Part shown: positions 1 to 64,000 of the stretch, piece after piece
How positions within the stretch are numbered: the stretch's first letter is position 1
Layout of the letters: each line of letters starts with the position of its first letter
Origin: Isoetes taiwanensis
Lineage: Eukaryota; Streptophyta; Lycopodiopsida; Isoetales; Isoetaceae
Length of the DNA: 64,000 nt
NCBI GenBank assembly: GCA_021234155.1
Contig: JAJEKV010000013.1
Span: 15,911,877 to 15,975,876, forward strand
Direction: 5' to 3'
Program-made: the position numbers and the translations under genes
Notes under the pieces: generated by a model
Told to the model about the DNA's origin: nothing
What the model saw: the letters and a program-made list of their open reading frames with translations, nothing else
Databases searched by the model: none

Positions 1-515
1 AAGAGGCATAGCTAGTAAAAGAGACCCCAAGGAAGAAGAGATTTTAATGAAGTTTTCTCAAAAGGAACGCAATGTGCAAGCGACTGTTTCACCAACTGCA
101 GTCTAGGGAATCAACAATATCCTTAAGGATCCGCCATATGAACTTAGAAATCATAACCTTGCTTTGCAAATGGAAGTCTATCATACCTAAGCCACCAGCA
201 AATTTTGGCCTAGTGCATTTGTACCATGCAATCTTCACCACAACATGCTCTTCATTCCCTTCCCAAATAAAGTTATGGATAATGGTAACTATTACCTGAA
301 ATTTTGCTTGAGAAGCTAGAAGGGCAGAGGCCATATAAACATGGGAATCACTTAAAACATGCTTAACAACACTTATCCGCGCTGGCATAGAGAGCTTAGC
401 AGTATTCCACCAAAACAAATGCTTTCAAAAATCTTCTATGATAATATCCCAAGCATTTGAAGTAGAGATATGAATGCCCACAGGAATAATGTTGTTTTTG
501 TATGTGTATGTAACA
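1..515 (-). mobile_element. LINE (non-LTR retrotransposon) 3' fragment
   Basis: The minus strand encodes the region just after the reverse transcriptase of a plant LINE. It reads IPVGIHISTSNAWD, then KHLFWWNTAKLSMPARISVV, then GGLGMIDFHLQSKVMISKFI. This is the usual LINE pattern of thumb/connection segments ending in GGLG..D followed by a W-R stretch. The same family appears at 12928-14723, which shares IPVGIH, HLFWWNT and FHLQSKVMISKFIWR. The frame is open at 89-418 and decays on both sides. The fragment runs off the left edge of the window, and its 5' part (catalytic reverse transcriptase, endonuclease) is absent. It is a dead, 5'-truncated copy; family identity is fairly sure and boundaries are approximate. 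Confidence 0.75.
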
Positions 516-714
516 ATTTAGGACGTGCCATACCTTGGCTATCATACAGTGCGTCTTGTACTTAAAATAAGGTCAAAACAAAATTTTATTACTTTTTTAA
601 ATACAAATATATTGTGCAAATTCTGCAATGATGATGGTCCAGTATATTACATCAGTTACAAACAAAGTTTGGATTTATTCAAATATAATAGATATGCTTC
701 CAGGATGTCATGAT

Positions 715-3700
715 AAGGCTAGTTGTTAATAATTTGTTCAATTTATCTTTAAATTAAAAGTATGATGATTACAATTTTTAGTTTAATCTATTTAGAATTA
801 AATTTTATCTATTAAAATTATTTAAGGAAGAAAATTTTAGATTGAAATTGATTAAATGATTACGTTTACATTTTAATAAAAAAGAAAAGATTGTATAGTT
901 TATTATTGATTAATATTCAATATATTTTATTTCATCACTAGTAAATTATTTAATAGTTATTATTGAACTAATAACTTTATTAAGTTCAACATAAAACTTT
1001 TCTTAAAGTATTTTTAAAAGTGTAAAACTTTGTAAATTATGAAATCCTCATAATAGTTTTAAGTCAATCGCTTATAAAACCATCAGATTTCATTTATAGA
1101 TTATTATGATTATCAAATTTTAAATTTGTTAAATCACAGAAAATAGAAATTTTTATATTTTTGAAATATCTAATTCTAAATCAATAGAAGCAAAAATTAG
1201 TTTGAAAAGCAATTTTATTCTTTGATAACCATTATAGTTTTAATTCAAAGATAAACTTATATAATTAAAACTTATAAAAATTATAATAACCAAGAAGAAT
1301 TAAACAATACGTATATTCTTAAAATGGCATCTTTGAAGTGCTATCTATTAAATCTGAATACATCCAAGTTTTGTTGAATATCTCATTAATGAGGTCACGG
1401 TCAAAAGGTTTACAGGGGTTATAAACTCAACCCATATGCAAATTAAGTACAGTAGTTACGATCATTGACTTTACGTTTACATCTTCGACGAGAAATATGC
1501 CTATGACATGGATCAAATCTGAGATTATATGAATGGTTCATTTTATGTGAAATACAATGATGTATATGTGGCCGCTAAAGAAGATGATATAAAACCAAAA
1601 TGGTTGGTTCCTTATGCCGCACGAAAAATCGAATTGTACGGGGGAAGGGGGGAGAGGAGGGGGGAGTAATATATTGTTACCTTCGATAGTCACGTGTGGG
1701 GCTGTAAAAGAACTGAATAGCAAAGTTACGGAATTGAATGAGGATCGTTGGGCCTGGATACAATTAGTTTCCGACCGTTTTATAAATGTTATTATGCTAA
1801 GTTCGGGATAAAATATTATAGTAACCTAAGAGGATCGGGATTAATTGATCCAGGGCCTGACTTCGATTATGTTGTCCATTATAAAATGGAATTTTGTTAA
1901 ATAGGTATAACAAGAACTGCTTAATCAGATAAATGTGCATGTAAAGATTGCACAAAGTGCCAGACTCATTGAAATATAGTTTTCTTTACATAGTGCGACT
2001 GTAAGTGTTTAAGGCATTCATGGCCTAGCATCATTATTTAAATATTTTCTAAACATATATAAAGATTGTCAAAATCAGCTTCATCACTCCTTCTTAAACC
2101 ATTTCCTACAAATCCACATAAATATAAATTAAAACATTTCCTACAAATACTACATAAACACATGAACATAAAAAATATAACCTACCTGATCCATGAAGCT
2201 ACGCTGGTAACCGAATTTTTTACTCTGAATAACTCAAAAGATGCGCCTTCTGGCCCCTTTTCCAAACCTTCACCAGCATGTTCAAGGCCCTTTTCCAAAC
2301 CTTTACCAGCATGTGCAAAGCCCTTCTCAAAGCTTTCAGTAGCCTGCGCACCAGCGATTTGGAGCACATTCTTTAAACCGTTCTCCGCCATGCGAGGGGC
2401 GGCATTTTTCCCAATCCTAGGCGCCGCAACATAAAATGCTATCCCAAAGAGGATCCTATCTGCAATACGAGTTACAACAGCTAGCATCTCGGCCTTCACC
2501 TTCTCCATAATAGAAGCGGCTGCTAAAGCAGCTAAACCACTTAAAAGAAAAAGGCAGACCTCGGCCTCCCTAAGTTCACTCTCCCTAAGTTCTCTCCCTA
2601 AGTTCACTCTCGTTGACCTAACGTAATCTTAGCCTTAGACATTCACAAATGATTCCAAAAGTTTGAAAGGGAACCAAAATTCTAGGTATTCATAACATCA
2701 AATAGATGTTTCGCCAGCATGGGACAAGACCCATCAGGATAATACTTTGAAATATTACTTTTGAAATGCCTTTTATAATTTTGACACATTACAAAAATTT
2801 GTGAGCAACATTTTCATATACTTTTTGTGATACAGAAAATGACACGTTTATGGCAAAAACACAAGAGAGAAAACTCTTCCGTGTGGACTCTGTAATGCAT
2901 GAAGTCTATGATACTTAGAAAGACAAAAAATTCGACAATGTTCAAGATATTCCAGAATTTCCTCCCATATTGTTATGAATCTATTAAAAATATTAGAAGG
3001 ATCAAATCTGCAGACATGAATCAAACTAAGCAGTAGAGCATTCATTTCATCTCAATGACTTGATTCTGTTCTTCCTCTTTTTTTTTTCTTTCGTCTTTAT
3101 AAGGGATCAATTACAAAAGAGGTTTGACTGCTAGGAATGGATGGCAGTGGGAGATGGAATTATTTTTATAAAACACTTATTTTTTCACTGTAATCCTCAG
3201 TTATAATTAATTTCTGACTACAGCACTTATTGGAGGAATTTGGACATGGAGCTGATAATCATGTCTAACCCATTGCTTAAAAAATAGTTATGATAAGATT
3301 ATATGTATTTTTAACTCTTATTGATTTTAATAATTTGTTCAATTTATCTTCAGATTAAAAGTATAATGGTTATCAAAGTATAAAATTGCCTTTTAAACTA
3401 ATTTTCACTTTAACATCTAAGATAAATTTTGTATGATTGAAATTGATTAAATAATTATGTTTATGTTTTAATAAAAGAAATTGAATATTTATTATTGATT
3501 TATTTTCTATATATTTCTTAAATCAATAATAAATTATTCAGTAGTTATTATTAAACCAATAACTTTATTGTTTAATTAATTTCAACCTAAAACTTTTTCT
3601 TAAAGTATTTTTAAAAGTTCAAAAGTTTATAAATTATGAAATTCTCGTAATAGTTTTAAACTTATCAAAGCATTAGATTTCATTTAAAATTGTCAAGATT

Positions 3701-3816
3701 GTCAAATGTTAAATTGAAATTCTTATATTCTTGATATGCCTAGTTCTAAATAGATTCCAATAAAACTTAATTTGAAAAGCAATTTAATTCTTTGATAACG
3801 ATTATAGTTTTAATTC
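715..3816. repeat. AT-rich tandem repeat, unit 1 (left part)
   Basis: This AT-rich, non-coding sequence matches 17140-19556 over long stretches, for example 1218-1700 against 17640-18090. Inside the unit an AT module occurs twice, at about 730-1260 and 3325-3815. Each copy begins near 'aatttgttcaatttatctt' and ends near 'gataaccattatag'. Compared with unit 2, this copy carries about 0.67 kb of extra sequence at 2070-2736. It is cut at 3816 by the Copia insertion and resumes at 9007. No protein-coding signal was recognised and the class of repeat is unknown. Confidence 0.75.
2186..2607 (-). CDS. Possible exon of an unknown protein
   Basis: I do not recognise this protein. The minus strand is open for about 140 codons and ends at a good splice donor (ATCAG followed by GTAGGT at 2186/2185), just before a stop. 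The open frame has no ATG at its left end; the first in-frame ATG is at 2508. It could therefore be an internal exon or begin at 2508. The product has a hydrophobic alanine- and leucine-rich N-terminal part, then two near-repeats of the type EKG-AHAGKGLEKG. The exon lies in the roughly 0.67 kb present in repeat unit 1 but missing from unit 2, so it may be a captured gene fragment. Short direct repeats of 'gtgaacttagggaga' lie at its 5' end. Whether it is expressed cannot be judged. Confidence 0.3.
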
Positions 3817-4003
3817 TGAACCAAAAGACTTCTGAATAGAATGTATTCCTTGAAGAATGAAGAAGATACAAGAGCGTCCAACACACTGACTAAAGGACTA
3901 ACTGAATGAATGAAGCGTGACTGTGGCTTATATAGACATGCCACGTCAGCAACAGGTGACTCAGCATGTATAGTCATCTAGACACGTGGACAATCTTCTA
4001 ATA
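3817..4003 (-). repeat. Copia 3' LTR
   Basis: A 187-bp terminal repeat identical by eye to 8820-9006. On the element's sense strand it starts TATTAG and ends GGTTCA. The TATATAAG motif inside it is a plausible TATA box. The purine tract borders it on the inner side. Confidence 0.93.
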
Positions 4004-4149
4004 TCCCCCCTGATGACTAACATGGCTGAGAAAACAACAAAAAACAAACACCCCCCCTGAAAGATATTATCCCCCCTCAGATGCATAAGACTGAAGCGCC
4101 AAAACACCTTTCATTTGTTTAAACAATCTGCCTGAGAGTGGTTTAGTGA

Positions 4150-7100
4150 AACCATCAGCCAACTGGTCTTTGGTGGAGCAATAGGAAAGAGTAAGAGAAC
4201 CATTTTGGTAAACGCTCCCAAAATAAATCAGAGTTTAATATCCAAATGCTTGATCCAGAAATGCATCTTGAAATCCTTAACATGGGAAATAGCTCCACTA
4301 TTATCACAATAGAGTTGAGCAGTTTTGATCGATACACCAAGATCTTCATAAAGATGAAGCAACCATTTTAATTCTCGAGTAGTATCTCATTAAGGCTTTC
4401 AAAGATCAAATTTCTACGTAGTACTAATACTAGTAGTACTTTGAGTTTTAGAACCCCAACTAACTGGATCAAGGCAAAGAAAGACACAAAAACCCGTAAG
4501 AGATTTCCGAATCCCAACTGCATTGAAGCCATATCGAATCTGAATAGACCGTAAGCTTGGGTTCAAACCTTGCCATAGAAAAGACCCTCATTATGAGTAC
4601 CTTTAAGATAACGAACCACCTGCTTCACGCCTTCCAAAGGAGATTGCTTTGGATGTGTCATAAATCCGGTAAGAACTCCAACAAAGATATGTTATATCCG
4701 GACGTGTAATGGTGAGATAGAGCAATGCACCAACTAACTGCCTATAGAGAGTAGCATCGATCTTCATCATCCATTGAAGAGTCAACTTCCGACCGATCCC
4801 AAGGAATAAGCGCAGTTTTGCAATGTCATATGGAATTTATCCAAAATTTCTGAGACATACTTTTGTTGAGTTAAATGGATACCTTGAGAAGTTTTCCATA
4901 CTTCAAGACCTAAACAATAGTGCATAAGGCCAAGGTCGTAACCTCAAAATCAGCGCAATAGATGCCTTAGTGTGCTCAATAAGAGAGAATGCACTACCGG
5001 CATAATTGTATCATCAACATAAAGAAGAATGATAGAAACTTTGGAGTCTTGAAACTTAAAATAAAGACTAGGATCTGCTCGAGATCTAAGATATCCCATA
5101 TTGATAAGATAAGCATTTATCTTCCCGATTCCAAAGATCTAGGTGCTTGTCTAAGTCCATACAAACTTTTCTTCAGCTTACAAACATAACCAGGGTACTC
5201 CTTATTCACAAAACCCGGAGGTTGCTGCATGTACAACTCCTCTTCTAAATCACAATTTAAGAATGCTGATTTGAAATCTAGCTAATGAACAGGCCAAGAG
5301 ATTTGTCTTTGCTAAAGCAAGAACAAATACAGAGTGTATCAAGCCGAACCACAGGTGCAAAAACATCATTATAGTCAAAACCTTCTTGTTGCGTATATCC
5401 CTTAGCAACAAGTCTGGCTTTGTGCCTAGAAATCGTACCATCTGAACGATATTTGGTGCAATATACCCACTTTGCCCCAATGATATTCTTGCCTGGAGGT
5501 TTAGGCACAAGCTCCCAAGTCCCTTGTTTATGTAACATATCTAATTCCTCCTTCATTGCACTAATCCAATGATCAACTTTTGCTGCTTGACCATAAAAGA
5601 TAGGATCACTGTCATTGAGAACTTTAATCATCAAAGCATAATTACACATATCAGAAACATCACCAGCACGCAAGGACAGATCAGCAAGTCGGCGAGATCG
5701 CCTGGGTACAATTGGCAGAGACTTAGTTGAATACTCCAGTTCATCAACTTGATTTAGTTCAGAAATTGTTAAATGAGACAATGATGGTGAAGTCGATAAG
5801 TGATCTTGTAAATCCAGAGGCTCAAAATCAGTATAAGGATTGGAAGAAAATGAATGGGTGTGAGAAACGGGGGACAAAGAAACTGAGGAATCATGAACAA
5901 CAGGAAGAGACAAAGAGGATGACTGAGCATGGACAGTAGGAAGGACTGTAGAGGGATCATGAGAAACAACAAGATCATCATTTGAAGGTAATGAAAAGTC
6001 AGATGGAGGCATAGATGAAAGTGAACTTGAAGATATTGAAACTGGTAAAACAGAGGGTTCAACATCAAAGAGATTGAAAATTGCCTTGTCATAATCAACT
6101 GCAGCAGATTGAGAATCAAATGAGTATTGAGCATCTTCCACAAATTCCATACTCCTAGAAGCAAAAACCTTCTTGGTAACTGGGTCAAAACATCTCCAAG
6201 CCTTCATGTTAGAAGTGTAGCCAATGAATATGACCTTAACTGCCCTATCAGATAATTTCCCTTTCTTTTGAAGTATGTCTCGAGGATAAGAAGCATATCC
6301 TACACAACCAAATACTCGAAGATGAGATATATCAGGCTTAACTCCAAAAAGGGCCTCAAAGGGTGTTTTTAAATTCAAAGCTTTTGTTGGAGCTCTGTTA
6401 GAAAGATAACATGTAGTGAACACTGCCTCTGCCCAAAAATCAGGAGACAAATTCTTGTGTTTTAACATACCCTTGCCAAATCCAAAAAAGTTCGATGCTT
6501 CCTTTCCGCAACTCCATTCTGCGAATGTGCATAGGGCACTATGAGTTCTCTATGAATACCCTTGTCCTTGAGATAAGCTTCAAACTCGGCTGACAAATAT
6601 TCCTTTGCATTATCTGTTCTGAGAGCCTTGATTGAGGTAGAAAATTGGTTTTGAACCAAAGCACTGAAAGTTTTGAATGTAGAAAAAGCTTGAGATTTAA
6701 ACTCAAGAGTATAGACCCATGTGTACCTACTAAAGTCATCCACAAACACAATAAAGTACCTGCTCCCAGCCAATGACTCAATAGGCATATAACAGATATC
6801 AGTGTGAATAAGCTCTAAAGGCTGAGTAGCACGAAAGGCAGCTTGTTTGGGATAAGGTGCCTGTACTTGCTTACCCAATCTGCATGCATGACAGTGAAGG
6901 TCTTGAAACTTAAGAGATGGTAATCCTTTGACCATATTTAATTTGGATACTATAATCAAAGCAGAAATACCAACGTGACCATACCTCTCATGCCACAAAG
7001 ATTCTGGAGTTTGAAGAGAGTTTGCAGTAAGAGAAGACTCTTGAGGTGATTGTGTAACAGTAGAAACAAGAGAACTCGACTTTCCTTGAAGCACATAAAG

Positions 7101-7415
7101 ACCTTCTTTGGTTAAATGTCCTTGAGCAAGAGGACCAAGCAAATTTACATCAATAAAGTGTAATGGATTTTTCTCGCAAGATGTGAACCAATCCTCCAAA
7201 GAAAAGAACCGATAAACCCAATTGTCTATCAAACCGCTAACACTAAGCAGATTAACCAAAGAACCCAGTACAAGAAGAACATCCTTAAGTTTGAAAGTCA
7301 TTGATGGATCAAACTTTAATTCAACAGCCTTTTCCTTGTGCTCGAAAAAGTAAGATTTCCATCCGCCATCTTCACAAACAAAGAGAGTCATACCTTTGAA
7401 GTGTAGAAAATACAT
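4150..7415 (-). pseudogene. Copia pol remnant
   Basis: This is the fossil pol part of the Copia element. Recognisable in order are the GAG-pre-integrase motif LWHERYGHVGIS, the integrase core (IHTDICYMP, FVDDFSRYTWVY, HSQNGVAERKHRT) and the Copia reverse-transcriptase entry (GAKWVYCTKYRSDGT, ARLVAKGYTQQ). The RNase H end is the most decayed. It is broken and not expected to give a product. Confidence 0.85.
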
Positions 7416-7511
7416 TTGATTTGCTCGCTAGATGTTTGGTAGCCCCGAATCTATTAACTGCACCTCTTCTTCTGCTAAATATTCTCCGCAGAATACCAAG
7501 AAATTGAGCTT

Positions 7512-8389
7512 CTAACCCATCCACGTAAATTTTAAAACCTTATCACTAATCTCCGAAATTGAAGTAGTAGAAGACTTGAGTGGTCGTTCCTTTGATTGCT
7601 CTTTTGCAAATTGAGCAAACTCTCGCTGTAACTTCCTACATTGACGTTTCATATGACCTTTCTTACCACAATACCAGCAAGTGAAAGGCTCCTTAGCGTA
7701 ATTGTGAGATGGCACGGATGTAGTTTTAGAAGCAAACATCTCAGAGAGGAATGCATAGAAGAAGAAGGAACTTTTGTGTGAGAATAATGAGCAGCTTCAG
7801 TTTGAATGGGTCTCTTATTTTCTTGCTCTTCATCTAATAAGTGCTGTTGTAGATGATGAAAATCAATCTTGATGGTAGGCTGCAATTTGTAAAACTTGAC
7901 TGTATGCTTGTATTCATCAGACAACCCCTTCAAAGCATAAAGAATAAGTCTGACCTTTTTCATCTCGCCTCCAGCACTAATATACTCTTCATGTAAAGTC
8001 TTGAGTTTCTTCAAATAGTCTCGCATGCTGGAGCAATCTACTATCTTCAGATTATCCATCTTGCTCTGAATAACAAGCTGTTGTCCTTCACCTTTAAGAA
8101 CACACTTCTTTTGCAGAAACTCAAAGGCTGTTGAAAAATCAGAGAACTCTTTAATATCCATAAGATAATCAATGCAAATACAAGCCCTAAGATGATTGAG
8201 AGCATAGAAATCTTTCTTCTTTTCATCATCTATTTTGGGAGCCCATTTAATGTCAAGAACTTCACCCAAATCCTTGAGATTAAGATTTGTCTTGAAAGCT
8301 TCTCTCCAAGTAAAGTAATTATGATCATCAAGAACTGGATACTGAAAATATTTCCAAGGATCATGACTAACCGCCATGAGAAAGCACAA
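7512..8389 (-). pseudogene. Copia gag remnant
   Basis: This is the fossil gag part of the Copia element. It carries the UBN2-like capsid region (YFTWREAFKTNL, then LGEVLDI) and a CCHC zinc knuckle CWYCGKKGHMKRQC near the distal end. It lies just inside the 5' LTR and leader. It is broken. Confidence 0.85.
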
Positions 8390-8806
8390 AAGAGCACAAG
8401 GGACGAGGGGAATGTGGAAAAGAATTGAGAAAGACCAGGGAATTCTGAAAATAGAGGCTACGTTTCCACAAGAAAGCCAAAAAAGAATCGGCTAAACTTA
8501 GAAGAGAGGTTAAATTTGGACAGATGGCGACTCCTACTATTAGAACCGGCACAAATCAGCAAAAAAAATTCGAAATATATCACAATGCAGATGAGAACGT
8601 CAAGATTTTTGGCCAAACTGTCTTCCGGCACCTGTTCTTGCAAGAATTGCAAGATTCTAGTCCAGGCTTATCCGATTCAATCAGTGTTTAGCTTATTTTA
8701 AAGACTAAACAAATCCACTTCACCTTCACGAAGTTTTACCTGTGATCTACAAATCTAGATCAAGAATCTGCCGATCAACCATGTACTGTCGTCATCCCTC
8801 AAATCC

Positions 8807-8819
8807 GGCTCTGATACCA
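8807..8819 (-). other. Copia primer binding site (initiator tRNA-Met)
   Basis: On the minus strand, directly next to the 5' LTR, the sequence is TGGTATCAGAGCC. This is the standard plant Copia primer site complementary to the 3' end of initiator tRNA-Met. Confidence 0.9.
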
Positions 8820-9006
8820 TGAACCAAAAGACTTCTGAATAGAATGTATTCCTTGAAGAATGAAGAAGATACAAGAGCGTCCAACACACTGACTAAAGGA
8901 CTAACTGAATGAATGAAGCGTGACTGTGGCTTATATAGACATGCCACGTCAGCAACAGGTGACTCAGCATGTATAGTCATCTAGACACGTGGACAATCTT
9001 CTAATA
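8820..9006 (-). repeat. Copia 5' LTR
   Basis: A 187-bp terminal repeat, identical by eye to 3817-4003, followed by the second copy of the AATTC target duplication. Confidence 0.93.
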
Positions 9007-9813
9007 AATTCAAAGACATTTAATTAAGAGTGCAAGAACTTATAACAACCAAGAAGAATTAAACAATACATTCATTCTTATAATGGCACCATTGAAGTGT
9101 CATTTATTAAATCTGAATAACTCCAAGTTTTGTTGAATATGTCATAAGTATGAATATGTATGGGTCTTTCCAGTATGTATGTAGTTTATAATTTCTCTTT
9201 GATTTATGAAGCATTTCCTTGGAATGAGGGAGGCCCTCTAACTCCTTGGTATATGTATGAAAATGTGTAAAGAAACCTTCCAAGTCACCCACAAGTTTTT
9301 TACGACCTTTCTACTGAAGCATCTGTGGATATGGAAGGCATAGCCATATAATAAAATATCCTTTAAAGCATACTTGATTTGAAAATCTGCACAAGATAAT
9401 TTCAAACTTTACAGACAAATGTTGATATCTTTTAAAAGAAGAACCATTCTATGAATGCAAATACTATTTTATTATTTTAAGAGAATCACTTCCCATTCTT
9501 CTAAGTCTATATGACTAGTTAACAATATTTTTGTAATGCTTGCTTCTTTGAAAGAAAATTTAATTAATTGATGCATGACGTAATCGCAAATTTGTATCTA
9601 TTATTATAAATCTGGCTATACTATATAGTGCTTGGTGCATATGTGGATTAACACTTCTGAATCCGCAGGACTATCACGGTTTCTAGGGTTTGCCTAAGAA
9701 TGGTATGATAGAATGGTATGTTATTGGAGCACGGAGTGAAACACAACTGAGTGCATGGGATACAACATTCAGTAATAATATGGCATATTTAACAAAATTC
9801 GGATTTATTTAAA
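9007..9813. repeat. AT-rich tandem repeat, unit 1 (right part)
   Basis: This continues the AT-rich repeat after the Copia insertion and matches 19557-20365. Its last part (about 9560-9813), containing 'ttgtatctattattataaat' and 'atacaacattcagtaataat', is a module also found at about 16865-17130 and 20100-20365. It stops at the Helitron end. Confidence 0.75.
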
Positions 9814-9824
9814 CTAGTTATGGT

Positions 9825-9841
9825 GCCCGGCGTTGCCGGGC
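9825..9841 (-). other. Helitron 3' terminal hairpin
   Basis: A 7-bp perfect stem (GCCCGGC/GCCGGGC) with a 3-nt loop, placed seven bases before the terminal CTAG on the minus strand. This is the classic Helitron 3' end layout. Confidence 0.6.
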
Positions 9842-9915
9842 TTTAGTAATAATTTGAAGAGGTGGTTGTTTCATTGTTGTCTAGAATAACAATGTGGCCT
9901 AGAGGGGCAAGTAAT

Positions 9916-9975
9916 ATAGAATAGAATAGAATAGAATAGAATAGAATAGAATTGAATTGAATGTGTTCTTATTGT
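9916..9975 (-). mobile_element. SINE 3' end with (TATTC)n tail
   Basis: The plus strand shows an (ATAGA)n microsatellite at 9916-9950, then 'attgaattga'. On the minus strand this is GCGGACAATAAGAAC followed by the pentamer tail, the same 3' signature as the other SINE ends in this window. The 5' part of this copy is not clear. Confidence 0.45.
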
Positions 9976-12501
9976 CCGCGGTCAAGCTTTTAAGAGATAC
10001 AGATAAAAAACCATTGTGCAAAAAATTGTGGATTTGATCTCAGATGTTGAACTGTAGAGATGTCGTAGTGCATTGTTTTGTTTATATGATTTTTCTACCG
10101 TAATGATTTTATGATGAGGCATCGGTAGACTTTAGCAACCTATAGAAATTTGTGTTGCAACAATAGTTATAGTTGAAGTTATGAATGCCCGTCTTTGGTT
10201 CGAAGAGAGGTATGATTTTATTATGATGAGTAGGCCTTGATGGTTGTGAACAAACGGAGTCTCTAATTTTTTAACTACACCATAGGACAAAGAATGCAAT
10301 GGACAAAAATGTGTGTCAAAGTTTTGCATTTGCCATTATGAAACTTGGAAGGTGTGATACGTGGTCATAGTGGTTTCTGGAAATATATATAATATGCCTA
10401 CATTTGAAATTCTTATTGGATTAGGAGTAGAAGTAAGGAAACATTGCAAAGGAAGACATAGCTAGGAATATGGGTGACTATTATCTTGATTGTGCCCCAC
10501 TTAGGCATTGGACGTGTTGGATTATTAAATTGAAGAATGCTAATAGTCAAGCTTTAGTGCAAACATAAAGCATATGGACTTATGATATTGCAACATTTTT
10601 GGATTACTTTTCGTAGATGAACTTATTTCATCTTAATCTTTGTAAAAAACCATTCGCCCAACGTAAACAACATATGCGCCCATACACTTAAACAACATTT
10701 GAGCCCATATAACCAGATTTTCATCGATAGTTTTAATTCATCTTATCTATGCAAGAAACCCTAATCACTTAATATTTGAACCCATTCAACTAATATGGCT
10801 CCACTTGTTTCACCAAACATAATCAAACATTTGAAATAGTAACAGAACAAATTTGGGAGCAAGTGAAATAACCCTTGTGATACACGACTCTTTGTTTTTT
10901 ACTACATCCAACATTTTGCCATTACATTACATGAAAGTACATCTTGGAGGACTGTGATTCTTTCCCGAGATTACATACATCATGAATACAATAGAGAGAA
11001 TTTACTTTACATCTGGCATTGATGGCTTAATAAACGTTGTCATTGATGGCTTGATAAAATGCTCACGCTGTTTATGAATCATGAATCAAAAGCTTTCTTG
11101 AGTAGAACATTCCCCTGACTTTGGATTTTCCAAAAGGACATGCCTGGGCTGTTTCTTGAACTTTTTGCACTTGTTAAGGACATGTGTACTGTGTTTGATA
11201 CCAAAATTATATGGTCTACAAAGAAATAGCAAAACAACTGCAGCAAATGTAAACTGCGTCCAACAGATTGAGAATTCAGTATGTACTTGGCATGTGGCTC
11301 CATTATCTACAATGCAATGGCAAAACATCAGCAAATGTACCAAGATATACCTTACCAGTGAGACGACACAAATCTCCAAATAGTGTGATAATGAACTTAA
11401 TGAACTTTGTGCACCAGATTGAGAATTCGGGCTCTAGGAAATGAATCATGAGAATCTCTAGCATGTACTTAGCATGTGGCTCTATTATCTACAATGCAAA
11501 TCTCCAAAAAGGAGAGAACTGTGTGAGTAGGATGAAGCAAATCTCCAAAAAGGAAGGAACTGTATATGAGAATATCTAAACTGCATAGCTGCGTCATTAT
11601 GAACTGTGTCTATCAAATTGAGAATTCATGGTCTAGCAGTCAAATTAGTAAGAATCTCTGGCAATTATTATCCATCTATGTATAGACGCTAGGATTTCCA
11701 AACGATATGAGCATTTTATTTTCTGCAACTATATCCATACTTTCCCAAATGGTACGTACATATTGTTCTCTCCACTATAGCCATACTTGCTAACTATAGC
11801 CATACTTGCTGGATTACTGTCACTTACTATATCATAGTCAATGATCCAGTTGATATTCTGTCTTTGCAGAATGATCCATTTGATATTCTGCCTTTGCAGA
11901 GTTAAGTATTTACATCATAATGGGCTGCAGCTGCTACTCTGTTGCAAACCACGTATATGAATATGCCCATTTTCAGTTCAAGCATCTGCACCATGGATTT
12001 GCAGATGGGATTGTAAAATGCCAGACATGCTCGCCATTTAGGCATCTACACATTACAAAAGAGTGACTATATCTTCAAACTTTGACGCTCCATTCCAGTC
12101 AAGCCAGAGATCTCAAAACATCACTGCAGAAGCTTCCATAGTCATATTTTGACGTGGAGCCTAGTATGAAGGAAATGCAAGACCTCGCAATGAAAGAGAT
12201 CATATTTTAAAAGAAAACATTTAACTGTATCATTGCACCATGGACATATTGCACACATGTTCTGCAAGTACATTTTGTTACCCAAAACAATATTGTTCAG
12301 TTGTCCAATGGCACCATTCATAGTGCTCACACTGAAGCCTGGGATTGGCCAAGGTGACAAAGAAGCTGCCAATCCTATAAGAGTTTTGCTTCAAAAGAGG
12401 TGTCAAAGGAGCTGTCAATCATAGAAGAGCAGAAGAGCACTGCTTCAAAAGATCTTGAGCTCGACCTTACAATTTAAATTCAGCGGGTTTATTAAGCGAT
12501 G
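9976..12501. other. Unassigned stretch inside the Helitron
   Basis: No gene was recognised. The sequence has local imperfect duplications. Three diverged copies contain 'attgagaattc', near 11268, 11417 and 11618; the first two are followed by a shared 'ggct..attatctacaatgcaa' segment. There is also a 30-bp tandem pair at 11841. Short open frames here have no family signature. Confidence 0.5.
11841..11900. repeat. 30-bp tandem duplication
   Basis: Two adjacent 30-bp copies (11841-11870 and 11871-11900) begin 'atgatcca' and end 'ctttgcaga', differing at about two positions. Confidence 0.85.
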
Positions 12502-12640
12502 GTTAGAATAGAATAGTTTTTTTATCGTCCACTAGAAAAAGAACCTATATAAACAAATGAAGAGTAACTCATGGAATCGAACAGACAACCTGCCTAGATC
12601 TCCCCTCTGTAGGTTCTTCATCATGGCCCCTTTGTAGCTC
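12502..12640 (-). mobile_element. tRNA-derived SINE copy
   Basis: The minus strand carries a B-box-like TGTTCGATTCC (12573-12583), then a short body, then the 3' signature AGTGGACGATAAAAAAAC and a (TATTC)n tail at about 12502-12513. The A box is degenerate. It belongs with the copies at 15945, 54490 and 54965. Confidence 0.5.
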
Positions 12641-12927
12641 AATAATAACTTTCATCACGGATGTCAACCACATATACTTAATGAATGTCTCATCTGTACA
12701 TGAATGCTAAAGACTTTATACTTAATGCGAACACTTCATCTCTGCATGAATGTTGAAGAAACTTACCATAAGTGCACAAATGGAATGATTTATCATGTCT
12801 GGTAGCTGTAAAATGCAGGCATGCACAGATGATGTCTTTCTATGGTAACAAAAATAAAAGAGGTCAAATAATGCAACCAAATAGTTACAGCATTCGCTTG
12901 CCATTTGTGCACCCTGAACAGAATTTG

Positions 12928-14723
12928 CCGAGGCTGAGAATCTTCGTAATGCTAAGCTATTATTAGACACATTCTCCTTAGCATCAGGAGTTCTTGTAGG
13001 GTGGCAAAAATGTACAGCTTTGTGGACGTTGGACAGTCCCATCCCTCCCTGTATTTTGGACTATCCTTGGAAGATTCTTCTGCATGGCAATACCACAAAG
13101 TTGCTTGGTATCCCAGTTGGAATTCACGTCTCTGCTTCAGATGCTTGGGATGAAATCATTAGTGGGTTGCAAAAGCACTTGTTTTGGTGGAATACAAACT
13201 AAACCGGTCCATGCCCTAGAGAATCACCGCGGGCTAAATGTGTTCTTAGTAATACTCATGTCTACATGGCGCCTCGCTTTACTAGCTCCGCAGCGTGTAA
13301 GATGGAGGAGATTGTGCGCACTCGCCGAAATTTTATTTGGGGTGGAAATGAGTTAGGAGCAAAGGGTCAAGGTAGCTTGGGCGAAATGCATTAGACCTAA
13401 GGCACCGGTGGTCTTGGTATGTTGGATTTTCACCTCCAAAGCAAGGTGATGATATCAAAGTTCATTTGGAGGATTTTCATTGGTAAGGATGATTCTCCGC
13501 CCGAGGTTGTTGGTGCAAAATCGATTCAAAGATTGTCTCCCATTTCATAAGGCCTCCATTAAGCCCCTCCTTCCTTGGGCTTTGCTTTATCATATGCATC
13601 CGCTTTCCTAATGCTTCTCCCTTTCTAAAGGGGTTGCTTTGCGCGCTTGGGACACCGTCGCCCTCTTTTCCATATTAATCCCGAGGCATGTCTTCGCTTG
13701 TCCACTCCATGCTGGTGGATTCCTTTGCGTGACACCCGCAGAATGTGCCTCTAAGTGTGGTTGTTCATCCAAAGACACAACGACGATGGGTAGCGGTACC
13801 GGTATCAATACTATTGCAGCTTGGTATGAGTCCGATCATCTCATGTCATGGGAAGCATTTAGAACAAAGTTCTTGTTGTACGATGGGACAGTAACTGAAT
13901 CATATTGCTGCATTGTTGCCACAGGATTCCGGTCCACGATTGAGGTAGTCATATGGGGTTGCCATCGGGATATCCAAACCGTAGCGGTTTGTGTCTTCTT
14001 CGGTATAAATTGCTTGTGCATTCTGAAATCCCCGCCTCCATCTAATAGATGGCATCTTCAGTCCCCTCACCCACAATGGAAAAGTGTTTGGATATGGGTA
14101 TGGGATAAGCCGCTTCACCCCAAAGTAGTAGTTTTGTGGTGGCAAGTGATCCATAGATGCCTCGTGAGTCAACGTTTAGTCCATAAAATGGATAATCGGA
14201 TTTCGTGAGCTCGCCCTTTATGCCAAAGAAAGGGTTGAGAGTATTGAGCATTGTTTTTCTTGTGTGAGAGGCTTCGGCGTGCATGGTCTTGGTTGTTGAC
14301 CCTTTTGGCATCGCTCGATCTAGCCAAAAAAATTTTGCTTGCTATCTATCCCGATGCTTGGCCCAAACAACGAAAAACGAAGCTTTTCATCTCGCATGTG
14401 GTCGGCTTTTATGGTCAATCCGAAGAGAAGGAGGTTGTTTATCTTTAAGGGCATAGATACTGCAGATGAGGTTGTTCTTCAGTGGGTGCAAGATAAAATT
14501 GTTATGGCTTACAATTGTTCTTCTCTTGATCAAGAGAAGAAAGTACTGATCTGGCATACTTACCTTCAGATTCATTCTTTTGCATAGGCAGGTGGTTGTG
14601 CTCAGTTGGATCGGTTTGTCCACTGGGGTTATAATCCTGTCTTTGCATTTATGTTGCTCTGGTTTCTAGTTGGTGAATAAAGCTTGACGTCCTTCAAAAA
14701 AAAAAAAAAAAAAAAAAAAAAAA
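12928..14723 (+). mobile_element. 5'-truncated LINE with poly(A) and 16-bp target duplication
   Basis: The insert is bounded by CCCTGAACAGAATTTG at 12912-12927 and 14725-14740 and ends in a poly(A) run at about 14697-14723. These are the hallmarks of target-primed reverse transcription. Recognisable parts are the end of the reverse transcriptase (DTFSLASGVLVGWQKC, KLLGIPVGIHVSASDAW, KHLFWWNT), GGLGMLDFHLQSKV, and a zf-RVT-like region (KPLHPKVVVLWWQVIHRCL). The frame holds several stops and shifts, so it is dead. It is the same family as 1-515 and lies inside the Helitron. 5' truncation explains the missing endonuclease and catalytic core. Confidence 0.85.
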
Positions 14724-14740
14724 CCCCTGAACAGAATTTG

Positions 14741-15944
14741 AGAACGCACTTGTGTCATCATAGCTTGCTGCAAAATACTCTTTGTCATTTGGCACATTCA
14801 ATTCAACCATATTAAAGCATGCTCAACATTCATAATACATGTGAAAGACAACCTTAAAGTAAAATGTCTTACCAATGTGGAGAAACAATCAAGAATGTCT
14901 TATCAATATTGAGAAACAATCAAGAAAAACAATGACTAAATAGGACATTTGCTTGCAAGTCCATCTTCGCTAATATCATGAAATTCTTATTTGATGTAAT
15001 GCCTAGTATGTCGCTTGCAGGAGGAGCTGCCAACAATGCCGCTTGAAGTATCTGCCAACCATTTAGCATTATTCTTCCATGTCATGTTGTCACGCCTTTA
15101 TGTATTGAGTCCCTTAATCCAAGCTCATGTACCCCAAAGATCTAGATTTAAGAATACTACGCCTAAGCCTAGAACTCGCATTCTTCTCAGAAGTAGTAGT
15201 ACATTTGGAGGCGTTATCCAAAGATTAAGCTCATTCTCCAAATAATACTATTGAATATACACTCGGAGAAAAATGGAGCAGAGTATGTGGAGTTCAAACT
15301 GCAAAGGGCGACGAAAGATAAAGTTGCAAATATATGACCAAACAAAACTACATAGACAATTGAACATGATTTTCTTAATTCAAAAATGGCCTTCTGTTCT
15401 TCCCCAAATATATGATGCAGGAATAACTGTAATACACTGTCTGCAGCAAATCATCCTTGCAAGAGCCATGATTTTGAGCACTTAAAACAATCTATGTTCA
15501 CATGGACCCATGGAGTCATGCCTTGAGTCAGCCAATGATGAGATATGCAGCATCTTCAAAATCTGCCTACCAAACGACACATACATTCTCCCATTGTGCA
15601 CTGCCCTTCCAGATTTACATTTTTTAAATCGTCTCAGAAGATCAAAGTAGCAGCAGATACCTGGATTAATGTATCACCCAAATCATTTTCAAATATAACA
15701 ATCAAGCAAGTAAAAATACATTGCAGAAGTAGAAGAAGAACCTTGGATCAATAATCTAGAAGCTAGCATCATAAGAACTCATGTAATACACAAAGCTTAG
15801 CTAATACCTTGGACATGCTTTGGGCTGCATGCACCTCACTATATTCTCCTAATAGGTACTGATTTCAATTTCCTCAATCATCTCTGCAGATCAAAGTGAA
15901 AGTTACATTCATGGATATAATTGCACTAAGCTAGTATCCAGATC
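14741..15944. other. Unassigned stretch
   Basis: No gene was recognised; this is Helitron interior after the LINE. Open frames of 70-76 codons at 15015 and 15273 show no family motif. Confidence 0.45.
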
Positions 15945-15987
15945 CGTGGACGTTAAAAAAACTATTCTATTCTATTCAAATATATCT
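15945..15987 (+). mobile_element. SINE 3' end
   Basis: CGTGGACGTTAAAAAAAC followed by (TATTC)n on the plus strand. It is the same terminal signature as the minus-strand copy at 12502-12640, so the two lie in inverted orientation about 3.4 kb apart. The head of this copy was not identified. Confidence 0.45.
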
Positions 15988-16290
15988 TCAATCAAGTAAG
16001 TGAGAAGGACAATCCCTGATCAATAATGTCTGAAGCTAACATACTAAAGAAAACTTTAGAAGCGTGGATCATCTACGGAATTTCTAATGCTCCAGGTCTG
16101 TACCACATTCATCAAATCTAATTAATATGCTCTAAGATATGCTCTTGATCCATGGATTTGAAGAATGGCTCAGATGATACCTCCAGGGCATTAGCATCTT
16201 AAAAACGTCTACATAGCAACCGGAATGCAGCTCCATCTGGAACATGAGGTCTGCAGCATCTATAAGTATTATCTGCAGCATCAAATTAAT

Positions 16291-16640
16291 TTACTGAGGT
16301 AGAGATCTCACCTTCTCAATGTAAAACTGGGTGCATAGTAGTTTCAGAATGTGTAGCTTGAATAAGTCGTTAACACCTGAAAAGCTGAAAAGAAAGCGAT
16401 TGAAAAACATAAAGGCCATTGTTGATCCCATATATAAGAAAATTTTAAGAAACAAAGGTTCTCGGCATCGGCTCCAAAATACCACACAGCAATCCATTTG
16501 CCCGATTAAACAAACCCTAAGATGCAGAATTCTCGAGCAATCGCGGCATGCATGCCATGGTGCAGCCAGAAAGGGAAAGAAATTCGACCCGAGCATCCGG
16601 GATCGGATAAGGCATGCCCACAGGCATGTCTAATAGATCG
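16291..16640 (-). other. Possible first exon of a minus-strand transcript
   Basis: The minus strand contains TTAGGGTTTG, a common plant 5'-leader motif, and a 101-codon open frame. A plausible donor (GAGAAG followed by GTGAGA) falls near its end at about 16303. The predicted peptide is hydrophobic and cysteine-rich and matches nothing I recognise. It sits inside the probable Helitron, close to that element's 5' end, so it may be captured host sequence. The coding status is weak. Confidence 0.2.
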
Positions 16641-16778
16641 TATGAAAATAAAACATCCCGATTTTTGGAATGTCAGAAATATTTCCCGGCATCCAAAAGC
16701 ATTTAAAATCTTAGGAAATCAATAAAAAAAAACCCAAAAAAGTTTTCCACCACACCTGAAATTCCCAAATTAACAAGA

Positions 16779-19700
16779 TTGATATAATAAATATAATTCA
16801 AAGATACCATGATAAAATTATGTAATAATTTGTTCAATTTATCTTTAAAATAAAAGTATGATGATTAGTAATTGCTTCATAATAGCAAATTTGTATCCAT
16901 CACAATAAATCTGGCTATACAATACACTGGTTAGTGCATATCTAGATTGACGCCCGCAGAACTATATTCCTGACATAATCACGGTTTCCACGATTTGCCT
17001 AAGCATGGCATAATGGATATTGCTGATAACAATATCACTAATTGGATCACAGAGTGAAATACAATCTGAGTGCATGGAATACAACATTCAGCAATAATAT
17101 GGCATATTTAATAAAACTTTAATTTATTCAAATCTAATAAATATATATCTCAATCTTTAGATATCCAATTTATCTTTAGATTAAAAATATCATGATTATT
17201 AAAGTATACAATTGCATTTTAAACTAATTTTTATTTGAAATATGTAAAATCAAATTTTTATCTAAGATAAACTCTGCATAACTAAAAATGTTATTTCTTA
17301 AAAATATTTAAAGAGAAAAATTTTAGAGTGGAATTGATTAAATGATTACATTTATGTTTTAACAAAAAATAGTAAAATTGAATAGTTTATTATTGATAAA
17401 TTTTCAATATATTTTCTTTTCATCAATAGTAAATTATTCAATAATAATTATTAAACCAATAACTTTATTATTTAACTACTTTCAATCTAAAATTTTTTTT
17501 GAAGTATTTTGTAAATGTAAATTATGAAATCCTCATAATGGTTTTAAGTGAATTTTTAATCAAACTATTAAATCACTGAAAAATTAAAAATTTTATTCTT
17601 GAAATGTCTAATTCTAAATAGATTCAAGTGAAAATTAGTTTGAAAAGCAATTTTATTCTTTGATAACCATTATAGTTTTAATTCAAAGATAAACTTATAT
17701 AATTAAAACTTATAAAATTTATAATAACGAAGAAGAATTAAACAATGCGTATATTCTTAAAATGGCATCTTTGAAGTGCTATCTATAAAATCTGAATAAG
17801 TCCAAGTTTTGTTGAATATCTCATTAATGAGGTCACGGTCAAAAAGCCTACAGAGGTTATAAACTCAACCCACATGCAAATTAAGTACAATAGTTACGAT
17901 CATTGGCTTTACGTTTACATCTTCGACAAGAAATATGCCTATGACATGGCCAAATGTGAGATTATATGAATGGTTCATTTTATATGAAATACAATGATGC
18001 ATATGTGGCTGCTAAAGTAGATGATATAAAACCAAAATGGTTAGTTCCTTATGAAAAATCGAACTGCACGGGGGGAGGGGGGAGTGATATATTGTTACCT
18101 TAGATGGTCACGCATGAGGCTGTAAAAGAACCGAATAGCAAAGGTATGGAATTGAGTGGGGATCATTGGACCTAGATACAATTAGTTTTTGTTCTTTTTA
18201 TAAATGTTATTATGCTAAATTCGGGATAAAGTATTACAGTAACCTAAGAGGATCAGGCTTAATTGATCCAGGGCCTGACTTCGATTATGTTGTCCACCAA
18301 AGAGTGGAATTTTGTTAAATAGGTATAAGAAGAATTGGTTAATTGGATAAATGTGCATGTAAACAAGATTGCACAAGGTGCCAGACTTATTGAAATATAG
18401 TTTTTCTTACATAGTGCGACTATAAGTGTTCAAGGCATTCGTGGCCTAGCATCATTATTTAAATATTTTCTAAATATATATAAAGATTGTAAGATAATAC
18501 TTTGAAATATTACTTTTGAAATGCCTTTTATAATTTTGACACATTATAAAAATTTGTGAGCAACATTTTTATATACTTTTTGTGACGCAACTACGTTGTC
18601 ATATAGAAAGTAACACGTTTATGGCAGAAACACAAGAGAGAAAAAGTCTTGCCGTGTGGACTCTGTAATGCATGAAGTCTACGATACTTAGAAAGACAAA
18701 ACTTTCGACAATGTTCAAGAAGATTCCAGAATTTTCCCCAATATTGTTATGAATCTACCAAAAATATTAGAAAGATCAAAATTGCAGACATAAATCAAAC
18801 TAAGCAGTAGAACATTCATTTCATCTCAATGACTTGATTCTGTTCTTCCCTTTTCTTTTTTTTCTTTCATCTTTATAAGGGATCAATTACAAAAGAGGTT
18901 TGACTGCTGGGAATGGATGGCAATGGCATATGGAATTATTTTTATAAAACACCTATTTTTTCACTGTAATCTTCAGTTATAATTAATTTCTGGCTACAGC
19001 AATTATTGTTGCTTAAAAAATAGTCATGATAAGTCTATATGTATTTTTAACTCTTATTGATTTTGATAATTTGTTCAATTTATCTTCAGATTAAAAGTAT
19101 AATGGTTATTAAAGTATAAAATTATTTTTCAAACTAATTTTCACTTTAACATCTAAGATAAAAAATTTATGATTGAAACTGATTAAATGATTACGTTTAT
19201 GTTTTAATAAAATAAATTGAATACTTATTATTGATTAATTTTCTATATATTTATTAAATCAGTAATAAATTATTCAATAGTTATTATTAGACCATAACTT
19301 TATCATTTAGTTAATTTCGACCTAATTTTTTTTTTTTAAGAATTTTTAAAAATTTAAAAGTTTATAAATTATGAAATTCTCGTAACAGTTTTAAACTTAT
19401 CAAAGTATTAGATTTCATTTAAAATTGTCAAGATTGTCAAATCTTAAATTGAAATTCTTATATTCTTGATATGCCTAATTCTAAATAGATTCCAGTAAAA
19501 TTTAGTGTAAAAAGCAATTAATTCTTTGATAACCATTATAGTTTTAATTCAAAGACATTTAATTAAAACTTCTAAAAATTATAACAACCAAGAAGAATTA
19601 AACAATACATACATTTTTATAACGACACCCTTGAAGTGTCATTTATTAAATCTGAATGTCCAAGTTTTGTTGCATATGTCATAAATATGAATATGTATGC

Positions 19701-20380
19701 GTCTTTCTAGTATATATGCAATTTATAATTTCTCTTTGATTTTTGAAGCATTTTCTTGGAATGAGTGAGGCCCTCTAACTCCTTGGTATATGTATGAAAA
19801 TGTGTAAAGAAATTTACCAAGTCACCCACAAGTTTTGTACGGCCTTTCTACTGAAGCAGCTGTGGATACGGAAGGCATAGCCATATAATAAAATATCCTT
19901 TAAAGCATACTTGATTTGAAAATCTGCATATAAAATAACTTTGCAGAGAAATGTTGATATCTTTTAAAAGGAGAACCATTCTAAGAATGCAAACACTATT
20001 CTATTATTTTAAGTGAATCATACTTTCCATTCTTCTAAGTCTATATGACTAGTTAAGATTATTTTTGTAATGCTTGCTTCTTTCGAAAGAAAATTTAATT
20101 GATTGATGCATGACGTAATCGCAAATTTGTATCTATTATTATAAATCTGGCTATACAATATAGTGCTTGGTGCATATCTGGATTAGCACTTCTGAATCCG
20201 CAGAACTATATTCTGACATAATCATAGTTTCTAGGTTTTGCCTAAGAATGGTATGATAGATGATGTTGATAACAATATCACTTATTGGAGCACAGTGAAA
20301 CACAACTGAGTGTATGGGATACAACATTCAGTAATAATATGGCATATTAAACAAAAGTCAAATTTATTTAAATCTTATAT
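16779..20380. repeat. AT-rich tandem repeat, unit 2
   Basis: This is the second copy of the AT-rich repeat. It holds the short 'aatctggctatac' module at about 16865-17130, the AT module at 17140-17690, a spacer that matches 1290-2070 and 2737-3290, the AT module again at 19065-19555, and the short module again at 20100-20365. It lacks the Copia element and the 0.67-kb segment found in unit 1, so it serves as an empty-site reference. No coding signal was recognised. Confidence 0.75.
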
Positions 20381-21157
20381 TATAATCTTTTAGTGCAAGT
20401 AATGGACCACGCCCTAACTCTGACGGCCTGGATTTGATCAATTGTAACAATGGTGGAGATAGCTACTCTAACCCTAAAATCATTTTTCTCTATCGTTCTT
20501 GCACAAGAATAACTTGCCGCAGTCGTGATTGACCTCGCTTCCCTCAGTTATGTGGTCTCGGAGACGGCCGTGTTGTACCAAATCTCTATTGCTATGGCAC
20601 CCGACGGCTCTTACAGAAGTAGCGGGCAACCATCTCGCCCTAGATTAGACACTTTTGATCGTTCGACCTAGGTCCTACATAGATCCACCTCCTTGCAAAT
20701 TTGTGATTATATAACACTGATTTGGAGGAATTCAGAAGTGGTTCTTGGTGTTGCAGGCTTGATAGGGCGCTATTTTATACTGTTCTCTTGATTTTTGTTT
20801 GGGGTTACTAAATGCATCATAAGGAACATGAATTAAGCTATAAGAATTGAAGCTTAAAGGAGGTTGGAAAAAAATAGTATTTACGGCCAGTTTTGGTAAA
20901 GTAGTATGGCCATGAGTTTAATTGTTCCAGTTCGACCATGACTAACGGGATGCATTTGTGAATACAACAATTATGTTTGCAGGTTTAGCGAGGGGAGGGC
21001 AACAAGTTCTTGCATTCTCGGAGCTGTAAGGATTGTGCAACATGCCATCTTCTTCCATGCACTTTTATGAATATGGCGCTTAATCTGGAGCTCCATTCCA
21101 TAGAGTAAGTCTCCTAATTAGGATTGTTCACAATATTAAAGATTTTATCTAAACTTG
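20381..21157 (+). pseudogene. Exon-like remnant of an unknown host gene
   Basis: I do not recognise a product. A segment at about 20982-21106 is bounded by an acceptor-like 'atgtttgcag' and a donor-like 'GAGTAAGT', and reads FSEGRATSSCILGAVRIVQH in one frame. The sequence left of the LTR element (ending ACTTG at 21157) continues at 25463, so this and 25463-27744 were once contiguous. The composition is less AT-rich than the flanking repeat. It could be a decayed gene or a non-coding transcript. Confidence 0.25.
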
Positions 21158-21603
21158 TGTTGATGTTTGGGGTTCTTGGCATCACCTTGCAGCAGCAGTC
21201 CATGACTGCCGGATGCCACAGGGCTGCCACAAATGCTCATAGATCAACAAAAGAAGGTGGGAAGAAACTCCAAGAACAATAACAAAGCAAAGAATGAACA
21301 AAACATAATCATATTGATGCTCCAAAAGGAGGTGCTCCAAAACGTGAGCAAAGCCTAAACAATGAGAGGAAATGCTCTCTCTAAATAGTAGAGCAAAACC
21401 CTAACCCTAACTGGCATCTCACCTTCCACAGATCTAGGCTAAATCTGGGCCATAGATTGTGGGGTCCAATATGACAAATACATGTGGCCTATGCCACCTA
21501 CCACATATGTGGGCTAAATCTGGGCCCTAGATCAAGTGGTCCAATGTGATAAATACATGTGGCCTATGCCACTCATACATATGTTTAGCCCAAAGGGCTA
21601 ACA
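21158..21603 (-). repeat. LARD-like element 3' LTR
   Basis: A 446-bp repeat matching 25017-25462 with about two differences. It contains 'accctaaccctaac' and two related segments around 'ctaaatctgggcc'. Confidence 0.9.
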
Positions 21604-21936
21604 CTCCCCCCCACCACACCAAACTATGTAGAACCTTTATAACATCAGGTTAAACATTTACAACAGTGGCCAAAGTGAGGGGAAATAATGATAATGTCGC
21701 CGAAAATTCTTGACCCAAAAATGCAAATGTCGATGAAGTACAGAAATATGAGAGGTTGAGAAGGCTGTCACCACTTCTCTTGAGCTTGCCACAAGCTCCT
21801 TTAATTCCATAGAAGTCGAATCTAATGTTGAGAAGGTTGTCACCACTTCTCATAGAGCTTGCCACTTAGCTCCGAATACATGCGCCAATCAAAGTGTCTT
21901 GTAATGAGTGGAACAAAAATTTGGAAAGAAAAATTG

Positions 21937-22170
21937 TTGAAGGGGCGAAAGGTCCTAAGTCATCTTCACGCCAGTGTTGAACTTGAAAAGTTGAAACAAG
22001 GAGTTGAAACATAAGTGATTGAAGGGGCGGAAGGCAAGTCAGCTTCACGCCATTTGTTGAACTTGAAAGAGTTTGAGCAAATAGTTGAACTTGAAGGAGT
22101 TGAAATTGAAGGGGCGGAAGGTTCCAAGTCATCTTCACGCCATGTGTTGAACTTGAAGGAGGCTCAACCG
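21937..22170. repeat. Tandem repeats in the LARD-like interior
   Basis: Three diverged copies of a unit of about 85 bp start at about 21937, 22020 and 22108. Each contains 'gaaggggcg', then 'cttcacgcca', then 'gttgaacttgaa'. A partial fourth copy is near 22683. Confidence 0.75.
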
Positions 22171-22429
22171 CCATGTATTATGGACGGCCGGGATGGATTG
22201 AAAAAATTGTCTCTCAAACGCCCTGCATTTGGGTCGATGAGGTAAGCTTGAAGGTTGAGGAAAGATTGCTGAAAAAAGGCCTACACACGCCGGCTGTGTG
22301 AGGTTTGTTGGTACAAGGGTGCAAAGAAGATCACCAAGAATGTGGCAAAAGATGAGGCGTCCCCCAAAATGTGCCCAAATTATGCTCCAAAGACTTCTTG
22401 CATGAAAAGAGGATTGAAAGTTGTGCTCA

Positions 22430-23400
22430 AAGTCACGCCGTGAGTGGCCGTGACAATTGTGATGAACTCACGCCGTTGGGCCGTGATGTTGTTGTATTGA
22501 TGGGTATGGAATCAGGGGTTGATGAAATTGTACCTCAAAGGCATGATGTCGCAAAAATTGGACAAAGAGGCAAAAAGTCACCATTGAAAAATCATGCCAA
22601 GTGGCCGTGATCAATTGTGCATGCATAGCTCAAGAATGGCCTTAACATGCCGTTGGGCCATATAAGGTTGATGTTGGAAGAGGGCGGAAGGCAAAATGCA
22701 TCTTCACGCCATTTGCCCTATACATATGCCAGATAAAAGACGTGATAGATGGTAGAGAAAAGAACCTTCTCTAATATAAGATGAGGTGGAATATACCAAA
22801 AATGTTGTCCATTATAAATGGCCTTAAATGCGAAATTTTCTCCGAGAAAAAATGCCACGCCAAAAAGGCCGTGGTGAATACTATGGATGCCATCCTGTGC
22901 TTTTTTTTTACGCGTCCCACGCAGTGAAGTGGTGCCACGCCCGTGATGGGCCGTGGGCTCTGGTCTTGACCCACGCCGTGGGGGCCGTGGACATGCCGTG
23001 GGAGGCCGTGGAGGAAGGGTGCCACGCCGTGGGGGCCGTGGAGGAAGTGTGCCACGCCCTGGGCGGAGACTTGAACAGAGCTACAACAAGAGAAATTGTG
23101 CCACGCCATGATGGGCCGTGGGCGAAGTTCTGCAACAGGGATGTGAATAGAGTGACGATAGAGACATGAAGAGAGAATTTGTACCACGCCATGATGGGCC
23201 GTGGGCTTGTCTTGATGCAGACCAAACCCTTTGAAGAAAGCACAGGCAAAACTAGTGGTTGATCGGTTTGGACGGGGCGAAGATGGTGGTTGCTTGAAAA
23301 TCTTGGGGTCACAGAGCCGTGGATAATGGAGCTTAACCCAAAGAATTTGCTTTTTTTTTGTGTGCAAGGTTCCACGCCGTGCGGGCCGTGGATGTCAAGC
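22430..23400. repeat. Series of CACGCC...GGCCGTG hairpins
   Basis: About a dozen short inverted repeats share the arms (C/T)CACGCC and GGCCGTG(G/A) around a loop of 3-8 nt, for example at 22434, 22468, 22855, 22934, 22971, 23031, 23102, 23186 and 23371. When one arm changes from C to T at its outer base, the other often changes from G to A, so pairing is kept. Confidence 0.7.
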
Positions 23401-24998
23401 AATGTTTGGTGTTGCTCACGCCCATGCCTGGAAGACTATGGGCAGGGAACCTTGTGTCTCTGGTCAGGCCACAAGCAAAAGATGGCAAAAGATTGTGGCT
23501 TGGATTTCCTTTGCGATAATGAACCTGTATTCCTGTTTCTCTGCGATTCTGATGACAAAACACAGAAAACACAGAAAACACAGATTGTGCTTGTATGACA
23601 AAAGGAATCGGGCAAGGTAGAATGATTTGCCCCCTTATTGAGCATTTCTCAAGCTACAAGGATGAAGCGAAATAATTGGAGAGGTGGGACTGACCTCCTT
23701 TCTTGAAAGCAAAGCAGATATGGCAGAAAACATGCCATGGATTGGAGCAGAATAGAGGACCAGGAACCCAAAATCTGTCGCCACAATTATGGCTTAAGAA
23801 TTTGTTGATGCAAAGCAGAGAGCCTTTGTGTGTTTCATCAAGAAGATATAGGGCAATAAAAGACAGAAATCTCCTTCAGTATGCAGTCGGTATTATGGGC
23901 CCTGCATGTTGTGCGAAGAGTTCTGAGTTTCGCAAGATATTGCTGGAAGTCTGGCATGATTGGAGCTGGCCTAGCAGATTGGCCCAAAAACAAACTCTGT
24001 CTATCCATGAAGAACTTGAGTCATCTGTTGTTTGTGTTACCCGGTACAGAACACTGGGCATGCTTGCTCTGCAGCTGGGTTATCTTCCACATGCATTGAG
24101 ATTGCCTTGTATAAAATTGATAATGGCTGTTAAAACCCCAACTGCAGCCAAATGAATTTCATGACTCCAGAAAGTGTGAAAGATGTGCAGAGTAACTGGA
24201 GGGCTTTATATTTCGTTGCATATGCCAAAAGCACTGGATTGTGTCCGGCATAGATGAACTGTTTGTGCATTTGCCAAGCTGTGTTGCTTGTGACCATGTA
24301 ACTGCAAAATCAAGGAGCCTTCTGCGGAATCCGAAAGAGACCTCGAGTAAAAACTAAACAGTTGCTTGTGTGTAGACTCGAACACGATTCCATCAAGATG
24401 CGTAGCAATGATAAAGGAGATCTGTGAGGCAGCAAAATTGGGTCTGGCTAGAACTGTGTCAAAAACCCCTAAAATTGGTGGATAATGTGCGCTGGAATCA
24501 GTGAACTGCAGAAGAAGAGTAACGAATCGAACTCAGAGGAACTAAAGTCCCATGGATGCGATGGTATTATGCCGAAATTGAACCAAGATTTGGTGTTGGT
24601 TGGGTCTGCACCCAAAAAAAACATAATTGTACCACCATATCGCAGAAGAAATGTTGCTCCTTGGCTTGAATATGAGCACACAGGATAGAAAAAATTAATG
24701 TGTCGATGTTGAACCCACAGAAATGGAACAAATATATGCTCCTAGCTTGAATGTTTACACAGAACAGAGTATGGATAGCAAGAACATGCTGGATGATGAA
24801 CCCCAAATGTGATAAATAAGATCCAATGTGACAAATAAGAACGTATTGTGCCGCAAATCATTTGTGCCCCTTTCTGAAACATGGGCAGATATTAGAGATG
24901 AGGATGGAAGAAAGTGTCGCTGTAGAACAATCTTTTTTGCTTGAAAACTTTTGGAGATGCTTGAAAAGAAAACAAAGTATGATCATGAGCGAAAGAGA

Positions 24999-25015
24999 CC
25001 CCGGCAACGGCGGCA
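24999..25015 (-). other. Primer binding site resembling tRNA-Asp
   Basis: On the minus strand, one base inside the 5' LTR, the sequence is TGCCGCCGTTGCCGGGG. It differs at one position from the complement of the plant tRNA-Asp 3' end used by many Tat/Athila-type Gypsy elements. Confidence 0.7.
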
Positions 25016-25016
25016 G

Positions 25017-25462
25017 TGTTGATGTTTGGGGTTCTTGGCATCACCTTGCAGCAGCAGTCCATGACTGCCGGATGCCACAGGGCTGCCACAAATGCTCATA
25101 GATCAACAAAAGAAGGTGGGAAGAAACTCCAAGAACAATAACAAAGCAAAGAATGAACAAAACATAATCATATTGATGCTCCAAAAGGAGGTGCTCCAAA
25201 ACATGAGCAAAGCCTAAACAATGAGAGGAAATGCTCTCTCTAAATAGTAGAGCAAAACCCTAACCCTAACTGACATCTCACCTTCCACAGATCTAGGCTA
25301 AATCTGGGCCATAGATTGTGGGGTCCAATATGACAAATACATGTGGCCTATGCCACCTACCACATATGTGGGCTAAATCTGGGCCCTAGATCAAGTGGTC
25401 CAATGTGATAAATACATGTGGCCTATGCCACTCATACATATGTTTAGCCCAAAGGGCTAACA
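25017..25462 (-). repeat. LARD-like element 5' LTR
   Basis: A 446-bp repeat paired with 21158-21603 and followed by the second ACTTG target copy. Confidence 0.9.
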
Positions 25463-27744
25463 ACTTGCAACACAAGGGAGAGGCTTTTTGGTAGAAAAAT
25501 GTTACAAAAGTCAAGATGCATATCAAAATAAAACGTCAATATATGCCATGAACCATGATTGCTTTTTCTGTATTTTACATTTGAAACATATTTGTCCACC
25601 GCAGTAGCGAATTTTGCAAGTCTATAGCGATGGTTTTTGGTGAACTATACTGGGCTTTGTAGGGGAATATGTATCTTTCACAATATCTTATGCAAATGTA
25701 ATATCAACTCATGGTTATCCCCATGGAGGAGGATGGACCTAAGATAATTCTGAGGCTACAGCTATCCTTGAATGCCATGGTAAAAGTTGCCACTTTCAAG
25801 TTGAGCACATTCTAATATTGGTGGCTCTTCTATCCTGCTTGGCAGCATTGCTCATGCACTGAACCTTCATGTTGTGGTTTCAGATATTGTTAAAATCTAA
25901 TTTGGACCAGGAATTCACTTTTTTACTATCTTAGAATGATTATTTGCTGAAAAATGTTCTATTTCTGCAGTTTGCGCCAACATATCATGATTATGTTCTT
26001 TACCGCAAGCAGTGATGAAGCACCAAAGAAGTATCGTGTATGGACTTTTGTGTTTGTTGGTAAAGAAATAGGTGTTGGTAAAGAAACGGTTACTCTGCAT
26101 CGGAAAAAGATATTTGGAGCTGGCAAAGTTGTTGAAACTTATGCTGCCAAGCTATTTTTCTCGGATCTAGAACATAGGTGATTCAGGATAGGTGAAAGCT
26201 GGCAAAGATGATGCACGAGATGGTGCTTGTGCAAGTTTTCTTACATCAAGATATTGAAGCTGATGCACAAGAAGATTTTAAAAGGGAAGAAAGGGAATGT
26301 TTCCAGTTCAGTGGCATTATAAGTATAACACATGTATGTTGTTAGATTTTTTACTCGTGTTCTTTAAGAGCGTGTTGAATACAGTAATACAGGGTATATG
26401 GAAGGAGCAGCTAAAGATGCAAGCTGCCTAAACGGACCTTGAGCCTATGTTTGGGTAGTTCCTATTCTTTCATTTTGATAATTATTGTGACAATAAGCAT
26501 ATAGATAAGCATTGATTGTACGCTCAATTACTAATTTCTTTGTAGAGAAAATTAATGACACGGTTTTGCATGTTCAAGATTGGCAGATGCTTGAGTGCTT
26601 GGCAGTAAGTCATTGAGCTTCTATTTATATGTGTCAATGTGCCTATGTTATTCTCTCATTTACTAAAGTGCAATGTTTTTTTTTTCATTTTAGGGATTCT
26701 CTGCCATGGTGAACTACCAGAGTTGAAGACACTGTTTGCTGCACTATAGCTATATAAGTCAATCAAATGTGAGCTTTCAGATCATTTGGTATATGATTTT
26801 GTTGAGCTTTCATAGGATTGTTTTTATGAACTCACTCATTTTGTGGAATTTCTGTTTCCAAGTTTTGCTCTCATTTTACGACACCATTGTGTTCTGTATA
26901 TTGATGTTTCAAGAATTTTTTCCACGAGCTTACAAAAATTTTTTGACAGAGATACAAATGATACATAGGTAAGAATGATTACTGTTACATTGTTGTGGAA
27001 AGAAAGGAGGCATGTAAGATGGGAAAGAGGCAAACAAGAATGCTGGTTCACAGAATGCCCCAAGGCATCAACAAACAAGATTGCTGTAACTACTTCAAGG
27101 TCAACAACACCTGTCACTCTTTTGATTTAGATACCTAAATCAATGCAGATTTTGATTCCCATTTGTATTTTTATTTCATATTTCACGGCAAGCAAACTGT
27201 AAATATCACCTATGCCATATCTGCAACAGCTGCCTCCTCTACATAGATTCAGTCCTTTAATGCGCATCCTCTTATGGGCAAGTATGTTCTTTTGCGGATC
27301 GTTGTTTCTTTTCAAAAGATGCTGCAGTTATTGACAGAATCTAATCCATATCTAATTCACAGATTATTGAGCTGAAGTTGTTGGACAGCCTGGAAAAGGA
27401 AAGGGGCTTATATTTTGCCAAGCTTTGTGTTAGTGAAATTTTGTGCCAAACTCCGGCCATTGAGAAGACATCAATCTCTGTTGTGAATCCTGGACTATTG
27501 CCCTACGTTCAAACTAAGTAGGTTATCTAGGTTCAGACTGATTACCTAATTCTTCCTTTTTTTGCAAGTTGTTTAACTAATGCATACCATTTGGAAATTA
27601 TGGAGTCTTAAGCAGCAACATATAATATATACAAGTTGTATTTAGCTATTAAATTGTCAATGGTAGACCCTCGGGTCCATATGACAAAAAATACATTAAA
27701 TGAGTCACATAAGGCCTTCGTATCATTCAAAAGTATGCTCCCAT
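25463..27744 (+). pseudogene. Exon-like islands of a disrupted host gene
   Basis: This continues the sequence interrupted at 21157. Several islands have splice-like borders. One at about 26548-26606 reads EKINDTVLHVQDWQMLECLA between 'tttctttgtag' and 'GTAAGT'. One near 25970-26012 reads FAPTYHDYVLYRKQ after 'tatttctgcag'. Another is at 27363-27517. Frames between islands contain stops and I could not assemble one coherent protein family, so I call it a decayed gene. It may still be a spliced gene that I fail to recognise. Confidence 0.3.
27363..27517 (+). pseudogene. Exon-like segment resembling a short-chain dehydrogenase
   Basis: Between an acceptor (attcacag) and a donor (AAACTAA|GTAGGT), the segment is open in one frame for about 50 codons. 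It contains LYFAKLCVSEILCQ and ISVVNPGLLPYVQT. The Y..(S/A)K spacing to a later (V)NPG motif recalls the C-terminal part of short-chain dehydrogenases/reductases, where the Y-x3-K pair is catalytic. The glycine-rich nucleotide-binding exon was not found upstream. The assignment is tentative. Confidence 0.25.
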
Positions 27745-29392
27745 TGCGGGCTAACAAATTGAATTAATCCGGTTGGCATTAGATTCATGGTTGCGTGTTT
27801 TTTTCCCTAGAGCGGAGGTAAGGTGCACCTCGATAAACCTTAGACTAGGGGCGCAACCATGTGTTGGGTTATTAAACTTGGTTGCAATTTGCCATTGGGC
27901 CATTTAAAGGTTAAATGGCTTATAAGGTTATAAACACCTTAATGGTTTAAAAACAATTGCATGTTAAAATGGTGAGCACCCCTTAAATCGGGGGATGCCA
28001 CTAGCGGCTGCTGTTGCAGCGATAAAGGTGGATCTGGGGAAGACCTGGGCCACCAAAGGTGTTTCTGACAGGGCCGCCTTGCTACCATGATGCCGCCACG
28101 TGGCTCTGCCACGTTGGCAGGGGTTTCCAACAAATGTGATAAGGCGGCAGAATAAGGCACGCCGGATTGAACAGACGTTACAGGAGGACTGCAACAGCCG
28201 AGAACAGGAGGCAGGCCGAAAGGCTATCAGTAAAAGATGAAGGGAGAAGCCTGAGCAACTACCGGAGGCGTCTAGGTTCAGTTGAAGGGATCAGTGATTG
28301 GTGGAGGCAGGAATTATTGGTAAGCCTTCCTACTAGCAGGGATGCTTGGCAATAACAGAATTTGTCTTCCGGAAGGAAGACTCAATTCAGATAATAATTC
28401 TCCGTGAATAATAGAACTCGACCTCGAGGGCATCATAGGATTGCCCGAGGAATTCCTTCTGAATCAATACGCTGGAATAGCATAGAGGCCTTTCTTGTAC
28501 CAGTCTCTAAAGCTTGGCTGTATGCACTACTTGGCGAGGCCGGCTTGGCTTGGATGGCGATGGATTTCGCTGTTGTACCGCAAGAGCAATATGGGTCTTG
28601 CAGTTAACAAGCAAGCTAGCAAAGCCTCGTAGTAATCCCTCCTTCTTGATGTGTTCTTGAGCAAGAACATAATAGCAAGCAAATGTTACTTCAAGAACTC
28701 CCGTATTATAATGGTGAGGCGAGTATATAGCCTTGGTATGGGACGATGTCATGTATTTGTCAACAAAGCCAGCAAAGATTCGTGTTCTATGGAGTCAGAC
28801 ATCCATTGTGGAAGTATCTTAGTGATGCTAGGGTGTGCACAGTAAGTGCTACCCAAGGGAGTGTTATGCATGGCATACTTGTAGGCGAGCGTAGCTTGTC
28901 TAAATAGGAACTAAAGGTACTTGTGAGGTAAAAATCGTCACCGGTATGGGATAAGGCAGCGTGGGAACCAACAAATTTAGTAGCCCCTGGTTCTTATGAT
29001 GCTTGCGCTTCCCCCTCATTTTGATCCACCAAAATACGGGGTCTAGACGATGTAATCGGCTCTAGATATGGCGGGGTGTGTCTGCTTGGCAGATGCTATG
29101 GTGCATGTGGTGGATTCCATATGTGTGTTCTTACAGTCCGTCAGTCATTGCTTTGTGTTGACACTACCGAATAACTCTTATGCATGTTACTAACACGTGG
29201 AAGTCAGTGCAGTCGCGCTTGATAGTCGGGCGAGCATATGTGTGCATTTAGTTATCTTGTGTGTCGCCTTGTTATCCAGATAATGGGTTTTCATGTATAT
29301 AGCCCCGTGGGAGGCAAGATTTGTTCTCGGTAATTGATGGTTTGATGTGAATACAAATCAAATTTTTGGTACTAAAATTTTAGTTCGTAATG
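27745..29392 (+). repeat. Gypsy 5' LTR, missing its outer end
   Basis: It matches the 3' LTR from TGCGGGCTAAC onward but lacks about the first 54 bp (TGTTATGCCC...). The sequence left of 27745 is unrelated to the 3' LTR. It ends at 'gttcgtaa'. Confidence 0.85.
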
Positions 29393-29393
29393 C

Positions 29394-29405
29394 TGGTATC
29401 GAGCC
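29394..29405 (+). other. Gypsy primer binding site
   Basis: TGGTATCGAGCC lies just inside the 5' LTR and resembles the initiator tRNA-Met complement. Confidence 0.7.
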
Positions 29406-29750
29406 TAAGTTATGCTTGACCTTGAGTAGCCGAGATGGAGCACTACAGACTAGTGCAAAATTACATATCAGAAGGACAAAGCGACTCCTATGGAGGAGGA
29501 ACCTGATGTACGAGGGCTAGCTGCTCGTGTACAAGAAACCCAGAAGAACCTGGAGACCATGCGCACGGGCGGGGCGAAACCGAGAGCAAAGCCAGAGCCT
29601 CAAGGTCAGATTGGACACCTCGACCGCCATGAGAACTCAGATTGAGACCCTTTGCCGCACCTGGATGGTTTAGGGAAGTCCGGCAGAGAAAGGGAAGTCT
29701 CTGGCAGTAGGGGTGGTGGACCCGGATATACCTGGTACTAGTGCTCTATT

Positions 29751-30480
29751 GTGGAGCAGTCACTGAAGAGTCCCGGATTGAGCAAGGAGGATATCCGCAA
29801 TCTCCAGCGCACAAAGATCCCAGATTGGGATGGGAAGGGCACTGCTGAGGAGGCTATGGCTTGGATTGACAAGCTTGAGACCTTTTTTGAGGCTACCAAT
29901 AAAGGTGATAAGGCGCGGTTGTTTATTGCGCAGATGTGGCTGAAATCGGACGCCTATAGTTGGTGGAACGGTCCTACTATGAAGAAGGAGGTTAATACCT
30001 GATCTGATTTCAGGAAATACTTTATTGGGGAGTATGCACCTCAAAGATGATGCTCGTGGATGCGCTTTGAGAAGCCGCGCGTATCAGAAGCGCATATGTT
30101 CTCTTAGTGCTTATATCAATAAGGTACGGGGTTATATCCACAGGGTTGGAGACTTGTCCGAGGCTCGGCAGGTTGATTTCTTTCTAGGTGGTCTATCCAG
30201 TGTTGCTCTCAAAAAGCAGATAATGGGGTTGAAGCCCGAGGATTTTGAGAGAGCAATGATGTTGGCTCGTCAGCTTGGGGAAGAGGATGAGTCCTTCAAG
30301 AGGACGTCCCGGAAGTTCTCGAAGAAGAAAAACAGGTTTTTCAAGAAGAAAAAGTCTGAAAAGTGAGCAGCCTAAGTCTAAGTCTGCAGGTGGAGAGTCC
30401 AAGAAGCGTAGGCTACTCTAAGTCCCAAGGTCCCGTGAAGGGATTTTCTGCTATAGGTGTGGAGAGCCTGGGCACATTAG
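29751..30480 (+). pseudogene. Gypsy gag remnant
   Basis: This is fossil gag: IPDWDGKGTAEEAMAWIDKL with an LKSDAYSWW capsid motif, then a region ending near a CYRCGEPGHI zinc knuckle. It is broken. Confidence 0.85.
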
Positions 30481-30522
30481 TCTCAGCCACAGAACAAGAA
30501 AGCTGATAACAAGAAAGCAAGC

Positions 30523-33500
30523 GTGACTGAAAAGGCTGAAGAAGTATTGGAATCTAAGACGGTTTCAGCCATTGCCATGGAAGAGCTGTGCGCGCTGGAT
30601 AAGCCCGCAAGCAAAGACATCATGGATATGTTTGCTGGACGGGTGATTAGATTCTTGGGCAGAATCATGGGCCGAAACGTTGTTGTGTTATTGGATTGTG
30701 GCTCTTCTGACATGTTTATATCTTCTAAGTTGGTGGAAGAAATGCACCTACCTTGTGTAAAGACTAATAAGTACAAGGTAGATGGGCCTTTTGTGAATGG
30801 TTCTCAGGTGGAGGATCGTAAAGCTGTTGACGTACCCTTGTGTATTCAAGGATACCAGGAAAAGCTTGACTTTGACCTCTTGGATGTTGGCCTAAGATGA
30901 TGTGGTGCCGATAACATGGTTGCAAAGAGGTTAAGCTTCATCGCAATAGATTGGAACACTCACCAGGTGACGCTGAAGCACGATGGACGGGAGATCTATC
31001 TGCAGGGGAGTCCTTTGACGGGAGCTTCCAAGATCGTGTCGTCGCTTCAGGTCAAGAAACTGGTACGTAAATCTTCCAATCAATGTTTTCTTTTATTTAT
31101 TGATGAATGTTATCCTGCTTTTGAGTGCTGTCATATGAGTGCTGATAGTGAGGTCATAGAGGATTCAAAGGCCAGAGAGAATTGCAGGATCTGTTATCTG
31201 AATTTCAGGATGTGTTCCTTGAGGAACTGCCTGAAGGCCTTCCACCTAGTAGAGAGATTGAACATGAGATTGATTTAGAGCCTGGATCCAAACCTGTGTT
31301 TCGTAGCCCCTATAGATTGTCCATATTGGAACAAGAGGAGGTTAAGAAGCAGGTTCATGAGTTGTTAGCCAAAGGGTTTGTAAGACCTAGCAAATCCCCT
31401 TATAGTGCTCCTGTCATTCTAGTCAAGAAAAAGGACGGATCAATGCGGATGTGCATTGATTATCGTGCCTTGAATAAGATCACGATCAAGAATAGGTATC
31501 CTTTGCCTAGGATTGATGAGATTATGGATAGATTAACAGGAGCTAAATATTTTTCTAAGTTGGAATTGCGTAGCGGTTATCACCAAATAAGGGTGAAGGA
31601 GTCGGATGTGCATAAGACTGCCTTCAGGACCACTTTTGGTCATTTCGAATTTTTGGTGATGCCTTTTGGACTAATGAATGCTCCTGCTACTTTTTCCAGA
31701 ATGATGAATGAGGTTTTTGCAGGATGTCTTGATACTTTTGTGGCAGTATTTTTAGATGATATCCTGGTGTATAGCAAAACCTTAGAGGAGCATGTGAATC
31801 ATTTGCATTATGTGCTAACTCTGCTCAAACAGCATAAGTTGTATGCAAAGATGTCAAAGTGTGAATTTTTGAAAGCACAGGTGGTTTGGGCCACATTGTA
31901 TCTGCTGAAGGTGTAGCTGTAGATCCCAAGAAGACGGAGGCAATTCAGTCTTGGCCTGTAACAAAGAATGTATCTGAGTTGCGTAGTCTTGGGATTGGCC
32001 AGCTATTATCGCAGGTTTGTCTGGAAGTTTGCCAAGATTGCAGCTGCTTTAACTATGTTGTTGAAAACTAATGTCCAGTGGCAATGGACGGCGAAGCAGC
32101 AGCAGGCAATAGATATGTTGAAGAGGTTGCTAACCTCGGCGCCTATTCTGTTGATTCCAGACATGAGTAAACCTTATGAGTTTACACCGATGACTGTGGT
32201 TACGCGATTGGTGTTGTTCTCATGCAGGATGGTAGAGTAGTGGCATATGAAAGTCGCCAACTCAATGCTGCTGAGAAGAACTATTCCACCTATGAGCAGG
32301 AGTTACTGGCAATGGTTCATGCGCTCAAAGTCTGGAAACATTATCTCCGTAATAAGTGTGAGTTTGTGGTCTATACTGATCATAAACCCTTGAAATTCCT
32401 GCAAAGCCAGGCCGAGGTAAGTCCAAGGCAAGCAAGATGGTTGGACTTTCTTTCTCAATTTTATTTTCATGTTGAACATCTTCCGGGAAAAAGAATCCTG
32501 TTGCTGATGCTCTCTCTAGGGTTCGGGAAGTGAATCTGATGGTTCAATGTGAAATTGCATTGGTGTAACAGATTAAACAAGCATATGACTTGGATGCCTA
32601 TATTTTGACTATGCGGCATCTATCCAAGTTACTTGATGCTTGGGATATCCAGGATGGACTCTGGTATCATAAGGGACGTATTTATGTTCCTGCCGTTGAC
32701 ACTTTGAGAAAGCAAGTATTGAGCGAATTCCACGATGCACCCTATGCTGGGCATGGAGGTGAGTGAAAAACATATGAATCGCTCAAGAGAATGTTTTATT
32801 GGCCTAGCTTGAAAGAGGATGTGCAGGAATATGTGAAAGTTTGTGAGACTTGTCAGCAGGTTAAACGGGTCGAGGCAAGACTCCAAGGCTTTTGCAACCT
32901 CTGCCTGTGCCAGAGGAGAGATGGAGTGAAATCTCTATGGATTTCATTATGAAGTTGCCTCATACTGTGCATCACTATACCCGGACGGGAAGCAGAGGCT
33001 GAGTGAGAAGTAGATGGAGCGGAGGAAGCATGTGGCTGAGAGGGCGTGGGTCGTGAGGGAGCAGGAGTAGGAGCAGGAGAAGGGGGGGCTGTGGTAGGAG
33101 AAGCAGGAGTAGGAGCAGGAGAGAAGGGGCTGGGTAGGAGAAGCGTAAGGGCCACGGCCACCGCGATTGGGGTCATGGGGTCTACAGCAGAAGAAGGTGT
33201 CGGAAAAATGTGCATCCTGCCCCGAACCAATCCTACGGCACCCCCTTGGTGGCGGATGCCTCCATCCCGACAAGCTCCCGTCTCAAGGCTCCTCCTGCTG
33301 TAGCGGTGTGAGGTCTCGCCTCCACGCATGTGGACGCCCCTTTAGCATCTTGCCCTGGCGCAATATGGCATCACGCACCTGCGCATCCCTTGTCATTGTG
33401 GATAGGTTGACGAAGTATGCACGCTTTATACCTCTGACAAAGAATGCTGATGGCTTGGCGGTGGCCAAGGCTTATATGCAGCATGTATTTCCTATTTTTG

Positions 33501-34141
33501 GATTACCCAAAGCTATTGTAAGCGATCGAGATGTGAAATTCATTGGGAATTTCTCATGGAATTGTTCCCTCAGATGTTGAAATGCACTCTTCGCCTCTAG
33601 TGGAGATCATCCAAAAACGGATGGGCAAACCGAAAGAGTGAATCGATTCGAGGATATGCCGAGATCTTATGTGGCCACCAAAGAATCCGTATGGGAGGAC
33701 TATTTGCCAATTGTGGAGTTTGCTTACAATAATGGGTTCCAACAGAGCATCAAGACTAGCCCGTTTGTGGCTATGTTTGGGAGAAATCCCAGAGGACCTA
33801 TATCGCTTGGTTTTGATGGGCTGAAAACTGATGCTGCTATAAGTATGCTTGAAGGCATGGATGTGACACTTGGTTTGTGTCAATTGCGTATGAGACAGGC
33901 CCAGGATCGGGCGAGGGCACGTGCCAATCTGTCGAGAGCCCCGATCGAGCTACATGAGGGTCAGATGGTGTACCTTCATGTGGTCTTTCCTGCAAATCTG
34001 AAAAGAAAAGCAATATTGCCATTGCTTGCAGGAAAGAAACCAAAGCTCTCCCCAAAATACAGTGGTCCTTATAAGATTTTAAAGAAATATAGTGATGTTG
34101 CCTTCAAGTTGCAACTTCCACCGAATGTGGACATTCATTGA
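30523..34141 (+). pseudogene. Gypsy pol remnant
   Basis: This is fossil pol. Protease has VVLLDCGSSDMF. Reverse transcriptase has [38 protein letters not shown] and [11 protein letters not shown]. RNase H has YESRQLNAAEKNYSTYEQEL and YTDHKPLKFL. Integrase has LVIVDRLTKYARFIP, VSDRDVKF and FAYNNGF. It is broken, and the integrase part is split by the insert at 32978-33375. Confidence 0.88.
32978..33375. mobile_element. GC-rich insertion inside the Gypsy integrase region
   Basis: Integrase-like sequence stops near 32977 and resumes near 33380. About 0.4 kb of GC-rich sequence lies between them, including a 'ggagcaggagtaggagcagg' purine repeat. GCATCAC lies at both edges (about 32970-32976 and 33370-33376) and could be a 7-bp target duplication. 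I do not recognise the insert. Confidence 0.55.
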
Positions 34142-34402
34142 GTTTTCCATGTGAGCCAGTTGCGACCAGCTCTGGGGAAAGCTGCGAATGTTGTGCCTTC
34201 TCAGGAACACATGGTGGAGTTGGATAGAATTCCTACCCCTGAAAGAATATTGAATTCCGGATAGTGCGGATCCGCCAAAGAGACCAGATGGAATTTCTGG
34301 TAAAATGGAAGCATAGACTGCCCCTCGTGGCGACGGGAGAGTCGTCGTTTCATGACTCAATATCCGGATGTTATGGCTCAATGGTCTGAAGCCGATTCTT
34401 GA
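34142..34402 (+). pseudogene. Gypsy chromodomain-like end
   Basis: After VFHVSQLRPAL, the sequence carries QMEFLVKWKH in one frame, the core of a chromodomain as found at the C-terminus of chromovirus integrases. It is decayed. Confidence 0.65.
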
Positions 34403-34427
34403 GGACAAGAATCCCAGGGGGGAGTAA

Positions 34428-36049
34428 TGTTATGCCCAAAATATTTTGCAGACCATTGTAAGTAAATTACATGCATGTTGTTGCGGGCTAACAAATTGAA
34501 TTAATGCGGTTGGCATTAGATTCATGGTTGCGTGTTTTTTTTTTCTAGAGCGGAGGTAAGGTGCACCTCAATAAACCTTAGATTAGGGGCGCAACCATGT
34601 GTTGGGTTATTAAACTTGGTTGCAATTTGCCATTGGGCCATTTAAAGGTTAAATGGCTTATAAGGTTATAAACACCTTAATGGTTTAAAAACCATTGCAT
34701 GTTAAAATGGTGAGCACCCCTTAAATCGGGGGATGCCACCAGCGGCTGCTGTTGCAGTGATAGAGGTGGATCTGGGGAAGACCTGGGCCACCAAAGGTGT
34801 TTCCGACAGGGCTGCCTTGCTGCCAGGATGCCGCCACGTGGCTCTGCCACGTTGGCAGGGGTTTCCAACAAATGTGATAAGGCAGCAGAATAAGGCACGC
34901 CGGATTGAACAGAAGTTACAGGAGGACTGCAGCAGCCGAAAGGCTATCAGTAAAAGATGAAGGGAGAAGCCTGAGCAACTTCCGGAGGCGTCTAGGTTCA
35001 GTTGAAGGGATCAGTGATTGGTGGAGGCGGGAATTATTGGTAAGCCTTCCTACTAGCAGGGATGCTTGGCAATAACAGAATTTGTCTTCCGGAAGGAAGA
35101 CTCAGATAATAATTCTCCATGAATATTAGAACTCCACCTCGAGGGCATCATAGGATTGCCCGAGGAATTCCTTCTGAACCAATACGCTGGAATAGCATAG
35201 AGGCCTTCCTTGTACCAGTCTCTAAAGCTTGGCTGTATGCACTACTTGGCGAGGCCGACTTGGCTTGGATGGCGATGGATTTCGTTGTTGTACCGCAAGA
35301 GCAATATGGGTCTTGCAGTTAACAAGCAAGCTGGCAAAGCCTCGTAGTAACCCCTCCTTCTTGATGTGTTCTTGAGCAAGAACATAATAGCAAGCAAATG
35401 TTACTTCAAGAACTCCCGTATTATAATGGTGAGGCAAGTATATGGCCTTGGTATGGACGAGGTCATGTATTTGTCAACAGGCCAGCAGTATTCGGAAGTT
35501 TCTATGGAGCTGTACTCCATTGTGGAAGTATCTTAGTGATGCTAGGGTGAGCACAGTAAGTGCTACCCAAGGGAGTGTTATGCATGACATACTTGTAGGC
35601 GAGCGTAGCTTGTCTAAATAGGAACTAAAGGTACTTGTGAGGTAAAGTCTATCGCTGGTATGGGACAGTGGCAGGTGGAACCAACAGTCTAGTGGCCTGG
35701 GTTCTTATGATGCTTGCAGTTTCTCCCTCACTTTGGATCCACCAGCACGGGGGTTCTAGACGACGTACTGTCTAGATATGGCGGGGTGTGTCTACTTGAG
35801 CCTGTCAGTCATTGCTTTGTGTTGACACTACTCTTATGCATGTTATTAACACATGGAAGCTTGTGCAGGCTGTTTGATAGCTGGCGGAGCGTACGTGTGC
35901 ATTTAGTTATCTTGTGTGTCGTCTTGTTATCTGTATACGTGGTTTTCATGTATATAGCCTCGTGGGAGGCAGTACTTGTTCTGTGTACTCTGATGGTCTG
36001 ATGTGAATACAAATCGAAATTTTTGGTACTAAAATTTTGGTTCGTAACA
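34428..36049 (+). repeat. Gypsy 3' LTR
   Basis: It runs from TGTTATGCCC to TTCGTAACA, so its ends form the short inverted repeat TGTTA/TAACA. It directly follows the purine tract. It is 1,622 bp long. Confidence 0.88.
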
Positions 36050-36255
36050 GTGGGTTTAAGTGAATTTCTTATCAAACTATTAAGTCACTGAAAATTAAAA
36101 TTTTTATGTTTTTGAAATGTCTAATTCTAAATAGATTCAACTGAAAATTAGTTTGAAAAGCAATTTTGTTATTTGATAACCATTATAGTTTTAATCCAAA
36201 AATAAACTTATATAATTAAAACTTATAAAAATTATAATAACCAAGAAGAATTACT
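36050..36255. repeat. Fragment of the AT-rich repeat
   Basis: It matches the AT module at about 17540-17730, including 'tttgataaccattatag' and 'ttataataaccaagaagaat'. It directly follows the Gypsy 3' LTR; the matching partner is absent on the other side of that element. Confidence 0.7.
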
Positions 36256-36506
36256 ATCTTTTTTTGTCTATGCATATTTTAATTCTAATTTGATATGAAT
36301 TTGCAAGTGTAGGTTGTAGATTGCTGCATAAAATATAAGATTTGGAGTCCAGATTTTGCAGAGAAGTAAGCATTTTCCACTTACCTTCGTTTGGTTTATT
36401 TGTTTGATTTCTGCTTGAGTATGTTTTGTATGACTTGCTTCCTTATTTTATTTGGTGGCCCCAAAGAATAAATCTAAAATAGGAGCTAGCTCATGACGTA
36501 AAGATA

Positions 36507-39500
36507 GTGTCAATGAAGGGGTATGCCCGCTCACATGGGTTGACTAAAGAGAGGTGCCGCTACAAAATTTTTGCTAAGGCCTTCAAATCTCATTATGTTC
36601 CCAGGGCTCACCGCTGCAAGCAGATTCAAACCTTTTATCACTGGGAGCAGAAGAACATGACCGTCCAAACTTACACGGATGAGTTCACGAGGTTGTGTTT
36701 GTATGTCTCAGGGATAAATGAGCGCAGAGCAGTTGAGGGGTTCATTGAGGGGTTATCCCGTACCTTGAGAAAGACGGTTCGAGCAGTAGACCCTAAAACA
36801 GTAGCGGAAGCAGAGGCTAAAGCCCTTAGCCTAGAGGAGGATGCTCCCAAGTATCAGCCGCCACGACCCTCTTCTTTTGGTCAAAATAGGGGTTACACAC
36901 CTTACAGGGGACGTTCACCTAGTCCGGGGCCTTCCGCCTCAACTGGATATTAGAAGTCAGAGAAGAAAGTCTCTTTCACAGTACCAGACAAGTCCACTAA
37001 TGCCACGGGAGCTTTCAAAGATATTCTCCAAGCCATTCCCAAGGAGGCTCGCGACCAGTTACCTCAGGACAAGGCTTGCTATCGGTGCTTCCGCCCAGGA
37101 CACCGCATGCAGGAATGCCCCTACATCACACAAACTGTGCAGGCCGCCCTTACTGAAGTGGATTGGGAAGGTGCAGGGGACCCAAATGATCCGAACCATG
37201 CTGCTGAAGTGGATGCGCCTGACTATATACAAGGTGAGTCCCATATTTATGCTGCCATTGAAATGGGCCAAGCCAATCATCAACCTTCTGTCATTTCCAC
37301 GGTTGGCCAAGTAGATTATAAGCCCTTCATTATCCTCATGGATACCGGCAACACACATAACTTTGCCTCCCATAGAATGGCAGAGGCTTTGCAGCTCACT
37401 CTTTTGAAATCTAAGCCGCGTCCAGTTACGTTGGCTAGTGGGGCCGTGCGCCACACACGGGGTCGACGCATTAACTTGAACATCCAGCTGCCAGGAGCAC
37501 CTGTTGCTCTAGGGGCCGAGATAATGGATATTGGTCGCTATGATCTCATTGTGGGCATGGAGTTCCTGGCTGCTGCAAAGGCCCACATTGATTGCGAAAA
37601 GCGAGAAGTTACCTTCAATGCAGCCAACGGAGCCCGAGTGACCATAGCAGGTAAACCGGTTGATCCCGTTATGCAGTGCATCTCATTACGTCAGTTGCAT
37701 AGAGCTATCAGAAAATCTCAGGTTATTGACATGATTCGAATTGCCTCGGTAGAAGTCAAGTCCAAGCAAGATGAAGTTCTTGACAGCTTGCCTCTGGCAA
37801 TAGCACGTATTCTTCGGGAATACCATGACCTTTTACGGGAAGAAATTCATCGGTTGCCACCCTTTAGAGGTGTGGAGTGTGAAATTACCTTAAAACCAGA
37901 CACCAAGTCTACCAGCAAGGCTCCATATCGAATGAGCACTCCGAAGTTAACAGAACATAAGAAGCAGTTACAAGAGCTCCTCAGATTGGGCTTCATTCGA
38001 CCTAGTATCTACCTCTTGGAGCCCCGATACTCTTTGTGAAGAAGAAGGATGGCACCTTGAGAATGTGCATAGATTATCGTCAACTGAATAAGCACACTAT
38101 TAAGAATTGGTATGCTTTACCACGTGCCGACCATCTAATAGATCAGTTGCAAGGGGATAAATATTTTACAAAGATTGACCTTCATTCGGGATATCACCAG
38201 ATACGAATTAAGGAGGATGACATTCAGAAGTCTGCTTTCCGGATATGTTATGGGCATTATGAGTTCACTGTGATGCCCTTTGGCTTGACTAATACCCCGA
38301 CTACCTTCATGAGGCTGATGAATGATGTCTTCCGTGAGTATCTTGATGATTTTGTCATCATATTCTTTGATGATATCCTCATATACAGTAAACCTAGAGG
38401 GTCATGAACGGCATCTTCGTTTGGCCTTGCAGAAACTCAGACGCCACTTCTGTATATGCCAAGTTCTACAAGTATAGGTTCGCAACCACCAAGGTTGATT
38501 ACCTGAGACATATTGTGTCTGCGGAAGGGATAACCACAGATCCAGCTAAGATTGAAGCAGTAAAGGATTGGCTGATTCCAACCAATGTGTCTGAGGTTCG
38601 CAGCTTTTTAGGTTTGGCCAGGTATTACAACAAGTTTGTCAAAGACTTTGCCAAGCTCGCTGCGCCTTTAACGGACCTAACCAAGCATGAAAAGGTTAGG
38701 GACTGGGTGGCACATTGGAAAGACAAAGTTCAAGCTGGATTCTAGTCATTGAAGGATGCTTTGACAACGGCCCCAGTTCTCACCTTGCCAGACCCTCAGA
38801 AGGATAAGTAGGTTGCTACGGATGCTAGTAAAATAGCTACCGGTGCCGGTGGCATGTTAATGCAAGCGGGTTGGGTTATCACGTATGATTCTAGGAAGAT
38901 GAATGATGCGGAACGACGATACTTCACGCATGACCGGGAATTACTTGCTGTCGTGCGTGCCTTGCGCATTTGGAGGCATTATTTATTTGGGAGACGGTTC
39001 CAGTTGGATACTGATCAGCAAAGACTCCAATACATTTTCACACAACCCCATCTCAATTTGAGACAAAGACGATGGATGGAATTCCTCGAGGAATATGATT
39101 TTGAGGTTATCTATAAGTCTGGCAAGCATAATGTTGTTGCTGGCGCGCTCTCCCGACATCCATTGGTCACTCGAACGCATTGTAATGCCATATCCACGCT
39201 TTCTAGCGAGTTTGGGAAGCAGATACAGCAAACTCTCTCCATGGACCCAGAATCCCAGGAGATATGGCAGAGTGTATCCAAGGAAGCCAGAACAGACAAG
39301 GAAAGGGAGGCTTTCCGCCATTATAAGAAGCAAGCTGGACTCCTTTATTATAAAGATAAGTTATGTGTTCCCGGACATCAGGAGTTCGTAAGCTCATTCT
39401 CCATGATACACATAACAATCCTATAGCAGGGCATGCTGGATTTATAAAGACATATTTCAAGATCTGCTCCAGGTATTTTTGGCCAGGCATGAAGAAGCAC

Positions 39501-40690
39501 ATTGCTAAATACATTAAGCAATGCCAGATCTGTTAGCAAACGAAGGCTAAGCAAATGCGTATTCCAGGGGAACTGCAACCCCTAGATGTCCCCAATGCAA
39601 AATGGGAAGTTATTACCATGGATTTCATCGTGGGGCTTTCGCGCACCTTAAGAGGATTTGATGCCTTAATGGTGGTGGTCGACAAACTTTCTAAGATGGC
39701 ACACTTTCTGCCGTGTCGTACCATGGACATTGCATTGGACATCGCCTTGTTGTTTACCAAGGAGATATTTCGCCTTCATGGGATGCCCCGTACCATTATA
39801 TCGGACCGGGATCCTAAGATTGTTAGTGCATTCTGGAAAGATTTCTTTAGCACTATTCAAACTAAGCTTGCCATGAGCACAGCTTATCATCTGCAAACAA
39901 ATGGTCAAACAGAGCGTACCAATCGCATAATTGAAGATATGCTACATAATTACGTCTGGAACAAGCAATCTCAATGGGCAGATTACATCCATTTGGTGGA
40001 GTTTGCCTATAACAGCACTAAATAGGAGTTCTCAAGGATGTCTCCTTTCATGATCAATTACGGCTATCAATGCCTCACTCCGGACACGTGACATAATCCA
40101 GTTTCCAAGGTGGAAGTTTTTTAGCAGCTGCTTACAGATATGCAGGCACTTGTGGAAGAAGTTAGAGCATATTTGCTAGCTGCAAAAGCTTGGCAAAAGA
40201 GTCTTGCCGATTGACATCGGACGCTGCGAGAATTTCAGGTCAGTGATTCTGTTTGGCTAAAGATCAAGGTCAAGCAAGCCAAACTTAAGATTGGCAATTG
40301 TAAGAAGCTTACACCTAGATGGGCGGGTCCTTTTCAGATAACCGAAAGGATAGGTCCTCAGGCCTACCGATTGGACCTACCCGCACATTTAAAGATTCAT
40401 AAAGTTTTCCATGTAAGTCTTCTAAAGAACCATAATCCTGATCGAGAAGAGATTCTTGACACACCAACACTTCTGGAGATGACCGAGGATCAGTTGGAGA
40501 TTGTGCATGAAACCCTCCTTGATCGCGCATACAAGCAAACTCGTGGAACTCAAATTTTGCTACTTGGTTAAGTGAAAACACTTACCCACAGAAGACGCAA
40601 CATGGGTTCTTAAAGAGGATTTGGATAAGACTTACCCGGACTTCATGAAAGAATGCAGGGTCAAACCATTCAAGATGCGATCAACTCCAA
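36507..40690 (+). mobile_element. Ty3/Gypsy element without LTRs, broken
   Basis: This is a second, different Gypsy lineage. Gag at 36507-36953 has FYHWEQKNMTVQTYTDEFTR. It is followed by a CYRCFRPGHRMQEC knuckle, protease (ILMDTGNTHNFAS), reverse transcriptase ([26 protein letters not shown]), RNase H, integrase (VVVDKLSKMAHFLP, QTNGQTERTNRI) and a chromodomain-like end with EDATWVLKEDLDKTYPDF. I see no LTRs, primer site or target duplication at either end. About eight breaks separate the open segments. The LTRs were probably lost by deletion or truncation. Confidence 0.88.
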
Positions 40691-40692
40691 CC

Positions 40693-41333
40693 CTAACGGT
40701 AAGCCCCTCGAACCTTGCATAGCTCATCATGTCGCCGAGTTAATTGAACTGGGGAGAGGTCCTCTTGCACCAAAAAGGGAGTGCCCTTAAGGTGACTCCC
40801 ATGCTGTAATACGTGCAACCTACTGAAAAATGCATCAAAAGATGGCGTGGCCGATCGGGCCGATGTGCACCCACTCTCTGCGTTGTAAAAATTCATGGAC
40901 TCTGAACATGCATGGTGTCCGTAAAAAAATGTGCATCCACGTTGTTTTTTGAACCAGAAGCCGTTTCCTGGATTCCCACGAGACGCAGGTTCAAGTGCCG
41001 CTCCTGCTGAGGCTGGTCTAAACCTGGACTCCATGGGCCATTTGAGGCGTGTATGCTATTCAAAGCTGTTATTGCTGGCTCCTGAGCCGCCTCTTGCCTT
41101 GGAGCATCCGTATCCACATGTGGCTGTGTCTCAACTCGCCTCAGTCTGTACCATGGCGTCTGCTCGGATTTTGTGTGCTGGCAGGTCTGATGCTGGAGGG
41201 TCTGGTGCTGGAGGGAATTAGTGAGGCGGATATACTCCTGCATCAAGTCTTGCAAGATTGCTAGAACTTGTACCCAGCTGTCCCTGGGCATTTCCACGAA
41301 TATTACTGTATTAGTGATTGCAGGCCAAATCAA
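40693..41333 (-). mobile_element. LINE ORF1-like fragment
   Basis: The minus strand reads LNLRLVGIQETASGSKNNVD and, further on, LKGTPFLVQEDLSPVQLTRR. The pairing of an LR(L/I)VGI.E motif with a later LKG....V.EDL....R.R motif is typical of L1-type ORF1 proteins, which bind RNA and act as nucleic-acid chaperones. A glutamine-rich stretch (QDLMQEYIRLTNSLQHQTLQ) lies upstream, where ORF1 proteins often have a coiled coil. The two parts lie in different frames, so the copy is broken. It abuts the end of the Gypsy fragment. Confidence 0.5.
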
Positions 41334-42325
41334 CTGAAGCCTGGCGTGGAATGTCGGAAGGTGGTTGAGGCATGTCTGAAGCCTTCAGAACTGAAGATGT
41401 TTCTATTGGAACTGCACTCGACTTGGCTATTGGTGGAGGTGGCAGACAGGGCTCAGTCGTACGGTCTTCCTTGCCATAGCCTTAGCTTTTCGACTCATGG
41501 CAACTGGAGGAGTGCGACATGTCTTGGGGGTTGAAGGGAACTGGTAAGTGGACAATTGATAGTAATTGAAGAGATCTTGGCTGGGTTGGGCAAGTCGGTG
41601 GCAAGTATGCTTCGAAATCTGAAGAAAGAAGAGGGGCTGGAAGGATGTGCAATTGGCTGGCTCCGATATCTATAAGGAAAAGAGGTCCATGACTAAAAAG
41701 GGATTAATAGCAACAGAATTACCTGGCAGGGAAAAAGAAGAGACGTCATGTAACTGAAAATCCTAGACTTCAGATCTGAGAGCCGACGCCTGGACTAGAT
41801 CTTTGCTTCAGCCGATGCCTAGACTACTGGATCGATGCTTCAGCCTGGGTGATTGGTGCTTACAGGGCTGACGCCGGTGGCGCCTTGGCTCCTAGGCGGT
41901 GGAGGGATTGATTAGACTAGTATGTGATAGATCTGTAGGGATCTGCTGCTGTCGCTGCCTCGATGTGTTGCGTTGCTGCTATGATGCGTTGCGGTGCTGC
42001 TATGGCTGGGCTTATGCCTGGAGCAACCACCTGAGCGAGCTCACATGAGCGAGGGCCTGGGTGCTAAGGCGGTATAAAATATGATTATATTGACTTTTAA
42101 ATTGTGGTTTTTATTAATTTTTTATTTGAACATATGCCACGTGCCAATAATTGATTGGTTATTAGACATTAGAAACAATACACTGTTTTCAAAACATATA
42201 TAAAGCATTCACTTTGATTCTATTCTCCAAGATTCCTTGATGCTCCATTGCATGCCTGCCAAATGTCAAAATTTTTTTTCGGGGAACATTTTTGCAATTT
42301 TGCATTTTTCTAGTTCTTTGTGGCT
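41334..42325. other. Unassigned stretch
   Basis: No convincing gene was seen. The segment 41550-42060 is rich in 'gctgatgcct' and 'gctgct' type motifs and may belong to the adjoining LINE-like fragment. From 42060 the sequence becomes AT-rich ('cggtataaaatatgattat') ahead of the next open frame and could hold its promoter. Confidence 0.4.
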
Positions 42326-42758
42326 ATGGCGGCCAGGGCAGCCACGGCGCCCTTCCAGCTCCGGCTTCTCAAGATGTTCCCGCTCCTAAGCACCAAAGAG
42401 GTCGGCCACAAAACCTTGTTTGAAAGGTGACGATTTCTACAAGGTTTGCCCTAGATCTGCCGTTTCTTGATGGGCCTCAAAATCGGTCTCTAAACTCTAG
42501 TTTGCTTGCTATTTGCCATGCTATTGATGTGTCTACAGCCTAAAAACCACCAAATCGGGTCTGGTAGCCGCAAATTCAGCTTGATGGGCCTCAAAATCGG
42601 CCTCTCAGATTACGTTTCTTCTTGATGGATCTCTAAATTCCAAAGAAGCCCCATTGGATAAAATCGTATCACGGTTTCAAAGCCCATTGTTTAGAAATGT
42701 CACCAGTAATTGTCTTCTAGGAATTATTTGCAGGGAACATGCCCAGTGGATTAGATAG
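42326..42758 (+). CDS. Possible two-exon microprotein (41 aa)
   Basis: I do not recognise this product. Exon 1 (42326-42426) starts at an ATG and reads MAARAATAPFQLRLLKMFPL onward. It ends in AAAG|GTGACG. A good acceptor (TTATTTGCAG) at 42733 opens exon 2 (42734-42758), which keeps the frame and adds REHAQWIR before a stop. The first 20 residues are basic, hydrophobic and free of acidic residues, as in a mitochondrial presequence or a tiny membrane-complex subunit. An AT-rich TATA-like stretch lies about 250 bp upstream. The match of splice sites and frame supports it, but a spurious model is possible. Confidence 0.35.
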
Positions 42759-42843
42759 ACAACCCAGATCCTTTACCTGTAATTTTTCCCTCTTCGTTGT
42801 TAATAGATGAGTGTTTGAATCGACTCTGTATGATTTTAGAAGC

Positions 42844-42893
42844 AACCCAAAGGGATTTTTTATAGTAGAACCCAAAGGGATTTTTTATAGTAG
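42844..42893. repeat. 25-bp perfect tandem duplication
   Basis: Two adjacent identical 25-bp copies (42844-42868 and 42869-42893) each start 'aacccaaaggga' and end 'tatagtag'. They lie just 3' of the microprotein candidate. Confidence 0.9.
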
Positions 42894-43080
42894 AACTGCT
42901 CTGTCTACAACTGTGAGGTCGAATTTGCTGCAAATTCCTATGCTCTCTCGCTTCTGTGTTTACCCCTTCCCTTCTATGTCCCTCCCTTCTAAGGCTTGCC
43001 GTCCTTCTCCGCCAAACAAAGTACCTTGAAGGCTGTGAACCAAGTGACTCTTTTGCTTCATACACGTTTTACGGATTAAT

Positions 43081-44324
43081 GCTTGAGAAATGGCCCCCCA
43101 TAAAAAAAAAAGAGGAAGGATTCGGGGGCTAAAAGGGTCAATGACACCAATTTAGATAATATAAATACTGTCCTATTGGCTCAGGTTCTTGTGGTGCAAA
43201 AAACTAAACCTTACCCATGTTCTAATGGCTGCTTCGAGGCATGCGAATCAGAGCTCTGCTCTGGGGATTAACAAGGCGTCTATTTTGGGGCCTGCAGATC
43301 CGGTGCATGGGGCTCACAAATCGTAGTAGCCAAGCTTCATCCCCAAGCATCTGGTTTGTGCTTCCTATAATGCCAAAAAACAGGGATAAAGCCAAAACCC
43401 GTGATAAGGCACAAACAAGAGGAAGTGCATAAGTTGAAAACACCTCTATTGCTTAAGGGCAAATAGACGAATCGATGAGGTATCTTTTGATTCACGGGCG
43501 CGTTGACGCCAATCAAGGAAGGTCCCTAATACACTACGCCCAAATGTTTTCCTCCCTAAATCGTGTGATGAACAAGCCACCCGCTTATCGGTGCTCACAC
43601 TTTTACTCTATGATATTTAAATCCTTAAAAGCTAAATTATTTCTACCCCATTAGATATCATTTTAATTTGCCCTAAGGCAACATGTTAGCTATTAGATTT
43701 CGCACCTCAACCGAGGTCGATGCAAAATAAACAACATGGGGCAACAACCATACTTTGAGACCGATTTATATTTCAACTTTGAAATTTTAACTCTTAGATA
43801 AAGACTCAAAGTTTCATCGATGATTTTGTGCAATTCAAACATTGGGGTATACACTCAATCACTTTATATTTTGTGCTAAAATGATATATAAGGACTTTTT
43901 CAACCATTTCTCGGTTCCCAACTCAACAATTGGCGGTTTAACTACTACAAGTCTTCAATATTGTGCTCACATATTAGAACACCGTGAGAACACTCATTCT
44001 GGTTGCAACCTTGGACCTTGACTCTACTAAAAGTACTCTACAATTTGCAATTTTAATGTTTGCAAATGCTCCGCATGTCGCTCATTAAAATTGGCTTGCC
44101 TACCAGGATTATTCCACATTCGCATCATAGGCCTTATCAACATACTAAATTCAGGTGTATTTGGAAGGCGAAACTATTGAGCAGACTTCTAATGAGCGTA
44201 TTGTATGCTCACAGCAAAAATAAGTATCATGATCAACTACGTCCCAATGCGGACTATAATAAATCCATTGCTATACAAAACTAGAACATAGACTCGGGCC
44301 AACTTTACAGGGTTAGGACTAAAG
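43081..44324. other. Unassigned stretch, possibly a non-autonomous DNA transposon
   Basis: No clear gene was found. The part 43090-43440 has a lysine-rich open start (MAPHKKKRGRI) with stops further on and may be a LINE ORF1 beginning. The rest shows no signature. The right edge is the GC hairpin at 44325-44367, so some of this may be the interior of the element that hairpin terminates. Confidence 0.35.
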
Positions 44325-44367
44325 AAATGTTCGCGGCGGCCTTGGCCGCCGCGATAAATTTCTTGTA
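44325..44367 (-). repeat. GC-rich terminal-type hairpin, copy 1
   Basis: Read on the minus strand it is TACAAGAAATTTATCGCGG, then a GCGGCGGCC/GGCCGCCGC hairpin, then GAACATTTC. It matches 55373-55414 read on the plus strand over about 40 bp. The outer CAAGAAATT-like end followed by a GC hairpin resembles CACTA-type termini (CACTACAAGAAA), although the exact CACTA is not present. Confidence 0.5.
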
Positions 44368-45838
44368 TTTGTAAGATTGTTTCTCCATATTAGTGTTGCT
44401 TTACTTACATGTCTAATTTTTTTTCAAATTATGTGGTTTTTTAAATTTTGATCCAAAAACAACACTACAAATGAAAGGCCATGTGTGGTCTTTTATTTTA
44501 TTTTATTTTCGTTGAACCAACATTTGAAAACAACAACTACTTGAAAAAAAATGATGTGTCTATTTTCTAATTACTACATGTCGCATTGAGGAAAACAACA
44601 TTTGAAAACAACAACCTGTTTTAAACAAACATGTGGATTTCTAGAAAACTACGTATCTTTTTTGGGGGAAACAATGTCAACTTAAAAAAACACTACAAAT
44701 AGAGAAAAAAGAACAACACAGATAAAAAAGAGAAAAACAACTCTCTTTTTCAGTTTTTCACCTATACTAATATTCAAAGACAAACAACGCATGGCTCCGT
44801 TCCTCAAGGTTTGGAACATTTTAATGCACACCACGATTTCGACACTTCTTATGTGGTCCAGAGAAATAGCAAATAATTAGGATGCAATAGGAGGAAAACT
44901 CAAACACAGAATCTGCATCCTAACCGGTTCTGTGTGTCCTCATAATGAGGTCTAAAACATAATGGGATGTCATATTTACACTGGGCTTGTATTTTTTGCC
45001 TTCCCGAAAGAAGTTTTTAAAGAGCTGTCTGCCCTTTTGCTTTCATAGGGTCGCCCCTTTGAACAATTATGGCTTTCGTTCCACGTGGCTATTCCTCACA
45101 TCTGGCCGAATCTGAGGCACAAGGAGGTCTGCATGTTTGCATTAACCCTGACATAGATGAATAGGGCAAGCTCATGCTATAATATCTTTCCTTAATCTGC
45201 AAACCTACATGTAACAACAGAAACAAAATACACTTTACATTTCACATGCGAGTTTGAAAGTTATGACTACAATTTATTACAAACATCAAAACCTGTTTTG
45301 ATGTTCAGAGCCTGCAATTGGAAGTACCTGGATTGCATTGGATTTGCATGTCCTGCGAATGGAACCTGTAAAAGGTTGATCTAGATAAAAAAAATTGGCT
45401 AAGTAAATTATAGCTAAGCCATCTGCAAGAGCATAAGAGAGAGACATTACATTATTAAGACAATGATGCAAATACATGCAATGGGTATAACTTTGAACCA
45501 TAAACATATGCAACATTTACTCTAAAATGCAAACAAATCCATATGACACTTCCAATGAAAGAATGCATGTAATGTACGTACATGAAAATTTACGCTATGA
45601 TGCCACCATAAATATGGAAAACCTCTAGGTTCTAAGATCCTCTTTAAATTGCAAGGTATAGGTCTTTTGCAACACGAGGAAGCAATGTGAGCAGTTTGTG
45701 CAGTCCATAATTTAGCAATGAACTTGTTGCCTCATTTTACATACAAGATCACAACCTGCATGCATCTACATGAATAGTATATATGTATGTATGTATGTAT
45801 GTTGTACAGCTTGTCAGTAGTCTTTATTGCTGCCACAA
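44368..45838. other. Intergenic AT-rich stretch
   Basis: No gene was seen. The part 44440-44760 is made of imperfect 'aaacaacatttgaaaacaac' type repeats. Around 45780 there is a short (TATG)n run. Confidence 0.5.
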
Positions 45839-45839
45839 T

Positions 45840-45968
45840 TTTTTCCCTCGAAAACCGGGGGGAAAGGGGGTGTTGTTAACTCAGGTAGTAATACGCCTGC
45901 TATGCTGTCGTATTGGTCCCATAGGCCGATTGGCCTCGTTAGACAATAAAAAGTATTCATTCATTCAT
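45840..45968 (+). mobile_element. SINE 3' part with (ATTC)n tail
   Basis: The plus strand ends 'gttagacaataaaaagtatt' followed by (CATT)n. This is the same GACAATAA-plus-microsatellite ending found at 9916 and 53606 on the minus strand. The upstream body shares 'gaggcc/ggcctc' motifs with 53640-53670. It lies about 130 bp before the LpxK start codon. Confidence 0.45.
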
Positions 45969-46096
45969 TCTCGTATTGTGGCTAGTTATATGTCTCTCTT
46001 TTCCAGCCAATTTGCTAGGCCTACACAAATCAACATATCCAGTTTGCCAGGATTGAGAAAGATCGAGATTAAAGTTGTTTGACATTTAAGTAGTAG

Positions 46097-48376
46097 ATGG
46101 AAAGACTTCGGCGGAGACTGAGAAATGCCGTGGTGGTGATAAGCAGGACCCCCGATTCGCAACTCTCTACTCTGTCTCCTTTGCAACGTTCTTTGTTGCC
46201 TATCTTAACGTTTGCTAGTTGGTTTTATGGAGGGATTGCTCATCTCAGAGCGCATCTCTACAGCTTGGGATTTCTGTCTAAGACCAGGTACCTATTTTAA
46301 TATACAGTCTCTTTTGTCCTTATTGCCGAACCGGGGAATTGTGGAACTTGCATTCTGAATAGATTTATTTGTCACTTTAAATGTGGCCAGATTGTCTGTT
46401 CCTGTCATAAGCGTAGGAAATATTACATGGGGTGGCAGTGGAAAGACGCCCATGGTTGAATATCTGGCTTGGTGCTTTCTAAGAGCAGGGATCAGACCTC
46501 TTATACTTTCTAGGGTACATATCTCAATTGTTGAATTGGACCCTTTTACCCTTGAGAACAAAGTAGTTCTGCATTCTTATACATTAGTTTTTTCCTCCCT
46601 GGGTAAAACAGTTTTGTAGTAATTCTATTATATTTTATTCTTTAAGTTCTGAGAATGTAATGTATTCAGGGATACCGTGGGGGGGATGAGATTCAAATGC
46701 TTAAGGCACATTTGCAGCCGTCTTCTGCAGTTATTGGAGTGGGTGCAAACAGAGCACGGGTTGCTCAAGGTATTTTAGAGGCTGAGGGGACAATGGAATA
46801 CCAAGTCTTGCAGTCTTGCATACATTTTCTTAACGCTATGTTCAACTCAAAAGTTATTCCTCCACCAACTAAGGGAATAGGCGTGGCAATCTTAGATGAT
46901 GGTTTTCAGGTAACTTGTGTTAAGTGTGTTGATACCATATTTTGTGTTCATTGCTGCTGCTGCTAATAACATGTTTATGTGAAAACGCGTCAGCATATGG
47001 TGCTTCAAAGAGATCTGGAAGTTGTGATGGTAAATGCCTTGACATTTTTGGGCAATGGGAGAATGATACCTCGTGGACCTTTGCGGGAAGCTGTTGGATC
47101 ACTAAGACGAGCAAATGTTATAGTTATTCACCATGCTGACTTGGTAACAGATCTGCTCTTTAGCCTTGCTTTTTTGTGAGGAAAAATAACACTAGATGTT
47201 CATGACGGAAATTTCTTTGCTCCCATGTGAAAAAATACCATTCTCCTTGCTAGTGTTTTATGTACAGGACATATTTTTTGGGACCTATATCTAATAGTTG
47301 CTAATGCTTGGTACCATCATCGGTTGCTCTTTTCTAAGACTTCTCATGGCTGTCCCATTGTCAGCACCCATGTTTTTTAGTTCTATATATCAAATTCAGG
47401 TTGATTACTTATGTGCTGCTGTTGAATGTGCATAGGAGTGCTTCAGTCATGGTGGTGGCTTTTCAGGTTACAGAAAAGAGGTTACTTTCCATCAAAGATG
47501 TCCTTTCTGAGGCAGTTGGCACAGAAACTGTTTATATATACAGCAAGATGACCCCGCATAACTTTTTTAAACCACATAATTTTCAAACGGAAACAGAAAA
47601 GATTCTTCTGGATAAAGTTAGAGGATACGTTCTTCTCTGTGTGACTGGAATAGCTTGCCCTGAGTCACTTGCTCTGCAGCTGAAGGAGGTAATTTTCATT
47701 GCTGAGTATTGTACATAAATACTCTTAAAGAAACGTCCATGGTATCTTCTAATATCCCATCTCATATAAAATTGAAATAACCAGCTTTTGGGTTCTTTCA
47801 GCTGGGCCCTTATCATGTAGAGCAGTTGGATTTTGAAGATCATTATATGTTCCAATCAATGGTATTGTGTAATTTATTTGCTGCAAGCATTTATTAGGCT
47901 TGCTGATGACAATCTTACACAATTTCTTTTTGGATGTGGTTCAGGATCTAGCAAGGGTGGAGGTAAAAGTCCTGGAACTGAGGGAGAAATTTGGAAGGGA
48001 TGTTCAGGTTCTCATTTCAGAGAAGGTAAACTATGCTCTGGAAGAATGAGCAATGACTGTTTCAAGGTATATCATAGAAAGGGTGTAAGAATATCCAGTT
48101 TGGACTGCCTTATTGATATGGCCATTGCTTCCAACGTGGCTTCTTGTTCCCTCAAAAGATATCTAGTAATGTTATTTTGAAATCCTTGTTCTTTCTACAT
48201 GAAAACATAATAGCTTGATATTCTACCAGGACTATAACAGGAATCCTGATGTTTGGATTGAGGTTAACACATTCGACGTGTTGATACTTCATTCTTCTTT
48301 GGAGATCTTGGAGTGCCTAGGAATGCCAAGTAAATTCAATCAAATCCTTGCCGAAACAATTAATAGCTGGAGGTAA
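46097..48376 (+). CDS. LPXK: Tetraacyldisaccharide 4'-kinase, organellar LpxK homologue
   Basis: LpxK adds the 4'-phosphate to the lipid A disaccharide. In plants the family is organelle-targeted and nuclear-encoded. Eight exons join cleanly: 46097-46287, 46391-46514, 46670-46909, 46994-47143, 47467-47688, 47802-47861, 47945-48025 and 48230-48376. All introns are GT-AG, giving 404 aa. An N-terminal hydrophobic segment (about residues 28-50) precedes the P-loop GNITWGGSGKTP (73-84). DDGFQ (181-185) and the downstream GNGRMIPRGPLRE are also LpxK signatures. Length fits plant homologues (bacterial forms are about 330 aa, plus an N-terminal extension here). The start is the first ATG, in a basic context that could target an organelle. 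The gene looks intact and converges on the SUMO-ligase-like gene. Confidence 0.93.
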
Positions 48377-49286
48377 GGTGCTGGCAGAAGGTGGTACAAT
48401 GATATTTGTGCAAGAATTATAAAGTTCATTCTAACAGAAGCCAATTTCTCGGCCTGCATATAGTGACAGGGAAGGGAGGTGAGCTGAGCTCTAAGAAGAT
48501 TATGTATTTTGTTCTCGATTCAAAAAATAAGAGCTAGCAGCAGCCAAGGATTACCAATTTGAAAGAACTAAGAATTACGGGCATTTAGACTGCTTCCAAT
48601 GCCATAGATAGCAGACTGCTGAATATATGTCATGCCTTTTTTCTCTCTCAAATTAATTTTTGGGAATTTTTTTGGCTAAACTGAATGTCAATATCGAAGA
48701 TGAAAACCCCTTTCTGCAAATTAATGTGTGTCTAGATTTACGAGACACTTATTCATTCAACATTACACTACCAACGCCTCCTCCCAATATATACTATGTG
48801 GAATAGAAAACATTATTCATTGATCATTACACTGCCAGCACTATAATAATAGTTGAAAGGAGTATTTGACTTCTCTTCCATTATATTGGAAATGTATAGG
48901 ATTATGCGGAGTTTGAAAGCTCTGAGATAATTCCAATATACGCAGCACAATAAATCAATAAGCTAGACCTTAACCTCTGACGGTGTAAATTTAATACAAA
49001 CTTTTTTGATCCTGCAGAATATTTGTTTGGCGCAAACAGTAATATAAGGATTTCAGATATCTAAACCCACTCTGTTATTCACAGCACCGATGACACAATT
49101 GTAGACAGCTATTTTGCCCATATTTTAGTTCAGACAAAGCAGTTACTTGAGATGGATTATGGTACATGAGATACAAAGATCTACAAATGAGAATGTGGTC
49201 CAGTAAAAAATTTAGGACCCCGCTTTTGTAGGATGAAAGCAGCACCACTTGCCCAGGTAAATTACATACAATCTGTGACAGCAGAT
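48377..49286. other. Intergenic region between convergent genes
   Basis: This holds the 3' flanks of the LpxK gene and of the SUMO-ligase-like gene. No open frame of interest. Two diverged copies of a 'cattcaacattacactacca' type segment lie near 48750 and 48815. Confidence 0.6.
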
Positions 49287-50324
49287 TTAAAACATACTGT
49301 CATCCACTATAACCACATCATCATCATTTTCGTAATTCTTGTTGAATGGAAGGGCATTATGTTTCTTAGGATGCCAACTCCCATCAGCCAGCACTTCAAT
49401 TTGCATCACATCCTCTTCAAAAGATCTACTAAGAGCAGCAAGAACTGGACTTAGATAGGAATCAACAATCAAGTCATCCAGCGAGCAGTTTGTGAGACAG
49501 ATAGGGCATTGCCACTTGCGGACCTTCTGATTAAGCTCCACAAAAGTGTACAAATCAAAGCATCCCATGTGAAGGCACGATTTGAAGCGGCCAGGAACAT
49601 TGATTCTAGACCCGCTCAGGGGGCACCGGAGGCTTAGAGTCATAGAAGTTTGTGTGGTCACATCAAGGTTATTATCATCATCATAAACTTCTCCTTGAAC
49701 ACATCTTTGAACGCGAGATAATGCCTTGACAAAAGGCTCACCTGCTTCTATGCTAGGAACTTTGCTTAGAACCTTTTCTACTGAGCATCTTTGAATAACC
49801 CGTATGCCAAAACAAAAGGATCTATCATCACCATGAGACATGAGAACATTATTCCACCCTTCTTTCACACAACCCACAAGGCCTACTCCATCATCCCTGC
49901 TGTTGGCTCCAAGAATTTTATTTTTGGCTCTGTTTATTACATTGATTTTCACCCCATTGACATGAAGCTCGCCACCTGATGGCCAATTAAATCTAAACGG
50001 AACAATGTCATCTAATAACATGCACCATACCTGGAGCTCATAATCGGGCCTATTTGCCATCTGAAAATCTGATTGTGTCAACTTAAAAAACTTTTGAGTT
50101 CCCCTCCCTTTCTTCAAGTTGGTTGAAAACATCAACTCTGCGACTGTCTGACAAAAGGGATCAGCTCGTTCTAAACGGCAAATTTCGCAAAAAAATAAAG
50201 GGGGCAATTGCGAAGTGTTGAGAACGCAAGCTTTGTGCTGCCATACAGAGCACTTGTCATTCTCGCATTCAATCATCTTGCCTATTTCGTCGTCCACACC
50301 ACATGGACACCTCACCGTTGCCAT
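49287..50324 (-). CDS. Intronless SIZ1/PIAS-like SUMO E3 ligase (PHD-PINIT-SP-RING), no SAP domain
   Basis: The 345-aa product matches the middle of plant SIZ1, a nuclear E3 that helps the SUMO-charged E2 modify targets. PHD finger: C6, C8, C20, C25, H30, C33, C46, C49, with FFCEICRLERADPF. A PINIT-type region spans about 75-185 (QVWCMLLDDIVPFRFNWP, HVNGVKINVINR). The SP-RING spans about 234-276 (CPLSGSR, CLHMGCFDL, WQCPIC), with C250, H252 and C255. An acidic-hydrophobic SUMO-interaction motif DDDVVIVDD (334-342) ends the protein. The start is the ATG at 50324; the frame stays open six bases further, to a GTG. Plant SIZ1 has an N-terminal SAP domain, about 870 aa and many introns; here there is one uninterrupted exon, so a retrogene is likely. 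All zinc ligands are kept, so it may be functional. Confidence 0.85.
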   Translation of the reverse strand: MATVRCPCGVDDEIGKMIECENDKCSVWQHKACVLNTSQLPPLFFCEICRLERADPFCQTVAELMFSTNLKKGRGTQKFFKLTQSDFQMANRPDYELQVWCMLLDDIVPFRFNWPSGGELHVNGVKINVINRAKNKILGANSRDDGVGLVGCVKEGWNNVLMSHGDDRSFCFGIRVIQRCSVEKVLSKVPSIEAGEPFVKALSRVQRCVQGEVYDDDNNLDVTTQTSMTLSLRCPLSGSRINVPGRFKSCLHMGCFDLYTFVELNQKVRKWQCPICLTNCSLDDLIVDSYLSPVLAALSRSFEEDVMQIEVLADGSWHPKKHNALPFNKNYENDDDVVIVDDSMF

Positions 50325-50474
50325 CTCCACAAACCCTAGATACGGAAACGAGCTTGTAGGACGAAAAGGCCAGAAATATTTGGGAAGATATTTTATTCCA
50401 AATATCTGACGTCGTCACAGGAAAACTGTTGAACACGGCTAGATTCGCTACTATTCTGCAAGTCGAATATTTAA

Positions 50475-51456
50475 GGGAAAATTATAAAATTGCCCCTGTA
50501 TTTGACAAAAATTATTAAAATGCCCTTGTATTTTAGAAAATTCTTGAAATGCCCCTCTGTTTCCCTTGTTCCCTCTATTTCTCGTGAACATCATCTCATT
50601 TATCTAGAACAATCCTTCGTGTTATGGTCTTCAGTTCTTTTGCATTCACGGCAGCACAGTGGTTGTTCTTCAATATGTTTGTGAAGAATACTTTTGAGCA
50701 AAGAGCTAATTTTGCATTTATTCTCCTGAATTTGGATAAGGATCTAACCTGGAAATGCGCAATGCTTCTTGTCTGAATCTGAAGTACAATTCTACGGGTT
50801 CAATTCAGTTATATGGTATACTTCCGGGTCAGAAATTTCTACTGGGTTAGAAATTCGTGCGGGGTTCACAGCCATCTTCCAAGTTAACAACTTCTGGGAT
50901 AGAAAATTCTGAGCTAGAAAGTGAAATTTAATCAGGGGGTTCTTGCATAGCCGGAATGATCCAATTCTGATTCCAAACTGATGGAATCCAAGAAGGCCGC
51001 TTCTTTTTCTTTGTCAAAAATCATGCAACCAAGATTTTAACATCATTTTGCAACAAGAACTCAGTACCTTCTGGATGCTGAACGATGAAGGCTCTCATGT
51101 TCTTCAAAGGCTCTGGATTTAGAAGGAGAGGGCAATTACAATTAGAAGGGCAATTAGAACCACAGTTCAAGAGAACGTCTTCTGGAGCTTTGCATAACCT
51201 AATTTAGAGATTAAAGGTAATAGCTCGTCCAACTTGAATCAACGGCGGTAATATGAAGACCGACTTCAGAACGTGCATTCTAATTCTTGAAAATGCAGAA
51301 TGCGGCAAGGTCTTTCCAATGGATCTTTGGAGTTGTCTTTGTGGGCGATTTTGATGCCGGAATACGAAGGACATAAGGGCATTTTGATGAATTAACAAAA
51401 TACAGGGATATTTTTATAATTAGCCAGAAATATAAGGGCATTCTTGTAATTTTCCC
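50475..51456. mobile_element. Non-autonomous Mutator-like (MULE) element, 982 bp
   Basis: Terminal inverted repeats of about 90 bp (GGGAAAATTA... at 50475 and its complement ending at 51456) align at roughly 70 percent. A 9-bp direct duplication AATATTTAA flanks the element (50466-50474 and 51457-51465). A 9-bp duplication and GGGAAAATT ends are typical of Mutator-like elements. The termini contain repeated 'atgcccttgtatttt' type subterminal motifs. The interior (about 50580-51360) encodes no transposase and could be captured sequence. The left end lies about 150 bp upstream of the SUMO-ligase-like start codon. Confidence 0.85.
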
Positions 51457-51479
51457 AATATTTAAATAGTGTATGTTTT

Positions 51480-52790
51480 ATGTTTATTATTATTATTTTT
51501 TTTTTTGAATAAAAGGAAATTCTGTATTTTATATAATGAATCTCCAAGGAGGACTACTACAGGAGTAACCTCAACATCTTCATCCTCCATGAACTGAAAC
51601 TTATTCAACTGAGTCGCAGCAGATCAAAAGAAGTATAAGATAGATACCAATAATTAACCTGATTCTCAAAGCGTTGTGACTGAAATGCATAGTGGAGTGC
51701 TGCATTGTCGGGGTCACAGAAGCCTAAGGCTGGCTACACTTAGTACGAGCCTGGCCTCCAAACTCCTCCCCTAAAGCCTGGTGCAAGATATAGAAGCTCC
51801 TCTATATCCCCTAGCTCGGCAATCTCCACTGAAAGGGTCACCCCAGGAGGGCGTTTTCCACTTCCATTATGCCATCAAGGAGCCCATACATCCTTGATAC
51901 ATATAAGCCCAACCATCTTGTTAATCAGGGCAAATCACCAAATCTACCTACACACTACTTTTGGAGTAGAATAGAAGACGAGCTATACAACCAAGCTGCC
52001 GCTGCATATATTACTCTTACCAAAATACAAAATAGTGAAAGAAAGAAATAAATCAATGTAAGAAGAGCAGCTTGTGAACTTAACCAAATCAAATGCTGCA
52101 TTGTCGGGGTAAGCAGTCAACCTGAAACTGGCTGGACAAAATATATGCCAGTCGCCAGACTCCTCCCTCAAAAAGCCCAGTGCAAGATATGTAGATTTTC
52201 TTACCTACATCAATCCCTAGCTCGACCATTCAATTCAAAACAATCCCAGCAGTCTATTTACACGCAAACTAAGGAGCCTCAAAAGTGTCAGAGTACCTGA
52301 TTTTTTTCTTTAAAACACATTTTCCCTTTCTGTCATCAAGAAAGGATAAGAATAAAACCATAATGCTTTACAAAACCGCAAGATTTTACCTCTTCGAATG
52401 AAGCTTATCCAGTGCAAATCCAGAACATGAATCTGCTTCAATTTGGGACATCTCAGCCTGCACAAAATCTATCTTCCTAGGTCGATGCAGCCTCAAAGAA
52501 TCGACCCATCATGGAAGGGCCTACCAAGCCTATTCCCCAAGAGATGGTTACAAGGAAGAGATGAAAAAATGCAACCAAACCTGTATCAAGATTGAAGATC
52601 GCCTACAGACTGCAACCCTGGAAAAACATGGAGAAAACTTATGACATTCAATCTCACAGTTCGAAAGCATCCTGGCCTGGCATCCACATATAGATCCTCG
52701 CTCCATGCCTCGCTGCTGATCCGGAAGCAGGGTGCAGCGGCGGTAGCCGCACCTCCGCAATCGCCCTAGCCACTGTCGCTCATCTTCTCC
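51480..52790. other. Intergenic stretch with a diverged direct duplication
   Basis: A segment containing 'gctgcattgtcggggt' and 'tgcaagatat' occurs twice, at about 51700-51840 and 52090-52240, in the same orientation. It is probably two copies of one short retroposon or a tandem duplication. The start (51490-51540) is T- and A-rich with 'gaataaaaggaaattctgta'. No coding gene was recognised. Confidence 0.45.
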
Positions 52791-52879
52791 CTCACATGGG
52801 TATTACATCTATTAAAAGAAAATAAAATAAAAAATAGATTAAAGAAACAAAAAAAATAAAAAATAAAATCAAAATAGTG

Positions 52880-53100
52880 TATTAGACTCGTACATTGGCA
52901 TGGGTATTGTGCAAGTCCAATACCCACAAAAATATTGCGCAAGTCGAATACTTCAGCAGCACAAGTAGAAATATTGAGCAAGATATTCTCGCACAAGTAG
53001 AAATATTATGCAAGTTTAATATTGCGCAAGTAGAAGTATTGTGCATGGCATTCTCGTGCAAGTAGAAATGTTTTGCAAGTTGAATACCTCAACGAAAAAA
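52880..53100. repeat. Imperfect short-repeat array (gcaagtagaaatatt)
   Basis: About six to eight diverged copies of a 15-35 bp unit built around 'gcaagtagaaatattg' and 'gcaagttgaatac'. It is AT-rich and non-coding. Confidence 0.65.
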
Positions 53101-53101
53101 A

Positions 53102-53173
53102 TGGTAGAAGTTGGGCTCGAACCCATGCAAGGGAGTTCAAAATTTAATGCACCAGTCAACTGTGCTAAGGAGC
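53102..53173 (-). pseudogene. tRNA-like sequence, probably a tRNA pseudogene or SINE head
   Basis: The minus strand runs GCTCCTTAGCACAGTTGACTGG (A-box-like) to GGGTTCGAGCCC (B box) and ends TACCA at the right distance, 72 nt in all. The acceptor and T stems pair poorly and the anticodon arm does not form well. It is therefore unlikely to be a working tRNA gene. Confidence 0.4.
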
Positions 53174-53605
53174 ATATTTACATTTATAGCAATCCTCAAA
53201 GCTTAATAAGCAAATCATTATTATGGTATTCGACCTAGAAAATACACAAGCAAGGTATTTGACTCAGGTTTTTTGGAATCCAACCCTGGAGCCAATATTT
53301 TGCCCGTCGCACGTTACCATTCATGTCACTAAGGGGGACGTCATATCCGTTGGTCTTCACATACATTTTTGGTTTGCCCCTAAAGGGCAAACTCTCGCTT
53401 ATGTGAGTAAAGGGCATATTCTGTGTATATGCTGGTATATACCTGGATATTCCCTTTGACTAACTTGAACTTGCAATAACAGGTATTTGCCCGTTTGCTA
53501 TCCCGTGGATATTTGTTATGCTCACAACGGCGAGGAAGAAACTAACTTTCGGGATGTAGTGAATACAAAGGTATTGGACAAGTAGGATGAGCAATAAGGG
53601 TATAA
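53174..53605. other. Intergenic stretch
   Basis: No feature is supported. There is a GC-balanced open frame at 53223 with no family motif. A short (TATAG)n run begins at about 53603. Confidence 0.5.
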
Positions 53606-53800
53606 AGAATAGAATAGAATAGAATATACATTATTGTCCCTTGTGCCATGAGGCCTCTGGACTTATGTAGCATGGGCGAACTCCCTAATGGGCGCTACTA
53701 GCACATCACGCTGATATATTGTAGCCTTTTTCTGAAGGCTTTACTTGGTTCTTTTTAGTACCGACACCCCGCTTATATTTGGTTTCGTGGCCATGCGAGA
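53606..53800 (-). mobile_element. SINE 3' part with (TATTC)n tail
   Basis: On the minus strand the sequence runs through 'agaggcctcatggcac' to GGGACAATAATGTATATTC and a (TATTC)n tail at 53607-53625. It carries the same 3' signature as the other copies listed. The head is not clear. Confidence 0.45.
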
Positions 53801-54373
53801 ATGCTTCGCTATTAACAGCTTTGAGCTGTACACATTGTGGATTCCATTGTCCCATCTTTAATAGTGGGTCAAATTATGAACCCTCAGCTTTTGGTGCACC
53901 AGAACTCTTATGTGGAAATAAAACACCAGCCGGCAGGTTGTACCCGCTCTATCCTGGTGGTCGGTCGGAGGTTCCTCACTGTCCCAACACTTAGCTCCTT
54001 TCCTTTTTCTACCATTATAGTGCATAGTCTTGGTGCCCAATAATGGTGCCCAGCGGCAATAAAGTCGCACTGACCTAGGCTACCTCAGTGACGCCGATTA
54101 CTATCAGGATTAAAAAACCCCGCCCCGAAAAAATCAACAAAACAAGGGAAAACGAAGGGGGCGACTTTGTTAACACAGTTGTTTCCTTATAAATACAAGG
54201 TATTTTTCTGAGGCAAATTGGTCGATTACAATTGTAGGGCTTAGGATTTGGTGCAATCTCTAGCTATAGATAAGCTTTAGACAATAAAAGGTTCGAGGCT
54301 TGCTTTTTATCAGAATGAGATAAATCTGATGCTAATTTATATTTATAAGAATTACTTGCATGCTCATATATCT

Positions 54374-55050
54374 CCACATTTGAAACAGGTAATTGCTGGA
54401 TTTAGATTGAGCTCACACAGATTGCATATTTAAACAGGGAAGTGGGCTAAGATTTCAAAAGAAGATAGATAGAGATATTATTTTAACGTCCATAGGGACC
54501 CTACAATAGGCCATCCATGGAAACAAGTAATTGCTCGATTTAGATCGAGCTCACACAAATTGCATATTTAGACGCTTATAACGCATGCATGCATGCACGC
54601 ATGCACGCATTGCATGCATTTATTGCATGAGCAGGCGGGCGGGCGGGCGCGAAGGGCGGCTGGACGGACGGGCGCAGACAGACAGAATGACGACATGACA
54701 AATTCCGGAACAAATTTGGACGTATGCATTTACGTACGATGCATGCATGCATGCATGATTTTGATGTTCATATGGACTCTAAAGCAGGCTATGGGATAGG
54801 ACGTGTCTATATATAGAGCGACTGGACGGGTCCACATTTGAAACAAGTAATTGCTCGATTTAAATCGAGCTCACATAGATTGCATATCTAGATAGGGAGG
54901 TGGGCAAATCGACTCACACAGATTGCATATCTAGATAGGGAGATGGGCTAAGGTTTCAAAAGAAGAAAAAAAGATAGATAGATATTATTCTTATTTTAAC
55001 GTCCACAAGGACTCTATAGCATGCCATTGGGATGGGATTATACATAGTGC
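54374..55050. repeat. Three diverged tandem units with microsatellite tails
   Basis: Units begin near 54374, 54520 and 54833. Each has 'tttgaaacaagtaattgctc', then 'gagctcacacagattgcata'. The first and third continue with 'gggctaagatttcaaaagaa', a (GATA)n run and 'ttttaacgtcca'. The middle unit instead carries a (GCAT)n tract at about 54582-54610 and again near 54738-54757, plus (GGGC)n at about 54634-54650. It looks like repeated SINE insertion or duplication of a SINE-bearing segment. Confidence 0.6.
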
Positions 55051-55135
55051 AACTCTGGGCGGTCTTGAACTCAAAGTATATATGTTTTAGAACTAATGGG
55101 TTATCACTAGACTAAAGACCCAGGCAACAAGTTGA
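54965..55135 (-). mobile_element. Full-length tRNA-derived SINE
   Basis: The minus strand starts with a tRNA-like head: A box TAGTCTAGTGATAACCC (55108-55124) and B box GAGTTCAAGACC (55071-55082), about 37 bp apart. A short body follows, then TGTGGACGTTAAAATAAG and an (ATCT)n tail near 54970-54985. This is the most complete copy in the window and shows that the GGAC(G/A)(T/A)TAA ends found elsewhere are SINE 3' ends. Confidence 0.65.
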
Positions 55136-55372
55136 AGATGAAGTTTGTACTTTATCATATTGTCATGCATTTGAAAATATTTGTGAGCAATATCTTATAT
55201 GCTGTAATAATTTACAATCATTGTTCTCTATAAGGTTCTAGGATGTTACACTAAAGAGATATACATACACAGAAACCTTTTACTTAAGCTATAATAACAT
55301 TGATGTATTCTATTGCTGCTCCACGACCCTTGAGGCCTAAAGGGGTATGACTTATTAATTAATTTGTATTAT

Positions 55373-55414
55373 TACAAAAAAATTATTGCGGCGGCCAAAG
55401 CCGTCGCGAACATT
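55373..55414 (+). repeat. GC-rich terminal-type hairpin, copy 2
   Basis: It reads TACAAAAAAATTATTGCGG, then a GCGGCGGCC/GCCGTCGC hairpin, then GAACATTTC. It matches 44325-44367 in inverted orientation. If it is a transposon end, the interior lies to the right, toward the DUF7869 and ParB-like genes. Confidence 0.5.
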
Positions 55415-56540
55415 TCAATTTTTCGATTCCTCTATACTTAGAAGAGGGGGATACTTACGCAACACTTTCCAGTTTGGTGGTAATAGATGCGCCTCCACCT
55501 TCCTAATGGTGGCAACGTCTATTTAGATACCCCTTGCTAAAGAAACACATTACTTAGTAATAAGCACCAATTCATTAATTTGAGAAAAAAGTACATTCTC
55601 ATTTTGCTCCAAATAGCTTGCAAGCTGCATTTAAAAGGGTAGTTTATAAATACTCAACATTCATCTGAAGCAAGAAAGCCTTCAGGGTACTGAATTTTGG
55701 AAAAATCATATGCTTCACTTGTGGTCAACGTCGTCTTTCTAATCTACGGCCGATTTTAAATTCTACCGACTAGTACCTCAAAACACGTGATAACAATTTG
55801 AGATAATCGCCATCACGAACTTTTCTATTGTGAATACACGATACAACGAACAAGTTATGCACAAAAGAATTTAAAAACACAGTCGGGCTTAGAAGAATCG
55901 CCATGGCAATTCCTATCAGGCAAATGAAAATTTTACTATAATAGACTGTATATTTCTTATATCAACATCCACTACCATCCATCCAGCTTAAAAGAATCGC
56001 AATGGCGATTAGTCTAAACTCTATCCGTTTTTTATTACTGATTATTCTTGTAAATTTTATGGAAATGCTCTAACAAATGAAGGCTCCTCTGCCATCCAGC
56101 TTCAAAAAAATGCATTGGTAGTTAGTCTAAACTCTATCCATTTTTTATTACTGATTAATTTCATGGAGATGCTTTAACAAATGAAGGATTCCCATCTGCA
56201 TCAGTAATCATATCCATTTCAGTGTAACTAGTCTTCTCGGGGATCGGTCAGGTTATTCTCGTCTGCATAATCTACTAGGCATTCATGATTCTCTCTCAAC
56301 ACCTCACTGAAGTCATCTTTTTTATCCTAATCATCGTCCAGCGGACCACGAATGTGTCTGGGTGGTTTGTGATGCATCCTATCGCAGATCTTACCGAATT
56401 CTTGAGAATTGTCCAGGAAATCATTCTCAGGGTCGGAGGCGTCATCCATCTGCTCGTCTTCAACTAGTGGCACGAAATTATCTGGCACAAATGGACAACT
56501 ACTAGAGGCATTAGCACATCCAAACCATCGTTTAAAGCAT
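55415..56540. other. Unassigned stretch, possibly transposon interior
   Basis: No gene was recognised. A segment containing 'tagtctaaactctatcc' and 'ttttttattactgatta' occurs twice, near 56010 and 56120. Confidence 0.4.
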
Positions 56541-57310
56541 TCAGCTTTGAAATAGAGGTTTTATGGCAGCCACATCCCTCTCCAAATTAGTAATACCTCT
56601 TCTTACTATGTCCAATTTGTCGGCATAGGTATCACCTCTCTTTAGTATGTCCAATGTCTCGGCATAGTTTTCATTATTTATCATATCGTCCAGGTTATCG
56701 GGTATCACTGTACTCTTTGTGATGTGCATGTCGGGGATTATTCTAGACGGTTCTTCCCTCTCGAAATTTGATTCTTCCTGCTCCACTTCCTCTTCCCCTT
56801 CCTCCCTGCCTTGATCTTCCTCTTTGGTTTCTGATTCTGGAGCACTGCTAGCTAGCTTCTCCAAGTACATGAAGAAGCTTTTAAGAAACTGTGATCTTCT
56901 CTTATCATATTTGAAAGCCACACTTTTCTTCTCCTGGATCAAAGCAACTCTAGAAAACGTGCCACATAAAAAGAAATAGCATCCATCTTGTGGAAGAAGC
57001 TGGCCCACAATGTAGTAGGTATCACTGTTGGGCAAATTCCGGGGTAGAGAAGGTTTGTTCCGGTTGAAACTAAGAATTTCCGATTGAGTTAGCGCATTGC
57101 AGGAAAAATTCCGGTAGATTTTTATGCATATTTGTATAAGAGTAATACAAATTTCCGATTGGGAACTGAAAATATCCGGCTATTTGATGAAAGAGTAGGA
57201 AAATTTCCGATTGGGTTTAAAAACTTTGCCCAACACTGGTAGGTATAAGACATTTTCAATTGTGGCGGAAAGATCAAACTGCCATCTATTTCCATCCAGC
57301 GATACTTCAT
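56541..57310 (-). pseudogene. Coding-like segment interrupted by a hAT MITE
   Basis: Function unknown. The minus strand is open at 56541-57035, encoding YYIVGQLLPQDGCYFFLCG, a basic stretch, an acidic stretch rich in glutamate (about 20 of 35 residues) and a C-terminal part with the near-repeat ETLDILKRGDTYADKLDIVR. To the right of the MITE at 57239-57310 another open piece ends MSYTY, so coding-like sequence is present on both sides of the insertion. It lies downstream of the DUF7869 remnant on the same strand and could be part of that gene or a separate one. Confidence 0.35.
57023..57238. mobile_element. hAT-type MITE, 216 bp
   Basis: Terminal inverted repeats CACTGTTGGGCAAA and TTTGCCCAACACTG match at 13 of 14 positions. 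They are flanked by a perfect 8-bp duplication GTAGGTAT (57015-57022 and 57239-57246). An 8-bp duplication with CA(G/C)TG ends is the hAT pattern. The interior has three copies of 'aatttccgattg' type sequence and no coding capacity. Confidence 0.88.
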
Positions 57311-58410
57311 TCTGATTGTGAGTATCGTCTTGCTGTGCTTTCTAATTTGTTTTTATCAGCCTCCTTATCACCGATGGAATCCTAGGCAGGCATCTCAGTC
57401 TTCTTTCCTGGATGAATCGCAGATCCAATCTTTCCTGCTTAGATAAGACTCTGGCCTCATTTATATTAATGAGGATGTCGGTGACAAAATACTGATATTG
57501 CTTTATGCTTCTCGTAATTTCCAATATAAATGTCCCCCTCCCCCCCCCCCCCGCCCCCTTCCCTCCGGTTCCGCTCCCCATGCTTCCCCCCGATCTATGA
57601 TAAACTATGGAAGCAGTTGGACATTTGGCCAAGAAGGAGTAACATCAAAGGGTAAAACATTTTGGTTGTCGTCATTCCAGAGATCCTTCCATACAACTCA
57701 AGGAACTGAGCCACATTCTAATATGATTTAAATCCTTGTATGTCCAACAGATCAGTTGAGTATGTTCGAGAACAGTAGTAAACAAAGTTTAAAATGAAAC
57801 GCACTTATTTGCTGGAAACGCACTTCAAAAGGAATCTTTGAAAGATTCCCTAAAATTCCCTTAAAAAGGTCCATTTTTAAGATTTTTTTGTGACAGGTGT
57901 GACAATTTAAGTAATTTAGGTACCATTTTTGAGGGGTTGATTGAACATAACTTTCGTGCAAAAATTTTAAATAGCAATTTTCATCCTCCTAAACTAGAAC
58001 AAAAAATAGTTACTTTTATAAAGTGTAGCAAAAAAGGGGCAATAAAAAAAATAGCAAAGGTAGTAGAGTGACAAAGAAGTGATATATTCAAGGTTGTGAA
58101 AATTGTACAAAATTATGAACAAAATTGTCAAAAATATAGGACATTTTGACAAATACTCATCACCGCACTTTCTTTCTTTTACATGTTCGAGTCATCTGGA
58201 CAAACTTACATTTTGCGGAAAGATCGGGATGCATCTCATCCTCCCACTCATTTAATCCCCGATCACTTGAGCCTTCATCCTCGGCTTCACTCTCAAAGAC
58301 GGATGTACTTTCGAACGATCTTCTTCCTCACCGCCTACAAGTGAGTCTTCATCATCATCTTTTTTTTGCCACCTTTCTAGGTTGTTTGTCTAATCCACAT
58401 GCCGACCTTA
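57311..58410. other. Unassigned stretch with a poly(C) tract
   Basis: A C-rich tract lies at about 57535-57560. A minus-strand open frame at 57342-57632 reads a glycine-rich segment across this tract and is probably not a gene. The part 57740-58140 is AT-rich and non-coding. Confidence 0.4.
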
Positions 58411-61333
58411 TTAAAGTTTGAGTGACCATACTAGCAGCAATGTAACAAAGTCATATGCAAGAACCTTTACTTCAGCTAGATCTATGACAGCGAAGTTGCT
58501 TGCTTTGGACTTTGCTCTCTTTCCCACTCCCTGTTTTACCATCTCCAAAGTATAACTCCCATCGAAAAGCATTGGCGATTCGTTCTCATCCAAAGGCACT
58601 TTTAGTTGAGTGGGAATTCCATCCTCTTTGTTACCTCCAAGACTTTAGCTAGCCGTAATGGCTTCCCGTGATTCATCATTATCACCGACAGCTATGAGCA
58701 TTCCTTTCTCAATCTCCTCGAGACCGAACCGGATACTCGAAAGCAACTTGTTGTGCCATGCGCCCGGGGCGGCTGTACATGACTCTGTCATCTTCATCCG
58801 AGCTAGCCAATATCTCTGCTTGTTCCTCTTGATTCTCAACTTGCACGGGGAGAGTTTGCCTAGATGGCCAGCTTGAATGTAACTGTTCTTCGACCTTGTA
58901 ATGAAGCTTGCAACATGTCACGCTGTCGAAAAAAAAGCGAGGCCACCATAAAGCATCTGCCTCCCCAAAGTGGTTAGAGCACGATCAATACTTGTCTCAA
59001 TATAATCCAATGATTTGTTTGAGTCAAATGCTCTTCCCTCCTTTTTACTCTTTGTGATTTCTTTCAAGCTTTTTAGAGGCATTTGCTCTGCAGAGAGCAT
59101 GGAACTAGTATTGGGGATGGTGCTAATGAATTGAATACTCACGATGGCTGCCAATTTGCAAGGATGTGGCATATTTCTTTCCTTGTAAGATGGCCTTGCC
59201 ATCTACAAGTGAAATTTTGATCCGATGTTTGAAATGTAATGTTTCTCAAGGGCTCAATAGCACAAAGGACCCAGTTGATCTCTCCAAAAATCCATTCTTT
59301 GAAATCATAAGTTTCTTCCAATAACTCGATGTCCGGACGAGGATTGTAGGAATCTTGGATAACCTCAATCATTGCTGGTAGGTAGGCTTTTTTTTCGAAA
59401 GCAAGACGCTTAGAGAACCTATCAACATCCGATCAATTTGATCGTGTGTATGACCAACAAGCAGAAACCAATCTTCACCTTCTTGAAGATTTGTTTCTCT
59501 ACTAGCATAGCACGCTAAGCAAACAATGCCCGATTCTTATTTTCCCTTGTCGTGTTGTCTAGTCAAGATATAGAACCTAAGGGTATATGTTCTAGATTGG
59601 AAAGAAGCTTATTCAATATTGTGATAGTGAGATTTGGATCAGCATGAATATTTGATAATTCAAAAAAAATGCCTTGCAAGATAGTTTTCCATTAAATACC
59701 ATAGCACCAACAACATGCGGATGTATGAAATCTTCTTCAAGAAGATCCTTAGGCACATTGACAAAATGTGGTAGGGTGGTCTTCTTCTCGTCCATTCCAT
59801 CAATAACAACCGATATGTAGTTGAGTGGTTGTTCCAAAGGCTTTCTTCCTATGTTTTGTCAATTTTCTCCTTTCCAAAGATTGTTGTTCTCTCTGCTTTG
59901 TTCGGTTTCTCCTTCAATGCATCCGAAATGAAAATATGTTTAGGAAAGAACCTACTTTTAAGTAGAACTAGGCAAGAACACGCCCCGAAGCTTACTTTTA
60001 GTGTGAAGTGTCCTTGCATTTTGTCTCTCGAAGCTTTTAATTCAGAGCATGTAGCACAAAACGACATCCTATGCTTTCTAGGAATGGACACGCCGAGAAA
60101 ACTCTTTTTCCGTGAGCACAAGAAAGTAAGAGTAGCGCATAAAAGCGTTCTCCACCTCAACACACATCTCCTTATAATTATCGTAGACTTCTTGTTTCGC
60201 GGAAATTGTCACCAAGTGGTACATAGGGCTGTTAGGGAGTTTCTCACAAGACTCCTTAAAGAAACCTTCCATCCGTGAAACACATTGAAGGGCATGAATT
60301 CTCGGTTATGCCTCCCGAATGGCGTGAGTCATTGATGCCCGGATTCTTGTCAAGCCTTTTTCTTCAGCGGTCAAGTCGTCACGCGCCTAAAGCATGAATC
60401 AATTTGAAGGCCGTTTGATGCAGGCGGTGTGGCCACCAGCCGTGTAAGTAAACTTCTCACCATCATCCGCCTAATATTGAAGGCTAAGTAGCCCCTTTGG
60501 TCTAGCAGAGTCATTGAATCAGAACTATCACGAATCAACCTCAATTCCTTTAGTCCAATCTTAAGCAAACAACGCTTGAGAACAACAAGCAGCTTTGTAT
60601 GTGTTGCCCGCAAGTGAGCCTCGATCCCATGAGTTTCTTTCTTCTAACGGTTGTACATGCTTTCTTGTGTAAGTTACGCTTTAAGATTCTTACTTGCGAG
60701 GGCTTTGAATTCAACATGGAGTCTTGTGGCTTTGGTAGGTCCTCGCCCCAGACATCAACATGAGGTGTTTCTTCGTCTGAGAGATCAACATGAGGTGTAC
60801 TTGTAGATGCTGAGAGGTTTGATGTGGGCAAGTCCTGGGGGGAGGTGCTTTCCCTCTCTCTGGGAAAAAGTAATCGAGGCTGGTGACGTAGTTGACCAGC
60901 TCCCCGGCGTCGTAGAACACAGAGTTGGGCGTGGTCGCCGATCGCCCTCCCCACTTGTTGTAGTACCATTTAGCGAAATGGATGGAGTTGGTGTGATTTG
61001 CCTCCGTGGGAGGGAGCCTACGGTGGACTATGGGCTTAATGCATCAAAATGAACCGGAGTAGGTAGTCTGAGCTCTCTAGCCTGTGGTGGAGTAAAACGC
61101 ATTGGTGGGGGCAAACGACGTTCAGGAGCAGGGTGTGGTGGAGTAAATTGAACTGGTGGTGGAAGCCGAGGTGGTCGTGGCCGAGAAAACTCAACGTAGC
61201 CGGGTGTTGGAATGTCGGAGGTAGAATATTCGTGGCTACTTCCTCGTGTCCGTTGAGAAGGTGTGAAAGCCATTGCAGAGGAAGCCTCGCGAATGTGAGT
61301 TGAGGCTCGCAGCTTCTTTTTCTCGAAAGCCAT
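58411..61333 (-). pseudogene. Decayed DUF7869-type (transposase-like) gene
   Basis: Three family motifs appear in order on the minus strand: ISVVIDGMDEKKTTLPHF (about 59770-59825), LDNTTRENKN (59533-59562) and VGHTHDQID (59432-59458). Acidic D..D/E and H..D positions at this spacing suggest an RNase H/DDE-like catalytic fold; that role is inferred. Before them is a cysteine segment (RMSFCATCSELK); after them comes NPRPDIELLEETYDFKEWIF. The N-terminus at 61333 (MAFEKKKLRASTHIREASSA) is proline-rich and begins two bases from the palindrome array. The frame changes repeatedly and contains stops even inside conserved motifs, so this copy is dead unless some breaks are introns. The part right of about 58918 is clear; the part at 58411-58917 is less sure. 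Confidence 0.6.
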
Positions 61334-61334
61334 A

Positions 61335-62076
61335 CGGTATAAATTTATACAGAGTTGGTATAAATTTATACAGGAAGAAAAAACTTAAAGCAGATCAGAT
61401 AAATTTATACTGAGATGGTATAAATTTATACTGTAGGAGGGCAACATAGAACAAAGCCTCGGTATAAATTTATACGAAAAACTCACGACACTTGTATTGA
61501 AAACTTTATGGAGAAGCGCTTATATGAAACGGCACTTAGCGAGGTACTTAAGCCCTGGCCACCCAATTATTTTCTATATATATATGCAGCGGCTGAGTCG
61601 GCTCGATGTGCGGGCTTATATACCCCCTTATTTGCTCTCCTAACGCCTATACGCTGCTATACCGGTCATGGCCACTTAAGTCTACTATCCGCATCGTTTC
61701 TAGTTTCTTTTGTTTTAATCTGCTAGAGTGTAAGCGCCCACGGTATAAATTTATACCGATATGGTTCTGGATCGGTATAAATTTATACCGCTTCGAGCAA
61801 CGAAGCCAGTATAAATTTATACCGCCTGCAACACGCTTCGGTATAAATTTATACCGCAAGTGTTCCGAGCCAGATAAATTTATACCGCTGAGCACGAAGC
61901 GGTATAAATTTATACCGTTCCAGAACACAGTCGGTATAATTTATACCGATCCAGAACCATATCGGTATAAATTTATACCGACTGTGTTAATTGAACGGTA
62001 TAAATTTATACCGCCGAAAGCACTCATGCAGATAAATTTATACCGATCGTGGTTCGATCGGTATAAATTTATACCG
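61335..62076. repeat. Array of 16 palindromic 18-mers between divergent genes
   Basis: Sixteen full or variant copies of CGGTATAAATTTATACCG start near 61335, 61356, 61395, 61416, 61460, 61741, 61773, 61807, 61839, 61871, 61900, 61932, 61963, 61996, 62029 and 62059. From 61741 on, spacing averages about 32 bp, close to three helical turns; on the left, spacings of 21 bp occur twice. Several copies keep the right half but carry CAGATAAA on the left. Each palindrome holds TATAAAT on both strands. The array separates the start of the DUF7869 gene from the ParB-like gene. Likely roles are protein-binding sites or a bidirectional promoter. Confidence 0.9.
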
Positions 62077-62269
62077 CTCGTGAACCATTTCGGAATCTTG
62101 GTGTCTAGTGCTTAAAGAATTGTCGCGAACCTTAATATTTTAGTAATATTGTTATGCTTTTAAGCTTAAATAACACAAATAAAGTGATAATTTAGTGTAG
62201 ATTTTATGCTCTTTTAGCCTCTATTTTTACTGTTTTTATGTTACAAAAGGTCGAAAAAGGTTCTGTTTC

Positions 62270-63693
62270 TTGCATAAAAATGGCCTTCTTAACGCTTTTT
62301 CCAGCCCCAAGATCAGGTTTGTACAGAAGGGCCAATCATCAAAGGCTGCACCAATAGAGCCACAGACATACGAACTGAAAGACCAGACGTGGTACGTCCA
62401 CAAGGGCGCAAGAGAGCAAACCCACCGAGGCGCACCTTTTTACTTGTGTCATCAATCGTGAAGGGCAAGTACAAGTCTGACGATTATTACCCTGCCGGCG
62501 AAATTGTCAACCTTGTTGCTACAGACGTCGATGATGAAATTTTAATGAAGTGCATGCATGACAAGGGGGAAGTCTTTTACGTTCTTGAAAGTAAAATGCT
62601 TCGAATAAGCATGTGCAAACCCAAAGACGTGCATGACTACGTGGCTGACAATTACAAGAGTGGCTATGTAAGTATTGTTTAGTGTCTTTACGTATAAATT
62701 TATACCGGTCATCCTCCTAACTTAACCCCATTACGACATTATATATAGTGGACATTTTGATGTCGGTGGTGCTTTGGCGAAGAAAAGGTGTTGGTCAAAG
62801 GTCTCAGGGTACCCCACCCTAACGAAGAGGAAGAGAAGGACGAGGAAATAGAAGAAGAAAAGGAAGAGGAACCAGTGGTAACAAAGGGAAAGGGTAGGAA
62901 GCATTCCCTGGTAGTAGATACACAGGCTCCCACAAAAAAGAAATCTAGAAGCACAAAGTCTTTGACTATAGAGGAGTCAACAGAAGCTCTTCAGAAGGCT
63001 CCTGGAGCAGATATTGTTGTGAAGCCCGCAGATAAATCAAGTGCTATTCTCAAGCGGGTGAATGACACTAAACTGCTGAAGCAAACTATTTCTTTGACAT
63101 TGAGCACCATTAAGAGGCCACCTAAAAATGAAGATGGGGTCGAGTGCTACAGTCCTAAGTCAGATGCGGCACATGTGGCTATAATCAAAACAAAGAATGA
63201 GAAGGAATCCTCATGCCCATGTGTCGCCACTAGTTGTTATGGTGGGACAGGAGTCGCAACCAACTAAAAGATTACAAGAAGGTCGACTTCAAGATTACAC
63301 ATACTACGTTCTTGGAGGCACACATAGTTACAAGGCAAGGAAAGAACTAGCAAAAAAGAAGAAAGCCGTGAACGGTGTGGAAGAGCGTGGGAAGCACATA
63401 TATACGCTTGGTGTAACAGATGAAGAAGCAAAAGTCATTGCCGTGAGTCATAATCTCGACAATGACTTCAGATTAAAAATGAGTTTAATAGACAAGATCC
63501 GTTTCATGCACCGTGGGTACGTGGAATTTAAACAAATGCATGGAGAGGATTTTAAAAAGCAAAAGAATAAGCTGCAGGAGCTTCGAGAAGCCTGTGTGAC
63601 AGAGTGCTGCCTCAGCTATGACTCTGATAAGAAGCCCATTATGGCAGTAAAGCAATACGATAACTACTTTCACCGGCATTCCGAGATGGTCAA
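62270..63693 (+). CDS. ParB/Srx-like domain protein (partial, frame not continuous)
   Basis: The strongest part is 63197-63693. SPLVVMVGQE is followed by YYVLGGTHSYKARKEL (GG at 63314), then HIYTLGVTDEEAKVIAVSHN and DFRLKMSLIDKIRFM. A GG.H...A motif inside an alpha/beta segment is the core of the ParB/sulfiredoxin (Srx) fold, which binds nucleotides or phosphate and in some families cleaves DNA. Upstream are an acidic stretch (about 62818-62870), a basic KKKSRSTK patch and SDAAHVAIIK. An earlier exon-like segment (62389-62668) ends at GTAAGT; the ParB-like segment also ends at GTAAGT (63694). The frame is not continuous near 62450 and 63195, so this copy may be damaged. The gene runs off the window. 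Palindromes lie in its introns. Confidence 0.5.
62691..62708. repeat. Single palindrome copy in an intron
   Basis: CGTATAAATTTATACCGG lies about 20 bp after the GTAAGT donor at 62669, inside the first visible intron of the ParB-like gene. Confidence 0.85.
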
Positions 63694-63757
63694 GTAAGTA
63701 AATGCTCTTCTTTCGTGGTTTTGTAGTATGTTTAGCGTGGTTACAAGTGCCTTGGCA

Positions 63758-63953
63758 CGGTATAAATTTATACCGTGGGAGGCACGGTATAAATTTATAC
63801 CGCGACAAGTCCCGGTATAAATTCATACAAGTAACACGATAAATTTATACCGCCGACTAGTCAAGATAAATTCATACTGCAGTAGCGCGATAAATTTATA
63901 CCGCGCCTAGTCGCTGCAGATAAATTTATACCGCACGGTATAAATTTATACCG
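63758..63953. repeat. Second palindrome array, eight copies
   Basis: Copies start near 63758, 63785, 63813, 63837, 63863, 63888, 63918 and 63936, with mean spacing of about 25 bp. Three are perfect CGGTATAAATTTATACCG; the others have one weakened half. The array starts about 65 bp after a GTAAGT donor, so it is probably intronic, and it may continue past the window. Confidence 0.88.
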
Positions 63954-64000
63954 CGACTACACACCGCGGCGATTTAGACAGAGATCGCGGCAACATATTC

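Follow-up and report, generated by a model that had tools for sequence, protein, structure and literature searches.

Arrays of an 18-bp palindrome in a DNA transposon of Isoetes taiwanensis that very probably encodes a ParB-like methyltransferase

Bacterial ParB proteins are associated with clustered palindromic parS sites. A ParB-like domain has also been described in a eukaryotic transposon, Sola1-1_Ec32 of Ectocarpus, in which a gene opposite the transposase encodes ParB-like and N4C/N6A methyltransferase domains (PMC12477816). According to the same source, related algal transposons also have ParB-like and DNA methyltransferase genes, and its authors suggested that such ParB-methyltransferase proteins bind and modify their own element (PMC12477816). 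The terms "palindrom-", "subterminal" and "binding site" are absent from the main text of that paper. A different type of sequence-addressed system is described for VANDAL21, which is a MuDR element (PMC12730594). The arrays of the VANC21 motif are located upstream of the genes and in the introns of their own element, and the VANC protein, for which binding was shown, causes the loss of DNA methylation at its targets (PMC5735166). A further eukaryotic example is the bdelloid N4CMT, in which a permuted N6_N4_MTase domain (PF01555) is present in a eukaryote. It is described as a host gene, fused to a chromodomain and captured from bacteria (PMC8885841).

The transposon and its two divergent genes

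The window considered here is a stretch of 64,000 nucleotides from the Isoetes taiwanensis assembly (C941:15911877-15975876). The following features were placed on it:

57777-57780, unstranded: target site duplication AGTA, left copy; the right copy lies beyond the window
57781-64000, unstranded: transposon, in-window part of a total of ~8.6 kb; it continues past the window with the methyltransferase exons, array D and its right end
57781-57810, plus strand: left terminal inverted repeat AACAAAGTTTAAAATGAAACGCACTTATTT, 30 bp
58160-61333, minus strand: DUF7869 gene (putative transposase), predicted limits; stops and frameshifts in this copy
61335-61477, unstranded: array A, 5 palindromes immediately 5' of the DUF7869 ATG
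61741-62076, unstranded: array B, 11 palindromes with 30-34 bp spacing; inverted spacer copies present
62305-62669, plus strand: exon 1 of the ParB-methyltransferase gene, predicted limits; frame broken in the window copy
62690-62707, unstranded: single palindrome in predicted intron 1 of the ParB-methyltransferase gene
62749-63693, plus strand: exon 2 with an acidic linker and the ParB/Srx-like domain; its frame is shifted in the window copy but open in many others; splice sites predicted from sequence
63758-63953, unstranded: array C, 8 palindromes, in the predicted intron following exon 2

The terminal inverted repeats are 30 bp long and occur at both ends of the element, and alignments of copies place the end of the right partner at C941 ~15978271, 2.4 kb past the window end. 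Read inwards, the ends have the sequence AACAA(A/G)GTTTAAAATGAAACGCACTTATTT, from which the right end of the window copy differs by one base. Identical 4-bp flanks were found in seven of the eight end pairs examined, the window copy included (AGTA, AATA, ATAG, ACCC, AATC, AAAT and TTCC); the flanks of the remaining pair, from copy L040, carry no matching 4-bp duplication. The element is clearly a multi-copy family of DNA transposons with terminal inverted repeats, which inserts with 4-bp duplications and is dispersed together with non-autonomous relatives. An earlier, sequence-only reading had suggested that the palindromes may form a self-contained system with one of the two divergent genes, for mobility, segregation or autoregulation, and a single mobile unit of palindromes and both genes is supported; that reading missed the terminal repeats, the duplications and the continuation of the ParB-like protein into a DNA methyltransferase. 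Because the unit is a transposon of this type, the setting of plasmid-like segregation (ParABS) was set aside; no Pfam match to ParA occurs among the 30 window ORFs scanned. Sola transposons produce a 4-bp target duplication. The accessory gene of the Isoetes element and its 4-bp duplication are the two traits that would fit a Sola1 assignment.

In the first of the two genes, the earliest in-frame ATG lies at 61331-61333, where it adjoins the first palindrome of array A. Its fragments in the window match DUF7869 below the Pfam cut-off (E 5e-5 and 9e-4), and a homologous open stretch of 253 residues in copy L035 matches this family (PF25273) with E 1.9e-52 and 178.1 bits against a cut-off of 26, so the earlier assignment of the divergent neighbour to DUF7869 was right. 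We infer that the encoded protein is the transposase. The DUF7869 stretch has no relative in PDB or in the viral contigs, and no literature on DUF7869 was found.

The second gene contains several frameshifts in the window copy. Of 2703 genomic candidates for relatives of its ParB-like exon, 150 were scored, so that the family has at least this size; open frames of 335-400 codons are present in many of them. In other copies, in the part beyond the window, an exon with IADIPYGF follows array C and an exon with LDAFSGSGTTAV follows array D. The latter exon in L031 (7384-7689) matches N6_N4_Mtase (PF01555) with E 8.6e-12 and 45.9 bits against a cut-off of 26.7, and also matches phage DNA methyltransferases in PHROGs; this copy has lost the IADIPYG exon. 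Both methyltransferase motif stretches are present in L035, in which the last exon alone reaches 18.8 bits, below the PF01555 cut-off of 26.7. Motif IV of amino-methyltransferases usually reads DPPY, and the catalytic motif is (D/N/S)PP(Y/F/W). The motif-IV-like stretch of the element reads DIPY in several copies, in the exon preceding the LDAFSGSGTTAV exon, and a UPF0020 match at the DIPY exon lies below the cut-off (E 0.0077). Since the later exons carry the IADIPYGF and PF01555-matching stretches, the product of this accessory gene is very probably a fusion of a ParB-like domain with an amino-methyltransferase (N6/N4), with exon joins predicted from conserved frames and splice-like sites. 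A composite query retrieved 15 matches among proteins from genomes and metagenomes, all bearing PF01555, and the rescanning of eight of these homologues revealed a ParB domain in none. At the N-terminal side, exon 1 of L049 has a weak likeness, below the cut-off (E 0.012), to a helically extended SH3 domain.

The domain encoded by exon 2 is probably ParB/Srx-like, as the sequence-only reading had proposed. The top three PHROGs matches of an intact relative are all ParB-like partition proteins; they are weak (E 0.013, 0.015 and 0.058) and cover the GGTHSYKA...VGVTDEEA part of the domain. In Pfam, a family member matches DUF6551 with E 0.008, outranked by the unrelated IgA0_D2 with E 0.0017, and none reaches the cut-off. 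The comparison of the family, in a very shallow alignment, with 15 ParB proteins by hhalign gave no match, and the window's own ParB-like exons returned nothing usable in Pfam, NCBIfam and PHROGs. Searches with the ParB-like protein of the window (P0001) gave nothing at E <=1 among the protein set, plasmids and phages and nothing in the viral contigs; its single PDB match (E 0.32) is taken as chance. Profile support for the proposal is weak and comes from relatives; hhalign and the window's own exon gave none. The ParB-like reading is further supported by the report of the same domain pair for algal transposons.

Protein-level constraint on this domain was estimated from the 29 best-scoring other copies, of which 22 with the full 179-codon domain were used and 7 were dropped. 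The mean pairwise differences over 179 codons were 8.8 at first, 4.8 at second and 61.5 at third positions. The ratio of mean dN to mean dS was ~0.036, and dN was below dS in 67% of the 231 pairs, pairs with saturated dS being uncountable. By this measure, selection at the protein level strongly constrains the ParB-like domain in the 22 intact copies, which were picked by protein similarity and are thus biased towards intact ones.

The window contains other features as well. A gene with PHD and MIZ/SP-RING domains, which resembles SIZ1-type SUMO ligases, is located at 49287-50414 on the minus strand, and fragmented ORFs of Copia-type and Ty3-type retrotransposons are present at 5278-8491 and 31152-40025. 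At 21420-21572 and again 3.9 kb away at 25279-25431, a 75-bp tandem pair is present whose consensus and scores are identical in both places; the two may belong to the long repeats of a single element.

The palindrome in the window and across the genome

The 18-bp palindrome CGGTATAAATTTATACCG occurs in 25 copies in the window, 10 of them perfect, and all are located within 61335-63953. With up to three mismatches, 20 copies are present against 0.02 expected from shuffles. The core ATAAATTTAT appears 22 times (0.24 expected), always inside 61339-63949. The earlier count of 16, 1 and 8 palindromes is borne out as 5 + 11 + 1 + 8 = 25. Of the layout claimed with it, before, within and after the gene, only the last part changes: because the gene continues in later exons of other copies, the site at 62690 and the array at 63758-63953 fall in predicted introns. 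The palindromes of array B have a mean centre-to-centre spacing of 31.8 bp, which corresponds to about three helical turns, and this array includes a perfect 43-nt inverted pair (61741-61783 and 61938-61980) spanning spacer and site repeats. Further palindromes, including array D, are located beyond the window end. The Rfam search gave no match within the window.

In the whole assembly (1,658,258,908 bases), 4415 exact copies of CGGTATAAATTTATACCG were counted, against ~0.06 expected from the base composition of the window, and the control pattern, the palindrome read backwards, has 0 occurrences. The fetched sample, which is not random since it comes from low contig numbers only, consists of 13 regions that represent 14 of the 15 listed palindrome sites. 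All 13 regions contain element genes or terminal repeats. Genes homologous to those of the window are present in six (L029-L033 and L035), in L033 limited to DUF7869 and part of exon 1, and the other seven have no homologue of the window genes at E 1e-4. Conversely, the best-scoring 29 of the 150 listed ParB-like copies, the window copy apart, all have palindromes within 3.5 kb, placed in the array C region in 29, upstream in 25 and in the intron-1 stretch (160 bp) in 25. In both sets, palindromes and element accompany each other; the sequence-only reading had put up for checking a genome-wide link of the arrays to the ParB-like or DUF7869 genes. The 14 sampled places contain 53 exact palindromes, and the genome-wide count then corresponds to ~1,200 array sites, a rough value from a non-random sample.

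The palindromes are scarce in the main coding exon. Only three of the 407 palindrome cores in the 29 copies are located inside exon 2, against 97 expected under a uniform distribution. Over 631 palindrome instances the 18 bp are conserved and the spacers are mostly variable, the conservation being tested by the outer 8 positions only, since the central 10 bp had served to select the instances. Even spacings predominate, namely 28, 30 and 32. The spacers have a mild excess of GNNC at their centre, in 25% of 204 even spacers versus 10% elsewhere in them. Array spacers (window 61741-62076; L027, L029-L041 and L043-L071) tend to even length and to GNNC-enriched centres, as if they were dyads too.

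Outside the plant, 10 bacterial contigs and 1 IMG/VR contig contain the exact 18-mer, each of them a single time. The examined stretches of these contigs have at most two cores and therefore no arrays, and a prokaryotic or viral origin of the arrays was rejected. In a Maribacter contig (L002) and a Lutibacter contig (L010), one exact palindrome each is accompanied by a second core 30 and 90 bp away.

Five gene-less copies (L034, L036, L038, L039 and L040) are 2168-2203 bp long and mutually 85-91% identical. An unfiltered blastn comparison (E 1e-3) aligns them with the window element over 183-371 bp on the left side (interrupted in L034), over 55-79 bp on the right side and in the arrays; all remaining matches contain a palindrome core. 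Each copy has 7-9 cores, and four of the five have matching 4-bp duplications. The gene-less copies are the best evidence, from sequence comparison, that the arrays and the ends would be cis-acting parts of the element. Except for the palindromes, the interior of this 2.2-kb family is unlike the window element, and its longest frames have 85-121 codons.

Candidate binders of the palindromes

The palindromes are very likely bound by some protein that the element itself encodes. Which protein this would be is a less certain matter: we favour the reading that the palindromes are cis-acting sites whose binder is an element protein, most probably the ParB-methyltransferase, and that this binding would serve to mark or regulate the element. 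The element would encode two proteins, the DUF7869 transposase and a divergent ParB/Srx-like N6/N4 DNA methyltransferase. The latter would most likely bind the phased palindromes, both those at the divergent promoters and the intronic ones, and become concentrated there, and the bound protein would mark or de-silence the element in cis and its gene-less relatives in trans. The proposed mode resembles that of VANC at its motif arrays, but it would act via a DNA methylase; to our knowledge, VANC has no methyltransferase. In favour of this reading are the 4415 versus 0 copies, the link of palindromes and element in 13 of 13 regions and 29 of 29 ParB-like copies, the VANC21 arrays with their similar placement, the terminal repeats and duplications, the two motif stretches in L035, the PF01555 match, the constraint, the scarcity in exon 2 and the arrays of the gene-less relatives. 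The points against it are DIPY in place of the usual DPPY, the weak ParB similarity and the interrupted match of L034. We also infer that the ParB-methyltransferase may methylate the element. A more tentative extension is self-marking, in which the protein would load at the arrays and deposit 6mA or 4mC on the copies of its element as well as on the gene-less ones, replacing or blocking host silencing.

The arrays in gene-less copies fit the transposase as the binder equally well. TnpA binds the repeats of Spm, and the DUF7869 transposase, not the ParB-methyltransferase, could in the same manner bind the palindromes as internal transposition sites. Since both arrays and ends persist in the gene-less 2.2-kb family, four of whose five members have matching duplications, the arrays may be needed in cis for movement. 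This alternative is rather unlikely; against it, the full element has its arrays near the divergent promoters and within introns, at a distance from its ends. It is quite improbable that the palindromes, which read TATAAA on both strands, are promoter or enhancer sites by which a host factor drives both divergent genes. Arrays A and B do occupy the divergent intergenic region, and array A abuts the DUF7869 ATG, but arrays are present in introns too and are retained by elements without genes, and the conserved stretch of 18 bp exceeds a TATA box. Least credible are neutral tandem repeats that arose through slippage and inversion and travel passively with the transposon. The inverted copies among the spacers and the dominance of even spacings (28, 30 and 32) do suggest repeat expansion, but the spacers vary while the 18-bp motif is conserved in 631 instances (only the outer 8 positions being informative), only 3 of 407 cores fall in exon 2, and the arrays are common to gene-less interiors that are otherwise unmatched.

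Comparison with known systems

The kind of element is already known, because ParB and methyltransferase genes have been published for algal transposons, a point missed by the sequence-only reading, which knew of no described eukaryotic system with this arrangement. No report of the palindrome arrays was found in the literature searched by letters or by topic, mostly open-access texts. The Isoetes taiwanensis genome paper, whose assembly used Nanopore reads, mentions in its main text neither Sola, ParB nor "DNA transposon" (PMC8566536). Within the searchable literature, the palindrome arrays and the vascular-plant host appear to be new.

Like Sola1-1_Ec32, the Isoetes element is a DNA transposon, very probably with a ParB-like and methyltransferase gene on the opposite strand; the former is 21.5 kb long and comes from a brown alga, and the latter has 8.6 kb and comes from a vascular plant (PMC12477816). 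With VANDAL21 it shares a short motif arrayed upstream of genes and in introns of its own element, but the VANC motif YAGTATTAY is no palindrome and keeps one orientation, whereas the Isoetes motif is palindromic (PMC5735166). No MuDR family is among the matches in the Pfam scans of the element ORFs. The presence of PF01555 in a eukaryote is common to the bdelloid N4CMT, which is described with neither a transposon nor palindrome arrays (PMC8885841). As in bacterial ParB/parS, a domain that is probably ParB-like lies beside clustered palindromic sites; unlike there, the Isoetes protein would have a methyltransferase attached, its sites are dispersed with a transposon, and no ParA was found among the scanned ORFs.

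The proposal made for the algal elements (PMC12477816) is not known to name a target, and the Isoetes family brings an explicit candidate, present in thousands of copies. The main coding exon contains few of these sites, and they persist in gene-less relatives which, apart from them, have just the ends in common with the element. Such an explicit candidate makes the bind-and-modify idea directly testable, possibly with existing plant long reads. The ParB-methyltransferase kind of element is thereby extended to a vascular plant, and if the self-marking extension is true, this would be a transposon with a private, sequence-addressed non-5mC epigenetic mark in a vascular plant.
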